Notes under the pieces: model-generated | Databases searched by the model: none | Told to the model about the DNA's origin: nothing | The model's input: the letters and a program-made list of their open reading frames with translations, nothing else | Origin: Pseudofrankia saprophytica | Lineage (GTDB): Bacteria; Actinomycetota; Actinomycetes; Frankiales; Frankiaceae | Assembly (NCBI RefSeq): GCF_000235425.2 | Contig: NZ_KI912266.1 | Location: forward strand, 5,714,166-5,778,165 | DNA length: 64,000 nt | Direction: 5' to 3' | Part shown: in pieces, positions 1-64,000 of the stretch | How the letters are laid out: each line of letters starts with the position of its first letter | Numbering within the stretch: position 1 is the first letter of the stretch | Position numbers and translations under genes: made by a program

Positions 1-1349
1 TCGCTGACGCCGGGAAGCGCCACCGGGCAGTTCGCGATCTCGCGCATGGACTCCGGCGGGGTCTCCAGCAGCGGCGTGGCGAACCCGACCCGCAGCTCAC
101 CCGCGACGGCCACATCCAGCATCGCGTCGATCGGATGCTTGCCCTCACGCGCCGCGATCTCGCCGACCGTGAATCCCTCGTAGGTCTCCTTGAGCTCCCT
201 GGCCCGCGCCACGTCGCTGGATATCCAGTGAACCTTGATCTCGCCAAGCGGATAGCCGGCACCGAACAGCCCACCGCGCAGCTCGTGGACCTCCTTCATC
301 GCTGCGCGCCGCGCGGGGTCGGCGAGCTTCACCCGCTTCTCGGCGACCGTGCCGAGCAGGGCCTCCTTCCAGCACGGAATCGTGTCGGTGAGGTTGTACT
401 CCTCGAACGTGAACTCGGAGGCGAAGTTCGTGGTGAGCGCCTGAGCGAAGACCCGGAGTCCCTCGTCCTCATTCAGCTCGGCCAGGCGCGCGAGCGCGTC
501 CCGATGCGAGAGCTGCTGGCCGCCGTGCTGGTTGAGCGCGCCATCGGCCAACAGCGCGTTCCAGATGATCGGCCGACCGCTCTCCCGGGCCATGAACGCC
601 GCCGTTTCCAATGGCGATGTCACCTGGGCCACACCCCGGCCCAACGAGCCAAGCGCCCGGCAGAACGCCCGCAGGTCGCGCTCGCTCATCAGATCGGTCA
701 CCATCGGCGTGCCGTCGTAGTCGAGCTGCACGTTGCCGACATCGCCGAGGATCTGCGCCGATAAACCGCAGCCGCCGGCCTCCATCGCCTCGACGAGCAG
801 CCGGCACATGCGCTCCAGCTCGTCGTCGGTGACCGCGCGGCCCTTGGCCTCGTCGAGGCCGACCACGTACCCATACAGGGGGGCGAGCGGGACGAATGAC
901 ATGACGTTGACGCCCTTGGGCGCCCGGCCGACGCTCTCGAGGAACTCCGGGAACGTCTCCCAGTCCCACGGCATGCCGACCTTCATGGTTTCCATCGGCA
1001 CGGCCTCGTTGCGCGACAGGCTCAACATGGCCCGCTCGCGATCGGCAGGCTTGCAGGGCGCGAAACCAAAGCCACAGTTACCGATCACCACGCTGGTGAC
1101 GCCATGCCAGCCCGACATCGTGCACCACGGGTCCCAGAACAGCTGGCTGTCGTAGTGCGTGTGCAGATCGACGAACCCGGGCGCGACGACCTTCCCGGCC
1201 GCGTCAACGACCTCGGCGCCGTCGGCCGCGCTCACCCGGCCGATGTGGACGATCCGGCCGCCGGCGATGGCGACGTCAGCTCTGTAGCGGGGAGTCTGCA
1301 AGCCGTCGATGACCGTTCCGCCTTTGATCACAAGGTCGTAGAGCGGCAT
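1..1349 (-). CDS. N-acyl-D-amino-acid deacylase-type amidohydrolase (3' end outside window)
   Basis: About 449 residues are visible and the reading frame runs off the left edge, so the C-terminus is missing. The N-terminus has the usual dihydroorotase/D-aminoacylase beta-sandwich start (MPLYDLVIKGGTVIDG) and then the metal-binding strand GFVDLHTHYD at about residues 58-67. The visible end (EIANCPVALPGVS) matches the region just before the SDGGAH motif of this family. Family members hydrolyse N-acyl-D-amino acids or related cyclic amides with a metal-bound water; the substrate here cannot be read. The ATG at 1347-1349 is the natural start because it opens the conserved first strand. A TYRA repeat element lies 29 bp upstream of that start. 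Confidence 0.85.
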   Translation of the reverse strand, partial: MPLYDLVIKGGTVIDGLQTPRYRADVAIAGGRIVHIGRVSAADGAEVVDAAGKVVAPGFVDLHTHYDSQLFWDPWCTMSGWHGVTSVVIGNCGFGFAPCKPADRERAMLSLSRNEAVPMETMKVGMPWDWETFPEFLESVGRAPKGVNVMSFVPLAPLYGYVVGLDEAKGRAVTDDELERMCRLLVEAMEAGGCGLSAQILGDVGNVQLDYDGTPMVTDLMSERDLRAFCRALGSLGRGVAQVTSPLETAAFMARESGRPIIWNALLADGALNQHGGQQLSHRDALARLAELNEDEGLRVFAQALTTNFASEFTFEEYNLTDTIPCWKEALLGTVAEKRVKLADPARRAAMKEVHELRGGLFGAGYPLGEIKVHWISSDVARARELKETYEGFTVGEIAAREGKHPIDAMLDVAVAGELRVGFATPLLETPPESMREIANCPVALPGVS

Positions 1350-1377
1350 CCGCCATCACTCACCTTCCCAAGCCCGA

Positions 1378-1403
1378 TATCGACCTCAATATCGAGCTTC
1401 ATA
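1378..1403. promoter_or_regulatory. TYRA-NN repeat element 1
   Basis: The sequence reads TCGA, TCAA, TCGA, TTCA, each separated by two bases, giving a strict 6-bp period. It sits directly upstream of the leftward amidohydrolase start at 1349. It belongs to a set of eight such elements in the first 23 kb and is probably a regulator binding site. The binding protein is not known. Confidence 0.6.
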
Positions 1404-1439
1404 GTGACCCGGAGCACAGTAGCGGTCAAGGAGAGTTGG

Positions 1440-1810
1440 GACATCGATGGCACGTTGTCCGACCTTCCGGAGATCGCATACGTCCGCTCCCGGTTGGCCT
1501 CCTGCGGGCGACCGGTGCCGTGGCTGACGGTCGCCCTGCTCGACGGCCAGGTACACCCGGTCCCGCGCGACGAGCCCGGGGAGATCTGCGTGCGTGGGCC
1601 GCTGGCCATGAAGGGCTACTGGATCAAGCCGGAGCAGACCGCCGAGGCCTAGGCGGGCGGCTGGCTGCACACCGGCGGCATCGCCCCTGAGGACGACCAC
1701 GGTTTCTACGTGATCGTGGACCGCAAGAAGGACATGATTGTCAGCGGCGGCTTCAACGTCTTCCCCGCGAGATCGAGGACGTGCTGTCCACGCACCCGCC
1801 ATGGCCGCGC
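1440..1810 (+). pseudogene. Decayed long-chain acyl-CoA ligase (C-terminal part)
   Basis: This stretch encodes the carboxy-terminal half of a FadD-type AMP-dependent ligase. Recognisable pieces are CGRPVPWLTVALLDG, GEICVRGPLAMKGYW, then [33 protein letters not shown] and, in another frame, [11 protein letters not shown]. Three lesions are visible: an in-frame TAG at about 1650 between the EQTAEA and GGWLHTG segments, a Gly replacing the conserved Asp of the TGD motif, and a frameshift after FNVFP at about 1767. The adenylate-binding N-terminal domain is absent. It is a relic of a fourth CoA ligase in this catabolic region. Confidence 0.8.
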
Positions 1811-1948
1811 GACTGGCTCACCGACGAGGACATCCGTCCGGCGGGGCGAGCCCAGGCAGGCAGCACCGGCGTGGCCGACCTGCCCGAGCCCCGCCACGGC
1901 CGCATGGCCGTCCCGTCTGACCGGGTCGACGGTGAAGCCACCGTCCCA

Positions 1949-1976
1949 TATGTCAATATTGATGTCAACTTTTACA
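1949..1976. promoter_or_regulatory. TYRA-NN repeat element 2 (orphan)
   Basis: Reads TCAA, TTGA, TCAA, TTTA with two-base spacers, flanked by TATG. It lies between the ligase relic and the 3' end of the leftward SnoaL-like gene, so it is not directly upstream of any intact gene. It may be a promoter left behind when a neighbouring gene was lost. Confidence 0.55.
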
Positions 1977-2017
1977 AAGCACGTCGCCCCGAGCTCGCCC
2001 GGATCACCTCCCAGCCG

Positions 2018-2446
2018 TCACGAACCTTCCGTGGCCGGCCTCCTCGGGCGCGCGGGCCGGTCGGACAGGCCGTCCGGCGTGATGAACTGGCACCGGCAGC
2101 GGCTGATCCGCCAGCCGTCCGGGGTCCGGACGAGCTCGTCGCTGTAGACGGCATGCCGCGCGACCCCGTCGGCGCGGTCGACGAAGAGCAGGTTGCGGGT
2201 CGTACGGGCCTCGTCCGGACCGACCATGTCGATGACCGGCGGGCCGCCGAGGTGCAGTCCACCGGGAGCCGCGCGCATCATCGCCCGCAGCGCGTCACGC
2301 CCATCGAAGGAACGCCCGTAGACCAGATAGCTGGCGTCCGGGGTGAACAGACCGACCCAGCCCTCCACGTCGTCCAGGTCGAGCGTCAGGCAGTAGCGGG
2401 CCAGCAGGCCGCCGATGGCCACCTGGTCCGCGGGCGAGGGAAGCAT
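2018..2446 (-). CDS. SnoaL-like / NTF2-fold protein
   Basis: A 142-residue protein with the cone-shaped NTF2-like fold signature: an early helix ([18 protein letters not shown]), then [15 protein letters not shown] and a C-terminal segment [13 protein letters not shown]. This is the usual length for stand-alone SnoaL_4 proteins, which act as isomerases, hydratases, dehydratases or ligand carriers; the exact reaction cannot be inferred. It lies 126 bp downstream of a second SnoaL-like gene on the same strand and is probably co-transcribed with it under TYRA element 3. Confidence 0.8.
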
Positions 2447-2572
2447 CAGAACTCCTCCGGGCAGCCGTCAGAGGTGTACGAACATCCTGGCCGGCCGGGT
2501 GACCCGTCACGGCCAGCGGTGGCGCCGGCCGACGGCTCGGCGAGATGCCACGCCGGGCCGGGCCGGGGCTGG

Positions 2573-2980
2573 TCACCCGGGTCTCTCCAGGGTGTGCACC
2601 TCGCGCCGGGCGAACCGCCAGGCACCGTCGGCCCGGACGATCTCGTCGTGGTAGCGACCGGTGATCGCCGGGACCAGGCGCTCACCCGCGAAGCGCAGGA
2701 ACACAAAGTCGGCAATGACCCGGACCAGGCCGCCCCCACCGGGCTCCAGCACCGCGTTGACCGTCACATGTTTGCCCCGCTGCCTGGGGTTGCTCTGGGC
2801 GCTTTGGAAGAACCCCAGCAGCTGAGCCGTGCCGCGGGCGGTTCGGTCGCCGTGAACGAGGACACCGTCGGCGGTGAACAGCGCCACGACACCGGCGAGA
2901 TCGCCGTCGTCGCAGCGGTGGCAGTACCGGGCGAGCGTCGCGCGTACGGCGAACTGGTCCTCGATCGCTAAGCCAGTCAC
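2573..2980 (-). CDS. SnoaL-like / NTF2-fold protein
   Basis: A 135-residue NTF2-like protein (VRATLARYCHRCDDGDLAGV, VALFTADGVLVHGDR, RREVHTLERPG) and the upstream member of a leftward tandem pair. The frame is open upstream to 3043, but that extension would translate the TYRA element itself. I therefore chose the GTG at 2978-2980 (VTGLAIEDQ), which leaves the element 18 bp upstream in the promoter position. NTF2-like proteins of this size often accompany CoA-thioester pathways in actinobacteria; the substrate is unknown. Confidence 0.75.
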   Translation of the reverse strand: MTGLAIEDQFAVRATLARYCHRCDDGDLAGVVALFTADGVLVHGDRTARGTAQLLGFFQSAQSNPRQRGKHVTVNAVLEPGGGGLVRVIADFVFLRFAGERLVPAITGRYHDEIVRADGAWRFARREVHTLERPG

Positions 2981-2997
2981 AACGTCAGCGTAGTAAA

Positions 2998-3019
2998 TAT
3001 CGACGTCGACTTCGACATA
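2998..3019. promoter_or_regulatory. TYRA-NN repeat element 3
   Basis: Three perfect TCGA units with two-base spacers (TATCGACGTCGACTTCGACA). It lies 18 bp upstream of the GTG start of the leftward SnoaL-like gene and downstream of the LLM oxidoreductase stop, so it probably controls the SnoaL pair. Confidence 0.65.
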
Positions 3020-3059
3020 TGTGATGATCTCCGAGCCGCGCACGACCCCTGGGGCCAGG

Positions 3060-4076
3060 TCACCAGAGGCTGGCGATCGGCTCCAGCATCCCGAGATCGG
3101 TCGGCTCGACGATCAGCGTCGTCACCGGCCCGTCACGCCAGGCCGCGAGCTGGTCGGCGATCCGGGGCAGCGGGCCGACAAGCGTCAGGTCGTCGACGAG
3201 CTCGTCCGGAACAGCGGCGCGGGCACCCGCACGGTCGCCACTCAGGTAGAGGTCCTGGATGCGGCTGGCCTCGGCCTCGTACCCGTAGCGGGCGACAAGC
3301 GCGGTATAGAAGTTCTTCGACTTCGAACCCATGCCGCCGATATGCAGCGCCAGCTGCGGGCGCACCCGGTCACGACACGCGTCGAGGTCGTCGCCGACGC
3401 AGGCGACGACCGTCGGCGCCACCTGGAACCCCGCCGGGGCCTTCGCCAACGTGTCTCCCCAGGCCCGGTCCCATCGGGTCGGGCTCCACAGGTAGGGAAG
3501 CAGGCCGTCGGCCTCCTCGACCGCCATCGCCACGTTCTTCGGGCCCAGGGCGGCGATGAGGATCGGCGTGTCAGCGGCCGGTGGCATCGAGGTCCGCAGC
3601 GCCCGTCCCTGCCCGGTCGCGTCCGCACCGGTGTAGGGAATCGAGAAGACCGAGCCCGAGAACTCCAGCCGCTCGGCCCCGGCCAGCGCCCTGCGCAGCA
3701 CGGCCACGTACTCGCGCGTCATCTGGACCGGCGCACGGTAGGGCATGCCATGCCACCCCTCGACGACCTGCGGCCCCGACACCCCCAGCCCGAGCACGAA
3801 ACGCCCCCCGGACAGCTGCTGCAGCGTCAACACGGTCATCGCGGTCGCGGCCGGCGTCCGTGCCGGCATCTGCGCGATGGCCGTGCCCAGCCGGACCCGA
3901 CTGGTGATCGCGGCGACGTAGGCCAACGGCGTGAAGGCGTCACTCCCCCACGCCTCGCCCGTCCACACGGAGCCGTACCCGGACTCCTCGGCTCGCCGCG
4001 CCACCGCGGCAAGCGCGGCCGCGTCCCGAGGGATCCCGGCGAGGCTCAGCCCCAACTCGACCTTCGACACCGGCAT
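3060..4076 (-). CDS. LLM-class flavin-dependent oxidoreductase
   Basis: A 338-residue TIM-barrel protein of the bacterial luciferase-like family. Visible hallmarks are the N-terminal VELGLSLAG strand, SVWTGEAWGSDAFTPL, RVRLGTAIAQMPARTP and the GGRFVLGLGVSGPQVVEGWHG stretch that shapes the cofactor pocket. Related actinobacterial proteins use F420 or FMN to oxidise or monooxygenate small molecules. The ATG at 4076 is chosen because AAGGAGAGA precedes it; an upstream in-frame extension lacks a ribosome site. It follows the phosphotransferase relic and the thiolase on the same strand. Confidence 0.85.
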   Translation of the reverse strand: MPVSKVELGLSLAGIPRDAAALAAVARRAEESGYGSVWTGEAWGSDAFTPLAYVAAITSRVRLGTAIAQMPARTPAATAMTVLTLQQLSGGRFVLGLGVSGPQVVEGWHGMPYRAPVQMTREYVAVLRRALAGAERLEFSGSVFSIPYTGADATGQGRALRTSMPPAADTPILIAALGPKNVAMAVEEADGLLPYLWSPTRWDRAWGDTLAKAPAGFQVAPTVVACVGDDLDACRDRVRPQLALHIGGMGSKSKNFYTALVARYGYEAEASRIQDLYLSGDRAGARAAVPDELVDDLTLVGPLPRIADQLAAWRDGPVTTLIVEPTDLGMLEPIASLW

Positions 4077-4130
4077 TCTCTCCTTTTCCCAGCGACGGCA
4101 TGCAGCGCGAGGCACGCCACGTCCAGAAAC

Positions 4131-4565
4131 TCACGGTCGGCCGTATATTGCGGGCGGCACACGGCAGGCGGCCTTGAGCGCGGTCCGCGTGAGCAGGCGG
4201 GTCTTGTCTTCCAACTGCTGTGCCCGTTGCGGATCGGTCTCCGAGACGCGGACCCGCGCGCCCGCGATGATGACGGCCATCTTGATGGTGGCCACCGCGG
4301 CGTAGAACTCGACCGCGCCGAGATCACGTCCGCTGGCCCGCGCGTAGCGGTTCAGCGGTTCGTCGGTGGTCCCGAAGCCGGGGTTGGCCCGGTGGGCCTG
4401 CGTGCCGGTCCAGATCGACGCGCCGATGTCTCCCCAGTAGAGGGACGACCATGCCGAGCGTCCGAACGACTCGAGCCCGACCGCGGTCGGGTCGAGAGTG
4501 TGCAGCGCCGCGAGCACGTCGACGAGCTCGTCAGTACTGGCCGGCCTGGGTCTCGTCCAGGTGCG
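4131..4565 (-). pseudogene. Phosphotransferase (APH-like) gene remnant with central deletion
   Basis: On the minus strand the frame gives STDELVDVLAALHTLDP, the helix after the N-lobe of APH/choline-kinase-like proteins, and then jumps almost directly to AHRANPGFGTTDEPLNRYA and RDLGAVEFYAAVATIKMAV, the family C-terminal helices. The intervening catalytic HGDxxxxN loop and the metal-binding DWE segment are missing, so this is an inactive internal-deletion remnant. The N-terminal lobe is not recognisable either. Such proteins are often encoded beside acyl-CoA dehydrogenases, as they would have been here. It lies between the thiolase stop and the LLM gene. Confidence 0.65.
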
Positions 4566-4627
4566 CAGTGCCGTCCGCCGACCGGAAGACGATGGGATGG
4601 TGAATCCTGGCCCGCGCATCGCGGCGT

Positions 4628-5839
4628 TCAGTCGAGGCGTTCGAATATCGCCGCGATTCCCTGGCCTCCGCCGATGCAGAGTGTCTCCAGCCCGTACCGG
4701 GCGTCGCGTCGGTGCATCTCGCGGAGCATCGTCGCGAGGATCCGGCCGCCGGTCGCCGCGACGGGGTGTCCCAGGGAGATCCCGGAGCCGTTGACGTTGA
4801 CGCGGTCCCAGTCGGCGTCCGTGAGGCCCCATTCCCGGGTGCAGGCGAGGACCTGGGCGGCGAACGCCTCGTTCAGTTCGATCAGATCCAGGTCGGACAG
4901 TTTCAGCCCCGCACGGTCGAGGGCCTTCGCGGTCGCCGGGACCGGTCCGATCCCCATCCTGGCGGGCGCGACACCGGCGACGGCCCAGCTGACCAGCCGC
5001 GCCAACGGTCGCAGGCCGAGCCGTTGCGCCTCGGCGGGATGCGTCACGACGCAGGCCGCGGCGCCGTCGTTCTGCCCGCTGGCATTGCCCGGTGTCACCG
5101 TGGCGTCCGGGTCGGACGCCCGCAGGATGGGCCGCAGCGCGGCCAGCCTCTCCAGCGTCGTGTCAGCGCGCGGGTGCTCGTCGGCATCCACGATGACGTC
5201 GCCCTTGCGCGTGGCCACCGTCACCGGGATGAGCTCGCCGGCGAACCGGCCGGCCCGCTGGGCGTCGACGGCGCGCCGATGCGAACGCAACGCGAGCTCG
5301 TCCTGCTCCGAACGAGAGATCCCGTATTCCTTGCGAAGGTTCTCGGCAGTCTCGATCATCCCGCCGGGGACCGGGAAACGGCGGCCGCCGGCCGTGGTAC
5401 GCCCCCGCGCCAGCGCGTCGTGCAATGTCACCGCGCCGCCGCGGGCGCCCCAGCGCATCTCGGTGGAGTAGAACGCGGCGTTGCTCATGCTCTCCGCGCC
5501 ACCGGCGATCACGACGTCCGCGACACCCGTCTGGACCATCATCGCCGCCGTGACCACCGCCTGCACCCCCGAACCACACCGGCGGTCCAACTGCAGTCCG
5601 GGAACCTCGATGTCGAGCCCGGCGTCGAGCGCGACCACCCGACCCAGCGCCGGCGCATCCATGGTCGGGTAGCACGAACCGAACAGCACATCATCCACGT
5701 CCGAGCTGCCCAGGCCGGTCCGCTCCAGCAGGCCACGCACGACCGCGGCGCCCAGTTCATGGGCCGCCAGAGGCTTCAGAGCGCCGCCGTAGCCACCCAC
5801 CGCGGTACGCACCGGCTCGCAGATCACCGCTGTCCGCAT
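4628..5839 (-). CDS. Acetyl-CoA C-acyltransferase (thiolase)
   Basis: A 403-residue thiolase, the normal length. All catalytic elements are present: nucleophile Cys88 in DRRCGSGVQ, His358 in GHPVAATGGRI and Cys388 in CIGGGQG, with the NEAFAAQ motif before them. It should cleave a 3-ketoacyl-CoA to acetyl-CoA and a shortened acyl-CoA, the last step of a beta-oxidation round. The ATG at 5837-5839 is preceded by GGAGAGGAC and opens the conserved first strand (MRTAVICEPVRT). It is divergent from a TetR gene, with TYRA element 4 between the two. Confidence 0.93.
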   Translation of the reverse strand: MRTAVICEPVRTAVGGYGGALKPLAAHELGAAVVRGLLERTGLGSSDVDDVLFGSCYPTMDAPALGRVVALDAGLDIEVPGLQLDRRCGSGVQAVVTAAMMVQTGVADVVIAGGAESMSNAAFYSTEMRWGARGGAVTLHDALARGRTTAGGRRFPVPGGMIETAENLRKEYGISRSEQDELALRSHRRAVDAQRAGRFAGELIPVTVATRKGDVIVDADEHPRADTTLERLAALRPILRASDPDATVTPGNASGQNDGAAACVVTHPAEAQRLGLRPLARLVSWAVAGVAPARMGIGPVPATAKALDRAGLKLSDLDLIELNEAFAAQVLACTREWGLTDADWDRVNVNGSGISLGHPVAATGGRILATMLREMHRRDARYGLETLCIGGGQGIAAIFERLD

Positions 5840-6055
5840 GTCCGTCCTCTCCTCGCCAGCTTGTCCTCGCATGTGGGCTCCGGTGGGCGTCAGACACGAC
5901 GCGACGATGCGGCGTCCTGGTCCGATGGACAGGGCACCCGCACGAGGAGCCGTCGCGCGAGACGCGAACACGCGGCCAGCCATCGCACGCCTCGTCCCCA
6001 ACCCACGCGTGGCCACCGGGGTGAACGGCAGGGCGCTGGCCGACCAGCATCGCTG

Positions 6056-6087
6056 CCTCTATGTTGACGTCAACTTCGACATAGAGG
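6056..6087. promoter_or_regulatory. TYRA-NN repeat element 4, extended palindrome
   Basis: This is the most symmetric copy. CCTCTATGTTGA at the left end pairs with TCGACATAGAGG at the right end, so the 32-bp stretch is an imperfect palindrome with TTGA, TCAA, TCGA at 6-bp period in its middle. It lies in the divergent promoter region between the thiolase start (5839) and the TetR start (6282), as expected for an autoregulating repressor. Confidence 0.7.
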
Positions 6088-6281
6088 ACCCTAACGACAA
6101 CCCGTGGGCATTGGCAACGGGTACACCGACCGCCAGCGTGCGCCAGGCAGAGCCTCCAGGCGCGGCCGAGACGCAGTCCGCCAGGCCCGCGCCTCACTAC
6201 GATGAGCAAGATCCTGTCCAGGGACGGCAGGTAACCGACAGCGCGCCGTCAGGGTTCATGTCGTCAGGAGAGGATCCACCC

Positions 6282-7010
6282 GTGTCCGAAGGAACCCCTC
6301 GCGCCGAACAGATCGCGTCCATCCCCAACGCCACCCGCGGCTGGCAGGGCGAAGCCCGAGGGAAGCGACGCGGCACGGGACGCACCAATCGCGGCCGCCA
6401 GACCCGCGATCAGCTCCTCGACGCCGCCCGGACCGTGTTCGAACGCGACGGCTTCCTGCACGCCCGCGTCGCCGACATCTGCGACGAGGCCGGCGTCTCG
6501 CACGGCTCGTTCTACACGTACTTCGTCTCCAAGGAAGAGATCTTCCGGAAGGTCGTCGACTCGGTCGAGCTCGATCTGCTCACCGTCGACCCCGCGCCAG
6601 ACAGCGACCCCGACCCGGTCGCGCGCATCCGCGCCGCCAACGAGCACTACCTGCGCACCTACGCCGCCAACGCCGGCATCATGCGCGTCATCCACCAGGT
6701 CGCGACCATCGACGTCGAGGTCTGGCGCATCCGCTTTCAACGCCAGGACGCCTTCGCCCACGCCATCGAACGGCGCATCCGCCAGATGCAGCAGGACGGC
6801 ATCGCCGACTCCACTGTCGAGCCCTACTACGCCGCCCAGGCCCTCGGTGGGATGGTCGCCTACTTCGCCGAGCTGATGTTCAACTCCCACGACCCCGTCG
6901 CCTTCGACGTGGATACCGCCGTCGACGCCCTCACCCGCATCTGGACCAACGCCCTCGGCATCCGCGATCTCGATCACCCACCGCCCGGCCCCATCGCAGC
7001 GCGGCGGTGA
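6282..7010 (+). CDS. TetR-family transcriptional regulator
   Basis: A 242-residue regulator. After a basic tail (GKRRGTGRTNRGRQTR) come the TetR helices DQLLDAARTVFERDGF and the helix-turn-helix VADICDEAGVSHGSFYTYF; the rest is an alpha-helical ligand-binding domain. The GTG at 6282 is chosen because GGAGAGG lies 8 bases before it; an ATG at 6258 is possible but has no ribosome site. The strongest TYRA palindrome is in its own promoter region, making it the leading candidate for the regulator of this repeat family. That link is inferred, not shown. Confidence 0.88.
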   Translation: MSEGTPRAEQIASIPNATRGWQGEARGKRRGTGRTNRGRQTRDQLLDAARTVFERDGFLHARVADICDEAGVSHGSFYTYFVSKEEIFRKVVDSVELDLLTVDPAPDSDPDPVARIRAANEHYLRTYAANAGIMRVIHQVATIDVEVWRIRFQRQDAFAHAIERRIRQMQQDGIADSTVEPYYAAQALGGMVAYFAELMFNSHDPVAFDVDTAVDALTRIWTNALGIRDLDHPPPGPIAARR

Positions 7011-7165
7011 GCCAGCGCCACCCCTACCCTGAAGCGCCCGCTGATCACAGGTGAACACCGGCGGCGACTCCGCCAGGGACGGCACAGCCCTACCCGCTAG
7101 CCGCCGGCGGCCCAACCAGGCCCGCGCTGTGCGCGCACCGGGCCTCGCCTGCCCGCTGGCGATCT

Positions 7166-8143
7166 TTACCTCGGGTTGGCGAGCAGCACCGCGGCGTTCA
7201 CGGCCGGGTCGGTGCGTGTCTGACGTACCCAGGTGCCCAGTGCGTGGGTCAGCTCCGCGGAGGTGCCCAGTAGGGCGTCGAGGGCGAGTACCCGGCTGTG
7301 GAAGTGGTGGTGGCTGTGTTCCGCGGTGAAGCCGATGGCGCCCAGTACCTGCAGGGTGCGTTCGCAGACGCGGCGCCCGTTGCGGCCGGCCAGTGCCTTG
7401 AGGACCTCGTCGTGGCGTGGGGGCGTCGCCTCGTCGAGGCGGACCGCGGTGACGGCGGCGCTCTCGAGCGCGACGCAGTCGGTCTGCGCCCAGGCGAGCA
7501 GGTGACGGACCGCCTGGAACATGCCGATGGGCTGGCCGAACTGTTCTCGCGCGCCGGCGTGCGCCACCGCCAGCGCGAGCGTGCCCTCGGCCGCGCCCAG
7601 GATGTCCAGGGCGACGGCCAGACGGCCGAGGAACAGACCTCGGCCCCGGACCGGCGAGGCGTGGCGCTCTTCGACCGTGGGAGTCCAGGCGGACGGGTCC
7701 ATCTCGACCTCGTGGATGGCGAGGCGGCCCGCGAGGTCGAGCGGACGAAGCTCGACCAGGTCCGCGTCGACGACGCCCGCGCCCTGGCCTGGGCGGTCGA
7801 TGAGCAGGGACCTGCCGGCGACGTCGCCGAGGACGACCACTCGCTCACTTCGCCGCGGGGAGTGGCGGTTGACGGTCGCGATGAGCGATCCGGGGGTGTG
7901 CCCGGTGACAGCGAGGAAGGGCTGGGCCATCAGGGCGCCCAGCGCGGCGGACGTCGCCAGTTCCCGGCCCTGGGCGCGGAACAGCGCAAGCGCGGCCATC
8001 CGGCTGTCCCGGTCGGCCAGGTCGGGAAGCAGGTCCCACCAGCCCAGCGCGTCCAACGGGTCGCCGCCCTGGCTGGACGCGCGCAGCGCGAGACACGCCG
8101 CGTCGAGGAACTCCCGGTCGGCCTGTTCCATGGCCATCGTCAT
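7166..8143 (-). CDS. Acyl-CoA dehydrogenase family protein, partner-type subunit
   Basis: A 325-residue acyl-CoA dehydrogenase paralogue, shorter than the usual 380-400. It keeps the C-terminal core (AREQFGQPIGMFQAVRHLLA and LQVLGAIGFTAEHSHHHFH) but has no SEPGSGSD-type FAD-binding segment. Its start overlaps the stop of the upstream dehydrogenase by four bases (ATGA at 8140-8143), implying translational coupling and an obligate partner. This matches the non-flavin-segment subunit of heteromeric FadE pairs known from actinobacterial steroid degradation; that it forms a complex is inference. Confidence 0.85.
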   Translation of the reverse strand: MTMAMEQADREFLDAACLALRASSQGGDPLDALGWWDLLPDLADRDSRMAALALFRAQGRELATSAALGALMAQPFLAVTGHTPGSLIATVNRHSPRRSERVVVLGDVAGRSLLIDRPGQGAGVVDADLVELRPLDLAGRLAIHEVEMDPSAWTPTVEERHASPVRGRGLFLGRLAVALDILGAAEGTLALAVAHAGAREQFGQPIGMFQAVRHLLAWAQTDCVALESAAVTAVRLDEATPPRHDEVLKALAGRNGRRVCERTLQVLGAIGFTAEHSHHHFHSRVLALDALLGTSAELTHALGTWVRQTRTDPAVNAAVLLANPR

Positions 8144-9333
8144 GGCAGCCGCAGGATCTGCTTGGCGATGGTGTCGAGCTGCATCTGCTGGGAACCTCCG
8201 TACACGGTCACGATGCGGGAGAACAGGTAGTCCTGACGACGCGTCGCGGTGTGCGCGTCCTGTGTCCCGACCGCGAGGTCCGGGTCGCTGGCCAGCGCCC
8301 AGTCGTTGACCGACTGCTCGCTCGCGGCCAGCAGGAGCTTCACGAAGGCGGCCTTGGGGCCGAGTGGTGCGCCGGTCGCGTGGGTGTGCAGGCCGAGGTG
8401 GCTGCTGGCTCGGACAGCGGCCAGGTCCAGCAGGGCGTCACCGAGGAGGCTGTCGGTCGCGGGCGTGCCGGCTTCGGCGGTGTCGAGCAGCTGGCGGTAG
8501 AGGAAGTTGTGCCGGAACCAGGCGAAGGTGCCCCGCTCGTGGGCGAGGATGTGCATGGCCACGCGCCAGCCGCCGCCGCGCTCGCCGACGATCCGGTCCG
8601 GCCCGACGGGGACGGCGTCGAAGGTGACCTCGGCGAGTTCGTCGGTGCCGTTCGCCTGCTCGATCGGGCGGACTTCGACGCCCGGTGAGCGCAGGTCCAC
8701 GGCGAACGCCGTGAGGCCCCGATGGCGGGACTCAGGAGTTCCGGTCCGCGCGAGGACCAGGCACCAGGTCGCGTACCGGGCCCAGCTGGTCCAGATCTTG
8801 CGGCCGGTGATGAGGTAGGAGCCGTCGGCGGCGACGGCACGAGTACGGAGGCTGGCGAGGTCCGAGCCCGCCTCCGGCTCGGAGAACCCCTGCGACCAGA
8901 GTGCCTCACCGCGCAGGAACCGTGGCAGCGTCCGCGCCACGAAGCCCTGGTCGCCCATGGCCACCAGGGTCGGAGCCAGGATCTCCAGGTGTTCGAACAG
9001 CGCCATGGCCGGGAGTCCGTGCCGGGCGAGCGCCTCCCACATCGCGGCCCGGTGCAGGATGCCACCGCCCAACCCGCCGACCTGCTCGGGCCACCCGTAG
9101 CGCGCCCAGCCCTCGTCGAACAGGGCGCGCATGAGCTCGGACGTCACCGCGACCCGCTCCGAGTACGCCGCGAGCGGGCGGGCCGCCGCCACCAGCTCGG
9201 CCGGGCGGGAGGCCAGCCACGCTTCGAAGGACGTCCCGTACGCATATACATCGTCACGGAGCGAACCGGTCTCGCTGCTGGCACTTGTCTGCGCCATGGG
9301 CGTCAACGTAGGAACATCAGAATCTCGAAACAC
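8140..9333 (-). CDS. Acyl-CoA dehydrogenase, flavin-segment subunit
   Basis: A protein of up to 397 residues with SEPEAGSDLASLRTR (FAD/substrate-binding), GRKIWTSWARYATW, and a C-terminal VYGGSQQMQLDTIAKQ that replaces the more usual GGTxEIxRN. It is the partner of the coupled 325-residue paralogue downstream. The frame opens with GTG at 9333, only 10 bases after the previous gene's stop; an ATG at 9297 (MAQTSASSE) is an alternative. Neither has a clear ribosome site, so the start is uncertain. Expected role: alpha,beta-dehydrogenation of an acyl-CoA with electron transfer to ETF. Confidence 0.87.
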   Translation of the reverse strand: MFRDSDVPTLTPMAQTSASSETGSLRDDVYAYGTSFEAWLASRPAELVAAARPLAAYSERVAVTSELMRALFDEGWARYGWPEQVGGLGGGILHRAAMWEALARHGLPAMALFEHLEILAPTLVAMGDQGFVARTLPRFLRGEALWSQGFSEPEAGSDLASLRTRAVAADGSYLITGRKIWTSWARYATWCLVLARTGTPESRHRGLTAFAVDLRSPGVEVRPIEQANGTDELAEVTFDAVPVGPDRIVGERGGGWRVAMHILAHERGTFAWFRHNFLYRQLLDTAEAGTPATDSLLGDALLDLAAVRASSHLGLHTHATGAPLGPKAAFVKLLLAASEQSVNDWALASDPDLAVGTQDAHTATRRQDYLFSRIVTVYGGSQQMQLDTIAKQILRLP

Positions 9334-9343
9334 CGGGGACTCG

Positions 9344-10624
9344 TCAGGGCCGCGACGCGGACGAGGGCGCCGTGCGTACCTCGCGGTAGGGAACGTTGCG
9401 GTCGAGAGCGGTCTCTCGTGGCATTCCCAGTACGCGCTCGCTGATGACGTTGCGCGCCATCTCGGTCGTACCGCCGCCGATCGAGCCGATCTGGCGGAGC
9501 AGATAGCTCATGCCTCGGCTTCCGAGCGCGTCTTCGTCGTCGTCGCTGGCCACCGCGGTCGGGCCGGCCAGGTCGAACGCGATGGTCGCCAGGCGGGCCG
9601 AGACGACCCCGTGCATCAGCCGCCCGACCGCCGCGAGCTGGTCCGATCCCTTTCCCGCCGCGGCGACCGCCTGCAGCCGGCGGTCCAGCTCGCGCATCGC
9701 CACGTTCAGGGTGTGTCCCTCGCCGATCAGGTCACGGGCACTCGGATCGGCCAGCCGGCCGGCCCGTTCCGCCAGCCGGACCAGGCTGACGCCGTTCTCG
9801 CCGTAGAAGCTCTCGCCGCCGCCGGTTCCGGCCGGACGGATGGTGTACGGCGACGAGGTGAACGAACGCTCGAAGAACAACCAGCGGGTGACCACGGTCC
9901 AGCCGTCGTCCACGCCGCCGACGCGGGCGCTGTCGGGAACCCGGACGTCGGTCAGGTACTCCTGGCAGAACTCCTTGTTCCCGTCGAGCATCTCGATGCG
10001 TGAGATCTCGATCCCCGGCTGGTGGATCGGCAACAGGAAGACGGTGAGCCCGCGGTGCTTGGGCACGTCCCAGTTGGTCCGGGCCAGGCACAGGCCCCAG
10101 TCCGACCACCACGCCCCGGTCGTCCAGATCTTGGAGCCGTTGATCACCCACTCGTCGCCCTCGCGCACGGCGCTCGTCTTCGCGCCCGCCACGTCCGACC
10201 CCGACCCCGGCTCGGACAGGAACTGCATCCACAGCTCCTCCCCCCGCAGGATCGCCGGGATGTGCTCTCGCTTCTGCTGTTCGGTCCCGAACTCGAGGAT
10301 GACCGCCGCGCACGGCGTCATCGTCGGCACCTGCAGCCGCGCCGGGAACCGGTATCCAGCGATCTCCTCGTTGAACGCCGCGGCATGGGCGGGTGTCAGG
10401 CCCAGCCCGCCGTACTGCCTCGGGAAACAGATGCCGGCGAGGCCTCCATCCCACAGCAGCCGCTGCAGCCGCCGCTCCTCGGCGACCTCGGCCAGCTCCT
10501 CCTCGTCCGGACGGACGGTCATCCGGCCGGTGGCATCCGGCTCGGCGCGCGGCATGTTCCGCGCGAGCCAGCCGCGTGCACGCGACCGGAAGTCCTCGAC
10601 CGACTCGGTCTCCTCGATGCTCAC
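9344..10624 (-). CDS. Acyl-CoA dehydrogenase, flavin-segment subunit
   Basis: A 426-residue acyl-CoA dehydrogenase with FLSEPGSGSDVAGAKTSA, WVINGSKIWTTGAWW and the C-terminal SIGGGTTEMARNVISERVLG. The start is the GTG at 10622-10624, which overlaps the stop of the upstream dehydrogenase in a GTGA arrangement; the longer open frame is ignored for that reason. It forms a coupled pair with the gene at 10621-11772. It should oxidise an acyl-CoA to the enoyl-CoA as the FAD-bearing half of a heteromeric enzyme; the pairing is inferred from gene arrangement and motif distribution. Confidence 0.88.
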   Translation of the reverse strand: MSIEETESVEDFRSRARGWLARNMPRAEPDATGRMTVRPDEEELAEVAEERRLQRLLWDGGLAGICFPRQYGGLGLTPAHAAAFNEEIAGYRFPARLQVPTMTPCAAVILEFGTEQQKREHIPAILRGEELWMQFLSEPGSGSDVAGAKTSAVREGDEWVINGSKIWTTGAWWSDWGLCLARTNWDVPKHRGLTVFLLPIHQPGIEISRIEMLDGNKEFCQEYLTDVRVPDSARVGGVDDGWTVVTRWLFFERSFTSSPYTIRPAGTGGGESFYGENGVSLVRLAERAGRLADPSARDLIGEGHTLNVAMRELDRRLQAVAAAGKGSDQLAAVGRLMHGVVSARLATIAFDLAGPTAVASDDDEDALGSRGMSYLLRQIGSIGGGTTEMARNVISERVLGMPRETALDRNVPYREVRTAPSSASRP

Positions 10625-11772
10625 GCCTCGACCTTTCGTGCGCCGCTCTTCGCTTCGACCAGGGAGGTGACGCGCAGCCGGTGCTCGCGGGGCGTGCCCA
10701 GCAGCGCGCTCGCCACCGCCACCCGGCGCAGGTACAGGTGCAGATCGTGCTCGAACGTCACGCCGATGCCGCCGTGTAGCTGGACGCAGTCCTGGCACAG
10801 CTCCGGGCCGTACTGCCCGATGTACGCCTTCGCCGCGCTGACCAGCTCCGCCGCCCGCTCGTCCTCGGCCCCCACCGCGGCCGCGGCCGCGTCCGCCACC
10901 GCATGGCTGGTCTCCAGCCACATCTTCAGATCCGCGAACCGGTGCTTCAGCGCCTGGTACGAGGCCAACGGCCGGCCGAACGAGTACCGGTCACCCGCCC
11001 AGGCCATCGTCAGCTCGAACGCCCGGTCCATCGCGCCGACCATCTCCGCTGTCTGGATCACCAGGGCCGTCCGCAACTGCCGCTCGACCTCCTCCGCCGC
11101 CGCCCCCGGCTTCCCGACGACGGCCGCCCCCGCAACCCGCACCTCACGGAACCCGACCCGGGCGAACCTGCGAGACGTGTCCAGGGTCTTCAACGGGGTG
11201 ACCGTGACACCGGCGCTGTCGGCCGGCACGAGCAGCTGCGTCAGCCCGTCGCCGGTCCTCGCCGTGACCAGGAACAGCTGTGCCTCGGCGCCGTGCTCGA
11301 CCGGCGCCTTCTCGCCCGAAAGCACCCAGTCCGCACCCGAGGCCACAGCCGTCGCGGTGACCTCACCCAACCGGTCATGAGGGACCGGCTCACTCAGACA
11401 CCACGCCCCGACCGCGTCACCGGCGCAGATCCGGTCCAATGCCTGCTCGGCCGCCTCGCCGCCCGCCCGGGACAGCGCGCCGGCGACCACGTTCGCCCCC
11501 AGCAACGGCCCGGGCGCCGCATGACGCCCGAACTCGTACGCCACCAACGCCAGATCGACCAGGCCCACGCCGCTCACGCTTCCGCCGCCATGCTCCTCGG
11601 CGACCAGCAGCGAGGTCCATCCCAGCTCGACCCCGGCCTTCCAGTACTCCGGTCGGTATCCCCGCTGGTCGTGCCGAAGCTCGCGCAGGACATCCCCGGG
11701 AACGGTGTCCCGCAGGAACCTGCGCGTCGTGCTGACCAGAAGCTCCTGCTCCGCGGCCAGTCCTACCTTCAT
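10621..11772 (-). CDS. Acyl-CoA dehydrogenase, partner-type subunit
   Basis: A 383-residue acyl-CoA dehydrogenase paralogue. In place of the SEPxxGSD loop it has SEPVPHDRLGE, while the C-terminus carries QDCVQLHGGIGVTFEHDLHLY, the signature of the second subunit in FadE pairs. The ATG at 11772 follows GGAGGATCTG, so that start is firm. Four dehydrogenase genes run leftward from here with overlaps or 10-bp gaps down to 7166, clearly one operon. Confidence 0.88.
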   Translation of the reverse strand: MKVGLAAEQELLVSTTRRFLRDTVPGDVLRELRHDQRGYRPEYWKAGVELGWTSLLVAEEHGGGSVSGVGLVDLALVAYEFGRHAAPGPLLGANVVAGALSRAGGEAAEQALDRICAGDAVGAWCLSEPVPHDRLGEVTATAVASGADWVLSGEKAPVEHGAEAQLFLVTARTGDGLTQLLVPADSAGVTVTPLKTLDTSRRFARVGFREVRVAGAAVVGKPGAAAEEVERQLRTALVIQTAEMVGAMDRAFELTMAWAGDRYSFGRPLASYQALKHRFADLKMWLETSHAVADAAAAAVGAEDERAAELVSAAKAYIGQYGPELCQDCVQLHGGIGVTFEHDLHLYLRRVAVASALLGTPREHRLRVTSLVEAKSGARKVEA

Positions 11773-11878
11773 CAGATCCTCCACTCGGCCGGATCCCACC
11801 GGCCCCAGTCCCCGCGCGTACCGCCAAACCGTCTCCGGTCCGGGCCGGCGTGGTGTCGTCCCGCCGTTTCCGGCCGGT

Positions 11879-13063
11879 TCAGCCGAGCGAGATCCCCAGT
11901 GCCTCGAGCGCGTTCTCCCGCGCGATCCGTCGGACGTCCTCGTCCGGCAGGCCAGCGAGCGACTCGGTCACGAAGTCGGCCGGTGCGCGGGTGCCCTCGG
12001 CATGCGGCCAGTCCGAACCGAGCAGTAGCCGGTCGACGCGCACGTCGGCGACGAGCTCGTCGATGTGGTCCTCCCAGAACGGCGTGATCCACACATGTTC
12101 ACCGAAGACCTCCCGCGGGTGGTCGCGGAAGTAGCCCGGGTTGCGGTTGGCGGCGTCGTCGAGGCGGTGCAGCAGCTCCGGAACCCAGGACGCGCCATTC
12201 TCGACGCTCGCGAACCGCAGGGTGGGGAAACGGTCGAAGACCTTGTGGCACACCGCGGCGGCATAGAAGTCGCTGACCGCCCGGCCCTTGGTCACGATGC
12301 CGCGCAGCGGAGAGCGGAACAGCGAGTTCTCCTCGCCGCCCGGCTCCCACATCTGGACCAGGGCGTCGTAGCCGTCGAGCCCGGCGTGCGTCGCCACGGG
12401 AATGCCAGCCTCGGCGGCGAGCCCCCAGAACGGGTCGTAGGCCGGGTCGAAGGGCGAGCGGAAGCCACCGGGCACCGGCACCGGCGCGTTGCGGACGTTC
12501 ACGGCCACGGCCCCGGCCTCGACCACGCGCCTCAGCTCCCCGGTGGCGGCCGCCGGGTCGAGCAGGGGGATGCACGGCACGGCGAACAGCCGGTCCTCGT
12601 AGCGGAAGCCCCAGTCGTCGTCGAGCCACCGGTTGAACGCCTCGAAGACCTTGGCGCAGGCCTCCGGATCGTGCCTGAGCGCGTCCTCGACGCCGACGCC
12701 GAGCGTCGGGAACAGCAGCGTGCCGGCCAGCCCCTGCTCGTCCATCACCTGGAGGCGGGCCTTGCGGTCGCGGTACTCCGGCCGCAGCGGCTCCAGCTCA
12801 CCGAACGCGTCCCTGATCTGCTGCCGGCGCGGGTTACCCCGGTACCAGTCGTAGAGAGCTCCGGGCTTGGCGACGGGATTGAACGTCGGGTTCGCGATGT
12901 AGTTGTTGATCTTTCCATTGATCAGGATCCGCCGCTGCCCGTCCACGCCCGCCCACCGGACGCCCCGGTTGCGCAGCGCCCGGTCCTGGTACCGCGTGAA
13001 CGCGTCTTCCGCTTCGTAGTAGTGGTTGTCGAAGTCGAAGATCCACGGAGCTGCCTGGTTCAT
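11879..13063 (-). CDS. Amidohydrolase_2 (ACMSD-like) family protein
   Basis: A 394-residue TIM-barrel hydrolase/decarboxylase-like protein. The N-terminal metal segment appears as FDFDNHYYEAEDAF, with AGIPVATHAG in the middle and LLLGSDWPHAEGT near the end holding the metal-binding Asp. Family members hydrolyse or decarboxylate cyclic substrates with one bound metal. The first-strand motif is DNHYYE rather than the common DxHxH, a variant shared with the paralogue at 18933. GAGAGG precedes the ATG at 13063. It is divergent from the next dehydrogenase pair, with TYRA element 5 between them. Confidence 0.85.
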   Translation of the reverse strand: MNQAAPWIFDFDNHYYEAEDAFTRYQDRALRNRGVRWAGVDGQRRILINGKINNYIANPTFNPVAKPGALYDWYRGNPRRQQIRDAFGELEPLRPEYRDRKARLQVMDEQGLAGTLLFPTLGVGVEDALRHDPEACAKVFEAFNRWLDDDWGFRYEDRLFAVPCIPLLDPAAATGELRRVVEAGAVAVNVRNAPVPVPGGFRSPFDPAYDPFWGLAAEAGIPVATHAGLDGYDALVQMWEPGGEENSLFRSPLRGIVTKGRAVSDFYAAAVCHKVFDRFPTLRFASVENGASWVPELLHRLDDAANRNPGYFRDHPREVFGEHVWITPFWEDHIDELVADVRVDRLLLGSDWPHAEGTRAPADFVTESLAGLPDEDVRRIARENALEALGISLG

Positions 13064-13133
13064 CCCGGTCGGCCTCTCGTCCACGGTCGATCATCGGGCG
13101 CGCGGCTTGACGCCGGGCCCGGCGTCGCCAGAA

Positions 13134-13158
13134 TATCGAAGTCGATACCAATGTCGAG
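13134..13158. promoter_or_regulatory. TYRA-NN repeat element 5
   Basis: Reads TCGA, TCGA, CCAA, TCGA with two-base spacers; one unit has decayed. It lies in the divergent interval between the leftward amidohydrolase (start 13063) and the rightward dehydrogenase pair, so it could control both directions. Confidence 0.6.
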
Positions 13159-13187
13159 GTTCCTGGGTACCGAAAGTCGAGGCCGCT

Positions 13188-14204
13188 CTGTCCACCACGA
13201 CAGCTCCTGACGAGCTTCACCAGCTACGGGAGGCCGTGCGCGGGACGCTCGGTACCGACCGGCAAGATCTTCCATCCGCCGTCGCCACCGAGTGGCGCCT
13301 GGCGTGGCCGGCGATGGCGGAGCTCGGCGTGCCGGGCCTGTGCGTGCCCGAGCCGCTGGGCGGCTTCGGGCTGCGGGTCGACGCGGCGGTGATGACCGCG
13401 ATGGAACTCGGCGCGGCGCTGCACGCAAGCCCGTATGCGGGGCTGACCGCGAGCGCCCACGCACTGGCCCAGATCACCGACGACCCCGTCGTCGACGAAC
13501 TTCTCGGTGGCATCCTCGCCGGCGAACGGGTCTGCGCGTTCGGACACCTCGGCGCGGACGGCCGGCTCGCCCGGCTGGTCGACGGCTTGCCAGGATCGGA
13601 TGCCCTGCTGCTGGAACAGCCAGGAAACGGCCTGGTGCTGTTCGTCGATCCGAGCAGCTGGACGGTCGACACCGCGCCTCATCACTTCGACGTCTCCAGG
13701 ACCTGCGCCGATGTCACCGTGGACGCGCGCGGCGGCCACCGGCTCACGGCCCCCGGCCACGCCGTGGCCCTGTACGAGCTGCTCCTCGCCGCGGACGCCG
13801 TCGGCTGCGCGCGCCGGATGCTCGACCGCGCCGTCACCTACGCCGGCCAGCGCCAGGCGTTCGGCCGGCCGATCGGCGCCTTCCAGGCGGTACAGCACCG
13901 TCTCGCCGACCACGCGGTACGGGTGCGGGGCATGACACTCGTGGTCCGTGAGGCGGCCAGGTTGTTCGGCGCCGATCCCGTCCGCCTGCGGCGTGCCGCC
14001 GCGTCGGCGTCGCTGAGCGCGAGTTCCGGCGCGCCGCTCATCCTGCACGACCTGCTCCAGCTCACCGGCGCGATCGGCTTCACCTGGGAGTACGGGCTGC
14101 ACTTCTACGACCGCCGAGCCCATCAGGACGCCCGGTTGGCCGCCAACCCCCGGGCGGCCCGGCGGTCGCTCGCGGACCTCGAGGGATGGACCCATGCGCG
14201 CTGA
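13188..14204 (+). CDS. Acyl-CoA dehydrogenase, partner-type subunit (start uncertain)
   Basis: About 338 residues. The C-terminal QLTGAIGFTWEYGLHFYDRR marks it as the subunit type that lacks the SEPxxGSD loop; YAGQRQAFGRPIGAFQAVQHR is also clear. No ATG, GTG or TTG lies close to the expected N-terminus in this frame. A CTG at 13188 (LSTTTAPDELHQLREAV) preceded by GAGG is the best-placed candidate; the in-frame GTG at about 13231 would clip the first helix. It overlaps the next gene by 11 bp, so the two are coupled. Confidence 0.8.
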   Translation: MSTTTAPDELHQLREAVRGTLGTDRQDLPSAVATEWRLAWPAMAELGVPGLCVPEPLGGFGLRVDAAVMTAMELGAALHASPYAGLTASAHALAQITDDPVVDELLGGILAGERVCAFGHLGADGRLARLVDGLPGSDALLLEQPGNGLVLFVDPSSWTVDTAPHHFDVSRTCADVTVDARGGHRLTAPGHAVALYELLLAADAVGCARRMLDRAVTYAGQRQAFGRPIGAFQAVQHRLADHAVRVRGMTLVVREAARLFGADPVRLRRAAASASLSASSGAPLILHDLLQLTGAIGFTWEYGLHFYDRRAHQDARLAANPRAARRSLADLEGWTHAR

Positions 14205-15360
14205 TGTCGAGGCCTACCGGGAACAGGTCCGGTCCTTCATCGCCGAACACGGCGTACCCATGCAGGGAGAAGGCGTTCGGGTCCCCCGGAACCAGGACGA
14301 GGAGAAGGCGATCCGGGCCTGGTTGCGGGCGCTCTACGAGGCCGGGCACCTGGGCGGGGGCTGGCCGCGGGAGTGGGGCGGCCGGGCCGACCACCTCGCC
14401 GCCCACGACCTCGTCCTGATGGAGGAGCTCATCCGCGGCGACGCGTATCGCCCGCTGGACCAGGTGATGTTGGCAAGCCACGCGATCATCGGGTTCGGCT
14501 CCGACACCCAGAAGAGCGAGCTGCTCCCCCGCATCCGCGCCGGCGAGCACATCTGGTGCCAGCTGTTCAGCGAGCCCGGCGCGGGCAGCGACCTGGCGTC
14601 GTTGCGCACCCGCGCCGAACCGGACGGCGAGGAGTTCGTCGTGACCGGCCAGAAGATCTGGAGCACCGACGCGCAATGGGCCGACATGGGGATGCTGCTG
14701 GCCCGCACGGACCCCACGGTCGACCGCCATGCCGGGATCACCGCGTTCGTCGTCCCGATGGACCTTCCCGGCATGGAGATCCGACCCATCCGCGAGATGA
14801 CCGGTTACGCGGAGTTCTGCGAGGTGTTCCTCGACGGGGTGCGCCTCGGCCGCGAGCACGTCCTCGGCGAGGTGAACGGCGGGTGGAAGGTGGTGACGTC
14901 GGGGCTGGCCTCCGAGCGCGCCTTCGTCGGAGCCAACGCCGTACAGCTCGAGCGCATGTTCGCCGACCTGGTCTCGCTCGCCGCGGCCGCCCGGCTGGCC
15001 GACGGCACGACCGCGCTGGAGCACGAGGATGTCCAGGCACGGATCGCGGACGCCCTCACCCGCGTCGAGGAGGTCACGCTCATCGTCCGCGACACCGTCG
15101 ACCGGATACTGGCGGGCGACGAGCACCCCAGCGACGGCCCCGTCGCCAAGCTCGCCTACACCGAGACCAACGTCGCGCTGTGCGACCTCGCGATGGAACT
15201 GATCTCCTCCTCCGTCTCGATCGACGATGCCGACGTCGAGGTCGCGAGACGATGGCACCACAACTACCTCTGGGGGCGAGCCCTGACCATCTCGGGCGGC
15301 GCCTCGGAGATCATGCGAGGGCTCATCGGCCGCCAGCTCCTCGGCCTACCGCGGTCGTGA
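14194..15360 (+). CDS. Acyl-CoA dehydrogenase, flavin-segment subunit
   Basis: A 388-residue acyl-CoA dehydrogenase with LFSEPGAGSDLASLRTRA, FVVTGQKIWSTDAQWADMG and C-terminal SGGASEIMRGLIGRQLLGLP. It starts at the ATG at 14194, inside the end of the preceding partner-type dehydrogenase, and so forms the third adjacent unlike pair in this region. It is followed after about 120 bp by an AMP-dependent CoA ligase on the same strand, which could supply its acyl-CoA substrate. Confidence 0.9.
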   Translation: MRADVEAYREQVRSFIAEHGVPMQGEGVRVPRNQDEEKAIRAWLRALYEAGHLGGGWPREWGGRADHLAAHDLVLMEELIRGDAYRPLDQVMLASHAIIGFGSDTQKSELLPRIRAGEHIWCQLFSEPGAGSDLASLRTRAEPDGEEFVVTGQKIWSTDAQWADMGMLLARTDPTVDRHAGITAFVVPMDLPGMEIRPIREMTGYAEFCEVFLDGVRLGREHVLGEVNGGWKVVTSGLASERAFVGANAVQLERMFADLVSLAAAARLADGTTALEHEDVQARIADALTRVEEVTLIVRDTVDRILAGDEHPSDGPVAKLAYTETNVALCDLAMELISSSVSIDDADVEVARRWHHNYLWGRALTISGGASEIMRGLIGRQLLGLPRS

Positions 15361-15480
15361 CAAGCCTGGCCACCTCGAGGCTGCCAGGACCACCGGCGGG
15401 AAGCCCTGAGCGCGCGGGTGCCGCACGACGATGTCGGCCACAGCCTGGCGACGCCGCGAGTTGAACGGAGGAACTGACAG

Positions 15481-17094
15481 ATGGACGCCACAACCGGACG
15501 GGCTTCGGCGCCTGTCCCCGACAGCTTTCCTCGCGCGGCCTCCGAACGCGTCCTGCGGCATCGGGCGGACGGTCTCTGGGACAACCGTGTCCTCACGGAT
15601 GGGATCGAGGCCGCGGCCGAACGCCGTCCCCACGCGGCGGCGCTGGTGGATGGTGAAGGGCAGCTCTCCTGGGCGCAGCTGGCCTCGGAGATCGTCCAGG
15701 GGGTCGCCACGCTCGGCACACGAGACATCGGCGCGGGCGACGGCGTCATCCTGATCAGCGGTAACACCAGGCATGGCGTGATCGCCTACCACGCCCTCCT
15801 GCGCATCGGCGCGACGGTCGCGGTGCTCGACCGCCGGTGTGGCGTCGCCGACGTCCGGGACGCGCTCGGCGTCCTGCCGGCACGGCGACGGGTGATCGTT
15901 TCCTCGGAGGAGGCCGGACGTCTGGAGAACGGGCTGGTCGCCGTCGACACCACGCCGTTGGAAATCTTTGGTGGCGAACCGCGTCCAGCAGTGCTTCCGG
16001 CGGCGCCATCGACGCCGAGGGCCGAGCCAGACCGCGACCGCGCTGCGGTGATCCTGTTCAGCTCGGGCACCACTGGACGCCCGAAGGGCGTCGCTCATTC
16101 GCTGAACACGCTGACCGCCGGCGCCAGCAACATGGCCCGCATCACCGCCGCCGACGAGCGCACGGTGGCGTTCCTCGTCAGCCCGCTGACCAGCATCACC
16201 GGCCTGATGCAGGTCCACCTGGCCGCCGACCAGCACGCGACGCTGGCGCTCGAGGACCGCTTCGAGCCGCGGGGAACGCTGCGGAGGATGGCGGCTGTGG
16301 GCGCGACCTTGCTGGGCGGCGCGCCCGTCATCGCCGAACGCCTGCTGCGCGCCGCCAGCGACGGCGCGAACGGCGGCGTCACCCTCCGGACCCTCGCGCT
16401 CGGCGGCGCGATGCTGCCGCGCCCGCTGCTGGAGCTCGCGACCGACGCGTTCGGCATCGAGATCGCCCGGGTCTACGGCTCGTCCGAGGCACCCAACTTC
16501 TCGGGCAGCCTGGCCACGGACGACCGCGAGCGACGGCTGTCCGATGACGGTGCGCTCATGCCTGGCAGCGAGCTGCGGATCGGCTCCACGCGCCATCAGC
16601 GGGAGGGGCTGCTGCGCGGGCCTAGCCTTTTCCTCGGCTACCTCGACGCAGCGGACGACAGTTCCGCCTTCGAAGACGGCTGGTACCGAAGTGGTGACCA
16701 GATCGAAGCCCATCGGGGCAGGCTGACCGTCGTCGGCCGGCTCAAGGAGGTCGTCAACCGCAACGGCCTGAAGATCTCGCTGACCGAGATCGACGCCGCG
16801 CTGGCGGCGCTTCCAGGCGTCGAGGAGTACGCCTCCTTCGCCATGCCCGACCCGGACACCGGCGAGCGACTGGCGGTGGCCGTGCTGGAAGCCGATGACA
16901 CCGCGGTCACCCTCGACGACGTCGTCGCGCACCTGCTCTCGTGGGGAATCGCCAAACGCAAGCTGCCCGAGCAACTGGCCCGCTGGGACGGACCACTCCC
17001 CCGGACCGCCTCCGGAAAGGTCATCCGTTCGCGACTGGTCATGGAGTCCCCGGCCAAGACCAACGACCTGGCTGCCCGCCTACGCCGCGCGTAA
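15481..17094 (+). CDS. AMP-dependent acyl-CoA synthetase/ligase
   Basis: A 537-residue member of the adenylate-forming superfamily. The phosphate-binding loop FSSGTTGRPKG is at about residue 187, YGSSEAPNFSG is the A5 motif, DGWYRSGDQIEA the A7 motif, and the catalytic lysine is in PRTASGKVIRS near the C-terminus. It should activate a carboxylic acid to acyl-AMP and then to the CoA thioester. GGAGG nine bases before the ATG at 15481 fixes the start. The substrate cannot be read. Confidence 0.9.
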   Translation: MDATTGRASAPVPDSFPRAASERVLRHRADGLWDNRVLTDGIEAAAERRPHAAALVDGEGQLSWAQLASEIVQGVATLGTRDIGAGDGVILISGNTRHGVIAYHALLRIGATVAVLDRRCGVADVRDALGVLPARRRVIVSSEEAGRLENGLVAVDTTPLEIFGGEPRPAVLPAAPSTPRAEPDRDRAAVILFSSGTTGRPKGVAHSLNTLTAGASNMARITAADERTVAFLVSPLTSITGLMQVHLAADQHATLALEDRFEPRGTLRRMAAVGATLLGGAPVIAERLLRAASDGANGGVTLRTLALGGAMLPRPLLELATDAFGIEIARVYGSSEAPNFSGSLATDDRERRLSDDGALMPGSELRIGSTRHQREGLLRGPSLFLGYLDAADDSSAFEDGWYRSGDQIEAHRGRLTVVGRLKEVVNRNGLKISLTEIDAALAALPGVEEYASFAMPDPDTGERLAVAVLEADDTAVTLDDVVAHLLSWGIAKRKLPEQLARWDGPLPRTASGKVIRSRLVMESPAKTNDLAARLRRA

Positions 17095-17283
17095 ACAGCC
17101 CGGAGGCGGACGAGATAGCGGTCCGGAGCCGGCAACCGAAGGTCATGGCGGCGATCCTGGTCGCCGCGGTGACGGTCTGCGGCGGCGGACGGGCCCGGGC
17201 CTGGGCACGCGACCAGAGATCCACACTGACGCGGGATCGCCACCACCTACGGGCGATCATGTGGAGTCGCTTGCGCGGGACTC

Positions 17284-17310
17284 TATGTTGACGTCAACCT
17301 CGACTTCGAG
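17284..17310. promoter_or_regulatory. TYRA-NN repeat element 6
   Basis: Reads TTGA, TCAA, TCGA, TCGA with two-base spacers, preceded by CTCTATG exactly as in element 4. It lies 124 bp upstream of the CoA ligase start at 17434. The rest of the 17095-17283 gap shows no supported gene. Confidence 0.65.
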
Positions 17311-17433
17311 AACGATGACTCGCGACGTCCCGAGCCGAGCGGGCAGCGGCGCCTTCGCCGTCGAGGAGCCGGTCAAGCCGCGCCTCGATCCCGTGAGCGC
17401 GACCTTCGCTGGAACCGGATAGGAGACAACCTC

Positions 17434-18891
17434 GTGGAGTCCGAGGTAAGTAACGCCCGCCGCATCCGCCAGCTCGCCGACGAGCATCCCGACGAGATCG
17501 CATTGCGGCATATCGCGTTGGAGGGTGGTGAGCCGGCGTTCACCTGGGCATGGCTGGACCGGCGGTCGAGCCAGCTCGCCGCCGCGCTCGTCGAGCGCGG
17601 CCTCGACCTGGGCGACAACCTGGCACTCGGTCTGCGCAACACGCCTCAGTTCGTGGTGGCCGCGCTGGCGGCCTGGAAGGTCGGCGCGGTACCGGTACCG
17701 GTGCGCTGGGACGTACCCGACTGGGAGCTGGCCCGAGTCCGAGAGGTCATCGCGCCGCGGATCTACCTGAGCGCGACCGACCTCGACTGGATCGACGCGA
17801 CGGCACAGGCACCTGTTCCGGAGCTGCCTGACAGGGTCTCACCTCAGGTGAACGGCATCTGCAGCAGCGGCTCGACCGGCACGCCGAAGGTGATCCTGAC
17901 CAGCCGGCCGTCGTTGTACGACGAAAGGCTGGCCACGCCGTTCGCACAGTCGTGGGGACCGGTGCCCCGTCCCCAGACGATCCTCGTGCCCGCGCCGATG
18001 TACCACGCCAACGGTTTCACGACCCTGCACAACCTGCTCGGTGGTGACCAGTTGGTCCTGATGGAGAAATTCGACGCGACGCGTGTCGTCGACGTCATCG
18101 AGCGGCACCGGATCAGTCACTTCACCGCCACGCCGACCATGCTCCAGCGGATTGCCGACCTCCCCGGAATCGACGGCCGCGACCTGTCCAGCATCCACTG
18201 GATCATGCAGGGCGCGGCGCCGATGCCGGCTTCCCTGGTGCACCGGTGGGCGAAGCTGATCGGCGCCGAGCGGATCCTCATGGCCTACGGCATGACCGAG
18301 GGACTCGGCCTCACCGCGCTACGCGGCGACGAATGGATGAACCATCCCGGCAGCGTCGGCCGCGGCTTCGCCGGCACCGAGGTACGCGTCCTCGATGCCG
18401 ACGGCACCGAACTGCCCTCCGGCGAGGTCGGGGAGATCTACCTGCGGTCGGCCTCCTCTCGCGGCTACCAGTACCTCGGCAATGCCCCCCGCATGAAGAC
18501 GACGCACGACGGCTTCCAGACCGCCGGCGACATGGGCTATCTCGACGCCGAGGGCTACCTCCACCTCATCGACCGACGCGTCGACCTCATCATCACCGGC
18601 GGCGCCAACGTCTACCCCGCCGAGGTCGAGGCCGCCCTCATCGACCATCCCGACATCGCCGACATCGTCGTCGTGGGGCTCCGCGATCCCGAATGGGGCC
18701 GCCGCGTCCACGCCATCATCGAACCCACCCACCCGGGCGCCCCACCGGCCGCGGCCGAGATCATCGGCTACGCCAAGAGCCGCCTCGCCCCCTACAAGGT
18801 TCCCAAGACCATCGAGATCGTCGACGCGATCCCCCGCAGCGAGGCCACCAAGGTCAACCGCGGCACCCTCGTCCAGGCCCGCGGCGGCTGA
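17434..18891 (+). CDS. AMP-dependent CoA ligase, bile-acid-CoA-ligase-like
   Basis: A 485-residue ligase. The P-loop is SSGSTGTPKVIL, followed by LVPAPMYHANGF, the AYGMTEGLGLTALRGDEWM segment typical of bile acid-CoA ligase-like enzymes, DGFQTAGDMGYLD and IDRRVDLIITGGANVYP. The usual C-terminal PRxxxGK reads PRSEATKVNRG, so the catalytic lysine is present in a variant context. It starts at the GTG at 17434 with GGAG upstream. A steroid-like or alicyclic acid substrate is suggested only by family resemblance. Confidence 0.88.
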   Translation: MESEVSNARRIRQLADEHPDEIALRHIALEGGEPAFTWAWLDRRSSQLAAALVERGLDLGDNLALGLRNTPQFVVAALAAWKVGAVPVPVRWDVPDWELARVREVIAPRIYLSATDLDWIDATAQAPVPELPDRVSPQVNGICSSGSTGTPKVILTSRPSLYDERLATPFAQSWGPVPRPQTILVPAPMYHANGFTTLHNLLGGDQLVLMEKFDATRVVDVIERHRISHFTATPTMLQRIADLPGIDGRDLSSIHWIMQGAAPMPASLVHRWAKLIGAERILMAYGMTEGLGLTALRGDEWMNHPGSVGRGFAGTEVRVLDADGTELPSGEVGEIYLRSASSRGYQYLGNAPRMKTTHDGFQTAGDMGYLDAEGYLHLIDRRVDLIITGGANVYPAEVEAALIDHPDIADIVVVGLRDPEWGRRVHAIIEPTHPGAPPAAAEIIGYAKSRLAPYKVPKTIEIVDAIPRSEATKVNRGTLVQARGG

Positions 18892-18932
18892 ACCGCCCAG
18901 CCGTTCTTCCACACTTCTCCCAGGAGGCCGTC

Positions 18933-20159
18933 ATGTCGAGATCCATCGCGTTTCCGGTGTTCGACGCCGACAATCACATGTACGAGACCACGGACGCGTT
19001 CACCAAATACCTTCCGGCGACCCACGCCGGGCTCGTGAAGTACGTTGAGGTGAACGGCCGGACGAAGATCGCCCTCAAGAACACCATCTCCGAGTACATC
19101 CCGAACCCGACCTTCAACGTGGTCGCGCCGCCGGGAGCGCAGGAACTCGAGTTCCGGTTGAAGAACCCGTCGTCGAAGACGAAGGCCGGCGACATCGAGG
19201 TCGCCCCGCCGCCGCGGCACGTCCCGTCGATCCCGGCCTACTTCAACCCGGCGGACCGCCTCGAGCTCATGAACGAGCTCAGCATCGATCGGGCGATGAT
19301 GTGGCCGACCCTGGCGAGCCTGCTCGAGGAGCGCCTCGCGGACGACGCCGAGGCCACCGTCGTCGTGGTCCGAGCGTTGAACCAGTGGATGCACGAGCAC
19401 TGGACGTTCAACTTCGAGAACCGGATCTTCCCGACTCCGATCATCACGCTGCCGCTGCTGGACGAGGCGATACGGGAGCTGGACTGGGTCGTCGAGCGGG
19501 GCGCGAAGGCGATCCTGGTCCGTCCCGCGCCCGTCCCGAGCGACAGCGGACGGCGCCGGTCCTTCGCTCTGCCGGAGTTCGACCCCTTCTGGAAGCGGGT
19601 CGAGGAGTCAGGCGTCGCCGTCGGCATGCACGCCTCCGACGACGGATTCCAGCGTTACCTGAACGAGTGGGAGGGATACCGTTCGGAGTTCCTGCCGTTC
19701 AAGACGAAGATGTCCGCCTTCACCGCGGTGGTGGCCAACGAACACCGCACGATCAAGGATGTCGTCACGTCGATCATCGGACACGGATTGGCGACCCGCT
19801 TCCCGAAGCTGCGCTTCATGCCGGTCGAGAACGGAAGCTCCTGGGTCCGCCCGCTGGTCGCGCAGTTCGAGAAGATCTACGACCGCCAGCCAGACCTCTT
19901 CGACGAAGACCCGATGGTGACCTGGCGGCGGTCCGTCTTCGTCCATCCCTTCCACGAGGAGGACGTCCTGGGGCTGGTAGACGTCCTGGGCGCCGACAAT
20001 GTGCTCTTCGGGTCCGACTACCCGCACCCGGAGGGCCTGTTCGACCCGGTCACGTTCATCGACGAGATCGACGGCCTGCCGGAGCCGGCACAGCGGAAGA
20101 TCATGGGCGGGAACCTGTCCACGATCATGGGTGTCGACCCACTGGCAAAGGTGCTCTGA
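18933..20159 (+). CDS. Amidohydrolase_2 (ACMSD-like) family protein
   Basis: A 408-residue paralogue of the protein at 11879-13063, sharing the FDADNHMYETTDAF start, GVAVGMHASDDG, FMPVENGSSWV and VLFGSDYPHPEGL with its metal-binding Asp. AGGAGG lies six bases before the ATG at 18933, and it follows the CoA ligase by 41 bp in the same transcription unit. Probably a metal-dependent hydrolase or decarboxylase acting on a CoA-pathway intermediate; the exact reaction is unknown. Confidence 0.87.
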   Translation: MSRSIAFPVFDADNHMYETTDAFTKYLPATHAGLVKYVEVNGRTKIALKNTISEYIPNPTFNVVAPPGAQELEFRLKNPSSKTKAGDIEVAPPPRHVPSIPAYFNPADRLELMNELSIDRAMMWPTLASLLEERLADDAEATVVVVRALNQWMHEHWTFNFENRIFPTPIITLPLLDEAIRELDWVVERGAKAILVRPAPVPSDSGRRRSFALPEFDPFWKRVEESGVAVGMHASDDGFQRYLNEWEGYRSEFLPFKTKMSAFTAVVANEHRTIKDVVTSIIGHGLATRFPKLRFMPVENGSSWVRPLVAQFEKIYDRQPDLFDEDPMVTWRRSVFVHPFHEEDVLGLVDVLGADNVLFGSDYPHPEGLFDPVTFIDEIDGLPEPAQRKIMGGNLSTIMGVDPLAKVL

Positions 20160-20243
20160 CGGTGATTTGACGCACCGGGTTGGAGGGTGAGTGGGCGGCA
20201 TCGAAACTTTCCCGGTCCCGACCAAGATCGAATTTTCCGCCGA

Positions 20244-20266
20244 TCACATCAATGTCAACGTCGACA
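20244..20266. promoter_or_regulatory. TYRA-NN repeat element 7
   Basis: Reads TCAA, TCAA, TCGA with two-base spacers, then CACC. It ends 17 bp before the ATG of the CoA ligase at 20283, so binding there would overlap the ribosome-binding or promoter region of that gene. Confidence 0.6.
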
Positions 20267-20282
20267 CCGTGCCGAGGCGCCG

Positions 20283-21959
20283 ATGACCACCGAGACGACG
20301 ACACCCCAATACAACCTCGCGACGGTGAACGAAGCCGTTGCCGAGCGGGTACCCGATCGAGCCTCGATCGTCTTCCGCGACCGGAGGTTCACCCACGCGC
20401 AGCTGGCCGCCCGCACCCGGCAGCTCGCGCACGTCCTGGCCGATCGCGGCCTCGGCGCTCGCCCGACGGGACACGGCGGACCGAGCACGCACGAATCCCA
20501 CCAGGATCATCTCGCCGTCTACGCCTACAACGGCAACGAGTACCTGGAGGCGATGCTCGGGGCGTTCAAGGCACGGGTCGTCCCGGTGAACGTGAACTAC
20601 CGATACGTCGCCGAGGAACTGCGCCACGTCCTTCGGGACAGCGCCGCGAAGGCAGTCGTGTACCACTCGGCATTCGCTCCGACGCTGGCCGAGGTGCTGC
20701 CCGATCTGCCTGAACTGCGGGTCCGGCTGCAGGTGGCCGACGGCTCCGGCAACGAGCTGCTCCCCGGCTCCGAGTGGTACGAGCAGGCACTCGCCCAGGC
20801 CCCCGCCACCCTGCCCGAGTGGGCGCCGGACTGGTCCCCCGACGACCTGTACCTCGTCTACACCGGCGGCACCACCGGGATGCCCAAGGGCGTCCTGTGG
20901 CGACAGGCCGACATCCATCGCACGGCCATGGGAGGACGGAACCCGCTCACCCGGCAACCGTGGCGGACACTCGACGAACTTGCCGAGTTCGCGGCGACGA
21001 ACATCGCACCACAGGTGGTGCTCGCGGCGTCCCCGTACATGCACGGCGCCGGCCACTGGACGGCGTTTCTCGGCCTGAACCAGGGCGGGACCGTGGTGAT
21101 CCAGGACAATGTCGAACGCCTCGACCCAGCCGACATCTGCTCCGCTATCCACCGGGAGAAGGTGACGTATCTCCAGATGATTGGCGACGCATTCGCTCGC
21201 CCGATCGTCGAGGAGATGGAACGCGGGAGCTACGACCTGTCGTCGCTACGCACGGTCCTGTCCGGCGGAACGGCGCTGACCCCGCCGGTGAAAACACGGC
21301 TGCTCGCCCGCATGCCCCAGGTGAGGCTCATCGAGAGCGTCGGATCGTCAGAAGGGGGCGGTCAGGCCGTACAGACGACTACCGCGGGCGGCACGAGTTC
21401 GACCGGCACCTTCTCGCCCACCGAGGGCTCTGTGGTCGTGTCCGCCGACTTCGCCCGGGTGCTCGGTCCCGGAGACGACGAGGTCGGCTGGCTCGCGAAG
21501 CGGGGCGACATCCCTCTCGGGTATCTCGGTGATCCGGTGAAGACGGCTCAGGCCTTCCCCATCGTCGCCGGCGAGCGGATGGTGGTACCCGGCGACCGCG
21601 CCCAGCGGCTCGCCGACGGCACGATCAAACTCCTGGGCCGCGACTCGATGACCATCAACTCGGGTGGAGAGAAGATCTTCAGCGAGGAGGTCGAGGCAGC
21701 GATCATCGCCCATCCCGACGTCTCCGACGTGGTGGTCGCCTCGCGGCCGTCGCAGCGATGGGGCCAGGAGGTCGTCGCGATCGTTCACCTGCACCGCGGC
21801 GCCTCCGTTTCCGAGAGCGATCTCGCTTCGGAAGCCGCCCGGCACATCGCCCGCTACAAGCTCCCCAAGGCCTGGGTGTTCGTCGACGCGGTCCAGCGGA
21901 CGGCCGCGGGGAAAGCCGACTACCGCTGGGCCGTCAAGGTCGCCGCCGCGGCGAGTTGA
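20283..21959 (+). CDS. Acyl-CoA synthetase, FadD19-like
   Basis: A 558-residue AMP-dependent ligase. The P-loop reads YTGGTTGMPKGVLWRQ, characteristic of the FadD19/FadD17 group of actinobacterial steroid side-chain CoA ligases. SVGSSEGGGQAV is the A5 region, LLGRDSMTINSGGEKIFSEEVE the hinge, and RTAAGKADYRW carries the catalytic lysine. The ATG at 20283 is chosen because the upstream in-frame extension translates TYRA element 7. A sterol-like acid is a reasonable guess for the substrate but is not demonstrated. Confidence 0.88.
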   Translation: MTTETTTPQYNLATVNEAVAERVPDRASIVFRDRRFTHAQLAARTRQLAHVLADRGLGARPTGHGGPSTHESHQDHLAVYAYNGNEYLEAMLGAFKARVVPVNVNYRYVAEELRHVLRDSAAKAVVYHSAFAPTLAEVLPDLPELRVRLQVADGSGNELLPGSEWYEQALAQAPATLPEWAPDWSPDDLYLVYTGGTTGMPKGVLWRQADIHRTAMGGRNPLTRQPWRTLDELAEFAATNIAPQVVLAASPYMHGAGHWTAFLGLNQGGTVVIQDNVERLDPADICSAIHREKVTYLQMIGDAFARPIVEEMERGSYDLSSLRTVLSGGTALTPPVKTRLLARMPQVRLIESVGSSEGGGQAVQTTTAGGTSSTGTFSPTEGSVVVSADFARVLGPGDDEVGWLAKRGDIPLGYLGDPVKTAQAFPIVAGERMVVPGDRAQRLADGTIKLLGRDSMTINSGGEKIFSEEVEAAIIAHPDVSDVVVASRPSQRWGQEVVAIVHLHRGASVSESDLASEAARHIARYKLPKAWVFVDAVQRTAAGKADYRWAVKVAAAAS

Positions 21960-22095
21960 ACAGGCCGCGATGCGCCGGGCCGGCCGGATGCACCAACCTG
22001 GGACGTCGCCAGCGGTCACCACGGTCCTCCTGGGTGGAGCGTGTCGCAGCATGATCGCAACGACGCTACGTGGGGGTCTCGTAGGATCGGGCGTT

Positions 22096-22746
22096 GTGTC
22101 GTCCGAGAAGGCCAGGTCGTCCGGCGTGGGTTCGGGGGGCCGGGTGCGGTGGGGTAGCGAGACGGCGCTCGTGGATGACGATGAGGCGAGGCGTCGTCTG
22201 GTGGCGGCGGCGGGGCGGTGTCTCGTTGCTCGGGGCACGACGCGGCTGACGGTCGATGATGTCGCCAGGGAAGCCGCGGTGGCCAGGTCCACGGTCTATC
22301 GCTATTTCAGGTCGCGCGACGAGCTGGTTCTTGGTGTGATCCTCAGCCGTGTCGATGCCGGGATGCGGCGGGTCCTCGGGATGCTGGAGCACCCGGACGA
22401 CGCGGCTCGGTCCGTCGTCGATCTGATCATGCATTCGGTCGGTCTGGTGGCGGGTGATCCGCTCAACGAGGCGATGTTCGCGACGGACAGCCGGTGGTTG
22501 GTCACCTCGCTGGAGTTGCGGTCCGAGGCGGTCGTCGACGCCTTCCACCAGCATCTCGGCCCGCTCCTGGCCCGGTGGCGGGCCGAGGGTCAGCTCCGAG
22601 GGGATCTCGACCTCCGAGAGACGAGCCGGTGGATGAACACCGTGGCCTTGCTGCTGCTGGGACCACCGTGGACGCAGCGCCCGGACCGGGCGAAGCGCGA
22701 GTTCGTCGAGAATTACGTCGTGCCCGGGCTCCTCCCCCGGCGCTGA
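22096..22746 (+). CDS. TetR-family transcriptional regulator
   Basis: A 216-residue regulator with DDDEARRRLVAAAGRCLVARG, the helix-turn-helix VDDVAREAAVARSTVYRYF, and a long helical C-terminal domain ending VENYVVPGLLPRR. The start is ambiguous: GTG at 22096 has AGGAT upstream, while ATG at 22051 would add 15 residues. It follows the FadD19-like gene on the same strand and is the second candidate regulator of the TYRA elements. Confidence 0.85.
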   Translation: MSSEKARSSGVGSGGRVRWGSETALVDDDEARRRLVAAAGRCLVARGTTRLTVDDVAREAAVARSTVYRYFRSRDELVLGVILSRVDAGMRRVLGMLEHPDDAARSVVDLIMHSVGLVAGDPLNEAMFATDSRWLVTSLELRSEAVVDAFHQHLGPLLARWRAEGQLRGDLDLRETSRWMNTVALLLLGPPWTQRPDRAKREFVENYVVPGLLPRR

Positions 22747-23198
22747 GTGTCGGCGAGGAGCCGACCTTGGGAACCCCCTGTCGGTCAAGCCGTAGAGCCA
22801 CTCGCCGGTTACACCCGGCACCTGAAGGACACCCGGCACCGAACGAAGTTCCGGGTAGTTGACGACGTTGTCTTCACTCTGATCACCCCGCACCTCCGGC
22901 TCCTCGGTGTCGCTGGCGCGGGCCGCCGCACCACGGCATCATGCGAAAGGATCGGACACTCTCGCAATGTTGTCCCATCCTCGGGTACGCTCCGGTCTCG
23001 GGTTGGGCGGCACGTCGCAGCCAGCGTTCACCGGCGTATCTCAATATTGACGTCAATATTTAATCGACACCCCTTGGCGACTTCGTGACGGACCGTTCCT
23101 GCCCCGCCGGGCACGAGCGGGGCCCGGCGGGAAGCCAGACGGGGCTGGCGAGTCGGTCTGGGCGGTGGCTGGTGCCGCCGTGGGATGAGGAGGTGTCC
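22747..23198. other. Intergenic region carrying TYRA element 8
   Basis: No gene is supported in this 450-bp stretch. Its left part is an AT-richer spacer after the TetR gene. Its right part holds TYRA element 8 (23037-23069) and then the leader of the SnoaL/SDR/LLM/SDR operon, ending in AGGAGG just before the ATG at 23199. Confidence 0.6.
23037..23069. promoter_or_regulatory. TYRA-NN repeat element 8
   Basis: The longest copy: TCAA, TTGA, TCAA, TTTA with two-base spacers and then a further TCGA one base out of register. The core AATATTGACGTCAATATT is a perfect 18-bp palindrome. It lies 130 bp upstream of a four-gene rightward operon. Confidence 0.7.
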
Positions 23199-23711
23199 AT
23201 GGCTGCCGCGGGAGATCTGGCCGCGTTGGAGGCTCGGTTACGTGCTGTCGAGGATGAGCGGGCGATCGGGCGGCTGATCCTGTCGTACGGCCCCGCGGCG
23301 GACGCGGGGTTCGCCGACCTGGCCGCGTCGGTGTGGCGGGAGGACTGCGTCTACGACTGGGACGCGAACGGCACGCCCTACGAGGGCCGGGCAGCCGTGG
23401 AGGCCATGCTGCTGACCGACGGACATCGGGGCCTGATCCACGCCGGAGTCGCCCACGTGGCGGGACCGCCGCTGATCGACGTCGACGGTGACACGGCGAC
23501 CGCGATCACCTATTCGCTGATCATGCGCCGCGACGAGGCGGACGGGCGTTACTACCTGTGGCGGGTGAGCGCCGCGCGCTGGGATCTGACCCGCGACGAC
23601 GGTGGCTGGGCGGTGCGACGACGGACGAACCGGCTGCTCGACGACACCGGGGCCGGCCGGGAGCTCCTCGGCGCCACCCTGCGGGAGCTGTCCGAGGCGG
23701 TCGCCCGATGA
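23199..23711 (+). CDS. SnoaL-like / NTF2-fold protein
   Basis: A 170-residue protein with DERAIGRLILSYGPAADAG, SVWREDCVYDWDANG, GLIHAGVAHVAGPPLI and DGGWAVRRRTNRLL, the elements of a SnoaL_4 domain. AGGAGG precedes the ATG at 23199. The stop overlaps the start of the SDR by four bases (ATGA at 23708-23711), so it is the first gene of a tightly coupled operon. It is probably an isomerase, hydratase or lyase of the pathway; the exact role is unknown. Confidence 0.85.
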   Translation: MAAAGDLAALEARLRAVEDERAIGRLILSYGPAADAGFADLAASVWREDCVYDWDANGTPYEGRAAVEAMLLTDGHRGLIHAGVAHVAGPPLIDVDGDTATAITYSLIMRRDEADGRYYLWRVSAARWDLTRDDGGWAVRRRTNRLLDDTGAGRELLGATLRELSEAVAR

Positions 23712-24493
23712 CCGCCGGACGCCTGGCCGGGAAGGTCGCGATCATCACCGGCGCCAGCACCGGCCTCGGGCCCGTGATGGCGAAGCTCTTCGTCGAGCAG
23801 GGAGCCAAGGTGCTCCTCTCCGCCCGGCGCGAGGAGCTGGTACAGGAGGCGGCGGCCGCCTGCGGCCCGGACGCCGTCGCGATGCGGGCCGACGTGACCA
23901 ACGAGGACGACGTGATCGCGATGGTCGCCCGCGCCGTGAAGGAGTTCGGGCAGGTCGACATCATGTGCAACAACGCCGCCGCGCCCGGCAAGGACACCTG
24001 GATCTGGGAACAGACCCTCGAGAACTGGAACGCCACGATCGGCATCGACGTCACGGCGGCGATGCTGTGCACCCGGGAAGTCCTCAAGCAGTCGATGCTC
24101 GAGCGCCGAACGGGCGTCATCCTCAACTTCTCCTCCACCGCGAGCTTCCGCGGCATGCCCCGCAAGACCCACTACGTGACCGCGAAGACGGCGCTGCGCG
24201 CCTTCACCCAGACGGTCGCCAACGAGGTCGGCCAGTTCGGGATTCGCTGCAACTGCCTCGTGCCCGGCAGCATCGACACCGAGCTGTGGCAGAACTGGGT
24301 ACGGCGCACCGCCACCGAGCAGGGCATCGACTACGACGACCGCCGCGCGACGGTGCTGTCCGGGACGGCGCTGCGCGACATCTCCAGCACCACCGACGTC
24401 GCCAACACCGCGCTGTTCCTCGTCAGCGACGAGAGCCGCACCATCACCGGGCAGTCCATCATCGTCGACGCCGGCGGCGTGATGCTCGGATGA
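23708..24493 (+). CDS. Short-chain dehydrogenase/reductase
   Basis: A 261-residue classical SDR. The cofactor motif is TGASTGLG near residue 15, CNNAAAPGK replaces NNAG, the catalytic serine is in NFSSTASF and the Tyr-Lys pair in HYVTAKTALRAF. The C-terminus (ITGQSIIVDAGGVMLG) is typical. It should interconvert an alcohol and ketone with NAD(P). It is coupled to the SnoaL-like gene before it and to the LLM gene after it, both by ATGA overlaps. Confidence 0.92.
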   Translation: MTAGRLAGKVAIITGASTGLGPVMAKLFVEQGAKVLLSARREELVQEAAAACGPDAVAMRADVTNEDDVIAMVARAVKEFGQVDIMCNNAAAPGKDTWIWEQTLENWNATIGIDVTAAMLCTREVLKQSMLERRTGVILNFSSTASFRGMPRKTHYVTAKTALRAFTQTVANEVGQFGIRCNCLVPGSIDTELWQNWVRRTATEQGIDYDDRRATVLSGTALRDISSTTDVANTALFLVSDESRTITGQSIIVDAGGVMLG

Positions 24494-25398
24494 GCGGCGC
24501 ACCCGCCCTGCAGCTGTCTGTTCCCACGCCCGTCGTCACGATGCTCCCCGGCGCCCACGCCCGCTGGGAGGAGACCGCCACCATCGACGACGTGGCCCGC
24601 ATAGCCCAGGCCGCCGACCGGCTCGGCTACCACCACCTCACCTGCAGCGAGCACGTCGGTGTCCCGGCCACCGAGGCGGTCCGCCGCGGCGCCCGCTACT
24701 TCGACCCACTGGCGACCTTCGGCTACCTCGCTGCCCGCACCGAGCGCATCCGGTTGGCCACCAGCGTGCTGGTCCTCGGTTACCACCACCCGCTGGAGAT
24801 CGCCAAGAGCTACGGCACCCTCGACGTGATCAGCGGCGGCCGCGTGGTCCTCGGTGTCGGTGTGGGCACGCTCAAGGAAGAGTTCGATCTCCTCGATGTG
24901 CCCTTCGCCGACCGCGGGGCACGGGCCGACGACGCGCTGCGCGCGCTGCGCGCGTCGCTCTCCCAGTTCACCCCCGCCTACGAGGGCGACTATTACGCCT
25001 TCGGCGGCCTCCTGGTGGATCCCTGCGCCGTGCAGGAACGGCTGCCCTTGTGGGTCGGTGGCCGCACGCCGCGGTCGCTGCGGCGGGCAGTCGCCCTGGC
25101 GGACGGATGGTGCCCCTTCGGCATCACCCCGGCGCAGGCACACGAGTGGATCCAGCGGGAGGAGCTCCCCGTGGATTTCGAGATCGTGCTGGGCCCGGAG
25201 AACCCGCTGGACCCGATCAAGGAACCGGATGCCGCGCGCGAAGGGCTCGCCGTGCTGGCCGCCTCCGGAGCCACCATCGCCTCCGCCAGGTTCGTCCACC
25301 ACTCGCTGGCCCACTACCTCGAACAGCTCGAGGCACTCGCCGCCATCAACAGCCAGAAACAGACATCGTCGCAGAGAAGGGACGGGTCACATGGGTGA
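24490..25398 (+). CDS. LLM-class F420/flavin-dependent oxidoreductase
   Basis: A 302-residue luciferase-like TIM-barrel protein: AADRLGYHHLTCSEHVG, RIRLATSVLVLGYHHPLEIAK, GGRVVLGVGVGTLKEEF and LPLWVGGRTPRSLRRAV are family motifs. The start overlaps the SDR stop by four bases and the end overlaps the next SDR by 8 bp. In this setting it probably oxidises or monooxygenates the intermediate handled by the flanking SDRs. Confidence 0.87.
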   Translation: MSGAPALQLSVPTPVVTMLPGAHARWEETATIDDVARIAQAADRLGYHHLTCSEHVGVPATEAVRRGARYFDPLATFGYLAARTERIRLATSVLVLGYHHPLEIAKSYGTLDVISGGRVVLGVGVGTLKEEFDLLDVPFADRGARADDALRALRASLSQFTPAYEGDYYAFGGLLVDPCAVQERLPLWVGGRTPRSLRRAVALADGWCPFGITPAQAHEWIQREELPVDFEIVLGPENPLDPIKEPDAAREGLAVLAASGATIASARFVHHSLAHYLEQLEALAAINSQKQTSSQRRDGSHG

Positions 25399-26299
25399 CA
25401 GACTGCAGGGCAGGGTCGCACTGGTGACGGGCGCCGGAAACGGCGTCGGGAAGGGCTGCGCGCTCGCACTGGCCGCCCAGGGCGCGTCCGTCGTCGTCAA
25501 CGATCTCGGAACCGACGAGTTCGCGCAGGGACAGAGCCGCTCCGCGGCCGACGGCACCGTCGAGGAGATCCGCGCCGCCGGCGGCAAGGCCGAGCCGAGC
25601 TACGACTCAGTCGCCACCGCGGCCGGATGCGAGAACGCGGTGCGCGTCGCCCAGGAGGCCTTCGGCCCCGTCGACATCGTGGTGGCCTGCGCCGGCGCGG
25701 TCTTCCAGGGCGACCTGGCCGCCTCCGACGAGACCTACCACCGCTTCGTCGACCTCTTCCTCTCCCAGAAGTTCTGGCTGGCGCGCGCGACCGTGGAAGG
25801 GATGGCCGAACGCGGCTGGGGCCGGTTCATCACCACCACCTCCGAAGGCGCGCGCGGAACCCTCGGCAATCCGATCTTCGCCGGAGCGATGGGCGCAGTG
25901 ATCTCCTTCACCAAGGCCATCGCCCAGGAGTACCAACACCGCGGCGTCACCGCGAACTGCCTCGCACCCGGAGCCACCAGCCGACTCTCCCAACTCGTGG
26001 TGCCCCAGTTCGAACAGGCACACCGCGACGGAAAGATCAGCGACAAGATGTGGGAGGACATCCAGGCCGGACCCGGACCGGCCAGCCACATGTCCCCCAT
26101 CGTCGCCTGGCTCTGCTCCGACGTCGCCGCCTCCGTCACCGGCAAGGTCTTCAACAGCGGCGGCAACAAGATCAGCGTCTGGTCCCCCTACCGCGACGAA
26201 CGCTCCATCTTCCGCGGCGACCCACGCACCTCACCCCCCTGGACCCAGGAGGAACTCGACGAACTGGTGCCCAGCCAACTCCTGAACGACACCCTGTAA
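25391..26299 (+). CDS. SDR-family protein lacking the canonical YxxxK pair
   Basis: A 302-residue Rossmann-fold protein with TGAGNGVGKGC at residues 14-24 and a VVACAGA strand, so it should bind a dinucleotide. Where classical SDRs carry Tyr-x-x-x-Lys it reads Phe163 and Met167 (NPIFAGAMGAV), and the Ser/Thr strand is ITTTSEGARG. Unless another residue substitutes, normal ketone reduction is unlikely; a hydratase-like, dehydratase-like or binding role is possible. AAGGGA lies upstream of the ATG at 25391. It is the last gene of the four-gene operon. Confidence 0.85.
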   Translation: MGDRLQGRVALVTGAGNGVGKGCALALAAQGASVVVNDLGTDEFAQGQSRSAADGTVEEIRAAGGKAEPSYDSVATAAGCENAVRVAQEAFGPVDIVVACAGAVFQGDLAASDETYHRFVDLFLSQKFWLARATVEGMAERGWGRFITTTSEGARGTLGNPIFAGAMGAVISFTKAIAQEYQHRGVTANCLAPGATSRLSQLVVPQFEQAHRDGKISDKMWEDIQAGPGPASHMSPIVAWLCSDVAASVTGKVFNSGGNKISVWSPYRDERSIFRGDPRTSPPWTQEELDELVPSQLLNDTL

Positions 26300-26380
26300 C
26301 CCGCCGCCGTCACCTTCACCTGCCGCTGAAACCTCGTTCAGGACATTCCTGTGGCTGCCCAATACTTGTCTTCGAGGGCC

Positions 26381-26640
26381 TGTGGGGTGCGAATGGACGG
26401 TCAGGGGTGCTGAGCTGGTCGAACGCGTCAGGGATCATGCGGGCCATGGTGTCGACCGTCGTGTTCCTGCTGATCCGTAGGCTGCTCGGTGCGGCCGGTC
26501 TCGGTGGTCGGCCGGACGAGAAGGACGTCGAGATCGCCGTCCTGCGCCATCAGATGGCGGTGCTGCATCGCCAGGTCGCCCGGCCGCGGTACGCCCCGTT
26601 CGATCGGATGCTGCTGGCCACCCTGGCCCAGCGACCCTGC
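26381..26640 (+). mobile_element. Remnant of an rve-type IS (left end and transposase N-terminus)
   Basis: The segment starts with TGTGGGGTGCGAA, nearly identical to the left terminal repeat of the IS at 61967. From 26446 it encodes an N-terminal transposase piece (FLLIRRLLGAAG, VEIAVLRHQMAVLHRQVARPR, FDRMLLATLAQ) matching the starts of the other IS transposases in this window. It then breaks off into unrelated sequence. The rest of the element and its catalytic domain are missing. Confidence 0.75.
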
Positions 26641-26699
26641 CGCGGCCACCAGCCACGCGGGCGCCACCGACCCGCCGGCCAGCGTCGCCGCCCATGGCG

Positions 26700-27344
26700 G
26701 GCACAGTTCCCCATACCCGCCAGCGACCTGACCCTCCCGGGCTGGGCGCCTCAGGTCAGCGCCGAGGTGTCCACACTCGCCGCCCGCCGCCGCCAGATCA
26801 CCGGCACATCTATGCCGACGCTGCTCGATCCCGACGACGCGGCCGTGGTGCTCGCGACCCAGACCACAGACGGAATGTGCGCCGCGCTGCTCGTGGCCAC
26901 ATTCCTGGCCGGCGGAGACCCAGACAGAGTCGACATCGCCGCCACCCCCAGGTGCCGACGCCCGCGACCGGACAAGGCCTCACGCAAACGGCCTGGCACT
27001 ACCCGCTCGCCCGCGGACGGGTGACCGTGGTACGGATCACCGGCCTCGCCCCGCACATCGAGCGAGGTTTCAGCCTGGCGACGTTCGGGATCGGCGACGT
27101 CCTGCGGGCCGTCCGCTCGGCCACCGCCCAGCTGCCAGCAGGCCAGCCACGCACCGTCGACGTACATCTCACCGGCGGCTACAAGGCCGCGCTGCAGCAC
27201 ACGCTGGCACTCGCCGAGATCCTGCGGTCGACCGCCTACCCCGACAGCGTCGAGGTCACCGCCTGCTACCTGTTCGAGCAGACCGCCACGCCGGTCGCCG
27301 GCGCCCAGCCACCGCCCCTCACCGAGATCGGGCTCCGCACCTGA
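26700..27344 (+). pseudogene. CARF-like (APE2256-type) gene remnant, 5'-truncated and frameshifted
   Basis: Two frames together encode one domain. The first gives VSAEVSTLAARRRQ and DDAAVVLATQTTDGMCAALL; after a shift in the CCCCC run at about 26946-26950 the second gives VTVVRITGLAPHIERGFSL, VDVHLTGGYKAALQHTLALA and VEVTACYLFEQTATPV. The LTGGYKA motif, the AATxTxDG strand and the overall strand order resemble APE2256-type CRISPR-associated CARF domains, which sense cyclic oligoadenylate. The usual N-terminal strand is missing, replaced by the IS remnant. Family assignment is by eye; no cas genes or CRISPR repeats are nearby. Confidence 0.5.
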
Positions 27345-27397
27345 ACGGCTCCTCACCCTCGACGCAGTTACATTCGCCAGGCCGTACGTGCCGTTCT

Positions 27398-28249
27398 TCA
27401 TCGAACTCGATCGCCGCGCAGCTCCAACCGGCCGTGCGTGACTACCGGGCTTCCGGCGGAGTCCGCTTCGAATGCGTAGCGGAACGGACCGGCCTCGTAG
27501 ATACCGACCCGCAGATCATCACCGACGAAGGCCGGTGAGGCGAACCGCACCGCGACCCGCTGGACCCGGTCCGGGTCGCCGCCGGCCACCGCGTCGACGA
27601 GGCCCTGCGCACACAGCGCCATCGTGCACAGCCCATGCAGGAACGGCCGGTCGAATCCACCGCGACGGGCGGCGGCCACATCGAAGTGGTGATCCGACCA
27701 GTCCCCCGACACCTCCGCGTACCGGCGCGGCATGTCGGCGTCCACCGTCACCGCGTACTCCCCCACCGGGCGCTGCCGTGCGTCGGCAGGAAAGGAATGG
27801 TCGGGAACGGGCGGTCCGATCGCTCCGCAGGTGGCATTCAGGTAGACGGTCGTCCACAGCTGCTCGGCGACAACCTCGCCACGCCCGTCCAGCGTCGAGT
27901 AGCGCAGCGTGACAAGCGCATTCCGACCCACTGGCCGGGCCGCGAAGCCGTGCACCCAGGTCCGCAGCGGCTCGCCGGGGACCAGCGGCCGGTGCAGCAC
28001 GACATCGTGCTCACCGTGCACCCCGCCCGAGGCCGACGCCTGTACCTCCCTGCCGACCAGCGCCCCTCGGCCGGCCTCCTGCGCCGCCCAGATCTGGGTC
28101 ACGATCGCGACCGCTGGCACTGCCAGGCCGGCCCGCGTCCGCGCCGACCGATCACCGGTAGCCACGGCGTAACGCCGGATCAGGTCGGCATCCAGAGATC
28201 CCGGAAAAGGCCCCGTCGACTCCCCGACAAACACTCCAGCCTCGGTCAT
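27398..28249 (-). CDS. MaoC-like (double hotdog) dehydratase
   Basis: A 283-residue protein with two hotdog halves. The second half carries the hydratase-2 signature YAEVSGDWSDHHFDVAAA and the following FDRPFLHGLCTMAL, with Asp and His in the catalytic positions. Proteins like this hydrate enoyl-CoAs in fatty acid or steroid side-chain degradation. It starts at an ATG at 28249 with a weak ribosome site. It stands alone between degraded segments, so its pathway partners are not obvious. Confidence 0.83.
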   Translation of the reverse strand: MTEAGVFVGESTGPFPGSLDADLIRRYAVATGDRSARTRAGLAVPAVAIVTQIWAAQEAGRGALVGREVQASASGGVHGEHDVVLHRPLVPGEPLRTWVHGFAARPVGRNALVTLRYSTLDGRGEVVAEQLWTTVYLNATCGAIGPPVPDHSFPADARQRPVGEYAVTVDADMPRRYAEVSGDWSDHHFDVAAARRGGFDRPFLHGLCTMALCAQGLVDAVAGGDPDRVQRVAVRFASPAFVGDDLRVGIYEAGPFRYAFEADSAGSPVVTHGRLELRGDRVR

Positions 28250-28479
28250 CCGAGCACCGCCCCGCCTCTCATGCGGAACTACTGGTCAACACAGGGCGCT
28301 CGGGGTCGAGCCCACCCGACCGAAGTCGGCCCTGGTGCGCTCGATGACGAACTTCGCCTGCACTCGGGCCTGCACTGGCTCCACGTCACGCTCCTACTCG
28401 ACGGCCAAGGCCAGCTGCGGGCCGACCCGCACCAGGTCGAAAGTCGCCAGTCGGCCTCGGCCAGCTCTACGAGGCTCGC

Positions 28480-28670
28480 GACCGAGACCAAGGCCTCCTA
28501 CAAGACCACGGAACTGTGGGTCTACCTAGCCATGGTCGTGGCCGCGCTCATCGCCTCCAACGCGGTCGACACCACCTCCGGCCACGACGACTACTTCCGC
28601 GCCGACAAGGCCTGGTTCTACACCGTCCTACTTACTCGTCGCCACCCGCCAACTCGCCCTCGCTGACGCC
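28480..28670 (+). pseudogene. Remnant of a small membrane protein
   Basis: One frame encodes ASYKTTELWVYLAMVVAALIA and then GHDDYFRADKAWFYTVLL. This resembles a class of short two-helix actinobacterial membrane proteins in which a KTTEL-type first helix is followed by DDYFRADRAW and a second helix. Here the second helix continues only after a frame change (YLLVATRQLALAD). No start or clean upstream frame is seen. Identification rests on pattern memory and is tentative. Confidence 0.35.
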
Positions 28671-28699
28671 AGCCACGCGAACGATCACCAGCAGACTCA

Positions 28700-30005
28700 C
28701 CCCACAGCCCGCCACCGGCCGCCACAACGGCCACGACTGTGATCCAGCCCTGAACACAAGATCACGCCCACCCAGGGCTCACCACGATCAAGCGCAGGCA
28801 AGATCATCATTTAGCGGATCCAAACATGCAGTTCACAGACCTGCGCGCCGGCCCACTAGTCGGGAACCGAAAGCCGCACCCGCGGATTAAGAGCCAGCTA
28901 TATTAAATGCCGGAACGTGCCGAATAATGATGGAAAATGTTTATGTCGTCGCAGTTCTCAAAATTCTTGTCGGCGTTTTTTGATACCGGCTGTTGGCCCG
29001 TGCCGGTCAGTGTTAGCGCGTCCACGCCCAATCCACGCCCACAACGGTCATGGCCAGCGCGGGCTGTCCGCATCCGCCGCTCACGCCGCATGCGCACATC
29101 AGGAACAGCTGCGGCCGACCGCACGCGGTCTGCACCCTCCCCCACTCGACATCGCCTGGCAGCCCAAAAGACGCGGCCCAGACCCACCGCACGCGCCTGC
29201 CCAGCCCCGACGACAACAGCGCAGCCGATCAGACGCATCGACCGCTCCGGTGGTCTCCCCCACGCATATCAAAGGGACGCGATCGGGCGCTGACCAGCGA
29301 AATCGCATACTTGCGCCCTTCGGGCCCGCCAGCAGTTCGTGCCACTGAAATTGGACCGGACCGAATCACCATGTCTGCGAATGGGCTGGTGCCGGCGGTC
29401 GTCACGGAGTTCACGCCAGGGCCAACTTCAGTGGCACAGACCGACAGGCTGTCGGCCGTTACCACGATCGTGACGAGCAAGGCCTGTCGTCGAATCTGAC
29501 CCGCCCTGGCCAGGCTTGGATGTGGGTCATCTTCGCTGTCAATGGACACCCACCTCCGCGATGCCACCTTCGGGTGGTTATGGCGCAGCTCCCCTGCCTC
29601 CTCCCAGGTGCCGCCGCGTCCTCGACGAAGCCACAGGTCCAGGTGGAGCGCCCCCAGCGAAGCGAGGACGAAGGATCTGGGCCTGCGGCGAGCGAGGACC
29701 ACACCCGGCTGCGAGGAGGGTTGGGGGGGCGGGGTCAAGACTCGTTCACGATCAAGCCCGTTGAAGATCGCCAAGTGGGGCCAGTGTCATGCACAAGTGG
29801 GACCACCGGGCGTGCCCATAACCGCACGTAAGTTCCTGCCCGCGCGACTCGGGACTACCTCGCTGCGTCGCTGCGACGCGTAGGCGATCGACGCGACGGA
29901 ACGTGACCGTCGAGCTCGCGGTCGAGCTGCCGCCGCCGCTGCTGGTGCGAGGCGGGTCACGAACTCGGCGGCGGCGTTCAGGGAGGGCCGCCAGCCCGGG
30001 TTGGG
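28700..30005. other. Gene-poor interval
   Basis: About 1.3 kb without a supported gene. An AT-richer patch lies at about 28890-28990. Several open frames of 60-180 codons exist on both strands (for example 29229-29774 minus), but none shows a recognisable domain or a convincing ribosome site. A short hairpin (GCGTCG/CGACGC) sits at about 29864-29879. It may be decayed DNA between rearranged blocks. Confidence 0.5.
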
Positions 30006-31163
30006 CTATTCCAGGTAGCCGTGAAGCTTCTCCGAACGTGAAGGGTGGCGCAGTTTCGCGAGCGCCTTCGATTCGATCTGCCGGATGCGCTCGCGGGTGA
30101 CCCCGAACTCGTGGCCGACTTCCTCGAGCGTTCTGGGACGACCGTCTGTCAGGCCGTACCGGAGCCGGACGACCTGCCGTTCCCGGTCGGGCAGAGTACG
30201 CAGGACGGCGTCGAGCTGTTCCTGGAAAAGCCCGACGGTGGCCGCCTCGAACGGGACGACCGCGTCCGAGTCCTCGATGAGGTCGCCGAAATGGGCACTG
30301 GCGTCCTCGCCGATCGGCGTGTCCAGTGACACCGGCTCCCGGGAGATCATGAGGATTTCCCGGACCCGCTGCGGCGTCAGGTCCATCTCCGCCGCGAGCT
30401 CCTCCGGACTCGGGTCCCGGCCGAGTTCGGACACGAGCTGCCGCTGGACACGAACCAGCCGGTTGATTATCTCGACGAGGTGCACCGGGATACGGATGGT
30501 GCGCGCCTGATCGGCGAGGGATCGGGAAATCGCCTGCCGGATCCACCAGGTTGCGTAGGTGGAGAACTTGAAACCCTTCGCATAGTCGAACTTCTCGACC
30601 GCGCGGATCAGACCGAGGTTTCCTTCCTGGACAACGTCCAGGAAGGGCATGCCGCGGCTGACGTAACGCTTCGCGACCGACACGACGAGCCGCAGATTGG
30701 CCTCGACCAGCCGGCGTTTGGCGATGTTCCCGTCTGCTTCCACGGCCTCCAGGTCGCGGCGTTCCCGCGGGGTCGTCGCACCCGTCGCGGTCGCGAGCTT
30801 GTGGGCAGCGAACACCCCTGCCTCGATCCGCTTGGCGAGATCAACCTCCCCTTCGGCGGTCAGCAAGGCGACTTTCCCGATGTCCCTGAGGTACACCCGC
30901 ACCGGGTCAGTGGCCGGAGCGTCGCTTGCCGGCTTCTCAGGCCCACGCCGCCGGCTCGCGGCGGGGGCCGCGTCCGGAGCATCGACGATCTCGATGTCGG
31001 TGGGTAGTCCCGCAACTGCCTCGGTCGGCTCAGGCTGTAGGCGGGCCACCTGCCCGGTGGTCGTCACGTCGGCGGCTGCGGCGACACCGGTGTCCCCACC
31101 TTGGACGAGGAGATCCTTGATCCGCTTCCCGAGGGCCTCTCGCGGCTCGATGCCAGTGGCCAT
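30006..31163 (-). CDS. Principal-type RNA polymerase sigma factor (SigA/HrdB-like)
   Basis: A 385-residue sigma-70. Region 1.2 reads [20 protein letters not shown], region 2 has [17 protein letters not shown] and [21 protein letters not shown], region 3 follows, and region 4.2 has [20 protein letters not shown]. These allow -10 and -35 recognition. The N-terminal acidic region is short (about 90 residues), so it could be a secondary HrdA/SigB-type paralogue rather than the essential housekeeping sigma. The ATG at 31163 is taken as start; a GTG at 31196 is possible. Confidence 0.9.
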
Positions 31164-31284
31164 GGACGGAACATCACTTCCTCTCCTGAGCACCACGCTA
31201 CGTGAGAACGAACCGCAGGAGGGATCACGTCCGCGCTCCTGCGAACAGCGCGCTCTGGAGACGACGGGGTAGGTGGGCGCGCAG

Positions 31285-32231
31285 TCAGCGCGTCGACGGG
31301 GATGGTGTCGTGGAGGACGAAGGGTTGAGTAGGGCGTAGACCAGCCCTGCGAAGCCCGACGTTGGCGTCGCTGAAGGTTGCTGGGTGGGTGTCACGCTGA
31401 CCGTCGGCGTCGGCGTCGGCGTCGGCGTTGGCGTTGGCTCCGGCTTTTGCGTCGGCGTTGGCGTCGGCGGGCTGGTCGACAGGCTCGTGAGCCGCCCGCT
31501 GGATGGGCTTGCGGCCGTCGCGGATGGGGGGATGGCTGGGGTCGTAACGGTCGGTGCCAGCGAGAGCGCTGTGGTGTCGCCGCTGGCGTGGCCGTGGTGA
31601 CGACCGAGCAGCGCGAGCAGCCCGGCGAGCACCAGCACCATCGCGCCTGCGGGGCCGACGATAGCGATCGTGACCCATCGGGGGCGACTCCAGCTGGTGG
31701 ACGCGGAATGGCGGAGGGTGTCTGCGGGGGTCCGGTCGAGCTCGGCAGGCGGTTCGGCTTTCCCACGGAGGTGGGTGCGTGGGGGCAACATGGTGGCTGC
31801 CGCGCGCCGGTATCGGTTGATCTCGACATCCACGGCGTCGGGCAGCCATCCCTCGCCGAGCAGGCCGCGCGACGCCGTCGGGACCGTGACGCTGCCGACC
31901 CGCACGTCGAGTTCGCCGGCGAGGCGGCCGCACAGGTCGATGATGTCGGCGCATTCGGCCCGCTGTTTCGGTGACTTCGCCAGGCAGCGGACCAGTACGA
32001 GCCGCAACGGCCAAGGGACGGGCTCCCAGTCGGGGTCCGCGTATTCGATGCGGTGATAGACGGCGATGTCGCTGCCGAACGGGTACTCGCCGGTCGCCGC
32101 GAAGTAGGCGGTCGCGCCCAGAGAGAACACGTCCGAGGAGCGCTCCGCCTGTCCGTCGATGACCTGCTCCGGCGACATGAACGCGGGCGTTCCCATCGTG
32201 TAGCGTGCCAGAACCCGATCCGGGGCCGTGA
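31285..32231 (-). pseudogene. Ser/Thr protein kinase, N-lobe and catalytic loop missing
   Basis: About 315 residues remain. The first recognisable motif is the activation segment YTMGTPAFMSPEQVIDG, followed by the C-lobe (SSDVFSLGATAYFAATGEYPF), a transmembrane segment near VTIAIVGPAGAMVLVLAGLL and a Pro/Thr-rich extracellular tail. The glycine loop, the ATP-binding lysine, the catalytic HRDxKxxN and the DFG motif are absent because the sequence stops at the IS boundary near 32230. The other IS flank does not resume the kinase. It was a PknB-like receptor kinase and is now inactive. Confidence 0.85.
31403..31437. repeat. GTCGGC/GTTGGC hexanucleotide tandem repeat
   Basis: About six copies of a six-base unit encode the Pro-Thr dipeptide run in the extracellular tail of the truncated kinase. 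It is a coding microsatellite, not an independent element. Confidence 0.8.
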
Positions 32232-33362
32232 CCTGCACTTTCTCTGCTCGGTCAGGCGGCGCGGTGGTACTCGTTGATCACGCCGCTGAGGACCTTATGG
32301 CGGCGGATCGGCCCGTCGAGGGGCGTGACGGTGGCCGGGTCGTGGTTCGGTGGGCGTTGGCCTCGTCCTTGGTGGGGGCGGTGGTCGTTGTAGTGGCGGG
32401 CGTACTGGTCGAGCACGGCCGTGGTGTGGCGTTCTCCGTAGGCGAGGATCTTGTCGGTGCATTCCTCTCGGACTGAGCGGATGAACCGCTCGGCGTAGCA
32501 GTTCGCCCGCGGGGTCCGCGGCGGGGTCCGCACGACCTGGATGCCTTCGGAAGCGAAGACGTCGTCGAACGCCTGCGTGTATTTCGCGTCTCGGTCGCGG
32601 ATCAGGAACCGGAACGCGTCGGTCCGGCCGTCGAGATCCATGGCGAGCTGGCGTGCCTGCTGGGTCACCCAGGCTCCGGTCGGGTGGGCGGTGACGCCGA
32701 GGATGTGGACGCGGCGCGTCTGTATTTCCATCACGAACAGGACGTACAGCCGGCGCAGGACGATCGTGTCGAGGTGGAAGAAGTCGGTGGCCAGCAGTCC
32801 GCTGGCCTGGGCGTGGAGGAAGGTGCGCCAGGTGGTGTCGGCGTGCCGTCGCGGCGCCGAGCCGAGACCCGCGCCAGCGAGGATGCGACGTACCGTGCCG
32901 GTGCCGATCCGGTGGCCCAGGCCGAGGAGTTCTCCCTGGATGCGGCGATGCCCCCAGGTGGGATTGTCCCGAGCGAGGCGGATCACCAGCGTCCGCAGCT
33001 GTTCATCCACCGGCGGACGGCCGACCCGATGCGGGTAGGTCCAGCGCCGACGGACCAGGAGGCGATGCCACGCCAGCAACGTCGCCGGGGTCACCAGCCG
33101 GCACGACCGGACCTCCCCAGGTAGCAGCCGGGCCAGCGCGGCCAGGACCGCGCGATCCGGCCAGGTGAACCGGGGACGTCCGACCTGGCGGCGCAGGACC
33201 GCGACCTCGTGGCGCAGTACCAACAGTTCCGTCGTCCGCGCCGCGTCGCTGCGCGTCAGCAGGACGAGCCAGCCGAACACCCTCACCATGACCAGATACA
33301 CCAAGCCACCACCATGAGCCACGATCATGCGCCATGAGGCCTGCCGGCGAAGTCGCAGGTCA
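32229..33362 (-). mobile_element. Insertion sequence, rve-type (copy 1)
   Basis: The element of about 1.13 kb carries one transposase gene. Reading inward, the left end is GACCTGCACTTTCTCTGC and the right end (reverse complement) GACCTGCGACTTCGCCGG, so imperfect terminal inverted repeats are visible. It interrupts or abuts a Ser/Thr kinase at its left side, while the right flank is unrelated DNA, which suggests a rearrangement after insertion. No clean target-site duplication was recognised. Confidence 0.75.
32252..33328 (-). CDS. IS transposase, integrase core (DDE)
   Basis: A 358-residue transposase. The N-terminal helix region reads [20 protein letters not shown] and [20 protein letters not shown]. 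The DDE core shows Asp in [10 protein letters not shown], Asp in [12 protein letters not shown] and Glu in [14 protein letters not shown]. It appears intact and would cut and join element ends. It belongs to the same family as the genes at 38343 and 62044 but is clearly divergent from them. Confidence 0.9.
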
Positions 33363-33676
33363 ACGGCCCGAAACTGGGTTCTGGCACGGTACAGGCAACG
33401 GTGACAACAATGCTCATGGTGGGAGCTCTCCGATACTACGAATGTGGCTATTCCGCCAATGCTGGCTCATACGCAGAGTAATTGCCTGCGACGGCCTGAA
33501 AGGAAAGGCGGTGGTGCCGGCGCGGGGAAGAAATCTGGTAGGCGTCGATATCTGGTCGCCGTGCCGGCGGTACTGCCAATGCGGCGCTGGCGGCCGTGTC
33601 ACCGTCGCTGGCTGGACCTGGCCCGGTAGTGGCGGGCTGGCCGGCGCATAATTGCGTTTTGACCGCGCATGGTTCT
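33363..33676. other. Gap with no supported gene
   Basis: About 310 bp between the IS right end and the TetR gene. The kinase sequence interrupted on the other side of the IS is not continued here. Nothing else is recognisable. Confidence 0.5.
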
Positions 33677-34270
33677 TCATGGCGTTGCGAGTGCGGCGAA
33701 GGACGCGTCGAGCAGGTCGCCCAGGTCGAGGCGGCCCCCGGAGACCGTCCAGCGGTCGACGGCGATGTCCAGGCAGTCCAGGGCGACGGCAGCTCGTACC
33801 AGCAGGCCCAGCGCCTCAGGCTGGGTGGAGCCGGTGCGTTCGGCGAGGGCCTGGGCCAGGATGGGGCGCCAGCCACACTGCTTCTCAAGCAGTCGGGCAC
33901 GCAACGCGGGCGTCTCCCTGATGAGGCGGGCCGTCGCGAGGGCGGCGCCCGGGTCGCGGCGGTAGTACTCGGCGACCGTGTCCAGGGCGCGTCGTAGCGC
34001 CGTCCAGTCGTCCTCGGCGGCGGGCCGGGCGCGCAGGATGTCGGCGACCCGCTGGCCCCGGGCCTCGAAGGCGCCGATGACGGCGTCCTCCTTGGTCTCG
34101 AAGTAGCGCAGGAAGGTGTTGCGCGACACCCGGGCCGCCGCGGCTACCTCGTTGATGGTGACCCGGTCGAAGCCCTCCCGCTGGAACAGCTCCAAGGCAA
34201 CCTGGGCCAGCTCGGCCCGGATAGCGGCCCGGGCGATGTCTCTCGTCCTGGTACTCACGCCTCCGCTCAC
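33677..34270 (-). CDS. TetR-family transcriptional regulator
   Basis: A 197-residue regulator with RAAIRAELAQVALELFQREGF, helix-turn-helix INEVAAAARVSRNTFLRYF, and a helical C-terminal domain of the MftR/TetR_C17-like type (PGAALATARLIRETPALRARL). GTG at 34270 or 34258 may start it. It is divergent from a SnoaL-like gene 149 bp away. The interval contains CCATCA and TGATGG as a split inverted repeat that could be its operator. Confidence 0.87.
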   Translation of the reverse strand: MSGGVSTRTRDIARAAIRAELAQVALELFQREGFDRVTINEVAAAARVSRNTFLRYFETKEDAVIGAFEARGQRVADILRARPAAEDDWTALRRALDTVAEYYRRDPGAALATARLIRETPALRARLLEKQCGWRPILAQALAERTGSTQPEALGLLVRAAVALDCLDIAVDRWTVSGGRLDLGDLLDASFAALATP

Positions 34271-34419
34271 CCTGCAACTCTACACCTCGTCTGGCGATGC
34301 GCCCCATCATGGTAACTTGGCCTCGGTGATGGGACCGAGTGTCAGTACTTGCCACCCTCGCCGGCTGGCCAGGCCTCGGTAGCCGCAGGTGGGGATCGGG
34401 ATCGATAAGGAGTGCATGC

Positions 34420-34854
34420 GTGAGTGCGGCAGAGAACAAAAAAGTGGTGCTGAGTTTCTTCGCGAACCTGTCGGCGGGGCACCTCGGCGCCGCCTTGGGC
34501 CTGTTAGACGAGAAAGCCACGTGGCGGGTGTCCGGAAAGCCGGAGTACATCCCGCTGGCCGGCACCTACAGCAAGCAGGAGATCGCCGGACTGGTGGCCA
34601 TGGTAAGGAAGGCCATGCCGGGCGGGATACGACTGACAGTTACTGGGAGCATTGCGGAAGGTGACCGGGTCGCGGTCGAAGCCGAGGTGCGCGGGGTGTC
34701 TCCCGCGGGGAAGGTGTACGACAACCGGATCTTCTTCGCCGTGGACGTGCGCGACGGCACGATCCGGTCCATACGCGAGTACTACGACACCATCCACACC
34801 AACGAGGTTCTGTTCGGCAGGATCTACCCAAGTGAGGTCCTGGCGCAGAAGTGA
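34420..34854 (+). CDS. SnoaL-like / NTF2-fold protein
   Basis: A 144-residue protein of the ketosteroid-isomerase-like SnoaL group: VVLSFFANLSAGHLGAALGL, EKATWRVSGKPEYIPLAG, VAVEAEVRGVSPAGKVYDN and IREYYDTIHTNEVLFG. AAGGAG seven bases before the GTG at 34420 fixes the start. Being divergent from the TetR gene suggests it is that regulator's target. The reaction is unknown; isomerisation or epoxide/ester hydrolysis occur in the family. Confidence 0.85.
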   Translation: MSAAENKKVVLSFFANLSAGHLGAALGLLDEKATWRVSGKPEYIPLAGTYSKQEIAGLVAMVRKAMPGGIRLTVTGSIAEGDRVAVEAEVRGVSPAGKVYDNRIFFAVDVRDGTIRSIREYYDTIHTNEVLFGRIYPSEVLAQK

Positions 34855-35218
34855 CCTCTGGCCCGCCTTACTGGCCGTCCAGGTAAGGTACGAACGGCCA
34901 GCCACAATGGCCGCTATGTGCCTTTCCCCGGGGCGAGCATTAGGTCCTCGGCCCGGCGGCGACAGCACGACCCGACAGGGGGTCTGTCGCCTCCACCGAA
35001 CACGCCGAAATGATCAGTGAGACTCGGCAGCGTCTCGACGCAACCGCGGGCCCGCCTCGGTGGCACCGCTGTCCCCGGCGTTCTCGCTACCACCGCCGGT
35101 AGCCGTGGAGGTCACTGTCGAGTCCGCCTCAGAAGTGGTTACGCCGAGCACCGGGATACCACCCCAACTGTGAGTGCGGATGTACCGACTTTCGCGGAAC
35201 TGTCCGGGGTGAGGCGAC
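34855..35218. other. Intergenic region with a hairpin
   Basis: No gene is supported. CTGGCCGT at 34871-34878 pairs with ACGGCCAG at 34894-34901, an 8-bp stem shortly after the SnoaL-like stop, which may act as a terminator although no T-tract follows. The remainder up to the MFS remnant shows nothing recognisable. Confidence 0.45.
34871..34901 (+). terminator. Possible terminator hairpin after SnoaL-like gene
   Basis: An 8-bp perfect stem (CTGGCCGT/ACGGCCAG) with a 15-base loop begins 17 bp after the stop at 34854. There is no U-run, so intrinsic termination would be of the GC-rich actinobacterial kind at best. Confidence 0.35.
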
Positions 35219-35520
35219 TTACTTGGGATCAGCCCCGAGAAGGGTACCGCCGGCTACCAGACCCATCTCGGCGTGCGGCAGGTCCTCGGCGGTCGCCGGA
35301 TGGGTCCGGCGGGCGGCGAGGATGGCTAGAGCGACGAGCAGGGCGAGCACGGTGGCACCGCCGAGCATGGTGAAGCCGTGGGTGTAGCCGGCCTCCCGGG
35401 GTAGGCCGCTGGGCGTGGCGCCGGAGGTGACGATGCTGGCCATGAGCGCGGCGCCGATGGAGCCGCCGATGGTGCGGATGTTGGCGTTCATTCCTGAGGC
35501 GACGCGGTCGATCGCTGGCC
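35219..35520 (-). pseudogene. MFS transporter (DHA2/EmrB-like) C-terminal remnant
   Basis: The minus strand encodes RVASGMNANIRTIGGSIGAA, then LMASIVTSGA, GYTHGFTMLGGATVLALLV and a cytoplasmic tail. These are the last two transmembrane segments of a 14-helix drug-efflux transporter. Everything before the GMNANIRTIGG motif is gone; the upstream DNA does not encode transporter helices. The remaining piece is about 95 codons of an expected 480-500. Confidence 0.8.
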
Positions 35521-36057
35521 GCTCGATTGGCCTCTGGTGGCGCCTCCACCCCAGACGTCAGCCGGTCTGACACGAGGTATACGTGGCGGCCTCCGACCTG
35601 GGATGACGCGGATGCTGAGGGTTCTGTGTATGGGCATCCGCTGGATGTGACTGTGCCATGACGTCCGGACCGAAATCACCGACTATGTGCCGATCTTCGG
35701 TGAGCGGCATGTTCGTGCCCAGCACACCGCCGGCACGATCATCTCCGGCGGGCACCGGAACCCCACGAACCCCGACACCAGGACCGGCGGACAGACGACA
35801 CACCGAGACACCGAGACACCGAGACACCGCACGAACATGCCGGTCGCCGACACGAACCGCCGCAGCCGGCCGCCAAAGCCTCTGCCCGAAGCCACCAGCA
35901 GTCACCGGCTCATTGGCCTCCACGCCGACCTCGACGCCACCATCGGCTGGGCCACGGGACGACACCGCCTACTCTTGGCCGTCCTCCACCTCAAACCCCT
36001 CATGACCAGCACCGATGGCACGTCGCCCAGCGGTAAACTTGCCAGGGGGTTCGACCG
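35521..36057. other. Gap with short tandem repeat
   Basis: Over 500 bp between the transporter remnant and the diguanylate cyclase. No open frame shows a recognisable domain. It contains three full and one partial copies of ACACCGAG at 35800-35829. Confidence 0.5.
35800..35829. repeat. ACACCGAG tandem repeat (3.75 copies)
   Basis: An 8-bp unit repeated without interruption. No gene function is apparent, and it is too short and uninterrupted to be a CRISPR array. Confidence 0.8.
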
Positions 36058-37716
36058 ATGTCCGGACTGCGCACATTCAGCCTGTGGCGGTCGACCGGTG
36101 CCGGCCGCATGCCACAGTCGTTGTCGTGTGCAGTAGTGGGTTCCCTGATGGTGCTTGGGCTGGACCTCGCTTTGGCGATGCTCCTGGACCCGCGGCTGGC
36201 TGCCGCTGCCCTCACCGCCACCGCTGCGATGTTCCTGGCCGCGACGGCGGTCTCCTGCTTCTGGACCGCCCGGCGCGTCCGCGGCGCCGAGCGCCGCTGG
36301 CGGCTGCTGATCGGTCTCGCCACTGCCGGCGCGGTCGCTCCCAGCGTAGGGACGGTGCAGGCGTTGCTTGCCGGAGGCTCCGCAATGGGTCGGTTTTCCC
36401 CGGCACAGGCGGGTTTCTTCGTGCTCTATCCGCTGACACTGGTTGGGCTGCTGTCCCTGCCCACCGAACCGGTGGACGGCCGGGACGGGAGCGGCAGGAC
36501 GGTGCGGCGTGGGGAGTACCGCTGGTACACGATCACGATGCTCGACTCCGCGCTGATCGTCGGCTCGATCGCCCTGCTGGAGTGGGGGACGGTGCTCGCC
36601 AAGGTTGTCCAAGCCCGCGCGCCCAACCTCATGCAGTTCCTGTTCACTCTGGTCCAGCCGGCCACCAGCATGATCCTCGCCGCCGCCGTACTGCTGATCG
36701 CGACGTTCCGCCGGCCACGTACCCCAGCGATCCTGGCGTTGCTAGGCGCAGGCCTGCTGATCTTCACAGTCGCCAGTAACACCTTTCTTTACCTTACGGC
36801 GGAGGGTAACCGCGACGCCCCGCCGGGGGCCTATATCGGATTCCCCGCCAGCTGGATGCTCACCTTCCTGGCAACGCTGGTGCCAATACACGCCGCGACG
36901 AAGCTTGATGGCACCGCCGCGGCGGGCCCGCGGGCAATGTGGGCGCACGTCCTGCTGCCCTATGTGGCGCTCGCCGCGGCAGGCCTGCTAATTGCCGGCA
37001 AGCTGCTGTCGGGTGCGCGGCCGGACCGGTTCGAGACGTACACAATGGTCGGGCTGCTGTTGGTGGCGCTGGTCCGCCAGATGGTCACGTTGGCGGAGAA
37101 CACCCGGCTGCTCGCCGAGATCCGGGAACGCGAACAACAACTGCAGCACCTGGCTTTCCATGACCCATTGACGGGCCTGGCGAACCGGGCCCTGTTCACC
37201 CGGCGGTTACAGCGGACACTCGCACCGGGGCGAGACGACGACGCTGACACCCAGGACAAACCGCAAGTGTCGATCCTTTTCCTTGATCTTGATCACTTCA
37301 AGTACGTGAACGACGAGTTCGGACACGCTGCCGGGGACGAACTTCTGAAGATCAGCGCGGAGCGGTTGCGGGCGGGGACGCGAGCGGTGGACACCGTCGC
37401 ACGGCTCGGCGGGGACGAGTTCGCCATCATCCTCGACGGCAGCGGCCCCGACAATCCCCGCCGGGTGGGCGAGCGACTGGCGACCGCAGTCCAGGAGCCA
37501 TGCCTGCTGGCCGGGCGGCCCTACACCCCGCAGGCCAGCCTCGGTCTCGTGACGGTGGACGAAACCACCGCCCGGCCGGTCAACTCTGACATTCTTCTCC
37601 ACCAAGCCGACCTGGCGATGTACGCCGCCAAGCGCGAGCGGGCAGGCAGGCTGATGGTCTACCGGCCGGACCTGCCCGAGTCCGCCGCGGCTGGCCGTGA
37701 CTGCGGTCCGCGTTGA
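36058..37716 (+). CDS. Membrane-anchored diguanylate cyclase (GGDEF)
   Basis: A 552-residue protein. Residues 1-345 contain about nine to ten hydrophobic helices with no recognised sensor name. A short linker (LAEIREREQQLQHLAFHD) leads to a GGDEF domain with DPLTGLANRALF, LFLDLDHFKYVND and the intact active-site motif GGDEF at 451-455. An RxxD inhibitory site (Arg442-Asp445) is present, so product feedback by cyclic di-GMP is likely. No EAL domain follows. It should synthesise cyclic di-GMP in response to a membrane signal. Confidence 0.92.
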   Translation: MSGLRTFSLWRSTGAGRMPQSLSCAVVGSLMVLGLDLALAMLLDPRLAAAALTATAAMFLAATAVSCFWTARRVRGAERRWRLLIGLATAGAVAPSVGTVQALLAGGSAMGRFSPAQAGFFVLYPLTLVGLLSLPTEPVDGRDGSGRTVRRGEYRWYTITMLDSALIVGSIALLEWGTVLAKVVQARAPNLMQFLFTLVQPATSMILAAAVLLIATFRRPRTPAILALLGAGLLIFTVASNTFLYLTAEGNRDAPPGAYIGFPASWMLTFLATLVPIHAATKLDGTAAAGPRAMWAHVLLPYVALAAAGLLIAGKLLSGARPDRFETYTMVGLLLVALVRQMVTLAENTRLLAEIREREQQLQHLAFHDPLTGLANRALFTRRLQRTLAPGRDDDADTQDKPQVSILFLDLDHFKYVNDEFGHAAGDELLKISAERLRAGTRAVDTVARLGGDEFAIILDGSGPDNPRRVGERLATAVQEPCLLAGRPYTPQASLGLVTVDETTARPVNSDILLHQADLAMYAAKRERAGRLMVYRPDLPESAAAGRDCGPR

Positions 37717-37768
37717 CTACCGGCATGATCGGGCTGTTACGTGGGAGAAGGCGTGGCGTTGGGTGAGT

Positions 37769-37795
37769 CGCCGAGGGGAGTCTCACCCCTCGGCG
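37769..37795. terminator. Strong hairpin downstream of diguanylate cyclase
   Basis: CGCCGAGGGG and CCCCTCGGCG form a perfect 10-bp stem with a 7-base loop, 53 bp after the cyclase stop. It could terminate that gene. It also lies just outside the 3' end of the group II intron remnant, so it may belong to the intron's insertion locus. Confidence 0.55.
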
Positions 37796-37811
37796 CTCGT
37801 AGAGTTGGGTA

Positions 37812-38222
37812 GGCCGCCGGCGAGGTGACCGCCTCGGGCGGTTCCTTTTCCGTCGACCTCCCGCCGAACCCGCCGTGCAGCGTTAACTGCAACGGGCTCT
37901 CCAGTGGTTATGCCTTGGGTTGCGTGGTAGGTCGTCCGGCGTGGATCGCCTCGTGGCAGGGGCGGCAGGCGACGAGTGTTTTTCGCCGTCGCTTCGCCTT
38001 GAGGCGGACCCAGGCCGGTTTTTCACGTCGTCCTGGTTTGTTGAGGTCGGCGAGGTGGCGGATATGGTGTACTTCCACCTGCTCCGTCGCTCCGCACAGT
38101 TCGCACGCGCCCGCGAGGAGCCGGTGGATCAGCTCGTTGCCACAGGCCGTGGCCAAGATTGGCGCTCGGTCTTCGAGGGCAGCCGTTGGCTTCCGATGCA
38201 GCGGTATACCTCCGAAACGCTG
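37812..38222 (-). mobile_element. Group II intron 3' remnant with maturase/HNH C-terminus
   Basis: On the minus strand the coding part (38222 to 37908) reads FGGIPLHRKPTAALEDR, NELIHRLLAGACELCGAT, VEVHHIRHLADLNKPGRREK and RKTLVACRPCHEAIHAGR, the HNH endonuclease end of a group II intron-encoded protein. After its stop comes a 34-nt domain V candidate (37866-37899, starting GAGCCCGTTGC and ending GGCGGGTTC) with the AGC triad position, and a domain VI-like hairpin before the intron end near 37812. The reverse transcriptase and 5' ribozyme domains are gone, cut at the IS boundary. It cannot move by itself. Confidence 0.82.
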
Positions 38223-39468
38223 TGCATGCCGAAAATGCCATCCGCCCTGGTCAGGATGGTCGTAGCCGTCGGGACTGATCGTTGCCCTCCAACGCCAGGC
38301 CCCCGCCCGGCAGGGCCGATGAGTGCACGAGGATGCCACTTCATGCTGCTTCAGCTGACCTACCTCGGTGTCTCCAACGCGTTCGCGCTGCTGCGCCTGC
38401 TGCCCCGCGGTGACCGTGACAAGGACATCGAGATCCTCGCGCTACGGCACCAGATCGCCGTGCTGCAACGCCAGCTCGATGGCCAACGGATCCAGTTCCA
38501 GCCCGCCGACCGCGCCCTACTCGCAGCGCTCCTGCACACGTTGCCGCGGCCAACGCTGCGCGGGCTGCGCCTGCTGGTGCGTCCGGAGACCGTCCTGCGC
38601 TGGCACCGCAGTCTGATCGCCCGCCACTACGCCGCTATCTCTCGCCCCAAGCGGCGCGGCCGGCCCCGCACCCTCCGCTCGATCCGAGCCCTGGTGCTGC
38701 GCCTGGCCCGGGAGAACAGCAGCTGGGGCTACCGGCGGATCCACGGCGAACTCCTGGTCCTCGGCGTCAAGGTCGCTCCGTCCACGGTTTGGGAGATCCT
38801 GCGCGACGCGGGCATAGACCCCGCACCCGACCGGACTGCGACCACCTGGGCTGACTTCCTCCGCGCCCAAGCCCACGCCCTGCTGGCCGCTGACTTCGTC
38901 GAAACGGCGGCCCTGACCGGGACACGCCTGTACATCCTCGCGGTGATCGAACATTCCAGCCGCCGGGTCCGGATCCTCGGCGCCACCGCGCACCCCACCG
39001 CAGCATGGGTAACCCAGGCGGCTCGCAACCTCGCCATGGACCTCCACGACGCCGCCTCGACCGCCCGCTACCTCATCCGCGACCACGACGCCAAATACCC
39101 GGCGCTGTTCGACACGATCCTCGCCGACGCCGGGATCAGGATCGTCCGCAGCGGCGTTCAGGCCCCACGGATGAACGCGATCATGGAGCGGTGGGTGCGC
39201 ACCTGCCGCCGCGAACTCCTCGACCGCACCCTGATCTACAACCAGCGCCACCTACTGCACGCCCTGCGCGCATGCGAGGCGTTCTACAACCTGCATCGAC
39301 CCCATCAGGGCATCGCGAGCGCCAGACCACTCCAGCCATTGCCCGAACCGATCACCGCCCCGGACCGGCTCACCCACCTCACCATCCACCGACACGACCG
39401 CCTCGGCGGCATCCTGCACGAGTACGAACATGCAGCCTGACCTGCCCGGACATTTTTTCGGCAGGTAC
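38223..39468 (+). mobile_element. Insertion sequence, rve-type (copy 2)
   Basis: An element of about 1.25 kb. The left end reads TGCATGCCGAAAATGCCATCCG and the right end, reversed, TACCTGCCGAAAAAATGTCCGG, giving imperfect inverted repeats. Its left flank is the broken group II intron and its right flank a truncated unknown reading frame, so it sits at a junction between unrelated sequences. Confidence 0.72.
38343..39440 (+). CDS. IS transposase, integrase core (DDE)
   Basis: A 365-residue transposase with IEILALRHQIAVLQRQLDGQ near the N-terminus, WGYRRIHGELLVLGVKVAPS, and catalytic residues in LLAADFVETAA (Asp), RYLIRDHDAKYP (Asp) and NAIMERWVRTCRREL (Glu). The frame is intact from the ATG at 38343. 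It is the longest of the three relatives here and may still be active. Confidence 0.9.
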   Translation: MLLQLTYLGVSNAFALLRLLPRGDRDKDIEILALRHQIAVLQRQLDGQRIQFQPADRALLAALLHTLPRPTLRGLRLLVRPETVLRWHRSLIARHYAAISRPKRRGRPRTLRSIRALVLRLARENSSWGYRRIHGELLVLGVKVAPSTVWEILRDAGIDPAPDRTATTWADFLRAQAHALLAADFVETAALTGTRLYILAVIEHSSRRVRILGATAHPTAAWVTQAARNLAMDLHDAASTARYLIRDHDAKYPALFDTILADAGIRIVRSGVQAPRMNAIMERWVRTCRRELLDRTLIYNQRHLLHALRACEAFYNLHRPHQGIASARPLQPLPEPITAPDRLTHLTIHRHDRLGGILHEYEHAA

Positions 39469-39756
39469 AAGGTCGAAGAGTGGAAGAAGATCTACGATCC
39501 CGGCTATTACAGCGACCTGCCGACCGCCTTGCTACACATGGTCAGCGACCTGGACGAGTGGCTCCAGGCGCGCCCCTTCAAGCCGTCCATCACCGACCCG
39601 TCGAACCCGGTCGTCAACTTCGACCACCGGTGGAGCCAGGAGACGCCCGGCCGCGACCTTGAGCTGTTTGGCTTCGCCGACGCTGCAAGTATCGCTACCA
39701 GCCAGGCCAGGCCCTCCACCACAACACTGCGGCCCCACTCGACCAGGCCCAATTAG
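39469..39756 (+). pseudogene. Truncated unknown reading frame beside IS copy 2
   Basis: About 90 codons (WKKIYDPGYYSDLPTALLHM, LDEWLQARPFKPSITDPSN, NFDHRWSQETPGRDLELFG) that look like a real protein end: mixed composition, well-placed aromatics and no low complexity. The frame enters from inside the IS, so the native N-terminus has been lost. I do not recognise the family. Confidence 0.45.
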
Positions 39757-39843
39757 CGCACCGGCCGACTGGTAGATCAAGGGCGAAAGCCAGCCGCGCG
39801 CCCGCCCGGCGCGCCAACGCCAGCCCGATCCGACGAAGCGCCG

Positions 39844-40182
39844 CTAGCTGATCTTCTTCCAGCGGACGAGTGTGAAGTTGTTGTCGAGGTCGACTCCGGC
39901 GTTCTGGCCGAACCCGACGAAGTCACTCAACACGAGATCGGTCCCGTCCAGCTGCCAGCCGAACCGGTACGGGTCTGGCACCCCGCATTCGCCGGGCCTG
40001 CAGCCGTTGAGCTTGGCCACCGCGGTGAGGTCCGACGCGAGCCAGACCGCCTTCGCGTCACCGCGTACCGGCCCGGTCTCGAGGATCACGTCGCCTTCCT
40101 GGTGGCGGCTGTCGCCGCAGTCACCTCCGCTGATGTCGATCCGGGGCCCGCGGTGCCGTCCAGTGCGAACCGTCGCAGGCAC
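39844..40182 (-). CDS. Hypothetical protein, possibly a fragment
   Basis: Up to 112 codons. The segment from GDVILETGPVRGDAKAVWLA to LVRWKKIS has the look of a secreted beta-rich domain (KLNGCRPGECGVPDPYRFGW with two Cys, then VLSDFVGFGQNAGVDLDNNF). The first 30 residues are unconvincing and no ribosome site is seen, so this may be the C-terminal part of a larger protein. It lies downstream of the HupE-like gene on the same strand. No function is proposed. Confidence 0.45.
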   Translation of the reverse strand: MPATVRTGRHRGPRIDISGGDCGDSRHQEGDVILETGPVRGDAKAVWLASDLTAVAKLNGCRPGECGVPDPYRFGWQLDGTDLVLSDFVGFGQNAGVDLDNNFTLVRWKKIS

Positions 40183-40206
40183 CAGTCACCGATCGGGCGG
40201 AGCCCG

Positions 40207-41568
40207 TTACACCTCGGGCGGACCGAGGCTTTCCGCCGCACGACCTACTCGCAGGCCAGGTATGGCCCAGCTGACCGCCGCGGTGACCGCGACGGTTCCA
40301 GCGACGACGAATGGATGTGCAATGAGCGCATCAGACACGTGGTTGAGCGGGTTGCTCGCGATCAGGGTGGTGCGTTCGGCGAGCCATGCCGCGGCCAGCA
40401 CGATTCCGATGCCGGCGGTGGTGAGGCGTGCCGCCGGGTAGATGTGGGTACCGCTGAGGACCAACAGTGACGGCATGAGCAGGGCGACCACCATGAGCTG
40501 GGTCAGTTCGATGCCGAGGTTGAATCCCAGCAGCTCGACGATCAGGGATCCGTGGCCGAGGTCGAGGCCGCCGAGCAGTGCGGCGAAGGCGAGGCCGTGC
40601 ATGAGCCCGAATCCGGCTGCGATCCACGCCTCGCCACCTGGGACGAGAGGCCGGATGGCATGGACGCCGGAGACCAGGATGGACAGGGCGATCAGGCTTT
40701 CCACCACGCGCGTCGGAGCGCTGATGTAGCCGAGGGCTGCGAGGGCAAGGGTGATGGAGTGCCCGACGGCGAAGGCGGTGACGACGTGCACGACGCGCCA
40801 GCAGCTGCGGCGCAGGTTGTCGGCGCTGACCCATCGGCCGTGGTGGGCGAGGAGCGGTGCCGGCAGCAGGAGCATGATCAGGAACAGCAGGTGGTCGGCG
40901 CCTTCGGCGATGTGTCGGACGCCCAGGTGTACGGCGGCGGCGAAGCCCTGCTCGGGGGTGGCGCCGGCGGCTGGTACGCCGATGGTGTGTCGCTGCCAGT
41001 CGAGCACGCCTACGGTGGTGTAGCTGTCGGAGCCGTGCGGGCGCAGCAAGACGATGATCTGGTGTGACAGCAGATGGTGCACGATCGCGTCGTAGCTGAG
41101 CTGGAAGTCGTGCGCCGTGCCGTTGGGTGGCTGCAGGACGAGGTCGAAGACGAGGTGATCGACGCCGTCGATGTTCTCCACGCGGCCGCCGCCGGCGGTG
41201 ACGGTCCACCGAGCGCCGTTCTGGTCGGCCGCGGAGGTGTGGCTGAGCACGTAGCGGCGGAGTTCCTCGAGCTTGGCCGGACGGGCGACGGTCGCCGCGG
41301 TGAGGGGCTGGTCGAGAGCGATGGCGAGCCGGTCGATGGGCAACTCGACCTCGCCGGTCACCCGGTCCGGCGTGGCGTCGAGCAGGATCGCCGTGGTGCT
41401 GAGCGGGTGCGCGTCCGCGCGCGTCGGTGCCATGACCGTCGCCGTTGCCCACACGGCCGCGAGACACGCGAGCAGCATCCCGGCGCGGGCCGCCCAGGTG
41501 CGGAGCGGGCGGCGCCGGGAATGCTGTCGGTTGCCGCGCGCCGGTCGGGGCACAGCTACGAGATCCAC
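40207..41568 (-). CDS. HupE/UreJ-like membrane protein
   Basis: A 453-residue protein. Residues 30-53 form a signal peptide ending ADAHPLSTTA; then an extracytoplasmic domain of about 170 residues; then HLGVRHIAEGADHLLFLIML, the His-rich first helix of the HupE/UreJ_2 family, followed by about six more helices (VVHVVTAFAVGHSITLALA, AGFGLMHGLAFAALLGGL). Repeated His/Asp motifs in helices fit a metal (nickel or cobalt) permease, but that role is family inference. It begins two bases after the upstream lipoprotein stop, so the two are one operon. Confidence 0.85.
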   Translation of the reverse strand: MDLVAVPRPARGNRQHSRRRPLRTWAARAGMLLACLAAVWATATVMAPTRADAHPLSTTAILLDATPDRVTGEVELPIDRLAIALDQPLTAATVARPAKLEELRRYVLSHTSAADQNGARWTVTAGGGRVENIDGVDHLVFDLVLQPPNGTAHDFQLSYDAIVHHLLSHQIIVLLRPHGSDSYTTVGVLDWQRHTIGVPAAGATPEQGFAAAVHLGVRHIAEGADHLLFLIMLLLPAPLLAHHGRWVSADNLRRSCWRVVHVVTAFAVGHSITLALAALGYISAPTRVVESLIALSILVSGVHAIRPLVPGGEAWIAAGFGLMHGLAFAALLGGLDLGHGSLIVELLGFNLGIELTQLMVVALLMPSLLVLSGTHIYPAARLTTAGIGIVLAAAWLAERTTLIASNPLNHVSDALIAHPFVVAGTVAVTAAVSWAIPGLRVGRAAESLGPPEV

Positions 41569-41570
41569 GA

Positions 41571-42728
41571 TCAGCTCGGCTTGCTGCTGCCGTAGTCGTT
41601 GGTCTTGTCCCGGTAAACCGAGTGGAAATGGATGTTGGGTGTGCTCTGGCTACGGGTGTTGATGAACTCGATCCACACGCTGGGGCCGTCGATGCGGATG
41701 TAGCTGTTCTCCCCACTCGGGCTGGTGTTGTTGGACCAGCCGATGCGAGTCTGGCCCAACTCGGACTCGTACTTGGCCATCAGCTTCGTGGCGGCCGTGC
41801 CGCTGAGGTCGCCGACGTATGCCTGGATCGCCGCGATGACCAGCTTCTGCTGGTCGGCGGTCAGCTGTGACACCAGCAGCCCCTCGGCGGTGGGGAAGGT
41901 CCCCGAGTCCTTGCCAGGGCCCATGACCAGGTCGTCGAACGTCCCCGACGTGATCTCCGCGGCGGGCTTCTGCTGGTCATCGAGCGCCGCAAGCACGCCG
42001 AACATGGCTGACGACTCGGCCTTCAGGGGCTCGACCGTGACGCCAGCGGACTGGAACGACGTCGGCTCGGAACCGACGAACTGCGGAGTCTCGCTCACTT
42101 TGTCGCCGTTGTAGGTGAGGTTGCGGGCCAGGTGATGCCCGCCGAACTGGACCATGAACGGCTGCGTCGTCGACGGCTGCCCGTAAACGGCGATGTAATA
42201 GTCCTTGAGGCTGCCGAAACCGTCCGCGCCCTGGCCCCCGAGGCTGCTCAGATAGTCGTCGGCCTTCTGGATGTCGATGTCCTGCTGGGCGCCAGTGGGG
42301 CTCAGCGCCACCTGGAGCACGGTGGCAACGGCCTTCTGCTGGCTGGCGCTGAGGTCGGACAGGACGATGCCCTCCCGGGGCACGGCGGTCGAGGGGAAGT
42401 TTGACCAGGTCTGTCGCGCCTTGTTGTCCGAGAAGTCGTACTCGACCTTGCCCCGCTGGGTGGCGTCGAGCGTGGCGAGGAACGCGTTCACCGCCTTGAC
42501 GACCTCCGCGGTGTTCGCGCCGCCCGGGCTTGCTCCGTTGGTGTTGAGGTTGACGGCCGTGAACTGCTGCATACCTCCGCCCACGCCGCCCGCGCTCTGG
42601 CTGCTGCTCTGCTGCGTTGTAGCGCTCGCTGACGGCGACGAAGTGGTGGAACCACCTGAACTGCAGCCCCCGATGACGAGAGCCGCCGACAACAAGGCGC
42701 CGGACGTGATGGCAAGGCGTCTATGCAT
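41571..42728 (-). CDS. DUF3500 family lipoprotein
   Basis: A 385-residue secreted lipoprotein. The signal peptide ends in the lipobox LVIGGC with the lipidated Cys22, followed by a Ser/Thr/Gln-rich linker. The body carries DUF3500 hallmarks: REGIVLSDLSASQQKA, YYIAVYGQPSTTQPFMVQF, GGHHLARNLTY and HFHSVYRDKTNDYG. AGAGGAGAC precedes the ATG at 42728. The function of DUF3500 is unknown; its coupling to a HupE-like permease suggests a joint role at the cell surface. Confidence 0.88.
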   Translation of the reverse strand: MHRRLAITSGALLSAALVIGGCSSGGSTTSSPSASATTQQSSSQSAGGVGGGMQQFTAVNLNTNGASPGGANTAEVVKAVNAFLATLDATQRGKVEYDFSDNKARQTWSNFPSTAVPREGIVLSDLSASQQKAVATVLQVALSPTGAQQDIDIQKADDYLSSLGGQGADGFGSLKDYYIAVYGQPSTTQPFMVQFGGHHLARNLTYNGDKVSETPQFVGSEPTSFQSAGVTVEPLKAESSAMFGVLAALDDQQKPAAEITSGTFDDLVMGPGKDSGTFPTAEGLLVSQLTADQQKLVIAAIQAYVGDLSGTAATKLMAKYESELGQTRIGWSNNTSPSGENSYIRIDGPSVWIEFINTRSQSTPNIHFHSVYRDKTNDYGSSKPS

Positions 42729-43046
42729 GTGTCTCCTCTGATCGTGACGAGTGCCGCGCCAGCCCCACGGAGTCGGACGTCGACCGCGTCGCTGCTGTCA
42801 CGCCGGCCGTGGCCGACACGCTCGACAACATCGTCGAACCTCCGTCAGTACTCCGGTGGCCGCCGACGAATGCACACGTCATGACCGGTTCCTTCAGGCG
42901 CGGGCGGGTACCGGTCCGGGAGCGTACGGAGGACTTCTGAATCCCCGCTGACGGCTGAATGCCCGCTGAACGCGGGGATGGACAGAGGCCCCGCGGGCAC
43001 CCCGACCGGCTGCCGGGCGCCCGAAGCTCCACGCGACAATGGGCCC
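42729..43046. other. Divergent promoter region with GCTGA repeats
   Basis: This 318-bp interval separates the leftward lipoprotein operon from the rightward two-component system. Near its right end ATCCCCGC (42941-42948) and GCGGGGAT (42972-42979) form an inverted repeat that encloses three GCTGA pentamers at 42946, 42954 and 42965. This could be the binding site of the response regulator, controlling both directions. Confidence 0.4.
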
Positions 43047-43832
43047 GTGCCCGCACCCGCCAACACCGGCCGCGTCCTCGTCGTGGACGACGAGCCGTCG
43101 ATCCGGGACGCCGTCGCGACTGCGCTGCGCTACGAGGGCTTCGACGTCGGCGAGGCCGCGACGGGTCGTTCGGCGCTGCAGTCGGCCAGTGAACAGCCTC
43201 CGGACGTGGTCATCCTCGACCTGATGCTCCCTGACATCGACGGCGTTAAGGTGTGCCGGCAGTTGCGGGCGGCCGGTCAGGACTGCCACGTGCTGTTCCT
43301 GACCGCGCGCGGCAACCTCGCCAACAAGGTCACGGGCCTCGGCGCCGGCGGGGACGACTACATCACCAAGCCATTCTCTCTGGCGGAGATCGTGGCACGG
43401 ACGAACGCGGTCATGCGGCGCAGGGCGATGTCGATGGCCTCCCCACCCGTGGAACTGCTCGGCCAGGCCAGCCAGGACGGATCCACGCCCTCAGGAAGCC
43501 GGCGGCTGGTGTGCGACGACGTCGTTCTCGACCTGGACTGTCATCAGGTCTGGCGTGCGGGCGTGGCCGTCCATCTGACGGCAACCGAGTTTCGCCTCCT
43601 CGCGTTCTTCCTCAACAATGCGCAGCGCGTGCTGTCCAAACAGCAGATCCTGGACGCGGTCTGGGACGAGGACTTCCGCGGGACTCCGAACATCGTCGAG
43701 GCGTACGTCGGTCACCTACGGCGCAAGCTTGACCAGCACGGGCCATCGCTGATCAAAACCGTTCGCCTCGTCGGCTACGCCCTGCATCCACAGGACGGAA
43801 CAGCGGCGCTCGCGCGCGCGGACGCTCCATGA
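43047..43832 (+). CDS. OmpR/PhoB-family response regulator
   Basis: A 261-residue regulator: receiver domain (VLVVDDEPSIRD, phospho-acceptor Asp58 in VILDLMLPDIDG, LTARG, KPFSLAEI) and a C-terminal winged helix (VHLTATEFRLLAFFLNNAQ, RGTPNIVEAYVGHLRRKLD). The linker is longer than usual (about 35 residues, SASPPVELLGQ region). The GTG at 43047 gives a normal N-terminus; no good ribosome site is seen. ATGA overlap couples it to the histidine kinase. Confidence 0.92.
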   Translation: MPAPANTGRVLVVDDEPSIRDAVATALRYEGFDVGEAATGRSALQSASEQPPDVVILDLMLPDIDGVKVCRQLRAAGQDCHVLFLTARGNLANKVTGLGAGGDDYITKPFSLAEIVARTNAVMRRRAMSMASPPVELLGQASQDGSTPSGSRRLVCDDVVLDLDCHQVWRAGVAVHLTATEFRLLAFFLNNAQRVLSKQQILDAVWDEDFRGTPNIVEAYVGHLRRKLDQHGPSLIKTVRLVGYALHPQDGTAALARADAP

Positions 43833-45277
43833 GATCTCGCCAGCCTCGAACACTGCAGGCGCGGCTGGCGGTGGTTGTCGCCGCGGTCCTGCTCGCGGCC
43901 CTGGGACTGTCCGGCGCGACCACCTACCTGGCTTTCGCGGTGTACCTGCGCGATCGGCTCGATGCCGCGCTGCGCGACACCCCAGTCGCGTTGAACCACT
44001 ACACGAGCGATACCACCAGTCAGGACGCGACGGGCGACGGGGACGACGACGATGGGGACAACGCCCCGGGCCCGAGAGTCGCGCCTTTCGTACAGTTCAT
44101 CAGCGCTGACGGCACCGTTCTGCTTACCCAGGCAGGCCGCGATGCCGCCGGGCGGCCCTTCACGGCCAACCTGCCGTCCGTCCTGCCCACGGTCGCCCGA
44201 TCAGATGGCCCCGGCGGACCCGCGGCGTTCTTCGACACCCGGTCCCGCGAGCCGTCAGGCCCCCGGCTGCGGGTCAAGGTCTCGGCGGACAAGGACGGCC
44301 AGGTCGTCATCCTGGCTCTTCCCAGCAGCGAGAACGACCGGCTGCTGCATCGCCTGGCGGTGGTCGAGGCATGTGTCACGGCGGCCGCGCTGCTGCTGGC
44401 GTCCGGCGCCGCCTTCTGGGTGGTCCGGCGCCGCCTCACACCGCTGCGAAGGCTGGCGGACGCCGTCGAATCGCTGAGCCCGAACGACCTGGCCGTCCGC
44501 GTCCAGGTCGACACGACAACACGCGAGGTGCACGAGCTGGCGACCGCGACCAACCTGCTGCTGCAGCGCATGGACGACGCGTTCACGAAGGAGCAGGCCA
44601 CGCAGGAGGGCCTGCGGCGGTTCATCGCTGACGCCTCACACGAACTCCGGACGCCGATCGCCGCCGTGTCGGCGTACGCACAACTGTTCGATCTCGGTGC
44701 CCGGGACCGGCCGCTAGATCTCGCCCGCTCGATGTCTGGCATCCAGCGTGAGACCTCGCGGATGCGTGACCTTGCCGAGGACCTGCTGACCCTCGCCGCG
44801 GCGGAAGAATCTACTGAACAGGAGGCCCAAACCGCTGACCTCGCGGCAGTGATCAGACAAGCGGTTGATACGGCGGTTGCCGTCGATCCACGCTGGCCCG
44901 TGACGCTGACACTCGCCGCGGGCCTCGGCATGGTAGCGGCCGGACCAGCTCGGCTGCATCGCGTGCTGGATAACCTCATCGGCAACGTCCGCGCACACAC
45001 TCCCCCAGGCACGCGCGTCCAGATCAATGCCCGGCACGAGGGCGCGAACGTCATCATCGCCGTCGCCGATGACGGCCCTGGGCTCACCGCCGACGAGCAG
45101 GCCCACATGTTCGACAGGTTCTGGCGCAAGGATCCGTCCCGATCCCGGCAGGTCGGCGGTAGCGGCCTCGGGCTGTCCATCGTGGCCACCATCGTCAAAA
45201 GCTGGAACGGACACGTGACCGCCTCGCAGACCCCAGGCGGCGGCCTAACCGTAACCTTCACGCTCCCCGCCACCTGA
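43829..45277 (+). CDS. Sensor histidine kinase
   Basis: A 482-residue kinase. Two membrane helices (about 11-35 and 176-199) flank an extracytoplasmic domain with an acidic stretch (GDGDDDDGDN near 70-78). A HAMP domain follows, then the H-box with His271 in IADASHELRTPIAAV, the N-box LHRVLDNLIGNVRAH and the G-boxes ADDGPGL and GGSGLGLSIV. It should phosphorylate the coupled response regulator. The acidic loop might bind a cation, an idea that fits the neighbouring HupE-like permease but is speculative. Confidence 0.92.
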   Translation: MRSRQPRTLQARLAVVVAAVLLAALGLSGATTYLAFAVYLRDRLDAALRDTPVALNHYTSDTTSQDATGDGDDDDGDNAPGPRVAPFVQFISADGTVLLTQAGRDAAGRPFTANLPSVLPTVARSDGPGGPAAFFDTRSREPSGPRLRVKVSADKDGQVVILALPSSENDRLLHRLAVVEACVTAAALLLASGAAFWVVRRRLTPLRRLADAVESLSPNDLAVRVQVDTTTREVHELATATNLLLQRMDDAFTKEQATQEGLRRFIADASHELRTPIAAVSAYAQLFDLGARDRPLDLARSMSGIQRETSRMRDLAEDLLTLAAAEESTEQEAQTADLAAVIRQAVDTAVAVDPRWPVTLTLAAGLGMVAAGPARLHRVLDNLIGNVRAHTPPGTRVQINARHEGANVIIAVADDGPGLTADEQAHMFDRFWRKDPSRSRQVGGSGLGLSIVATIVKSWNGHVTASQTPGGGLTVTFTLPAT

Positions 45278-45344
45278 CTAAAAGCTTCCCCCGCCGTCCA
45301 CACGAGACCTGGTCGTCCAGCGGGATCTTCGGGTGCCGATGCCT

Positions 45345-45760
45345 GACGTGGTCGACTTACTCGCGGACCGGTGGGCCCCCGGCCGGGGGCGAATCGCTGC
45401 CCACCGCGCTGATCCGTTCTCCATACGGCCGGAGTGGAGCATTCGGCCTGTTCATGGCCAGGCCGCTGGCCGAACGGGGGTTCCAGGTGCTCATCCAGAG
45501 CACGCGCGGCGGGTTCGGTTCCGGCGGAGTACTCGACCCACTACGGCAGGAGCGGGACGACGGCTTGGCAACACTGGACTGGATGGTCAAACAGCCGTGG
45601 TTCGCCGGCGCGATCGTGCTGGTCGGCCTCAGCTACCTCGGATACGTGCAGTAGGCGGTGGCCGACCGCCTGCCCGCCGAGGTCAAGGCGATGATCCCGC
45701 ACATGACCGAGTCGGCGCTGCCGCCATGGCCGCAGGCTCCGCGACCGGCTGCTCGCTGGC
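45345..45760 (+). pseudogene. CocE/NonD-family hydrolase remnant
   Basis: Frames together give LLADRWAPG, then LPTALIRSPYGRSGAFG, MARPLAERGFQVLIQSTRG, FGSGGVLDPLRQERDDG and LDWMVKQPWFAGAIVLVGLSY, the start of an X-Pro dipeptidyl-peptidase/cocaine-esterase fold with the nucleophile-elbow Ser in GLSYLGYVQ. Immediately after, TAG replaces the expected Trp codon (45652-45654). At least one frameshift lies near 45385, and everything after AMIPHMTESALPP is lost. Confidence 0.82.
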
Positions 45761-45837
45761 GGCTCTCCCCGTCTGCGGGGCCAGCAGCACAGCGACCCGC
45801 GACCTGGCCGGGCATGAGGCCAGGTAGGCGACGCGGG

Positions 45838-46794
45838 TCAGGCAGCGATGAACTCGAAGGGCACCTGCAGGGTCGTTGCGGGGTCGGGGCGTAGGACGCC
45901 GTTGCCGAGGGTGTAGGGCGTGCCGCGTTGAGTGAGGTCCTTGGCCTTCGCCTCAAGGTCGACCACCGACACGCGGATGGTCCAGGCTCCGGGGCCGAGC
46001 TGGTGGTAGCGGTCAGCGACGCGGCCGGGTCCGGTCGGTTGGACGAGCTCAAGGCGGGCGCTGCGGGGAGCGCGGAACGGCATGACGGCCCGGCGGCAGC
46101 CGTCTTCCTCGACCATCGAGCTCGGTGTCCAGCGCAGGTTGCGCTCGAGCGCGCCGAGCGTCGCGTCGAGGTCCGCCACCAGATATTCGCGAGCGACGAT
46201 CCGCACCATGGCCTCGGGCGAGGCCTCGGGTGGGATGTCGGCCGGCGCGTGGAAGGCCTCGTCAGGTAGGCCGAGGTGCCCGCTCTTGGTCGCCTCGATG
46301 AACAGGCCCGTGTCGGCTGCCGGGTCGTAGGTGGCCGAAGCCGGGTGGCCTCCGAGGTAGAACCGGTCGCGGCGGTCAGGCGGGTGGAACCCGACAGCGA
46401 CGCCGAGGCGATCCAGATGCCCGGCCAGGTCATCGATCTGCTCGTCCGTCATCGCGAGCTCGGTGGCGTGCCACTTGACGGCCCGGGCGCCCTGTAGCTG
46501 AGCGACCTCCCGCGCGGGGAAGACAGCGGTCGTCGTGCTCGTCTCGTGCGACCGGCTCTCGGGGGCGCCGGACGCTACTGATGGCACGTGGGCGTCGCCG
46601 GGCGCCACCAGCTCGAGAAACGTCGGCGCGACCGGATACCTGGGGTGGACGCGGCAGAACACCGCGTCGATGCCAGGGCCGCTCCGGTAGGACCGCGGTC
46701 GCGGCTGCGGGATGCCGATAGCGCTACGCAGCGTCTCCACGCCAGCATGGATATCGTCGATCAGAATACTGACGGTCGTCATCAGCTGGTACAT
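45838..46794 (-). CDS. VOC-superfamily (glyoxalase-like) protein
   Basis: A 318-residue protein with paired beta-alpha-beta-beta-beta modules. The first begins MYQLMTTVSILIDDIHAGVE and includes FLELVAPGDAHVP; the second contains REYLVADLDATLGALERNL and WTIRVSVVDLEAKAKDL. Such proteins are metal-dependent dioxygenases, lyases or epimerases, or binding proteins. GGAG precedes the ATG at 46794; an upstream in-frame extension lacks a ribosome site. No operon partner is adjacent. Confidence 0.75.
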   Translation of the reverse strand: MYQLMTTVSILIDDIHAGVETLRSAIGIPQPRPRSYRSGPGIDAVFCRVHPRYPVAPTFLELVAPGDAHVPSVASGAPESRSHETSTTTAVFPAREVAQLQGARAVKWHATELAMTDEQIDDLAGHLDRLGVAVGFHPPDRRDRFYLGGHPASATYDPAADTGLFIEATKSGHLGLPDEAFHAPADIPPEASPEAMVRIVAREYLVADLDATLGALERNLRWTPSSMVEEDGCRRAVMPFRAPRSARLELVQPTGPGRVADRYHQLGPGAWTIRVSVVDLEAKAKDLTQRGTPYTLGNGVLRPDPATTLQVPFEFIAA

Positions 46795-47087
46795 TCCCGC
46801 GACTCCAACCCGGATGCCAAAGCCACTCCTCGTGTGCAAACATAGTCCACCGGACCGGGTCGCGTCGACGGCGGCATAGTCGGTCCTCGCCGAATGACTT
46901 TGCTTGCCGGCCCGCCGCCCCCCACCCCCGCTCCACCTTCGGGTCAAGCCCGGCCGGAAGACTCAGAACGCTGCCCGGAAGCCCGGCCGATGGGCGACCC
47001 AGCGCCGATCATTGCGGTGGCACGTCGACCATCTGGACGAGCTGTGACACGCGGGCAGGCTCCAGGCTGGAGTCAATCCCGCGGCAC

Positions 47088-47540
47088 TTATGGCTCGATC
47101 ACCACTCGCAATGCTCCCGCCTTCCGGTCACCAGCCACCCGGAACGCCTCGACGGTGTCCTTGAGGGGGAACCGATGCGTGATGAGTGTCCGGGCGATGT
47201 CCGAATTCTCAGCCAGCATGGCCGCCGCGTCCTCCATATCGCGTCCGTTCTCATGACGGCAGTACCCGATCGAGGGAATGATCTTGGCCTCGCAGTGGAA
47301 CACATTCATCCAGTCGAGCTCGACCTTGTTCAGGTAGACACCCACCGAGACGATCGTGCCGTGCGGGGCGACGAGCTCGGTCGCGCGGGCGAGCCCGCTC
47401 GGCGACCCGGCCGCCTCGACGACCACGTCGTACAGGCCCCGGGCCTTGAGCCGGGCGCCGAGGCGCTCACCGGCTTCGGCCTGGTGGGGATGGCGCGCCT
47501 CGACAGCGACGTCCGAGGCGCCCTGCCGGTTGGCACCACG
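47088..47540 (-). pseudogene. Zinc-type alcohol dehydrogenase remnant
   Basis: The minus strand encodes ASDVAVEARHPHQAEAGERL, YDVVVEAAGSPSGLARATEL, APHGTIVSVGVYLNKVEL and the C-terminal DTVEAFRVAGDRKAGALRVV, the second half of the Rossmann domain and end of a medium-chain dehydrogenase. The N-terminal catalytic zinc domain and the GxGxxG motif are missing. It ends at a junction about 25 bp from the acyl-CoA dehydrogenase stop. Confidence 0.78.
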
Positions 47541-47578
47541 TCTGCCGTTGGAGCACGCCGGCCACGGTGATCGATATG

Positions 47579-48805
47579 TCAGGTGCCAAGCCTCGTGGCC
47601 TTGCTACGACGATCGGTCGAGATGATTTGTGTGCTTCCAGGGTAGATGGGACGAGGCAGACCAAGTTCGTGCTGCGCGAGGATGTTGCGGAAGATCTCGA
47701 CGGTACCGCCGTACGTGCTCGTTCCTTGGGCGAAGCGGTGGGCGAAGTCGATCGCCCCCGCGCCGGGGGCCTCTGGTGAGTCGTGCCGCAGGACGCCCAG
47801 CGGGCCGATCATGTCCAGCAGATCGGAGGCCGCGGCAATCAGCACCTCGGATCCCTTGATTCGGCCTTGTGCCCCTGGCGTGCAGATGCCGGCCTCCAGC
47901 TCGGCCGCGATCCGGCCGAGCCGAGCCAGGACCGTCGGGTCGTCGGCTGGGCGGCGACCGTCGAGTCCCGTCGTCGCGGCCCAGTCGACCGCGGCGGCGA
48001 GTGCCGGCTCGAGCGCGCGAAGGAAGTTGCGGCCCACCGAGAAGTCGTCCAAGCTTGCGCGCGCGTCCATCCCGTGCTCTTCGTCCAGCGGCCCGCGAAG
48101 TACCGTCCAGCCGTCGTTGACCCCGCCGAGGCGGTAGCGGTCCGGGACTCGAACGTCGCCAAAGTAGACGATGTTGGTCCGCTCGCCACCGAAGGTGTGG
48201 ACCGCCTGGATCTCGATACCAGGCAGATCGAGCGGGACGAGGAACATCGTCAGGCCCCTGTGCTTCGGCAGGTCCGGGTCGGTGCGGGTGATCGCGAAGG
48301 TGTACTGGCAGTTCTGGGCGCCAGTCGTGAACATCTTCGAGCCGTTGAGGACCCAGTTGTCGCCGTCGCGCACCGCCCGGAGCCGGGCGGCCGCGATGTC
48401 CGAGCCGCCGTCGGGCTCGGTGTAGCCGAGGCAGAACCGCACCGCGCCAGCCGCGATCTTGGGCTTCAGCTCCGCCCTGACGTCGGGCTGGCCGAACCGC
48501 TCCACGGAGCCCCACACCATCCGGGTCGTCGACGCCGTGATGTACGGGACGCCGTGATCCCACTTCTCCAATTCGAGGATCCGGTAGCTGACCGGGTCCA
48601 GGCCCGCGCCGCCCTCGTTGACAGGCCACTCCGGCATGAGCCAGCCGCGGGAGCCGAGGGCCAGGTGGACATCGAGGTTGAAGCCGTTGCCGGTCTCGCG
48701 TTCCTCAGTGAGCGTCTCGTCGGTGACGATCTCGCTGAGGTAGTCGCATACCTCAGCGGCAAAGGCGCGTTGTTCGGCGGTGAGCTCGACGAGTCCGAAA
48801 TCCAT
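47579..48805 (-). CDS. Acyl-CoA dehydrogenase, flavin-segment subunit
   Basis: A 408-residue acyl-CoA dehydrogenase: LGYTEPDGGSDIAAARLRA, WVLNGSKMFTTGAQNCQY and the C-terminal TSTYGGTVEIFRNILAQ. AAGGAG lies before the ATG at 48805. It follows the partner-type dehydrogenase by 17 bp on the same strand, making the fourth unlike pair in this window. It should catalyse alpha,beta-dehydrogenation of an acyl-CoA. Confidence 0.92.
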   Translation of the reverse strand: MDFGLVELTAEQRAFAAEVCDYLSEIVTDETLTEERETGNGFNLDVHLALGSRGWLMPEWPVNEGGAGLDPVSYRILELEKWDHGVPYITASTTRMVWGSVERFGQPDVRAELKPKIAAGAVRFCLGYTEPDGGSDIAAARLRAVRDGDNWVLNGSKMFTTGAQNCQYTFAITRTDPDLPKHRGLTMFLVPLDLPGIEIQAVHTFGGERTNIVYFGDVRVPDRYRLGGVNDGWTVLRGPLDEEHGMDARASLDDFSVGRNFLRALEPALAAAVDWAATTGLDGRRPADDPTVLARLGRIAAELEAGICTPGAQGRIKGSEVLIAAASDLLDMIGPLGVLRHDSPEAPGAGAIDFAHRFAQGTSTYGGTVEIFRNILAQHELGLPRPIYPGSTQIISTDRRSKATRLGT

Positions 48806-48822
48806 CGTGTTCTCCTTTTCGC

Positions 48823-49872
48823 TCAGGCGCGCGTCGCGGCGGCGACGAGGCCGGCACCGATACGCGCCAGGTCCGTGACCGGGTCGCCGGCCACGGCACT
48901 CCATCCCTTCGCCCGCAGGAAGTACAAGCCCACGTCCGCTTCGTCGGTGAAACCGAGCCCGCCCTGGACGTGGACGCTGGTCGTCGTCGCCCGGACGGCC
49001 GCCCGCCGAGCGACGTCGAAGGCCATGAGCGCCAGCTCGGGACGCCGGTCGGGCTCGTGCTGCATCATCCAGCCCGCCTTGTGCACGAGGATGCGAGCTC
49101 CAGTGATGTCGATCGCGGCGTCGACGAGCGGGTAGGCGACCCCCTGCAGCGAACCGATCGGAACGCCGAGCGTCGTACGGGACTTGGCGAACTCGATCCC
49201 AAGTGCCAGCGCCTCGTCAGCCAGGCCGACGAGCGCGGCGGCGGTCAGCAGCTTCCATTCCCGCACCGCCTGCTCGTACATCACGATCGCCTCCGGACCC
49301 GAGGCCAGGGTGATCAGCTCCTCGGCGTCGCTCGCGTCCCACCATGCGAGCGGCGTGCACCCCTGGTTCGAGACGTGCTTGTCCGGGATGGCGGTGCGTG
49401 CGGCGACAAGCTCGTCGCCGACAAGCGCGAGCACGTCGGTCGCGACGGCGGCGTCGGCGACCAGCTGAGGCACACCCTTTGTCGCCGTCATGAGCGCGAC
49501 GGTGAAGACGCGCTCGCCGAGGCGGGCCGCGCCGAGCAGATCGTTGGGGGCATTGGACCGGCCCAGCAGCCGGGTGGCGGTGACATGCCCGGCGAGCGGG
49601 ATCGGCGCGAGACGCCGTCCCTTCTCTTCACTGATCAGAGCCAAGTCGACCAGAGTGGCGTCGTCACCGCCCTGTGAGGCGGGCAGTCCCATTGCCGCGA
49701 CACCCATGTCGAGTAGCCGCTTCCAAAGTCTGGCGTCGAATCCGATCGGCTCGGCGGCCCGCACGACCGCCGTGGTCGACTCCTTGGCGAAGAAGGCAGC
49801 GAAGGCCTCGCGGACGGACCTCTGGTTCTCGTCCAGTGCCGTTTCGCTGTGTCGAAGCTCGTACGTACCCAT
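48823..49872 (-). CDS. Acyl-CoA dehydrogenase, partner-type subunit
   Basis: A 349-residue paralogue without the TEPxGGSD loop. The C-terminus reads TSVHVQGGLGFTDEADVGLYF, where the usual Glu-His of HGGIGFTxEH becomes Glu-Ala. The N-terminal helix ENQRSVREAFAAFFAKES is intact. A GGGAGC site precedes the ATG at 49872. It is the upstream gene of the leftward pair and is preceded by the truncated TetR copy. Confidence 0.88.
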   Translation of the reverse strand: MGTYELRHSETALDENQRSVREAFAAFFAKESTTAVVRAAEPIGFDARLWKRLLDMGVAAMGLPASQGGDDATLVDLALISEEKGRRLAPIPLAGHVTATRLLGRSNAPNDLLGAARLGERVFTVALMTATKGVPQLVADAAVATDVLALVGDELVAARTAIPDKHVSNQGCTPLAWWDASDAEELITLASGPEAIVMYEQAVREWKLLTAAALVGLADEALALGIEFAKSRTTLGVPIGSLQGVAYPLVDAAIDITGARILVHKAGWMMQHEPDRRPELALMAFDVARRAAVRATTTSVHVQGGLGFTDEADVGLYFLRAKGWSAVAGDPVTDLARIGAGLVAAATRA

Positions 49873-49883
49873 CGGATCGCTCC

Positions 49884-50303
49884 CTACATCGTCACGGCGT
49901 GCGTTCGATGAACGCGCAGTCCTCCATACCGCCGGTCGTGTTCTCGCTCGGCGTCGATTTGCAAGCAGTCAAGGCCGGCGTGCTCGGCGAGATTGACGAA
50001 GAAGGCGAGCAGTGACCGGGTTCCGTCTTCGGACTGGTCCGTCGAGCCTGGGCCTAGGACGGGCAGGGACTCGATCAGGTCGTCGATCATCGCGGTGCAG
50101 GCGGCTTCGGCCAGCTCGTGTACGTCCCGGTAGTGGTCGTAGAAGGTCGAGCGACTGACCCCGGCCCGTTCGGCGACGTCGGCGACGCTGATCTGGGACA
50201 GGTCCTGCTCCTCGACGAGTCGGATCAGCGTCTGCTGTAGGGCCGCGTGGGTGCGGCGTACGCGCCGGTCGCCCACCGAGGTGCCGTTTCTGGTCCCAGC
50301 CAC
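49884..50303 (-). pseudogene. Truncated TetR regulator (5' half of a duplicated gene)
   Basis: The first 110 or so residues equal those of the TetR at 54197-54865, including the helix-turn-helix ISVADVAERAGVSRSTFYDHY and the helix LAFFVNLAEHAGL. After position 49973 the sequence departs, and the frame ends with about 28 unrelated residues (CLQIDAEREHDRRYGG). The ligand-binding domain is therefore gone. It could still make a DNA-binding fragment of 139 residues, start GTG at 50303. Confidence 0.85.
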
Positions 50304-50320
50304 GCTCTAGCGTACTATCT

Positions 50321-50358
50321 TAACCTGCACTTGCAGGGTAACCTGCAGATGTAGGGTA
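50321..50358. promoter_or_regulatory. Two overlapping palindromic operator-like sites (copy A)
   Basis: TAACCTGCACTTGCAGGGTA at 50321-50340 and TAACCTGCAGATGTAGGGTA at 50339-50358 are tandem 20-bp palindromes sharing two bases, with an 18-bp period. They lie in the divergent gap between the TetR copy and the ferredoxin, the expected place for a TetR operator and autoregulation. Confidence 0.65.
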
Positions 50359-50406
50359 ACGTTTGTGGACGCACCGTCACACCTGGCCAGCAGAAGGGAA
50401 CTTGGT

Positions 50407-50604
50407 GTGAAAGTCACCGTGGACGAGGACAAGTGCTGCAGCGCCGGCCAGTGCGTGCTGATCGCGCCCGACGTCTTCGACCAGCGCGACGAGGACGGCG
50501 TGGTGATACTGCTCGACGACGCGCCGCCCCCGAAGCTGCACGACGCGGTCCGCGAGTCGGCCGGGGTCTGCCCGGCCGCTGCCATCCTGCTGGCCGAGTC
50601 GTGA
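50407..50604 (+). CDS. P450-type [3Fe-4S] ferredoxin (copy A)
   Basis: A 65-residue ferredoxin starting at the GTG at 50407. Cys10, Cys16 and the Cys of VCPAAAI (residue 55) form the three-ligand set of actinobacterial P450 ferredoxins; the fourth position of the CxxHxxC-type loop is Ala13, so a [3Fe-4S] cluster is expected. It is about 90% identical to the ferredoxin at 54960. Its coupled reductase is truncated, so it would need another reductase to be useful. Confidence 0.88.
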   Translation: MKVTVDEDKCCSAGQCVLIAPDVFDQRDEDGVVILLDDAPPPKLHDAVRESAGVCPAAAILLAES

Positions 50605-50750
50605 GTCGAGCCGTGGACCGGATCGTGATCGTGGGCGCGTCGGCGGGCGGGCTGTCCTGCGCGGAGGCACTGCGCAGGAGGGGGTATGCGGGTGCACTCA
50701 CGCTCGTCGGCGACGAACCACAACCTCCCTATGACCGCCCACCGACGTGA
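50601..50750 (+). pseudogene. Truncated ferredoxin reductase (copy A)
   Basis: Forty-nine codons matching the start of the reductase at 55154: IVIVGASAGGLSCAEALRRR (FAD-binding GxxxxG) and LVGDEPQPPYDRPP. Homology stops abruptly at 50744 and a TGA follows two codons later. This is the right boundary of the duplicated segment. Confidence 0.87.
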
Positions 50751-50898
50751 TGGTCGTCAGCCGCAAGCTCGATAGCTGCAAGGTTGTGGCCGAGGAAGTG
50801 GCGCTGAAGACAGGACAGCGCACTCTGTGGATTCAGGTGAACGTCGGCGACTGGAATGACTGTGAGTGCCCGTACAGCACGGTGAGCGGAGGCTCGGC

Positions 50899-52182
50899 AT
50901 GAATGCGGAAGATCTTGTCTTGATTAGCGTGGACGACCATCTGGTCGAGCCGCCCGACATGTTCAAGGGTCGGCTGCCCGCGAGGTTCTCCGATGTCGCG
51001 CCCAAGGTGGTTCGCCGGCCCGACGGTTCGGACGTGTGGACGTTCAACGGCACGGTCATCCCGAACGTGGGGCTGAACGCGGTGGCGGGCCGGCCGAAGG
51101 AGGAGTACGGCGTCGAGCCGACCGCCTTCGACGAGATGCGCCCTGGCTGTTACGACATCCACGAGCGGGTCAAGGACATGAGCGCGGCCGGGGTGCTGGG
51201 CTCGATGTGCTTCCCGTCGTTCCCGGGCTTCGCCGCCCGGCTGTTCGCGGCCGCGGACGACAAGGACCTGGCGCTCGCCGTCGTGCAGGCCTACAACGAC
51301 TGGCACATCGACGAGTGGTGCGGTGCGTATCCGGGCCGGTTCATCCCGATGGCGCTGCCGGTGCTGTGGGACCCGGAGCTCGCCGCGGCCGAGGTCCGCC
51401 GGGTCGCGGCCAAGGGCTGCCACTCGATCACCTTCACCGAGAACCCGGCCACGTTGGGCTACCCGAGCTTCCACGACAGGCACTGGGACCCGCTGTGGAA
51501 CGCGCTGGTCGACACCAACACGGTGCTCTCGATCCACCTCGGCTCGTCCGGCAAGCTCACCATGACGGCGCCGGACGCCCCGATGGACGTCCTCATCACC
51601 CTGCAGCCGATGAACATCTGCAGCGCCGCGGCTGACCTGCTCTGGTCGCGGGTGCTCAAGGACTTCCCCGACATCAAGATCGCGCTGTCCGAGGGCGGTA
51701 CCGGGTGGATCCCGTACTTCCTCGAGCGCATCGACCGGACCTACGACATGCACCACCTGTGGACCGGCCAGAACTTCGGCGACAAGCTGCCGAGCGAGGT
51801 CTTCCGGGAGCACTTCCTGACCTGCTTCATCGAGGACCCGGTCGGCGTCGAGCTGCGCCACAAGATCGGCATTGACAACATCGCGTGGGAGTGCGACTAC
51901 CCGCACTCCGACTCCAGCTGGCCGTGGCCAGGCGAGGAGCTGCTCAAGTCCGCGGTCGGCGTCCCGGACGACGAGATCAACAAGATGTCCTACGAGAACG
52001 CGATGCGGTGGTACTCATTCGACCCGTTCGCCCACCGGTCCAAGGAGCAGTCCACCGTCGGGGCGCTGCGCGCCGAGGTCGCCGGCCACGACGTGGAGAT
52101 CCGCCCGTTCGACAAGGGCCGCTTCGAGATCAAACACGAGGGCATCTCCCTCGGCGAGATGGTGGGTAATACCACCGCCTAG
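50899..52182 (+). CDS. Amidohydrolase_2 (ACMSD-like) family protein
   Basis: A 427-residue TIM-barrel protein: first-strand metal motif ISVDDHLVEPPDMF, YNDWHIDEWCGAYPGRFIP, HLGSSGKLTMTAPDAP, and IAWECDYPHSDSSWP with the metal Asp near the end. GGAGG lies six bases upstream of the ATG at 50899. It resembles hydrolases/decarboxylases of aromatic and polycyclic acid pathways. It lies inside the two arms of the 772-bp duplication, with the aldehyde dehydrogenase. Confidence 0.88.
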   Translation: MNAEDLVLISVDDHLVEPPDMFKGRLPARFSDVAPKVVRRPDGSDVWTFNGTVIPNVGLNAVAGRPKEEYGVEPTAFDEMRPGCYDIHERVKDMSAAGVLGSMCFPSFPGFAARLFAAADDKDLALAVVQAYNDWHIDEWCGAYPGRFIPMALPVLWDPELAAAEVRRVAAKGCHSITFTENPATLGYPSFHDRHWDPLWNALVDTNTVLSIHLGSSGKLTMTAPDAPMDVLITLQPMNICSAAADLLWSRVLKDFPDIKIALSEGGTGWIPYFLERIDRTYDMHHLWTGQNFGDKLPSEVFREHFLTCFIEDPVGVELRHKIGIDNIAWECDYPHSDSSWPWPGEELLKSAVGVPDDEINKMSYENAMRWYSFDPFAHRSKEQSTVGALRAEVAGHDVEIRPFDKGRFEIKHEGISLGEMVGNTTA

Positions 52183-52585
52183 CTAGCCTAGTAGGGCTTT
52201 ATTGACGGGGTGCGGCTGGAAACGGAGCAAGCCACGAACGGCCGGGATGAAAACGCGCGGGAAACCGCGCGGACAAAGGTTCCGGACCATGCGCCTAAAG
52301 CGAGATGTCACCGCGCCAGTCGCTACCCTACAGATCGGCTGGAGCTAAGCGTTCAGCTTGCGGCAGCCGCTTCACCCGCACCACGCGGGAGCGTTACGTC
52401 CGGATGCCTACCACTCCGAATGTGGACGCCACGTAGTCGCCACCCTCGATCATCTACATGCGGTGACCTGACGATTTCCTATTAGACAAGCTCCCGAGAT
52501 GTCGTTAGGCGCACGCTCAGTCAGCTGTGGCCATACCTGCCGCGGGCCGCCGAGCGAAACCGGGGAGGGCGGACGGAGCCGAGCA
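52183..52585. other. Gap with no supported gene
   Basis: About 400 bp with lower GC content than its surroundings, between the amidohydrolase and the aldehyde dehydrogenase. No reading frame has a recognisable product. A promoter for the aldehyde dehydrogenase is likely here but cannot be pinpointed. Confidence 0.45.
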
Positions 52586-54064
52586 GTGACCGAGAAACTG
52601 AAGACTCGCCCGGAATCGCGGATGCTCGTTGACGGCGAGCTGGTCGACGCGTTATCGGGCAAGACGTTCGGCAACGTGAACCCGGCGACCGAGGAGGTCC
52701 TCGGCCAGGTGGCCGACGGTTCGGTCGAGGAGATGCGCCGCGCGATCTCGGCGGCCCGGCGGGCGTTCGACGAGACGGACTGGTCGACGAACAAGGAGCT
52801 GCGCAAGCGCTGTCTCGGCCAGTTGCAGGAGGCGCTGGAGTCGGAGCGGGAGGAGCTGCGCGAGGAGCTGATCCTGGAGGTCGGCTGCCCGCGGATGATT
52901 ACGTCGGGCCCGCAGCTGGACCTGCCGCTGGCGGATGCGCTGCGCTATCCGACGAAGCTGATCGACGAGGTCGCCTGGGTGACCGACCTGCCCGAGCTGG
53001 TCGGCATGAGCGGGGCGCCGAACAAGCGCCAGATCCGCAAGGAGGCCGTCGGCGTCGCTGGCGCGATCGTCCCGTGGAACTTCCCGTTCGAGGTCACGCT
53101 GCACAAGCTCGGTCAGATCCTGGCGACCGGGAACACCGTGGTGCTCAAGCCCGCACCGGACACTCCGTTCAACGCCACCCGGATCGGGCGGCTGGTCGCC
53201 GAGAAGACCGACTTCCCGGCCGGCGTGGTGAACGTCGTGACGTCCTCCGACCACCTGGTGGGGGAGGAGCTCGTACTCTCGCCGGAGGTCGACCTGATCT
53301 CGTTCACCGGCTCGACGGTGGTCGGCCAGCGGATCATGGAGAAGGGTGCGGCCACCCTGAAGCGGGTGTTCCTCGAGCTCGGCGGCAAGTCGGCGGCGAT
53401 CGTGCTGGAGGACGCGGACCTGCCGACGGCCACCATGATGGGGATGGCTGTCTGCTTCCACGCCGGGCAGGGCTGCGCCATCCCGACGCGGATGCTGCTG
53501 CCGCGCTCACGCTACGACGAGGGCGTGGAACTGCTGAAGAACCTTTTCGCGGGCATTCCCTACGGCGATCCGCAGCGTCCGGACGTCCTCATGGGACCGC
53601 TGATCTCCGCGAAGCAGCGGGCCCGGGTCGAGGGCTACATCGACAAGGGCGTCAAGGAAGGCGCGACGCTCGCCGTCGGCGGCGGCCGGCCGGCGCACCT
53701 GCCGAAGGGCTGGTACGTCGAGCCGACCCTGTTCACCGACGTCGACAACTCGATGACGATCGCCCAGGAGGAGATCTTCGGGCCGGTTCTGGTAGTCATC
53801 CCGTTCGACGACGAGGACGACGCGGTCCGGATCGCCAACGACAGCCGCTACGGCCTGTCCGGCAGCGTCTTCTCCGGGTCGGTGGAGCACTCGATCGCGG
53901 TGGCCAACCGCATCCGCACCGGCAGCCTGTCCATCAACGGCGGCGAGCCGTACGGCGCCGACCTGCCGTTCGGTGGCCACAAGCACAGCGGCGTGGGCCG
54001 CCAGAACGGCCTCGCCGGTTTCGACCAGTACCTGGAGACCAAGTCGCTGGCCTGGCCAGGCTGA
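52586..54064 (+). CDS. Aldehyde dehydrogenase (NAD(P)-dependent)
   Basis: A 492-residue ALDH of normal length. Asn165 in IVPWNFPF, Lys188 in VVLKPAPDTP, Glu264 in LELGGKSA and nucleophile Cys297 in AGQGCAIPTR are all present, with the GSTVVG turn at 242. It should oxidise an aldehyde to the acid. The GTG at 52586 is chosen; an upstream frame extension has no ribosome site. Its aldehyde could come from the P450 or alcohol dehydrogenases nearby. Confidence 0.92.
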   Translation: MTEKLKTRPESRMLVDGELVDALSGKTFGNVNPATEEVLGQVADGSVEEMRRAISAARRAFDETDWSTNKELRKRCLGQLQEALESEREELREELILEVGCPRMITSGPQLDLPLADALRYPTKLIDEVAWVTDLPELVGMSGAPNKRQIRKEAVGVAGAIVPWNFPFEVTLHKLGQILATGNTVVLKPAPDTPFNATRIGRLVAEKTDFPAGVVNVVTSSDHLVGEELVLSPEVDLISFTGSTVVGQRIMEKGAATLKRVFLELGGKSAAIVLEDADLPTATMMGMAVCFHAGQGCAIPTRMLLPRSRYDEGVELLKNLFAGIPYGDPQRPDVLMGPLISAKQRARVEGYIDKGVKEGATLAVGGGRPAHLPKGWYVEPTLFTDVDNSMTIAQEEIFGPVLVVIPFDDEDDAVRIANDSRYGLSGSVFSGSVEHSIAVANRIRTGSLSINGGEPYGADLPFGGHKHSGVGRQNGLAGFDQYLETKSLAWPG

Positions 54065-54196
54065 CACCCGTGCCTGTGCCGCGCCGGCGGTCGCGCGTGC
54101 AGCTGCCCGCGCGGCGCAGGCACGCCCACAACAGCTACAACGTCAGCCGAACAGCCTCAGCGATCCGCACACGCGCCGCCGGCCCGGCCAACCGAG

Positions 54197-54865
54197 TTAC
54201 GAAGATTTTCGGTCTAGGTCAGCTGTAGGTGTGTCGGTATGGACGTGGTCGTAGGCGGTGAGGAGCGGCCAGGTCTGGGCGGCCATCTCAGCCGGTGTCT
54301 GCGGGCATCCGCGTTGGAGCCAGTCGGTGGCCACGCCGATGAGCGCGCCCGCGCTGAAGGCGGCCGGCACGCTGGGCGGGATGTCGATCGATGAGGTGGT
54401 GTGTTCCGGTGGGGCGTCGCCGGTCGCGGCCCGGTGCACCGCCAGGTGCACGGCCGCGGCGATGCGGCGACGGATGTGGTCGATCACGCGTGCGCTTCCC
54501 TGCGGTCCTAGCAAGCTGCGGTAGAGGCCGGCGTGCTCGGCGAGATTGACGAAGAAGGCGAGCAGTGACCGGGTTCCGTCTTCGGACTGGTCCGTCGAGC
54601 CTGGGCCTAGGACGGGCAGGGACTCGATCAGGTCGTCGATCATCGCGGTGCAGGCGGCTTCGGCCAGCTCGTGTACGTCCCGGTAGTGGTCGTAGAAGGT
54701 CGAGCGACTGACCCCGGCCCGTTCGGCGACGTCGGCGACGCTGATCTGGGACAGGTCCTGCTCCTCGACGAGTCGGATCAGCGTCTGCTGTAGGGCCGCG
54801 TGGGTGCGGCGTACGCGCCGGTCGCCCACCGAGGTGCTGTTTCTGGTCGCAGCCACGCTCTGCAT
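54197..54865 (-). CDS. TetR-family transcriptional regulator (full-length copy B)
   Basis: A 222-residue TetR with helix-turn-helix ISVADVAERAGVSRSTFYDHY and a complete C-terminal domain (IDHIRRRIAAAVHLAVHRAA, AGALIGVATDWLQRGCPQTP), typical of the TetR_C_7/33-like group. The start is ATG at 54865 or GTG at 54856. Divergent from the ferredoxin-reductase-P450 genes and separated by CCTGCA-type palindromes, it probably represses them and itself. Confidence 0.9.
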   Translation of the reverse strand: MQSVAATRNSTSVGDRRVRRTHAALQQTLIRLVEEQDLSQISVADVAERAGVSRSTFYDHYRDVHELAEAACTAMIDDLIESLPVLGPGSTDQSEDGTRSLLAFFVNLAEHAGLYRSLLGPQGSARVIDHIRRRIAAAVHLAVHRAATGDAPPEHTTSSIDIPPSVPAAFSAGALIGVATDWLQRGCPQTPAEMAAQTWPLLTAYDHVHTDTPTADLDRKSS

Positions 54866-54871
54866 ACTATC

Positions 54872-54910
54872 TTAGCCTTCACTTGTCGGATAACCTGCAC
54901 ATGTAGGGTG
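54872..54910. promoter_or_regulatory. TetR operator-like sites (copy B, one degenerate)
   Basis: The equivalent of the operator pair at 50321. The distal site TAACCTGCACATGTAGGG (54891-54908) is preserved, but the site next to the TetR gene has decayed to TTAGCCTTCACTTGTCGGA, with its inverted symmetry lost. The two copies of the promoter should therefore bind the repressor differently. Confidence 0.55.
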
Positions 54911-54959
54911 GCTACGGCGTTGGACCCATCGTCACCCGGCCGGCAGAAAGGAACTTGGT

Positions 54960-55157
54960 GTGAAAGTCACCGTGGACGAGGACAAGTGCTGCAGCGCCGG
55001 CCAGTGCGTGCTGATCGCGCCCGATGTCTTCGACCAGCGCGACGAGGACGGCGTGGTCGTACTGCTCGACAAGGCGCCGCCTCCGCGGCTGCACGACGCC
55101 GTCCGGGAGTCGGCCCTGGCATGCCCCGCAGCCGCCATCCAGCTGGTCGAGTTGTGA
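54960..55157 (+). CDS. P450-type [3Fe-4S] ferredoxin (copy B)
   Basis: A 65-residue ferredoxin, GTG start, AAGGAA just upstream. Ligand cysteines are Cys10, Cys16 and Cys55 (ACPAAAI); Ala13 occupies the variable ligand-loop position. Its stop overlaps the GTG of the reductase (GTGA at 55154-55157). It should carry electrons from the reductase to the P450 at 56460. Confidence 0.92.
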   Translation: MKVTVDEDKCCSAGQCVLIAPDVFDQRDEDGVVVLLDKAPPPRLHDAVRESALACPAAAIQLVEL

Positions 55158-56368
55158 GTCGAGCCCTGCGCCGGATCGTGGTCGTGGGCGCATCGGCAGG
55201 CGGGCTGGCCTGCGCGGAGGCGCTGCGCAGGCAGGGCTATGCGGGTGTACTCACGCTCGTCGGCGACGAACCACACCCTCCCTATGACCGCCCACCGCTG
55301 TCGAAGCAGATCCTGGCCGGGCAGTGGGAGCCGGACCGGCTTTCCCTGCGGCCGCCAGCGGATATCGAGGCGCTGGGGTTGGACCTGCGGCTGGGGGTGA
55401 CCGCGACCGGGCTGGATGTGTCCGCGCGGGCGGTGGCGCTGACGGACGGCGCGGATCTGCCCTACGAGGGACTGGTCGTGGCGACCGGCGTACGCGCCCG
55501 CCGCCTGCCCGGTAGCGGGCGCGTGGCCGGGGTGCACACGTTGCGGACCCTAACGGACGCGCTGGCGTTGCGGGCGCGGCTGCGTTCGGGGCGACGGTTG
55601 GTGATCGTCGGCGGTGGGTTTGTGGGTGCCGAAGTGGCCGCCGTCGCGCGTGGGCTCGGGGTGGAGGTGACGGTGCTGGAAGCGGGTCCGGTCCCGCTGG
55701 CGCAGGCGGTCGGCGAGCAGGCCGGGCGGTTGCTGTCGCAGGTCCACCGTGACCACGGCGTCCACCTGCGCACCGGGGCGGTGGTGGCCGAGGTCATCAG
55801 CGTCGAGGGCAGGGTGACCGGTGTCGCGCTGGCCGACGGAAGTGTGGTCCCGGCCGATGACGTGCTGGTCGCCATCGGTTCGGTGCCCAACACCGAGTGG
55901 CTGGCTGGCAGTGGCCTGCCCGTCCACGACGGACTCGTGTGTGACGAGTACTGTGCCGCCGGGCCCGGTGTGTACGGGGTCGGAGACGTGGCGTGCTGGC
56001 ACAATCCGCTGTTCGGCACCGCGATGCGCGTCGAGCACCGTACCAACGCCGCCGAGCAGGCCATGACCGTCGCCCACAACCTGCTCAACCCGGACGTCCA
56101 GCGGCCCTACGCCCCCGTGCCGTACTTCTGGTCCGACCAGTACGACATGAAGGTCCAGGCCTACGGGTACGTGCGTGGCCACGACGAGGCGCTCGTCCTG
56201 GACAGCGACCTGTCCCGTCGGCAGCTGCTGGTCGCGTACCGCCGTGGAGACCTGCTTGCCGGGGTGGTCGCTGTCGGCAAGCCGCCCAGGACCTTGCGCG
56301 CCTGGCGGGCGCTCATCGCTTCCGGTGCCACCTGGGAAGCCGCCGTCACCGACACGGCCGCCGCGTAG
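55154..56368 (+). CDS. FAD-dependent ferredoxin reductase
   Basis: A 404-residue pyridine nucleotide-disulphide oxidoreductase family protein of the P450 ferredoxin-reductase kind. FAD site IVVVGASAGGLACAEALRR at the N-terminus, NAD(P) site LVIVGGGFVGAEVAAVARG at about residues 152-170, FAD motif YGVGDVACWHNP, and the C-terminal reductase domain (PVPYFWSDQYDMKVQAYGY). It passes electrons from NAD(P)H to the overlapping ferredoxin. Confidence 0.93.
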   Translation: MSRALRRIVVVGASAGGLACAEALRRQGYAGVLTLVGDEPHPPYDRPPLSKQILAGQWEPDRLSLRPPADIEALGLDLRLGVTATGLDVSARAVALTDGADLPYEGLVVATGVRARRLPGSGRVAGVHTLRTLTDALALRARLRSGRRLVIVGGGFVGAEVAAVARGLGVEVTVLEAGPVPLAQAVGEQAGRLLSQVHRDHGVHLRTGAVVAEVISVEGRVTGVALADGSVVPADDVLVAIGSVPNTEWLAGSGLPVHDGLVCDEYCAAGPGVYGVGDVACWHNPLFGTAMRVEHRTNAAEQAMTVAHNLLNPDVQRPYAPVPYFWSDQYDMKVQAYGYVRGHDEALVLDSDLSRRQLLVAYRRGDLLAGVVAVGKPPRTLRAWRALIASGATWEAAVTDTAAA

Positions 56369-56459
56369 CCGCCCTCGTGGACCACCGCCCAGAAGGCCAC
56401 CAGCTCAGCCCGCGCCGCTTCGTGCGGCGCGGTGGAGCCATCCTCTCGAGGAGTAATCC

Positions 56460-57686
56460 ATGAGCACGACAACCAGCACCACCCACCCGACCGACAACGC
56501 CGGCCTTCCCACGTTCCCCGGCCAGCGGTCCGCGCACCGTCCCCTCGACCCGCCCGCGGAATACACCGACTGGCTTCGTAGTGAAGGTCCACGACGGGCA
56601 CTGTGGCGCGATAGATCGGTGTGGATCGTGAGCCGGTACGCCGACATCCGGGCGGCCCTGAGTGACCCACGGCTCAGCGCGAACGACCGCACTCCCGGCT
56701 TCCCGGTCCCGGACTCGTCCGGCCCGGGAATGCCCCAGGCCTTCATCCGGATGGACGACCCGGAGCACGCCCGGCTGCGCCGGATGCTCACCGGGGAGTT
56801 CACCGTCAAGCGCATGCAGCAGCTGCGTCCGCGGATCCAGGAACTGGTCGACGGCTTCCTGGATCAGATGATCAGTGCGGGGCAGTCGGCGGATCTGGTG
56901 GACGCGTATGCCTTGCCGATTCCGTCCATGGTGATCTCGCTGCTGCTCGGTGTGCCCTATGCCGAGCACGAGTTCTTCCAGCAGCACAGCGCCACCATCA
57001 TCACCGCGAGCGCGACGCAAGAGGAGAAGCTGACGGCCAGCGCGCAGCTCGCCGGCTACCTGTTCGAACTGGTGGCCCGCAAGGAGCAGGAGCCGGCGGA
57101 CGACGTGATCAGCCGGCAGATCCAGCGGGTCGCCGTCGGCGAGATCAGCCGTGAAACAGTAGTGGTGAACGCCATCTCGCTTCTGGTCGCCGGTCACGAG
57201 ACCACGGCCAACATGATCGCCCTGGGCGCGTTGGCCCTGCTGCAGAACCCCGGCCAGCTCGCCCGTGTCCGCGACACCGACGACCCGGCCGTGGTCGCGA
57301 ACGCGGTCGAGGAGCTACTGCGCTACCTGACCATCCCCCAGGACGCGGTCTTCCGGGTCGCCGCCGAGGACGTCACCATCGGCGACCAGCTCATCCGCGC
57401 CGGCGAAGCCCTGATCATGAACCTGCCCGCCGGCAACCGCGACGAGACCTTCACCGCCGACCCCAACACCATCGACATCGACCGCGACACCCACGGGCAC
57501 CTCGGCTTCGGCTACGGCAGCCACCAGTGCCTCGGCCAGGCGCTGGCCCGCGTGGAACTACAGATCGCGCTGCCCACGCTGCTGCGCAGGCTGCCCGGGC
57601 TGCGGTTGGCGACGCCCCTGGAAAAACTGACGTTCCGCAACGGAACGATCACCTACGGCGTCCAAGAGCTGCCAGTCACCTGGTAG
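56460..57686 (+). CDS. Cytochrome P450
   Basis: A 408-residue bacterial P450. The I-helix oxygen-activation motif AGHETT is at 244-249, the ExxR pair at Glu285-Arg288, and the haem loop FGYGSHQCLGQALAR places the thiolate at Cys357. The N-terminus (LPTFPGQRSAHRPLDPP) resembles the CYP105-type group. GAGGAG precedes the ATG at 56460. With ferredoxin and reductase just upstream it forms a self-contained class I monooxygenase; the substrate is unknown. Confidence 0.94.
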   Translation: MSTTTSTTHPTDNAGLPTFPGQRSAHRPLDPPAEYTDWLRSEGPRRALWRDRSVWIVSRYADIRAALSDPRLSANDRTPGFPVPDSSGPGMPQAFIRMDDPEHARLRRMLTGEFTVKRMQQLRPRIQELVDGFLDQMISAGQSADLVDAYALPIPSMVISLLLGVPYAEHEFFQQHSATIITASATQEEKLTASAQLAGYLFELVARKEQEPADDVISRQIQRVAVGEISRETVVVNAISLLVAGHETTANMIALGALALLQNPGQLARVRDTDDPAVVANAVEELLRYLTIPQDAVFRVAAEDVTIGDQLIRAGEALIMNLPAGNRDETFTADPNTIDIDRDTHGHLGFGYGSHQCLGQALARVELQIALPTLLRRLPGLRLATPLEKLTFRNGTITYGVQELPVTW

Positions 57687-57853
57687 CGCCACGACAGACA
57701 CTCCTCACGCGCGGCCACGAAACGTCCGGGCGGCCCGCGCCAGGCTCTCCGCGTGAGCAGTCCGCCGGTGCCGCCACGGGCACGTAGAACACCTCGACAC
57801 CCCAGCAATACCCACAGCGCTGTCGCACCCTTCAGGACAGGAGTCAGGTAGGC

Positions 57854-58627
57854 ATGAGAGGGCTCAACGGAAAGCGCTTCGTCATCGCCGGCGGTGCCAG
57901 CGGGATCGGCGCCGCCACCGCCGAGCGCCTCGCCGCTGAGGGCGCCGCGGTCGTGGTCGGCGACATCAACCTCGACGGGGCGCAGGCCACCGCCAAACGC
58001 ATCGCCGACGCCGGCGGAACCGCCCTCGCCGTCGAGTTCGATCTCGCTGACGAGCAGTCCGTGCGCGCACTGGTCGACACCGCGGTCGACCAGCTCGGTG
58101 GGGTCGACGGGCTCTACAACGTCGGCGCCGACGTCTCGGCGGAGGTGCTGGGGCGCGACGGGAACCTGCTGGACATGGACCCGGCTGTGTGGCGGCGCAC
58201 GCTCGAGGTGAACCTGATCGGCTACGCGCTCACCGCCCGCGCCGTCCTTCCACTGCTGCTCGAACAGGGCAGCGGAGCGATCGTCAACACCTCCTCCGCC
58301 TCCGCGCATGTGGGCGACCGCAAGCGTGCGGCGTACAGCGCCAGCAAGGCCGGGATCAACGCCCTCACCCGCCACATCGCCTCCCGCTGGGGCAAGCAGG
58401 GCATCCGCTGCAACTGCGTGTCACCCGGAGTCGTGATGACCGAAGCCGCACGAAGGACGTCCCTGAACGCGAAGAACATCGCGATTGCACAGCAAGCCAT
58501 GCCCAGCCCCTCGGTTCGGCAGGCCCAGCGACCTCGCCGGGGTGGTCGCGTTCCTGCTCTCCGACGACGGAGAATGGATCAACGGCCAGGTCTGGTCGAT
58601 CTCCGGCGGCGCACTGCTCCGCGAATG
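57854..58627 (+). pseudogene. SDR oxidoreductase with a +1 frameshift near the C-terminus
   Basis: Up to about 58508 the frame is a good classical SDR: VIAGGASGIGAAT, NTSSASAHVGD, AAYSASKAGINALTRH and CNCVSPGVVMTEAARR. Removing one C from the CCCC run near 58508-58511 restores the expected end (RFGRPSDLAGVVAFLL, INGQVWSISGGALLRE, stop at 58625). As written the protein reads out of frame instead. Either a recent inactivating mutation or a sequencing error. Confidence 0.85.
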
Positions 58628-59003
58628 AAGACCGAACACACCGGACGACTTCCCACACACGAAGCCGCGCGTCACGCTCGTCCACCGGTCGATTCCCTGC
58701 CCAACTGTATGAGGGGTGGATCCGCTGTCCTGGTCGCCAGCTGGGCTGTGGGTCACCGGGCCAATTTCTTCGCCCTGGCCGCCGGGTGTCGTCGGGCGAG
58801 GACCTGCCCTTCCGGCCGCCGTCAGCTGACGGCGTCACCGGGTTCGCCTGCGGCCGACGTCGCGGTACGCGGCTGCGGGCGCCGCGCCGCGATGCGGTGC
58901 GGTCTCGGGTGGGCCGCGGCGGTCCGGGTGTGCCGGCGGCGTGGGCGCGATCTGAATCCTGGTGGCTGCGGTCACCACATCTGCTGAAAGCGGGAGGATG
59001 CAC
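58628..59003. other. Gap with no supported gene
   Basis: About 375 bp of GC-rich sequence after the SDR. Frames crossing it are rich in Arg, Pro and Cys and look non-coding. GGGAGG at the end serves the following gene. Confidence 0.5.
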
Positions 59004-59693
59004 ATGACTGCGGTGATGCATGGTGTGCGAGTGCTTGAGGTCGCCGAACACACCTTCGTTCCCGCCGCCTCCGCGCTCCTCTCCGACTGGGGCGCCGAGG
59101 TCATCAAGATCGAGCATGTCGAACGTGGTGACGCGATGCGCGCCTTGGCCGCTACCGGTGTCGCGGTCGTGCCAACGTCAGCGAATGTCCTCCTCGAACA
59201 CTCGAACCGCGGGAAACGAAGCCTGGGCCTGGATCTTGGGTCGGAGGCGGGCCGCGAGATCCTCTACCGCCTCGCCGCGAGCTGCGACGTCTTCCTCACC
59301 AACAAGCTGCCGGCGGTGCGCAGTTACGACCCCACCAGCCCCTTCATGCAGGGAACGGTCAGCACGGCCGCCGAACGCGCCGCCCCCGCCCGCTTCGAGG
59401 CTGTGGATGCCTTGCGAAGCATCGCCGACCAGGCGGGAATCACCCTCACAACGCTGGCACTCGCCTTCGTCTCCAGCCATCCTGCCATCACGTCGACGAT
59501 CATCGGACCGCGCACGGCGAGGCACCTGGACGACGCACTCGACGCAGCGGACGTCGAGCTCGGCGGAGACGTCCTCGACGCCATCGACAAGATCGTTCCA
59601 CCCGGCGTCGATCTCCCCGACATCGACCATTTCACTCAGTATCCGTCGCTGCTGCCCGCGGCTCGCCGCCGACCACCACACCTCCCTGCGTAA
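59004..59693 (+). CDS. CaiB/BaiF CoA-transferase N-terminus fused to aldo/keto reductase C-terminus
   Basis: One open frame of 229 codons joins two unrelated families. Residues 1 to about 106 are the start of a class III CoA-transferase (VRVLEVAEHTFVPAASALLS, WGAEVIKIEHVERGDAMR, NRGKRSLGLDL, SCDVFLTNKLP). From about residue 107 it becomes the C-terminal third of an aldo/keto reductase (VDALRSIADQAGITLTTLAL, SSHPAITSTIIGPRTARHLD, VLDAIDKIVPPG). Both catalytic centres are incomplete. GGGAGG lies six bases before the ATG at 59004. The likely origin is a deletion joining two genes in frame; whether it is functional is doubtful. Confidence 0.82.
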   Translation: MTAVMHGVRVLEVAEHTFVPAASALLSDWGAEVIKIEHVERGDAMRALAATGVAVVPTSANVLLEHSNRGKRSLGLDLGSEAGREILYRLAASCDVFLTNKLPAVRSYDPTSPFMQGTVSTAAERAAPARFEAVDALRSIADQAGITLTTLALAFVSSHPAITSTIIGPRTARHLDDALDAADVELGGDVLDAIDKIVPPGVDLPDIDHFTQYPSLLPAARRRPPHLPA

Positions 59694-59834
59694 AGGAATG
59701 TCTTCCAGCCAGAGGGTTCGTCGGTGACCTGTCGTGGCCGTTGACCGGAAAGAGGTCGCATATGGACTGGAGGTCTTGGTCGCAGCCAATATCGTTCGGT
59801 ATCTAGTGATGCATCGCGGACTGAGGAGGATCAG

Positions 59835-60698
59835 ATGGGTAAGTTAGACGGCAAGGTGGCCTTCATCACCGGCGCAGGCCGTGGTCAGGGGCGTAGTCAC
59901 GCCATCAGGCTGGCGAGCGAGGGTGCGGACATCATCGCGATCGACATCTGCCAGGACATTCCGACCGTCAACTATGAGATGGCGAGTGCGGAGGATCTGG
60001 CGCAGACCGTCAAGGAGGTCGAGGCGCTTGGCCGCGGCATCGTCGCGGTCAAGGCCGACGTGCGGATCAAGGAGCAGCTGAAGGCCGCGCTGGAGGCGGG
60101 CATCGTCCGTTTCGGCAGGGTCGACATCGTCTGCGCGAATGCCGGCATCCTGCCGATGAACGACCGCACCCTCATCGAGGGCTTCATCGACGGCGTGGAC
60201 GTCGACTTCGTCGGCGCGCACAACACGGTCGCCGTCGTCGCCCCTCATCTGCGGGCCGGCGCCTCGATCATCATCACCGGTTCTTGCGCGGGCCTGATGA
60301 AGAACACCACCGAGGCGATGGGCAAGACCGGCGGGGTCGGGTACTCGTTCGCGAAGCGGCTGGGCTTCCAGTACGTCGAGACGCTCGCGCTGCAGCTGGC
60401 GCCGCACAACATCCGGCTGAACGCGGTGCACCCGACGAACGTCAACACCCGGCTGCTGCAGAACGACGACATCTACCGCGCGTTCCGCCCGGACCTCGTC
60501 GCCGAGGGCAAGACGCCGACCCGCGAGGATGCGGAGGCGGTCTTCCCGGGCATGCAGCCGATGCCGATCCCCTACATCGAGCCGGGCGACGTCTCCGCCC
60601 TGGTGCTGTTCCTGGCCAGCGAGGACTCCCGCTACGTCACCGGCCTCAACATCCGGCTCGACGCCGGCTCGATGCTCAAGGGCGAACGCGCGATCTAG
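59835..60698 (+). CDS. Mycofactocin-coupled SDR
   Basis: A 287-residue SDR with TGAGRGQGRSHAIRLASEGA, the elongated cofactor turn of the mycofactocin-dependent subfamily, followed by IIAIDICQDI. The catalytic Ser is in ITGSCAGL, Tyr-Lys in GYSFAKRLG, and NIRLNAVHPTNVNTRLL is also characteristic. Members hold NAD(H) tightly and use mycofactocin as the external electron carrier. GAGGAGGA precedes the ATG at 59835. No mycofactocin genes are in this window. Confidence 0.9.
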   Translation: MGKLDGKVAFITGAGRGQGRSHAIRLASEGADIIAIDICQDIPTVNYEMASAEDLAQTVKEVEALGRGIVAVKADVRIKEQLKAALEAGIVRFGRVDIVCANAGILPMNDRTLIEGFIDGVDVDFVGAHNTVAVVAPHLRAGASIIITGSCAGLMKNTTEAMGKTGGVGYSFAKRLGFQYVETLALQLAPHNIRLNAVHPTNVNTRLLQNDDIYRAFRPDLVAEGKTPTREDAEAVFPGMQPMPIPYIEPGDVSALVLFLASEDSRYVTGLNIRLDAGSMLKGERAI

Positions 60699-60992
60699 AG
60701 GACGTCCGAGAAGGGTCAGGGTGACGCGCAGGAGAGGTGGAAAGCTCATCGACCTCGGTACAGTTCTGCGCGGCGCCAATGTTGCCATCATATCCGCGGG
60801 AAGCCCGTGACACCCGCGGCGTCCTCATTCTGGTCGCGGATGACCTCGACCGAAAACGTGTGCGTCGCGGATATCGCCTACCTGGGCGAGGCTGAGCGCC
60901 TCCGCGGTCTGCCCCGGGCAAAGCGCGGCGTTGGCGGCGATACGACGTATCGTGCTTGCGCGGACCACCACTCCCGAGCGGATAGGAGCACG

Positions 60993-61754
60993 ATGACGGA
61001 CAAGGCGCTGGTCGACGTCGAGCGGCGCGGGCGGGTGCTCGTGGTGACGATGCGGCGAGAGTCGAAGCGCAACGCGGTCGACCGAGCCATGGCCGATGCG
61101 CTGGACGCCGCGTTCAACCTGCTCGAGGACGGCGACGAGCTGTGGGCCGGGGTCCTCGCCGCCACCGGGCCCGTCTTCAGCGCCGGCAGCGATCTGCGGG
61201 CCGGCGGCGACTACGCCACCGCGCGCGGTGGCGAGTACGGCCTTGTGCGCCGGCCGCGGCGCAAGCCGCTCGTCGCGGCAGTGGACGGCCCGGCGCTCGG
61301 CGGCGGGCTGGAGCTGGTACTGGCGTGCGACCTGGTCGTCGCGTCGACGTCGGCGACGTTCGGGCTGCCCGAGGTCGCGCGTGGGCTCGTCCCCACCTGC
61401 GGGGCGCTCTTCCGCGGCCCGCGCGGCCTCCCCGCCAACCTCGCCCGCCAGCTCATCCTCACCGGCGAACCGATCACCGCCGCCCGGGCATACGAGGTCG
61501 GCTTCGTCAACGAGCTCGTCGGGCCAGGTCAGGCGGCCGAGCGTGCCGCCGCGCTGGCCGAACGGATCTGCCGCAACTCCCCGGTCGCCGTCCGCGCCTG
61601 CCTGGCCGCTGTCAACGAGCTGACCACGGACGAGGACAGGGCCGGCTGGTCCGCCACCGCCTCGGCCACCGACGCTCTCAGGACCTCCGCCGACCCCGAG
61701 GAGGGCATCCGGGCCTTCCTTGAGCGCCGCTCCCCGGTCTGGACCGGGCGCTGA
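60993..61754 (+). CDS. Enoyl-CoA hydratase/isomerase
   Basis: A 253-residue crotonase. RRESKRNAVDRAM holds the CoA site, PVFSAGSDLRAGGDY the first oxyanion-hole segment and VDGPALGGGLELVLACDLVVA the second. GLPEVARGLVPTCGALFRGPR follows, where the usual catalytic Glu in the GxE position is altered, so the exact reaction is open. AGGAG lies before the ATG at 60993. Confidence 0.9.
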   Translation: MTDKALVDVERRGRVLVVTMRRESKRNAVDRAMADALDAAFNLLEDGDELWAGVLAATGPVFSAGSDLRAGGDYATARGGEYGLVRRPRRKPLVAAVDGPALGGGLELVLACDLVVASTSATFGLPEVARGLVPTCGALFRGPRGLPANLARQLILTGEPITAARAYEVGFVNELVGPGQAAERAAALAERICRNSPVAVRACLAAVNELTTDEDRAGWSATASATDALRTSADPEEGIRAFLERRSPVWTGR

Positions 61755-61966
61755 CCCGCGATCAGCACCTTCTCATGATCACGACGCGAACACGCGCAGG
61801 GCATCTACATACCGGGTCAGGAGCCAATGCCGTGAAGCTTAAGTCGATCTTGGATGGCTGATCTTCCGCTGTTGCTGGCCGGCGGGTTGGTACGGCGTGG
61901 CGGCGTGGCATCTGTGCTGGCGGGTGGTTTGGTCACGGTTCGTGGCTTCGATGATGTCCCCGGACC

Positions 61967-63152
<1,186 letters not shown>

Positions 63153-63176
63153 CGGCCAGCCGATGCAACAGCGCCG

Positions 63177-63947
63177 TCAGGAGTTGGCCGGGCGGGGCCA
63201 TCCGCCGAACTGCTGAGCAGCCGCGTCGCCGAAGCCGGCTGGCTCTCCCGCCTCGGCGAACGTGCGAGCTATCTGGCGCATCTCCTCCTCCCAGCGCCAC
63301 CCCTTGTGGGCTGCCGCATCGAGCGCGGCGGCGTGGCGTGTGGCGAGCTCAGGCTGAGAGCGCGCCCACTCTGCCGCGAGTGCTTCGTCCACACCGTGGC
63401 GCTTCGCGACGCGGCGGGCACTGATCAGCAGGGCCGCAGTGATCTTGGTCCACGCCGCATAGGTCATCTTCAGCGCCGACGCGGCCGTGTTGTCGCCGTT
63501 CAGCACGACAGCTTCGATGTGGGTGCCGCGAAAGATCGCGGCGACGTCCCCGGCTCGCTCCCCGGACAGGAACACGCGGGTGGTCCCGGGTTGCTCCGGT
63601 GGCGGCCCGATGATCCCGCCGTCGACATACGTGGCTCCGCGGGCCTGAACCACCGCTGCGACGCCGGAAGCGGTGCCCGGGCTGATCGCGTTGGCGTCCA
63701 CGTACAACCCAGAGAAGCCAGCAACCGTCCGGGCGGTCTCCGCCGCGGCAGCGGGTGGGCAGATGGACAGGACAACGTCGCGGTCCCTCAGGTCGACCGA
63801 CTCGCGCATCCCCGCGGCATCCGCGCGACGGCGCGTGCTCGCGCTTCGTCCGGCTGGCAGCCAGGTCACGTCGTGGCCGGAGCCGACCAGCGCCCAGCCC
63901 ACCGCCGCGCCCATCTGCCCCGGGTGAAGAATCGCGATGCGGCTCAC
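63177..63947 (-). CDS. NAD(P)-binding dehydrogenase with DUF1932 domain (6-phosphogluconate dehydrogenase-like)
   Basis: A 256-residue beta-hydroxyacid dehydrogenase-like protein. The N-terminal ILHPGQMGAAVGWALVGSGH is the Rossmann GxMG turn, VDGGIIGPPP the mid-domain motif, and the helical C-terminal part with KMTYAAWTKITAALLISARR is the DUF1932 type. It starts at GTG 63947, overlapping the preceding stop by a GTGA arrangement. The substrate is unknown; relatives oxidise small beta-hydroxy acids or reduce imines. Confidence 0.85.
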   Translation of the reverse strand: MSRIAILHPGQMGAAVGWALVGSGHDVTWLPAGRSASTRRRADAAGMRESVDLRDRDVVLSICPPAAAAETARTVAGFSGLYVDANAISPGTASGVAAVVQARGATYVDGGIIGPPPEQPGTTRVFLSGERAGDVAAIFRGTHIEAVVLNGDNTAASALKMTYAAWTKITAALLISARRVAKRHGVDEALAAEWARSQPELATRHAAALDAAAHKGWRWEEEMRQIARTFAEAGEPAGFGDAAAQQFGGWPRPANS

Positions 63948-64000
63948 CAGGGCATCATCCGCAGTCCGTCACCGCCAGTGGACATCGACCATCCGGCCGC
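63944..64000 (-). CDS. C-terminal end of an upstream leftward gene (partial)
   Basis: The minus strand at the right edge reads GWSMSTGGDGLRMMPW and a TGA that overlaps the GTG start of the next gene. Too little is visible to name it, but the overlap indicates an operon. Confidence 0.4.
   Translation of the reverse strand, partial: AAGWSMSTGGDGLRMMPW

Follow-up and report, generated by a model that had tools for sequence, protein, structure and literature searches.

The question raised by this locus is why acyl-CoA dehydrogenase (ACAD) genes of Pseudofrankia saprophytica stand in unlike neighbouring pairs, and whether each pair encodes one enzyme or two. The stretch of DNA analysed (64,000 nucleotides, called the window here) had been predicted to hold four such pairs, which were read as heteromeric, shared-active-site dehydrogenases of the kind described for actinobacterial steroid catabolism. 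The four complementary ACAD pairs are confirmed. We consider it likely, with a probability of about 0.86, that each pair forms a heteromeric FAD-dependent ACAD, most likely an alpha2beta2 tetramer, with pairs 1-3 probably serving one route and pair 4 another, and with the family being greatly expanded and without a tie to steroids in this organism.

Four unlike pairs of acyl-CoA dehydrogenase genes

Eight ACAD open reading frames (ORFs), forming four unlike neighbouring pairs, were identified in the window by Pfam (Table 1), and tblastn searches with all eight as queries revealed no further ACAD in the window. The predicted spacing was borne out: pair 1 overlaps by 4 nt at 8140-8143 (ATGA), pair 2 by 4 nt at 10621-10624 (GTGA), and pair 3 by 11 nt at 14194-14204, and the genes of pair 4 are separated by a 17-nt gap at 48806-48822. 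The alpha gene precedes the beta gene in pair 1, and the order is beta to alpha in pairs 2, 3, and 4. As predicted, one member of each pair carries the SEP/TEPxxGSD loop and a GGxxE-like end, and the loop is absent from the other member with its GxIGFT, GGIGVT, or GGLGFT segment; the GGxxEI-type end predicted for the loop-bearing members does not hold for alpha-1, which ends in GGSQQM.

Two gene starts required attention. The alpha-2 ORF at 9344-10921 is too long, the real start being at about 10624. The 5' end of beta-3 offers no ATG, GTG, or TTG; position 13188 is a CTG that is kept in orthologues, and is probably a conserved start that gene callers would overlook. The window and 16/16 orthologous loci read all have a CTG at the corresponding site, several of these loci representing one gene twice. 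In five genes (L163/L234, L164/L232, L167, L170/L225, and L173), the stretch from the upstream in-frame stop to the CTG contains no ATG, GTG, or TTG, and the CTG is often preceded by GGAG.

Table 1. ACAD subunits of the window and genes near pairs 1-3, with positions in the window.
Feature	Position	Strand	Description
F420-dependent luciferase-like oxidoreductase	3060..4115	-	TIGR03559, Rv3520c type, above cut-off
Thiolase (acetyl-CoA C-acyltransferase)	4628..6016	-	NF004853 above cut-off; 86-89% identity to copies close to pair 3 in relatives
TetR-type regulator	5838..7010	+	domain lies in the C-terminal half; actual start more internal
beta-1	7166..8143	-	short beta-type ACAD subunit, 325 aa; REQFGQPI, QVLGAIGFT; without SEP loop and Pfam middle domain
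alpha-1	8140..9297	-	SEPEAGSD loop; helix-G Glu (HER); C-terminal end GGSQQM
alpha-2	9344..10624	-	SEPGSGSD; FER base; GGGTTEM
beta-2	10621..11772	-	RYSFGRPL, QLHGGIGV; without GSD loop and base
Amidohydro_2 protein	11879..13084	-	Pfam; same conserved cluster; 77-88% identical beside pair 3 in relatives
beta-3	13188..14204	+	RQAFGRPI, QLTGAIGFT; probable CTG start at 13188
alpha-3	14194..15360	+	SEPGAGSD; SER base; SGGASEI
AMP-forming acyl-CoA ligase	15481..17094	+	profile matches; same conserved cluster; recurs in relatives
alpha-4	47579..48805	-	TEPDGGSD; DEE base (following Arg replaced by His); YGGTVEI
beta-4	48823..49872	-	RTTLGVPI, HVQGGLGFT

Motif columns, pairing, and the proposed active site

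Single columns were read from an alignment that combined 100 ACAD domains from the host genome (9.98 Mb, two contigs) with alpha chains from two known heterotetramers; the column test covered 98 genome domains. The helix-G Glu was present in every alpha domain (37/37) and in no aligned beta domain (0/33), all four window pairs included, and the SEP-loop Asp in 37/37 alpha domains. The RxxFG Arg was present in 33/33 beta domains versus 3/37 alpha domains, these three appearing to be chance alignments, and the Gln or His of QxxGG in 31/33 beta domains and no alpha domain. The complete proteins possessed both loop and Arg (26/26), and most had the base at one of two known places. The window alphas lack the adenine-side FAD motif, and the window betas lack both loop and base and carry RxxFGxPI and QxxGGxGF-like motifs. 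At the sequence level the FAD site is split, with the flavin loop in alpha and the ADP-side Arg/Gln motifs in beta, and since the motif columns of the two are reversed, each half-protein lacks what its neighbour retains. These columns provide a rule for annotating subunits labelled plain 'acyl-CoA dehydrogenase', namely helix-G Glu and GSD loop versus RxxFG and QxxGG.

A Pro that unwinds helix E is a feature of bulky-substrate ACADs of the LCAD/ChsE4 type (PMC11153573); a Pro occurs near this position in alphas 1, 2, and 4, and alpha-3 has one with a slight shift, and as 12/26 complete and 21/33 beta domains carry it too, it is not a discriminating marker of bulky substrates. AlphaFold2 gave a mean pLDDT of 37 and a pTM of 0.26 for a natural beta-2/alpha-2 fusion of Pseudofrankia asymbiotica, and a mean pLDDT of 39 for beta-1, from alignments of six and eight rows, respectively, which are too shallow for usable models.

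From sequence comparison, we infer the quaternary structure, FAD count, and activity of the window pairs as follows. The alpha subunit would provide the acyl-CoA pocket, the sole catalytic base, and the loop that holds FAD at its flavin side. This base would be the helix-G Glu, at the position of isovaleryl-CoA dehydrogenase Glu254 and of ChsE4; by homology, isovaleryl-CoA dehydrogenase and human LCAD have their base at this position (PMC11153573). The beta subunit, which has lost base and loop, would grip FAD at its opposite end with the retained Arg and Gln/Gly-rich motifs, which in ordinary ACADs reach across a subunit interface to FAD. Because alpha and beta hold complementary parts of the FAD site and base, there would be one complete active site per alpha-beta dimer, and two FAD per tetramer versus four in a homotetramer.

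The ACAD domains of the host comprised 37 alphas, 35 betas, and 26 complete domains. This labelling involved manual changes: six domains were reassigned to 'complete', four remote domains were left out, and two short betas were included. An automatic rule applied afterwards gave the same label for 94/96 labelled domains. Tight same-strand ACAD junctions were alpha-beta in 30/34 cases in the host genome (shuffled mean 9.3, maximum 20, p<=1e-5; 100,000 label shuffles), and in 27/27 cases in the complete genome of a relative from the same genus, labelled by the automatic rule (G029; shuffled mean 7.3, p<=1e-5). As the shuffles contain no gene-duplication model, these p-values indicate non-random labels, not a non-random history. 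Beta-beta or complete-complete junctions were absent from the 61 tight junctions in the two genomes.

The host genome also contains eight single-frame units in which alpha and beta are fused. The two halves of one such fusion (L037) correspond to pair 2, its N half being 61% identical to beta-2 and its C half 61% identical to alpha-2, and six more pair-2 fusions are present in other genomes. At another locus (L028, G000:C1:6749024-6753996) two fused ACADs lie in tandem, beta-alpha then alpha-beta, placing both fusion orders side by side. Mirror-tree analysis of 33 alpha/beta pairs gave r=0.646 (permutation maximum 0.28, p=1e-4), and the fusions were clade-matched. Natural alpha-beta fusions are convenient material for structural work. 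The shared-active-site reading of the original prediction is supported by complementary motif loss in the column test, non-random adjacency, natural fusions, and mirror-tree co-variation, all directly observed, together with the nearest solved relatives described below.

Outside the host, the nearest matches are in Parafrankia colletiae (83%) and Frankia strains. Beta-1 adjoins alpha-1 in 14/14 orthologous Frankiaceae loci, beta-2 is fused or adjacent to alpha-2 in 71/74 informative loci, including those of Novosphingobium, an Acidobacteriota bin, and a Candidatus Binatia bin, and beta-3 adjoins alpha-3 in 14/15 orthologous loci with room for it. In three pair-2 relatives, the alpha has no neighbouring beta despite room. 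The pairing of pair 4 is present in the host genome and paralogues only, its paralogous clade containing L013, a beta-alpha pair, and the fusions L022 and L028, and the locus is rarer than the cluster of pairs 1-3.

These distributions bear on whether the betas are strict partners. The heteromers might be real, with the betas acting as interchangeable scaffolds common to several alphas, as suggested by the lack of a tight partner for eight alphas and six betas in the host genome, by alphas and betas located on opposite strands or one gene apart, and by alpha-4, whose closest relative (53%, L236) has no beta nearby. We consider this unlikely, given the mirror-tree correlation, the clade-matched fusions, and the near-universal local pairing in pairs 1-3.

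Gene neighbourhood and the steroid question

Pairs 1-3 are accompanied by genes for a thiolase, a CoA ligase, an F420 oxidoreductase, and an amidohydrolase, and this cluster recurs, rearranged, in Frankiaceae relatives; in one relative (L225) all three pairs lie within about 8-10 kb. Recurrence of the set in relatives supports a single route for pairs 1-3, which are probably part of one CoA-dependent, beta-oxidation-like catabolic route, in which the ligase, dehydrogenase pairs, thiolase, F420 oxidoreductase, and amidohydrolase may act on a CoA-activated substrate. A literature search for a cluster of amidohydrolase, luciferase-like, and ACAD genes found nothing relevant. Pair 4 belongs to a second cluster with a P450, a ferredoxin reductase, an aldehyde dehydrogenase, SDRs, and a hydratase, and would serve a separate route; insertion sequences, a sigma factor, and other unrelated genes lie between the clusters. 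The four pairs had been taken to imply one multi-step degradation of a bulky acyl chain. One pathway could be true of pairs 1-3 at most, since relatives carry these together, and does not extend to pair 4, about 32 kb away; since such pairs are common in the genome, their presence alone does not indicate a bulky substrate.

The window also shows signs of rearrangement. Transposases of IS481/IS3 type at 32252-33328, 37920-39440, and 62031-63110 interrupt the region between and after both clusters. In the ORF at 58962-59693, which resembles a deletion remnant, the initial third of a class III CoA-transferase is followed by the final part of an aldo/keto reductase; an intact CoA-transferase adjoins the alpha-4 relative in L236. 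The ORF at 1104-1652 encodes a C-terminal fragment of an AMP-forming ligase, the N-terminal part being missing.

The link to steroid catabolism in the original prediction was not upheld. Pairs acting on the side chain or rings of steroids such as cholesterol or bile acids would have the architecture seen here; in addition, the cluster contains an F420 oxidoreductase of the Rv3520c family, whose namesake sits in the mycobacterial cholesterol region, and one ligase resembles the BaiB and FadD families, below cut-off. By contrast, the window proteins scored 46-147 bits against the IpdE2 model (NF050027; cut-off 450) and at best 130-186 bits against the PimC/PimD models (TIGR03204/TIGR03203; cut-offs 624-653), and identity to ChsE4 was about 30%, compared with 59% for an orthologue elsewhere in the genome (L015). 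The solved bile-acid structures 6wy8 and 6wy9 differ at a glycine that alpha-2 alone possesses (Y, G, S, and Y in alphas 1-4). The steroid-ring markers covered were IpdE2 and HsaC; in the host genome no IpdE2 was found above cut-off and no HsaC-type dioxygenase was found (best 46 of 366 bits). No MaoC/DUF35 hydratase-aldolase was present among the window ORFs scanned with Pfam. On this evidence, a role of the pairs in steroid degradation is quite improbable.

Least probable are two ordinary homomeric dehydrogenases per locus, tandem duplicates acting independently: the members of a pair do come from one superfamily, and some neighbouring genes in bacteria are plain duplicates, but the alphas would be homomers without inter-subunit FAD motifs and the betas homomers without base and loop, the trees co-vary, fusions exist, and tandem duplication of homomers is contradicted by the motif data and the junction counts.

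Returning to the heteromeric reading, the roughly thirty pairs, the near-equal numbers of alpha and beta, and the failure to find two steroid-ring markers in this genome suggest that the heteromeric architecture is a general one. We lean towards the view that split-site heteromers are the commonest ACAD architecture in this Frankiaceae branch (about 29-34 versus 26 complete) and serve several non-steroid routes, in which case a heteromeric ACAD would be unusable as a steroid marker. Most descriptions of heteromeric dehydrogenases come from steroid degraders; what may interest specialists is the scale, with complete enzymes not outnumbering split-site ones in this genome, and the dissociation from steroid markers.

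Comparison with known heteromeric dehydrogenases

The heteromeric ACAD architecture is already known, and the window pairs add members to it. For all four alphas, the top matches among solved structures are chains of known heterotetramers, the best relatives of alpha-1 being the alpha chains 6wy8_B and 4x28_A. The top solved matches of beta-1 and beta-4 are also chains of known heterotetramers (4x28_D and 6wy8_A for beta-4), and those of beta-2 and beta-3 are ordinary homomeric ACADs.

The IpdE1-IpdE2 and PimC-PimD enzymes are likewise two-gene dehydrogenases and provide the best-matching NCBIfam models of several window subunits, but the window scores fall far under the curated cut-offs. Tcur3481-Tcur3483 of Thermomonospora curvata (PDB 6wy8/6wy9) is the best solved match of all four alphas; unlike what we propose for the window pairs, it is a bile-acid enzyme, and the identity is 30-34%. 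ChsE4-ChsE5 of Mycobacterium tuberculosis (FadE26-FadE27, PDB 4x28) resembles the window pairs in being encoded by separate neighbouring genes, with an alpha that carries the catalytic Glu and the loop and a beta that makes the ADP-side FAD contacts, and differs in its substrate, the C8 side chain of steroids; the window alphas are about 30% identical to it over full-length matches. The true ChsE4-ChsE5 orthologue of the host genome, L015 (59% identity), lies elsewhere, as divergent genes at G000:C1:4275451-4278074, in a genome where neither the IpdE2 nor the HsaC marker was found. CasC of Rhodococcus jostii RHA1 is a fused bile-acid dehydrogenase with an N-terminal FAD-binding half and a C-terminal half containing the base (PMC8399759). 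It is a single chain with a steroid substrate, whereas the window pairs are separate genes, and it shares with the fusions of the host genome the same order of halves and the same division of labour (PMC8399759).

Follow-up and report, generated by a model that had tools for sequence, protein, structure and literature searches.

What does a run of CoA ligases resembling steroid and bile-acid activators do in an actinobacterium when genes for ring degradation do not accompany it? This question is raised by positions 15481-21959 of a 64,000-nt stretch of Pseudofrankia saprophytica DNA (GCF_000235425.2, contig NZ_KI912266.1, forward strand, 5,714,166-5,778,165), called here the window.

Gene layout and the CoA ligases

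Pfam and open reading frame analysis found genes in this range for three acyl-CoA ligases and for a single PF04909 "amidohydrolase". With the genes to its left, the order is an amidohydrolase-family gene on the minus strand, two acyl-CoA dehydrogenases, two ligases, a second amidohydrolase-family gene and a third ligase. A preliminary description of this DNA had the ligases alternating with two amidohydrolases of a DNHxYE type. Both proteins exist, but only that at 18933 (DNHMYE) lies inside the range, the other (DNHYYE) being encoded at 11879-13063, and the alternation is limited to the last three genes. The genes and operator sites are as follows:

3060-4076, minus: LLM-class F420-dependent oxidoreductase, Rv3520c family (TIGR03559 367 bits, cut-off 335; 42% to the homologue at the Rv3520c position in M. 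aurum)
4628-5839, minus: thiolase (acetyl-CoA acyltransferase; PF00108/PF02803; PRK06205 688 bits, cut-off 551)
6058-6085: TYRA operator, between thiolase and TetR genes
6282-7010, plus: TetR regulator (PF00440; paralogues beside TYRA sites L159, L160 and L163)
7166-8143, minus: acyl-CoA dehydrogenase, pair 1 (PF00441)
8140-9297, minus: acyl-CoA dehydrogenase, pair 1 (PF02770/PF02771/PF00441)
9344-10624, minus: acyl-CoA dehydrogenase, pair 2 (PF02770/PF02771)
10621-11772, minus: acyl-CoA dehydrogenase, pair 2 (PF00441/PF02771/PF02770)
11879-13063, minus: DNHYYE PF04909 protein, candidate dinuclear oxygenase (4dzi 2.9e-92, PtmU3 2.5e-29; six ligands)
13136-13157: TYRA operator, between amidohydrolase and acyl-CoA dehydrogenase genes
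13314-14204, plus: acyl-CoA dehydrogenase, pair 3 (PF00441; start uncertain, the reading frame opening at 13026; IpdE2 108 bits, below the cut-off of 450)
14194-15360, plus: acyl-CoA dehydrogenase, pair 3 (PF02770/PF00441/PF02771; pimC 186 bits, below the cut-off of 624)
15481-17094, plus: ligase of acyl-CoA/aryl-acid type (PF00501/PF13193; closest relatives of solved structure: oxalate-CoA ligase and salicylate-AMP ligase)
17282-17315: TYRA operator, preceding the ligase-amidohydrolase-ligase run, with one exact match
17434-18891, plus: acyl-CoA ligase nearest BaiB (PF00501/PF13193; BaiB 345.8 bits, cut-off 650; 4lgc 3e-72)
18933-20159, plus: DNHMYE PF04909 protein, candidate dinuclear oxygenase (Pfam, metal ligands, profile and fold ranking)
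20283-21959, plus: acyl-CoA ligase, FadD19/PRK07798 subfamily (PRK07798 668 bits, cut-off 543)
22132-22746, plus: TetR-type regulator (PF00440)
23041-23062: TYRA operator, preceding the SnoaL-SDR-LLM-SDR run
23199-26299, plus: run of SnoaL_4, SDR, LLM oxidoreductase and SDR genes (PF13577, PF13561, PF00296, PF00106)

The ligase motifs on which the likeness to steroid and bile-acid activators had been based are present: the TGGTTGMPKG loop in the 20283 ligase and, in the 17434 ligase, the GLTALRGDEWM segment, which aligns to GLTCIRGDEWV of BaiB. The likeness holds at the level of subfamilies, the former scoring above the PRK07798 cut-off and BaiB being the closest relative of the latter with a solved structure. 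The 20283 ligase was nevertheless rejected as an orthologue of FadD19, the sterol side-chain CoA ligase, because the genome has two higher-scoring ligases, one of them in a sterol-like FadD19/EchA19/FadE26/FadE27 cassette with closer homologues at C1:4272566-4278077. The 20283 ligase shows 37.5% to the M. aurum ligase in the FadD19 position and 50.5% to the M. aurum ligase MC25, which adjoins a KshA-like Rieske gene. Membership of the 17434 ligase in the BaiB family (NCBIfam NF038344) was likewise dropped because of its score, which is far under the cut-off.

Steroid-ring genes and TYRA operators

Canonical steroid-ring genes are lacking. Profile and homology searches of the 64-kb window returned no KshA_C or KstD match, protein searches of the whole genome returned neither HsaC nor HsaA, and the BphC_D1 profile has no match in the genome versus two in M. 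aurum. The reported absence of ring genes thus stands for KshA and KstD in the window and for HsaC in the whole genome. Outside the window, however, the genome encodes two proteins with weak KshA_C scores of 93-96 bits (the two top M. aurum proteins reach 301-305) and, at C1:4293745, a KstD-like protein (54% identity). The lack of HsaA, HsaC and a strong KshA genome-wide and the presence of a better sterol-like cassette elsewhere support the suggestion that steroids are not what the island serves. The further suggestion that ring-attacking genes are missing is not supported: the DNHxYE proteins look like dinuclear oxygenases, genes for Rieske and LigB dioxygenases are found 9-17 kb upstream of the window, and ring-attacking genes may not be absent after all.

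The TYRA operator has 11 matches in the window versus none in 100 shuffles, and its sequence is shared across the runs of the island. The TetR proteins encoded beside these sites are the probable ligands of the operator. Ring-cleavage genes with TYRA elements upstream had also been suggested as targets to look for elsewhere in the genome; the list of one-mismatch sites, which is complete up to C1:5720223 and covers the LigB/Rieske, KstD-like and two KshA-like genes, has none beside any of them. One-mismatch sites beside the sterol-like cassette (C1:4270990-4271017) are simple GTCGAG repeats and were not relied on.

Metal site, fold and gene neighbours of the DNHxYE proteins

In AibH2 the two metals are bound by Asp25, His27, His211, Glu265, Asp337 and His340. 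A further acidic residue, at position 342 (Glu313 in PtmU3), is described as conserved only in binuclear members (PMC7782822). Both DNHxYE proteins of the window have the six ligands (Asp, His, His, Glu, Asp, His); in the alignment those of the 18933 protein are D13, H15, H233, E299, D362 and H365, with the extra acidic residue at E367. This protein has 31 matches in the Pseudofrankia genome, and all 16 proteins aligned from that genome keep the ligands unchanged. Among longer family members 125 of 129 keep all six, 121 of these 125 with an acidic residue at 367; the patterns by which loci were fetched overlap in part with the residues tested, but do not include H233 or E299. More distant PF04909 paralogues of the same genome were uninformative as a negative control because they also keep the ligands, and human ACMSD, which has H, F and L at the positions aligned to E299, H365 and E367, was used instead. 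Some of the remaining paralogues combine the six ligands with Thr at 367, so these residues may not by themselves indicate an oxygenase.

Pfam and fold comparison both assign the PF04909 TIM-barrel fold. In the family profile, 4dzi scores 493 bits, DitZ 272, PtmU3 211, other dinuclear chains 87-108 and ACMSD 82. The fold comparison gives Z values of 48.3 for 4dzi, 34.5 for DitZ, 33.7 for PtmU3, about 29-31 for SfbO, TruffO and AibH2, and 29.1 for ACMSD, which is within about 2 units of the AibH2/SfbO group; fold alone is therefore no arbiter.

Gene neighbourhoods were sampled in 79 loci fetched from other actinobacteria, genes within three of the family member (457) being compared with 655 far genes. 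Ligases stand this close in 33 of the 79 loci (56/457 near versus 33/655 far genes), and 19 loci have the order ligase-amidohydrolase-ligase on one strand. The triplet of the window is not an orthologue of this conserved arrangement, since the ligases flanking the 18933 protein are only about 25-29% alike to those of the 19 triplets. Acyl-CoA dehydrogenases are not enriched in the 79 loci (near 24/457, far 73/655). A KshB-like reductase is encoded within six genes in 10 of the 19 triplet loci, its enrichment being weak (near 8/457, far 3/655, p 0.034) and drawn from related loci. Rieske redox partners were also sought: a motif scan of the 457 near genes of the 79 loci found no Rieske-motif protein. 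AibH2-like proteins have an adjacent Rieske protein in 90% of cases (PMC10401708); the DNHxYE family, with this small neighbour missing, was not filed in that subgroup.

Proposed role, alternatives and known systems

We lean towards the view that the island serves the breakdown of one or more bulky carboxylic acids, probably alicyclic or isoprenoid ones, in the form of CoA thioesters, with the DNHxYE proteins as dinuclear-metal oxygenases. The ligases at 15481, 17434 and 20283 would activate the acids. The DNHxYE proteins at 18933 and 11879, as Fe2 or Mn/Fe oxygenases on the PtmU3/DitZ side of PF04909 and not hydrolases, would then hydroxylate the CoA-bound substrate at an unactivated C-H before beta-oxidation. 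The paired acyl-CoA dehydrogenases, SDRs, F420/LLM oxidoreductases and thiolase would shorten or open the carbon skeleton, the runs being co-regulated by the TetR family through the TYRA operators.

We consider it rather doubtful that the DNHxYE proteins are what their annotation says, true metal-dependent hydrolases, decarboxylases or hydratases acting, for example, on a cyclic beta-diketone or lactone from ring beta-oxidation. The Pfam name (Amidohydro_2), the fold shared with ACMSD and related decarboxylases (Z 27-29) and the lack of a Rieske ferredoxin gene nearby in the 79 loci agree with such a role, whereas the two-metal-site residues E299, H365 and acidic 367, replaced in ACMSD, argue against it, as do the profile scores and most of the fold scores, in which dinuclear oxygenases rank above decarboxylases. 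It is unlikely that the island performs ordinary beta-oxidation of branched-chain or dicarboxylic fatty acids devoid of ring chemistry, the amidohydrolases catalysing a side reaction. Of the 19 related triplet operons, 11 contain a gene resembling an acyl-CoA mutase gene, in most cases together with one for a B12-binding subunit, which fits small branched acids; AibH2 itself acts on such an acid according to PMC7782822. However, the Pfam-assigned genes of the window include no mutase, and the presence of three pairs of dehydrogenases and of three dissimilar ligases suggests a larger substrate. Least probable of all is a side-chain pathway for steroids or bile acids with its ring genes elsewhere in the genome: the FadD19-subfamily and BaiB-like ligases, paired dehydrogenases, Rv3520c-family oxidoreductase and KstD-like gene would suit it, yet the genome searches for HsaA and HsaC, the low KshA_C scores and the clustering of closer FadD19, EchA19, FadE26 and FadE27 homologues in the other cassette all speak against it.

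Databases label the DNHxYE proteins hydrolases. If they are oxygenases, they would be candidates for the missing oxidation step in many unexplained ligase/acyl-CoA dehydrogenase islands of Frankia, Mycobacterium, Nocardia, Rhodococcus and Streptomyces, and the adjoining ligases would provide substrates for testing that role. More tentatively, actinobacteria of this kind might rely on amidohydrolase-fold dinuclear oxygenases, a large family, as C-H attackers on alicyclic or terpenoid acyl-CoAs, with ligases beside them and TetR/TYRA regulons above, instead of Rieske oxygenases of the KshAB type or P450s. Literature searches on PtmU3, the oxygenase family, DitZ and this combination of genes listed no report of a module of ligase and dinuclear oxygenase.

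Among known systems, the 20283 ligase resembles FadD19 in its subfamily score, but is neither the closest homologue in its genome nor set in a sterol cassette; the 17434 ligase shares the GLTxxRGDEW segment with BaiB, but scores below the cut-off of that family. With the amidohydrolase-related dinuclear oxygenases (PtmU3, AibH2 and SfbO; DitZ by similarity) the DNHxYE family has in common the PF04909 fold, the six ligands and the acidic residue two positions after the last His, and PtmU3 and DitZ are its best named relatives in both rankings; PtmU3 accepts CoA-ligated substrates (PMC7782822). Unlike these enzymes, the family has CoA ligases and enoyl-CoA hydratases as neighbours in place of an adjacent Rieske ferredoxin, and many paralogues per genome. 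Closest of all is 4dzi (MAP2389c of Mycobacterium avium subsp. paratuberculosis), a member of the same DNHYYE family with 39% identity in the structural alignment, although its entry is titled an amidohydrolase.

Gene content and putative operator of the island

Judged from its genes, the window probably contains a CoA-thioester catabolic island, whose substrate class we infer, and its so-called amidohydrolases are predicted oxygenases. Seven putative metal-site residues and the ranking of relatives give most of the support for the oxygenase reading, while much of the doubt arises from the absence of a Rieske partner gene nearby.

The genome comprises 9.98 Mb in two contigs, and the window spans C1:5714166-5778165. 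Window genes were called with our own codon-usage script, so gene starts are approximate. Twenty proteins (3060-26299) were scanned with Pfam, which identified three AMP-binding ligases (15481, 17434 and 20283), two Amidohydro_2 (PF04909) proteins with DNHxYE motifs (18933 and, on the minus strand, 11879), six acyl-CoA dehydrogenases forming three tandem pairs, one thiolase, one SnoaL_4 protein, and two each of LLM oxidoreductases, SDRs and TetR regulators; one of the 20, at 4131-4832 (minus), had no Pfam match. A short ORF at 4131-4517 (minus), which we take to resemble the end of an aminoglycoside-phosphotransferase-like gene, is possibly a remnant left by deletion. The motifs of the preliminary description were found where it had placed them. 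The alternation of ligases with two amidohydrolases, described for 15481-21959, holds for the 17434 ligase, 18933 amidohydrolase and 20283 ligase but not beyond these three, and the second amidohydrolase falls outside that range.

The putative TYRA operator motif, TYRANNTYRANNTYRANNTYRA, with up to one mismatch, had 11 window matches at seven places and none in 100 shuffles; in the genome it had 77 matches versus 2 for the reversed pattern. The 17434 ligase is preceded by an exact match at 17288-17309. In our own judgement, eight of the 11 exact sites in the genome have a TetR paralogue, a catabolic gene or a transport gene next to them, and three have none. Across the genome (L159, L160, L163 and L164), TYRA sites recur next to paralogues of the window's TetR gene and close to further amidohydrolase genes, a possible multi-locus regulon.

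Ligases and steroid-ring genes

The 20283 ligase, previously described as FadD19-like, passed the PRK07798 subfamily cut-off (668 versus 543 bits). FadD19 was calibrated on the KshA/KstD region of Mycobacterium aurum, where gene order is as in the known cholesterol region and gene names are presumed from that order. Identity to the FadD19-position ligase was 37.5%, and two further P. saprophytica ligases scored higher in this comparison, one of them (C1:4272566) grouped with EchA19-like (57%), FadE26-like (60%) and FadE27-like (44%) genes. Orthology to FadD19 was rejected on these two scores, and the 20283 ligase is accordingly read, from similarity, as a paralogue. Within M. aurum it is more similar to MC25 (50.5%), which adjoins a KshA-like Rieske gene 66% identical to one at C1:5590576 in P. 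saprophytica; that M. aurum cluster also contains DNHxYE-type proteins and another ligase. For the 17434 ligase, previously described as having a bile-acid-ligase-type segment, BaiB is the best solved relative, but the BaiB profile score (346 bits) is below the cut-off of 650. Oxalate-CoA and salicylate-AMP ligases are the nearest relatives of the 15481 ligase.

The KshA_C profile had two matches in the P. saprophytica genome (93-96 bits), compared with 305, 301, 165 and 95 bits in M. aurum. BphC_D1 had none, versus two in M. aurum, and M. aurum HsaC and HsaA queries found no match in the genome; KstD searches gave five matches (best 54%). The canonical steroid-ring route is incomplete in this genome. 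The region C1:4272566-4295397 (L145/L146) contains a cassette of FadD19-, EchA19-, FadE26- and FadE27-like genes and, 15 kb from it, a KstD-like gene; this may represent a partial sterol route, in a genome where HsaA and HsaC had no matches.

Gene order and neighbouring oxidation genes

We fetched 79 loci from other genomes, keeping the best 80 of at least 585 relatives of the 18933 protein; its closest named relatives in this set are from Frankia. Within three genes of the family, these loci contain ligases (33/79), enoyl-CoA hydratases (28/79) and KshB-like reductases (8/79), and the motif scan found Rieske motifs in 0/79. A ligase-amidohydrolase-ligase triplet on a single strand occurs in 19 of the 79 loci, and the same order recurs in P. 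saprophytica at C1:7370913-7375257. An acyl-CoA mutase-like gene continues the run in 11 of these 19 related, hence non-independent, loci, most of the 11 also having a B12 subunit, an LLM protein and a CaiB protein; a KshB-like reductase (the single protein scanned has FAD, NAD and 2Fe-2S domains) lies within six genes in 10/19. Identity between the 17434 and 20283 ligases of the window and those of the triplets is only about 25-29%, and therefore either the order arose repeatedly or ligases were exchanged.

Genes for a LigB extradiol dioxygenase and for the alpha subunit of a Rieske ring-hydroxylating enzyme are located 9-17 kb upstream of the window; immediately past them are genes for a Fer2 reductase and an aldehyde dehydrogenase-like protein. 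The preliminary description had looked to ring-cleavage genes with TYRA elements upstream; none is among the matches listed at these LigB/Rieske genes. Within the window, an aldehyde dehydrogenase-like gene follows a third PF04909-type protein, and a ferredoxin-like ORF, a ferredoxin reductase-like gene and a P450-like gene (the last two by our own sequence reading) are consecutive at 54960-57686, a possible electron-transfer set.

Oxidation genes before and within the window
C1:5694782-5705159 (L031:620-10994), 9-20 kb before window start: Rieske alpha subunit, Fer2 reductase, LigB
50899-52182: PF04909-type protein, the third; DitZ is its nearest solved relative (2.5e-115), and PtmU3 also matches (4.9e-36)
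54960-55157: ferredoxin-like ORF, 65 aa

Amidohydrolase-family proteins as candidate dinuclear oxygenases

According to PMC10811679, PMC7782822 and PMC10401708, some PF04909 members are dinuclear Fe2 or Mn/Fe monooxygenases, six metal ligands are named in AibH2, and an acidic residue marks binuclear sites (see also PMC7176365 and PMC12141560). In PDB searches with the DNHxYE proteins, the leading relatives were 4dzi, PtmU3 and DitZ. For the 18933 protein, an AlphaFold model with a mean pLDDT of 83 matched the folds of 4dzi, DitZ, PtmU3, SfbO, TruffO proteins and AibH2 ahead of the decarboxylase ACMSD, the gap from AibH2 to ACMSD being small.

A shorter PF04909 relative without recognisable metal ligands was seen at L024:3291-4124, as MC14 of M. 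aurum (L150) and as H010 of locus L042. It sits near dinuclear-type members and ligases, and could be an AibH1-like partner.

In the family alignment, all six ligands (D13, H15, H233, E299, D362 and H365 in the 18933 protein) are present in 125 of 129 sequences and the acidic residue (E367) in 121 of those 125, counts biased at the GSDxPHxE and HxYE positions because the patterns used to fetch loci span them. H233 (129/129) and E299 (127/129) lie outside those patterns and are unbiased. The relatives and residues of the DNHxYE proteins point away from the reading given in the preliminary description. All seven residues are complete in both window DNHxYE proteins, which thus share the six ligands and acidic residue of the dinuclear oxygenase AibH2, whereas human ACMSD differs at three, having H, F and L at the positions aligned to E299, H365 and E367.
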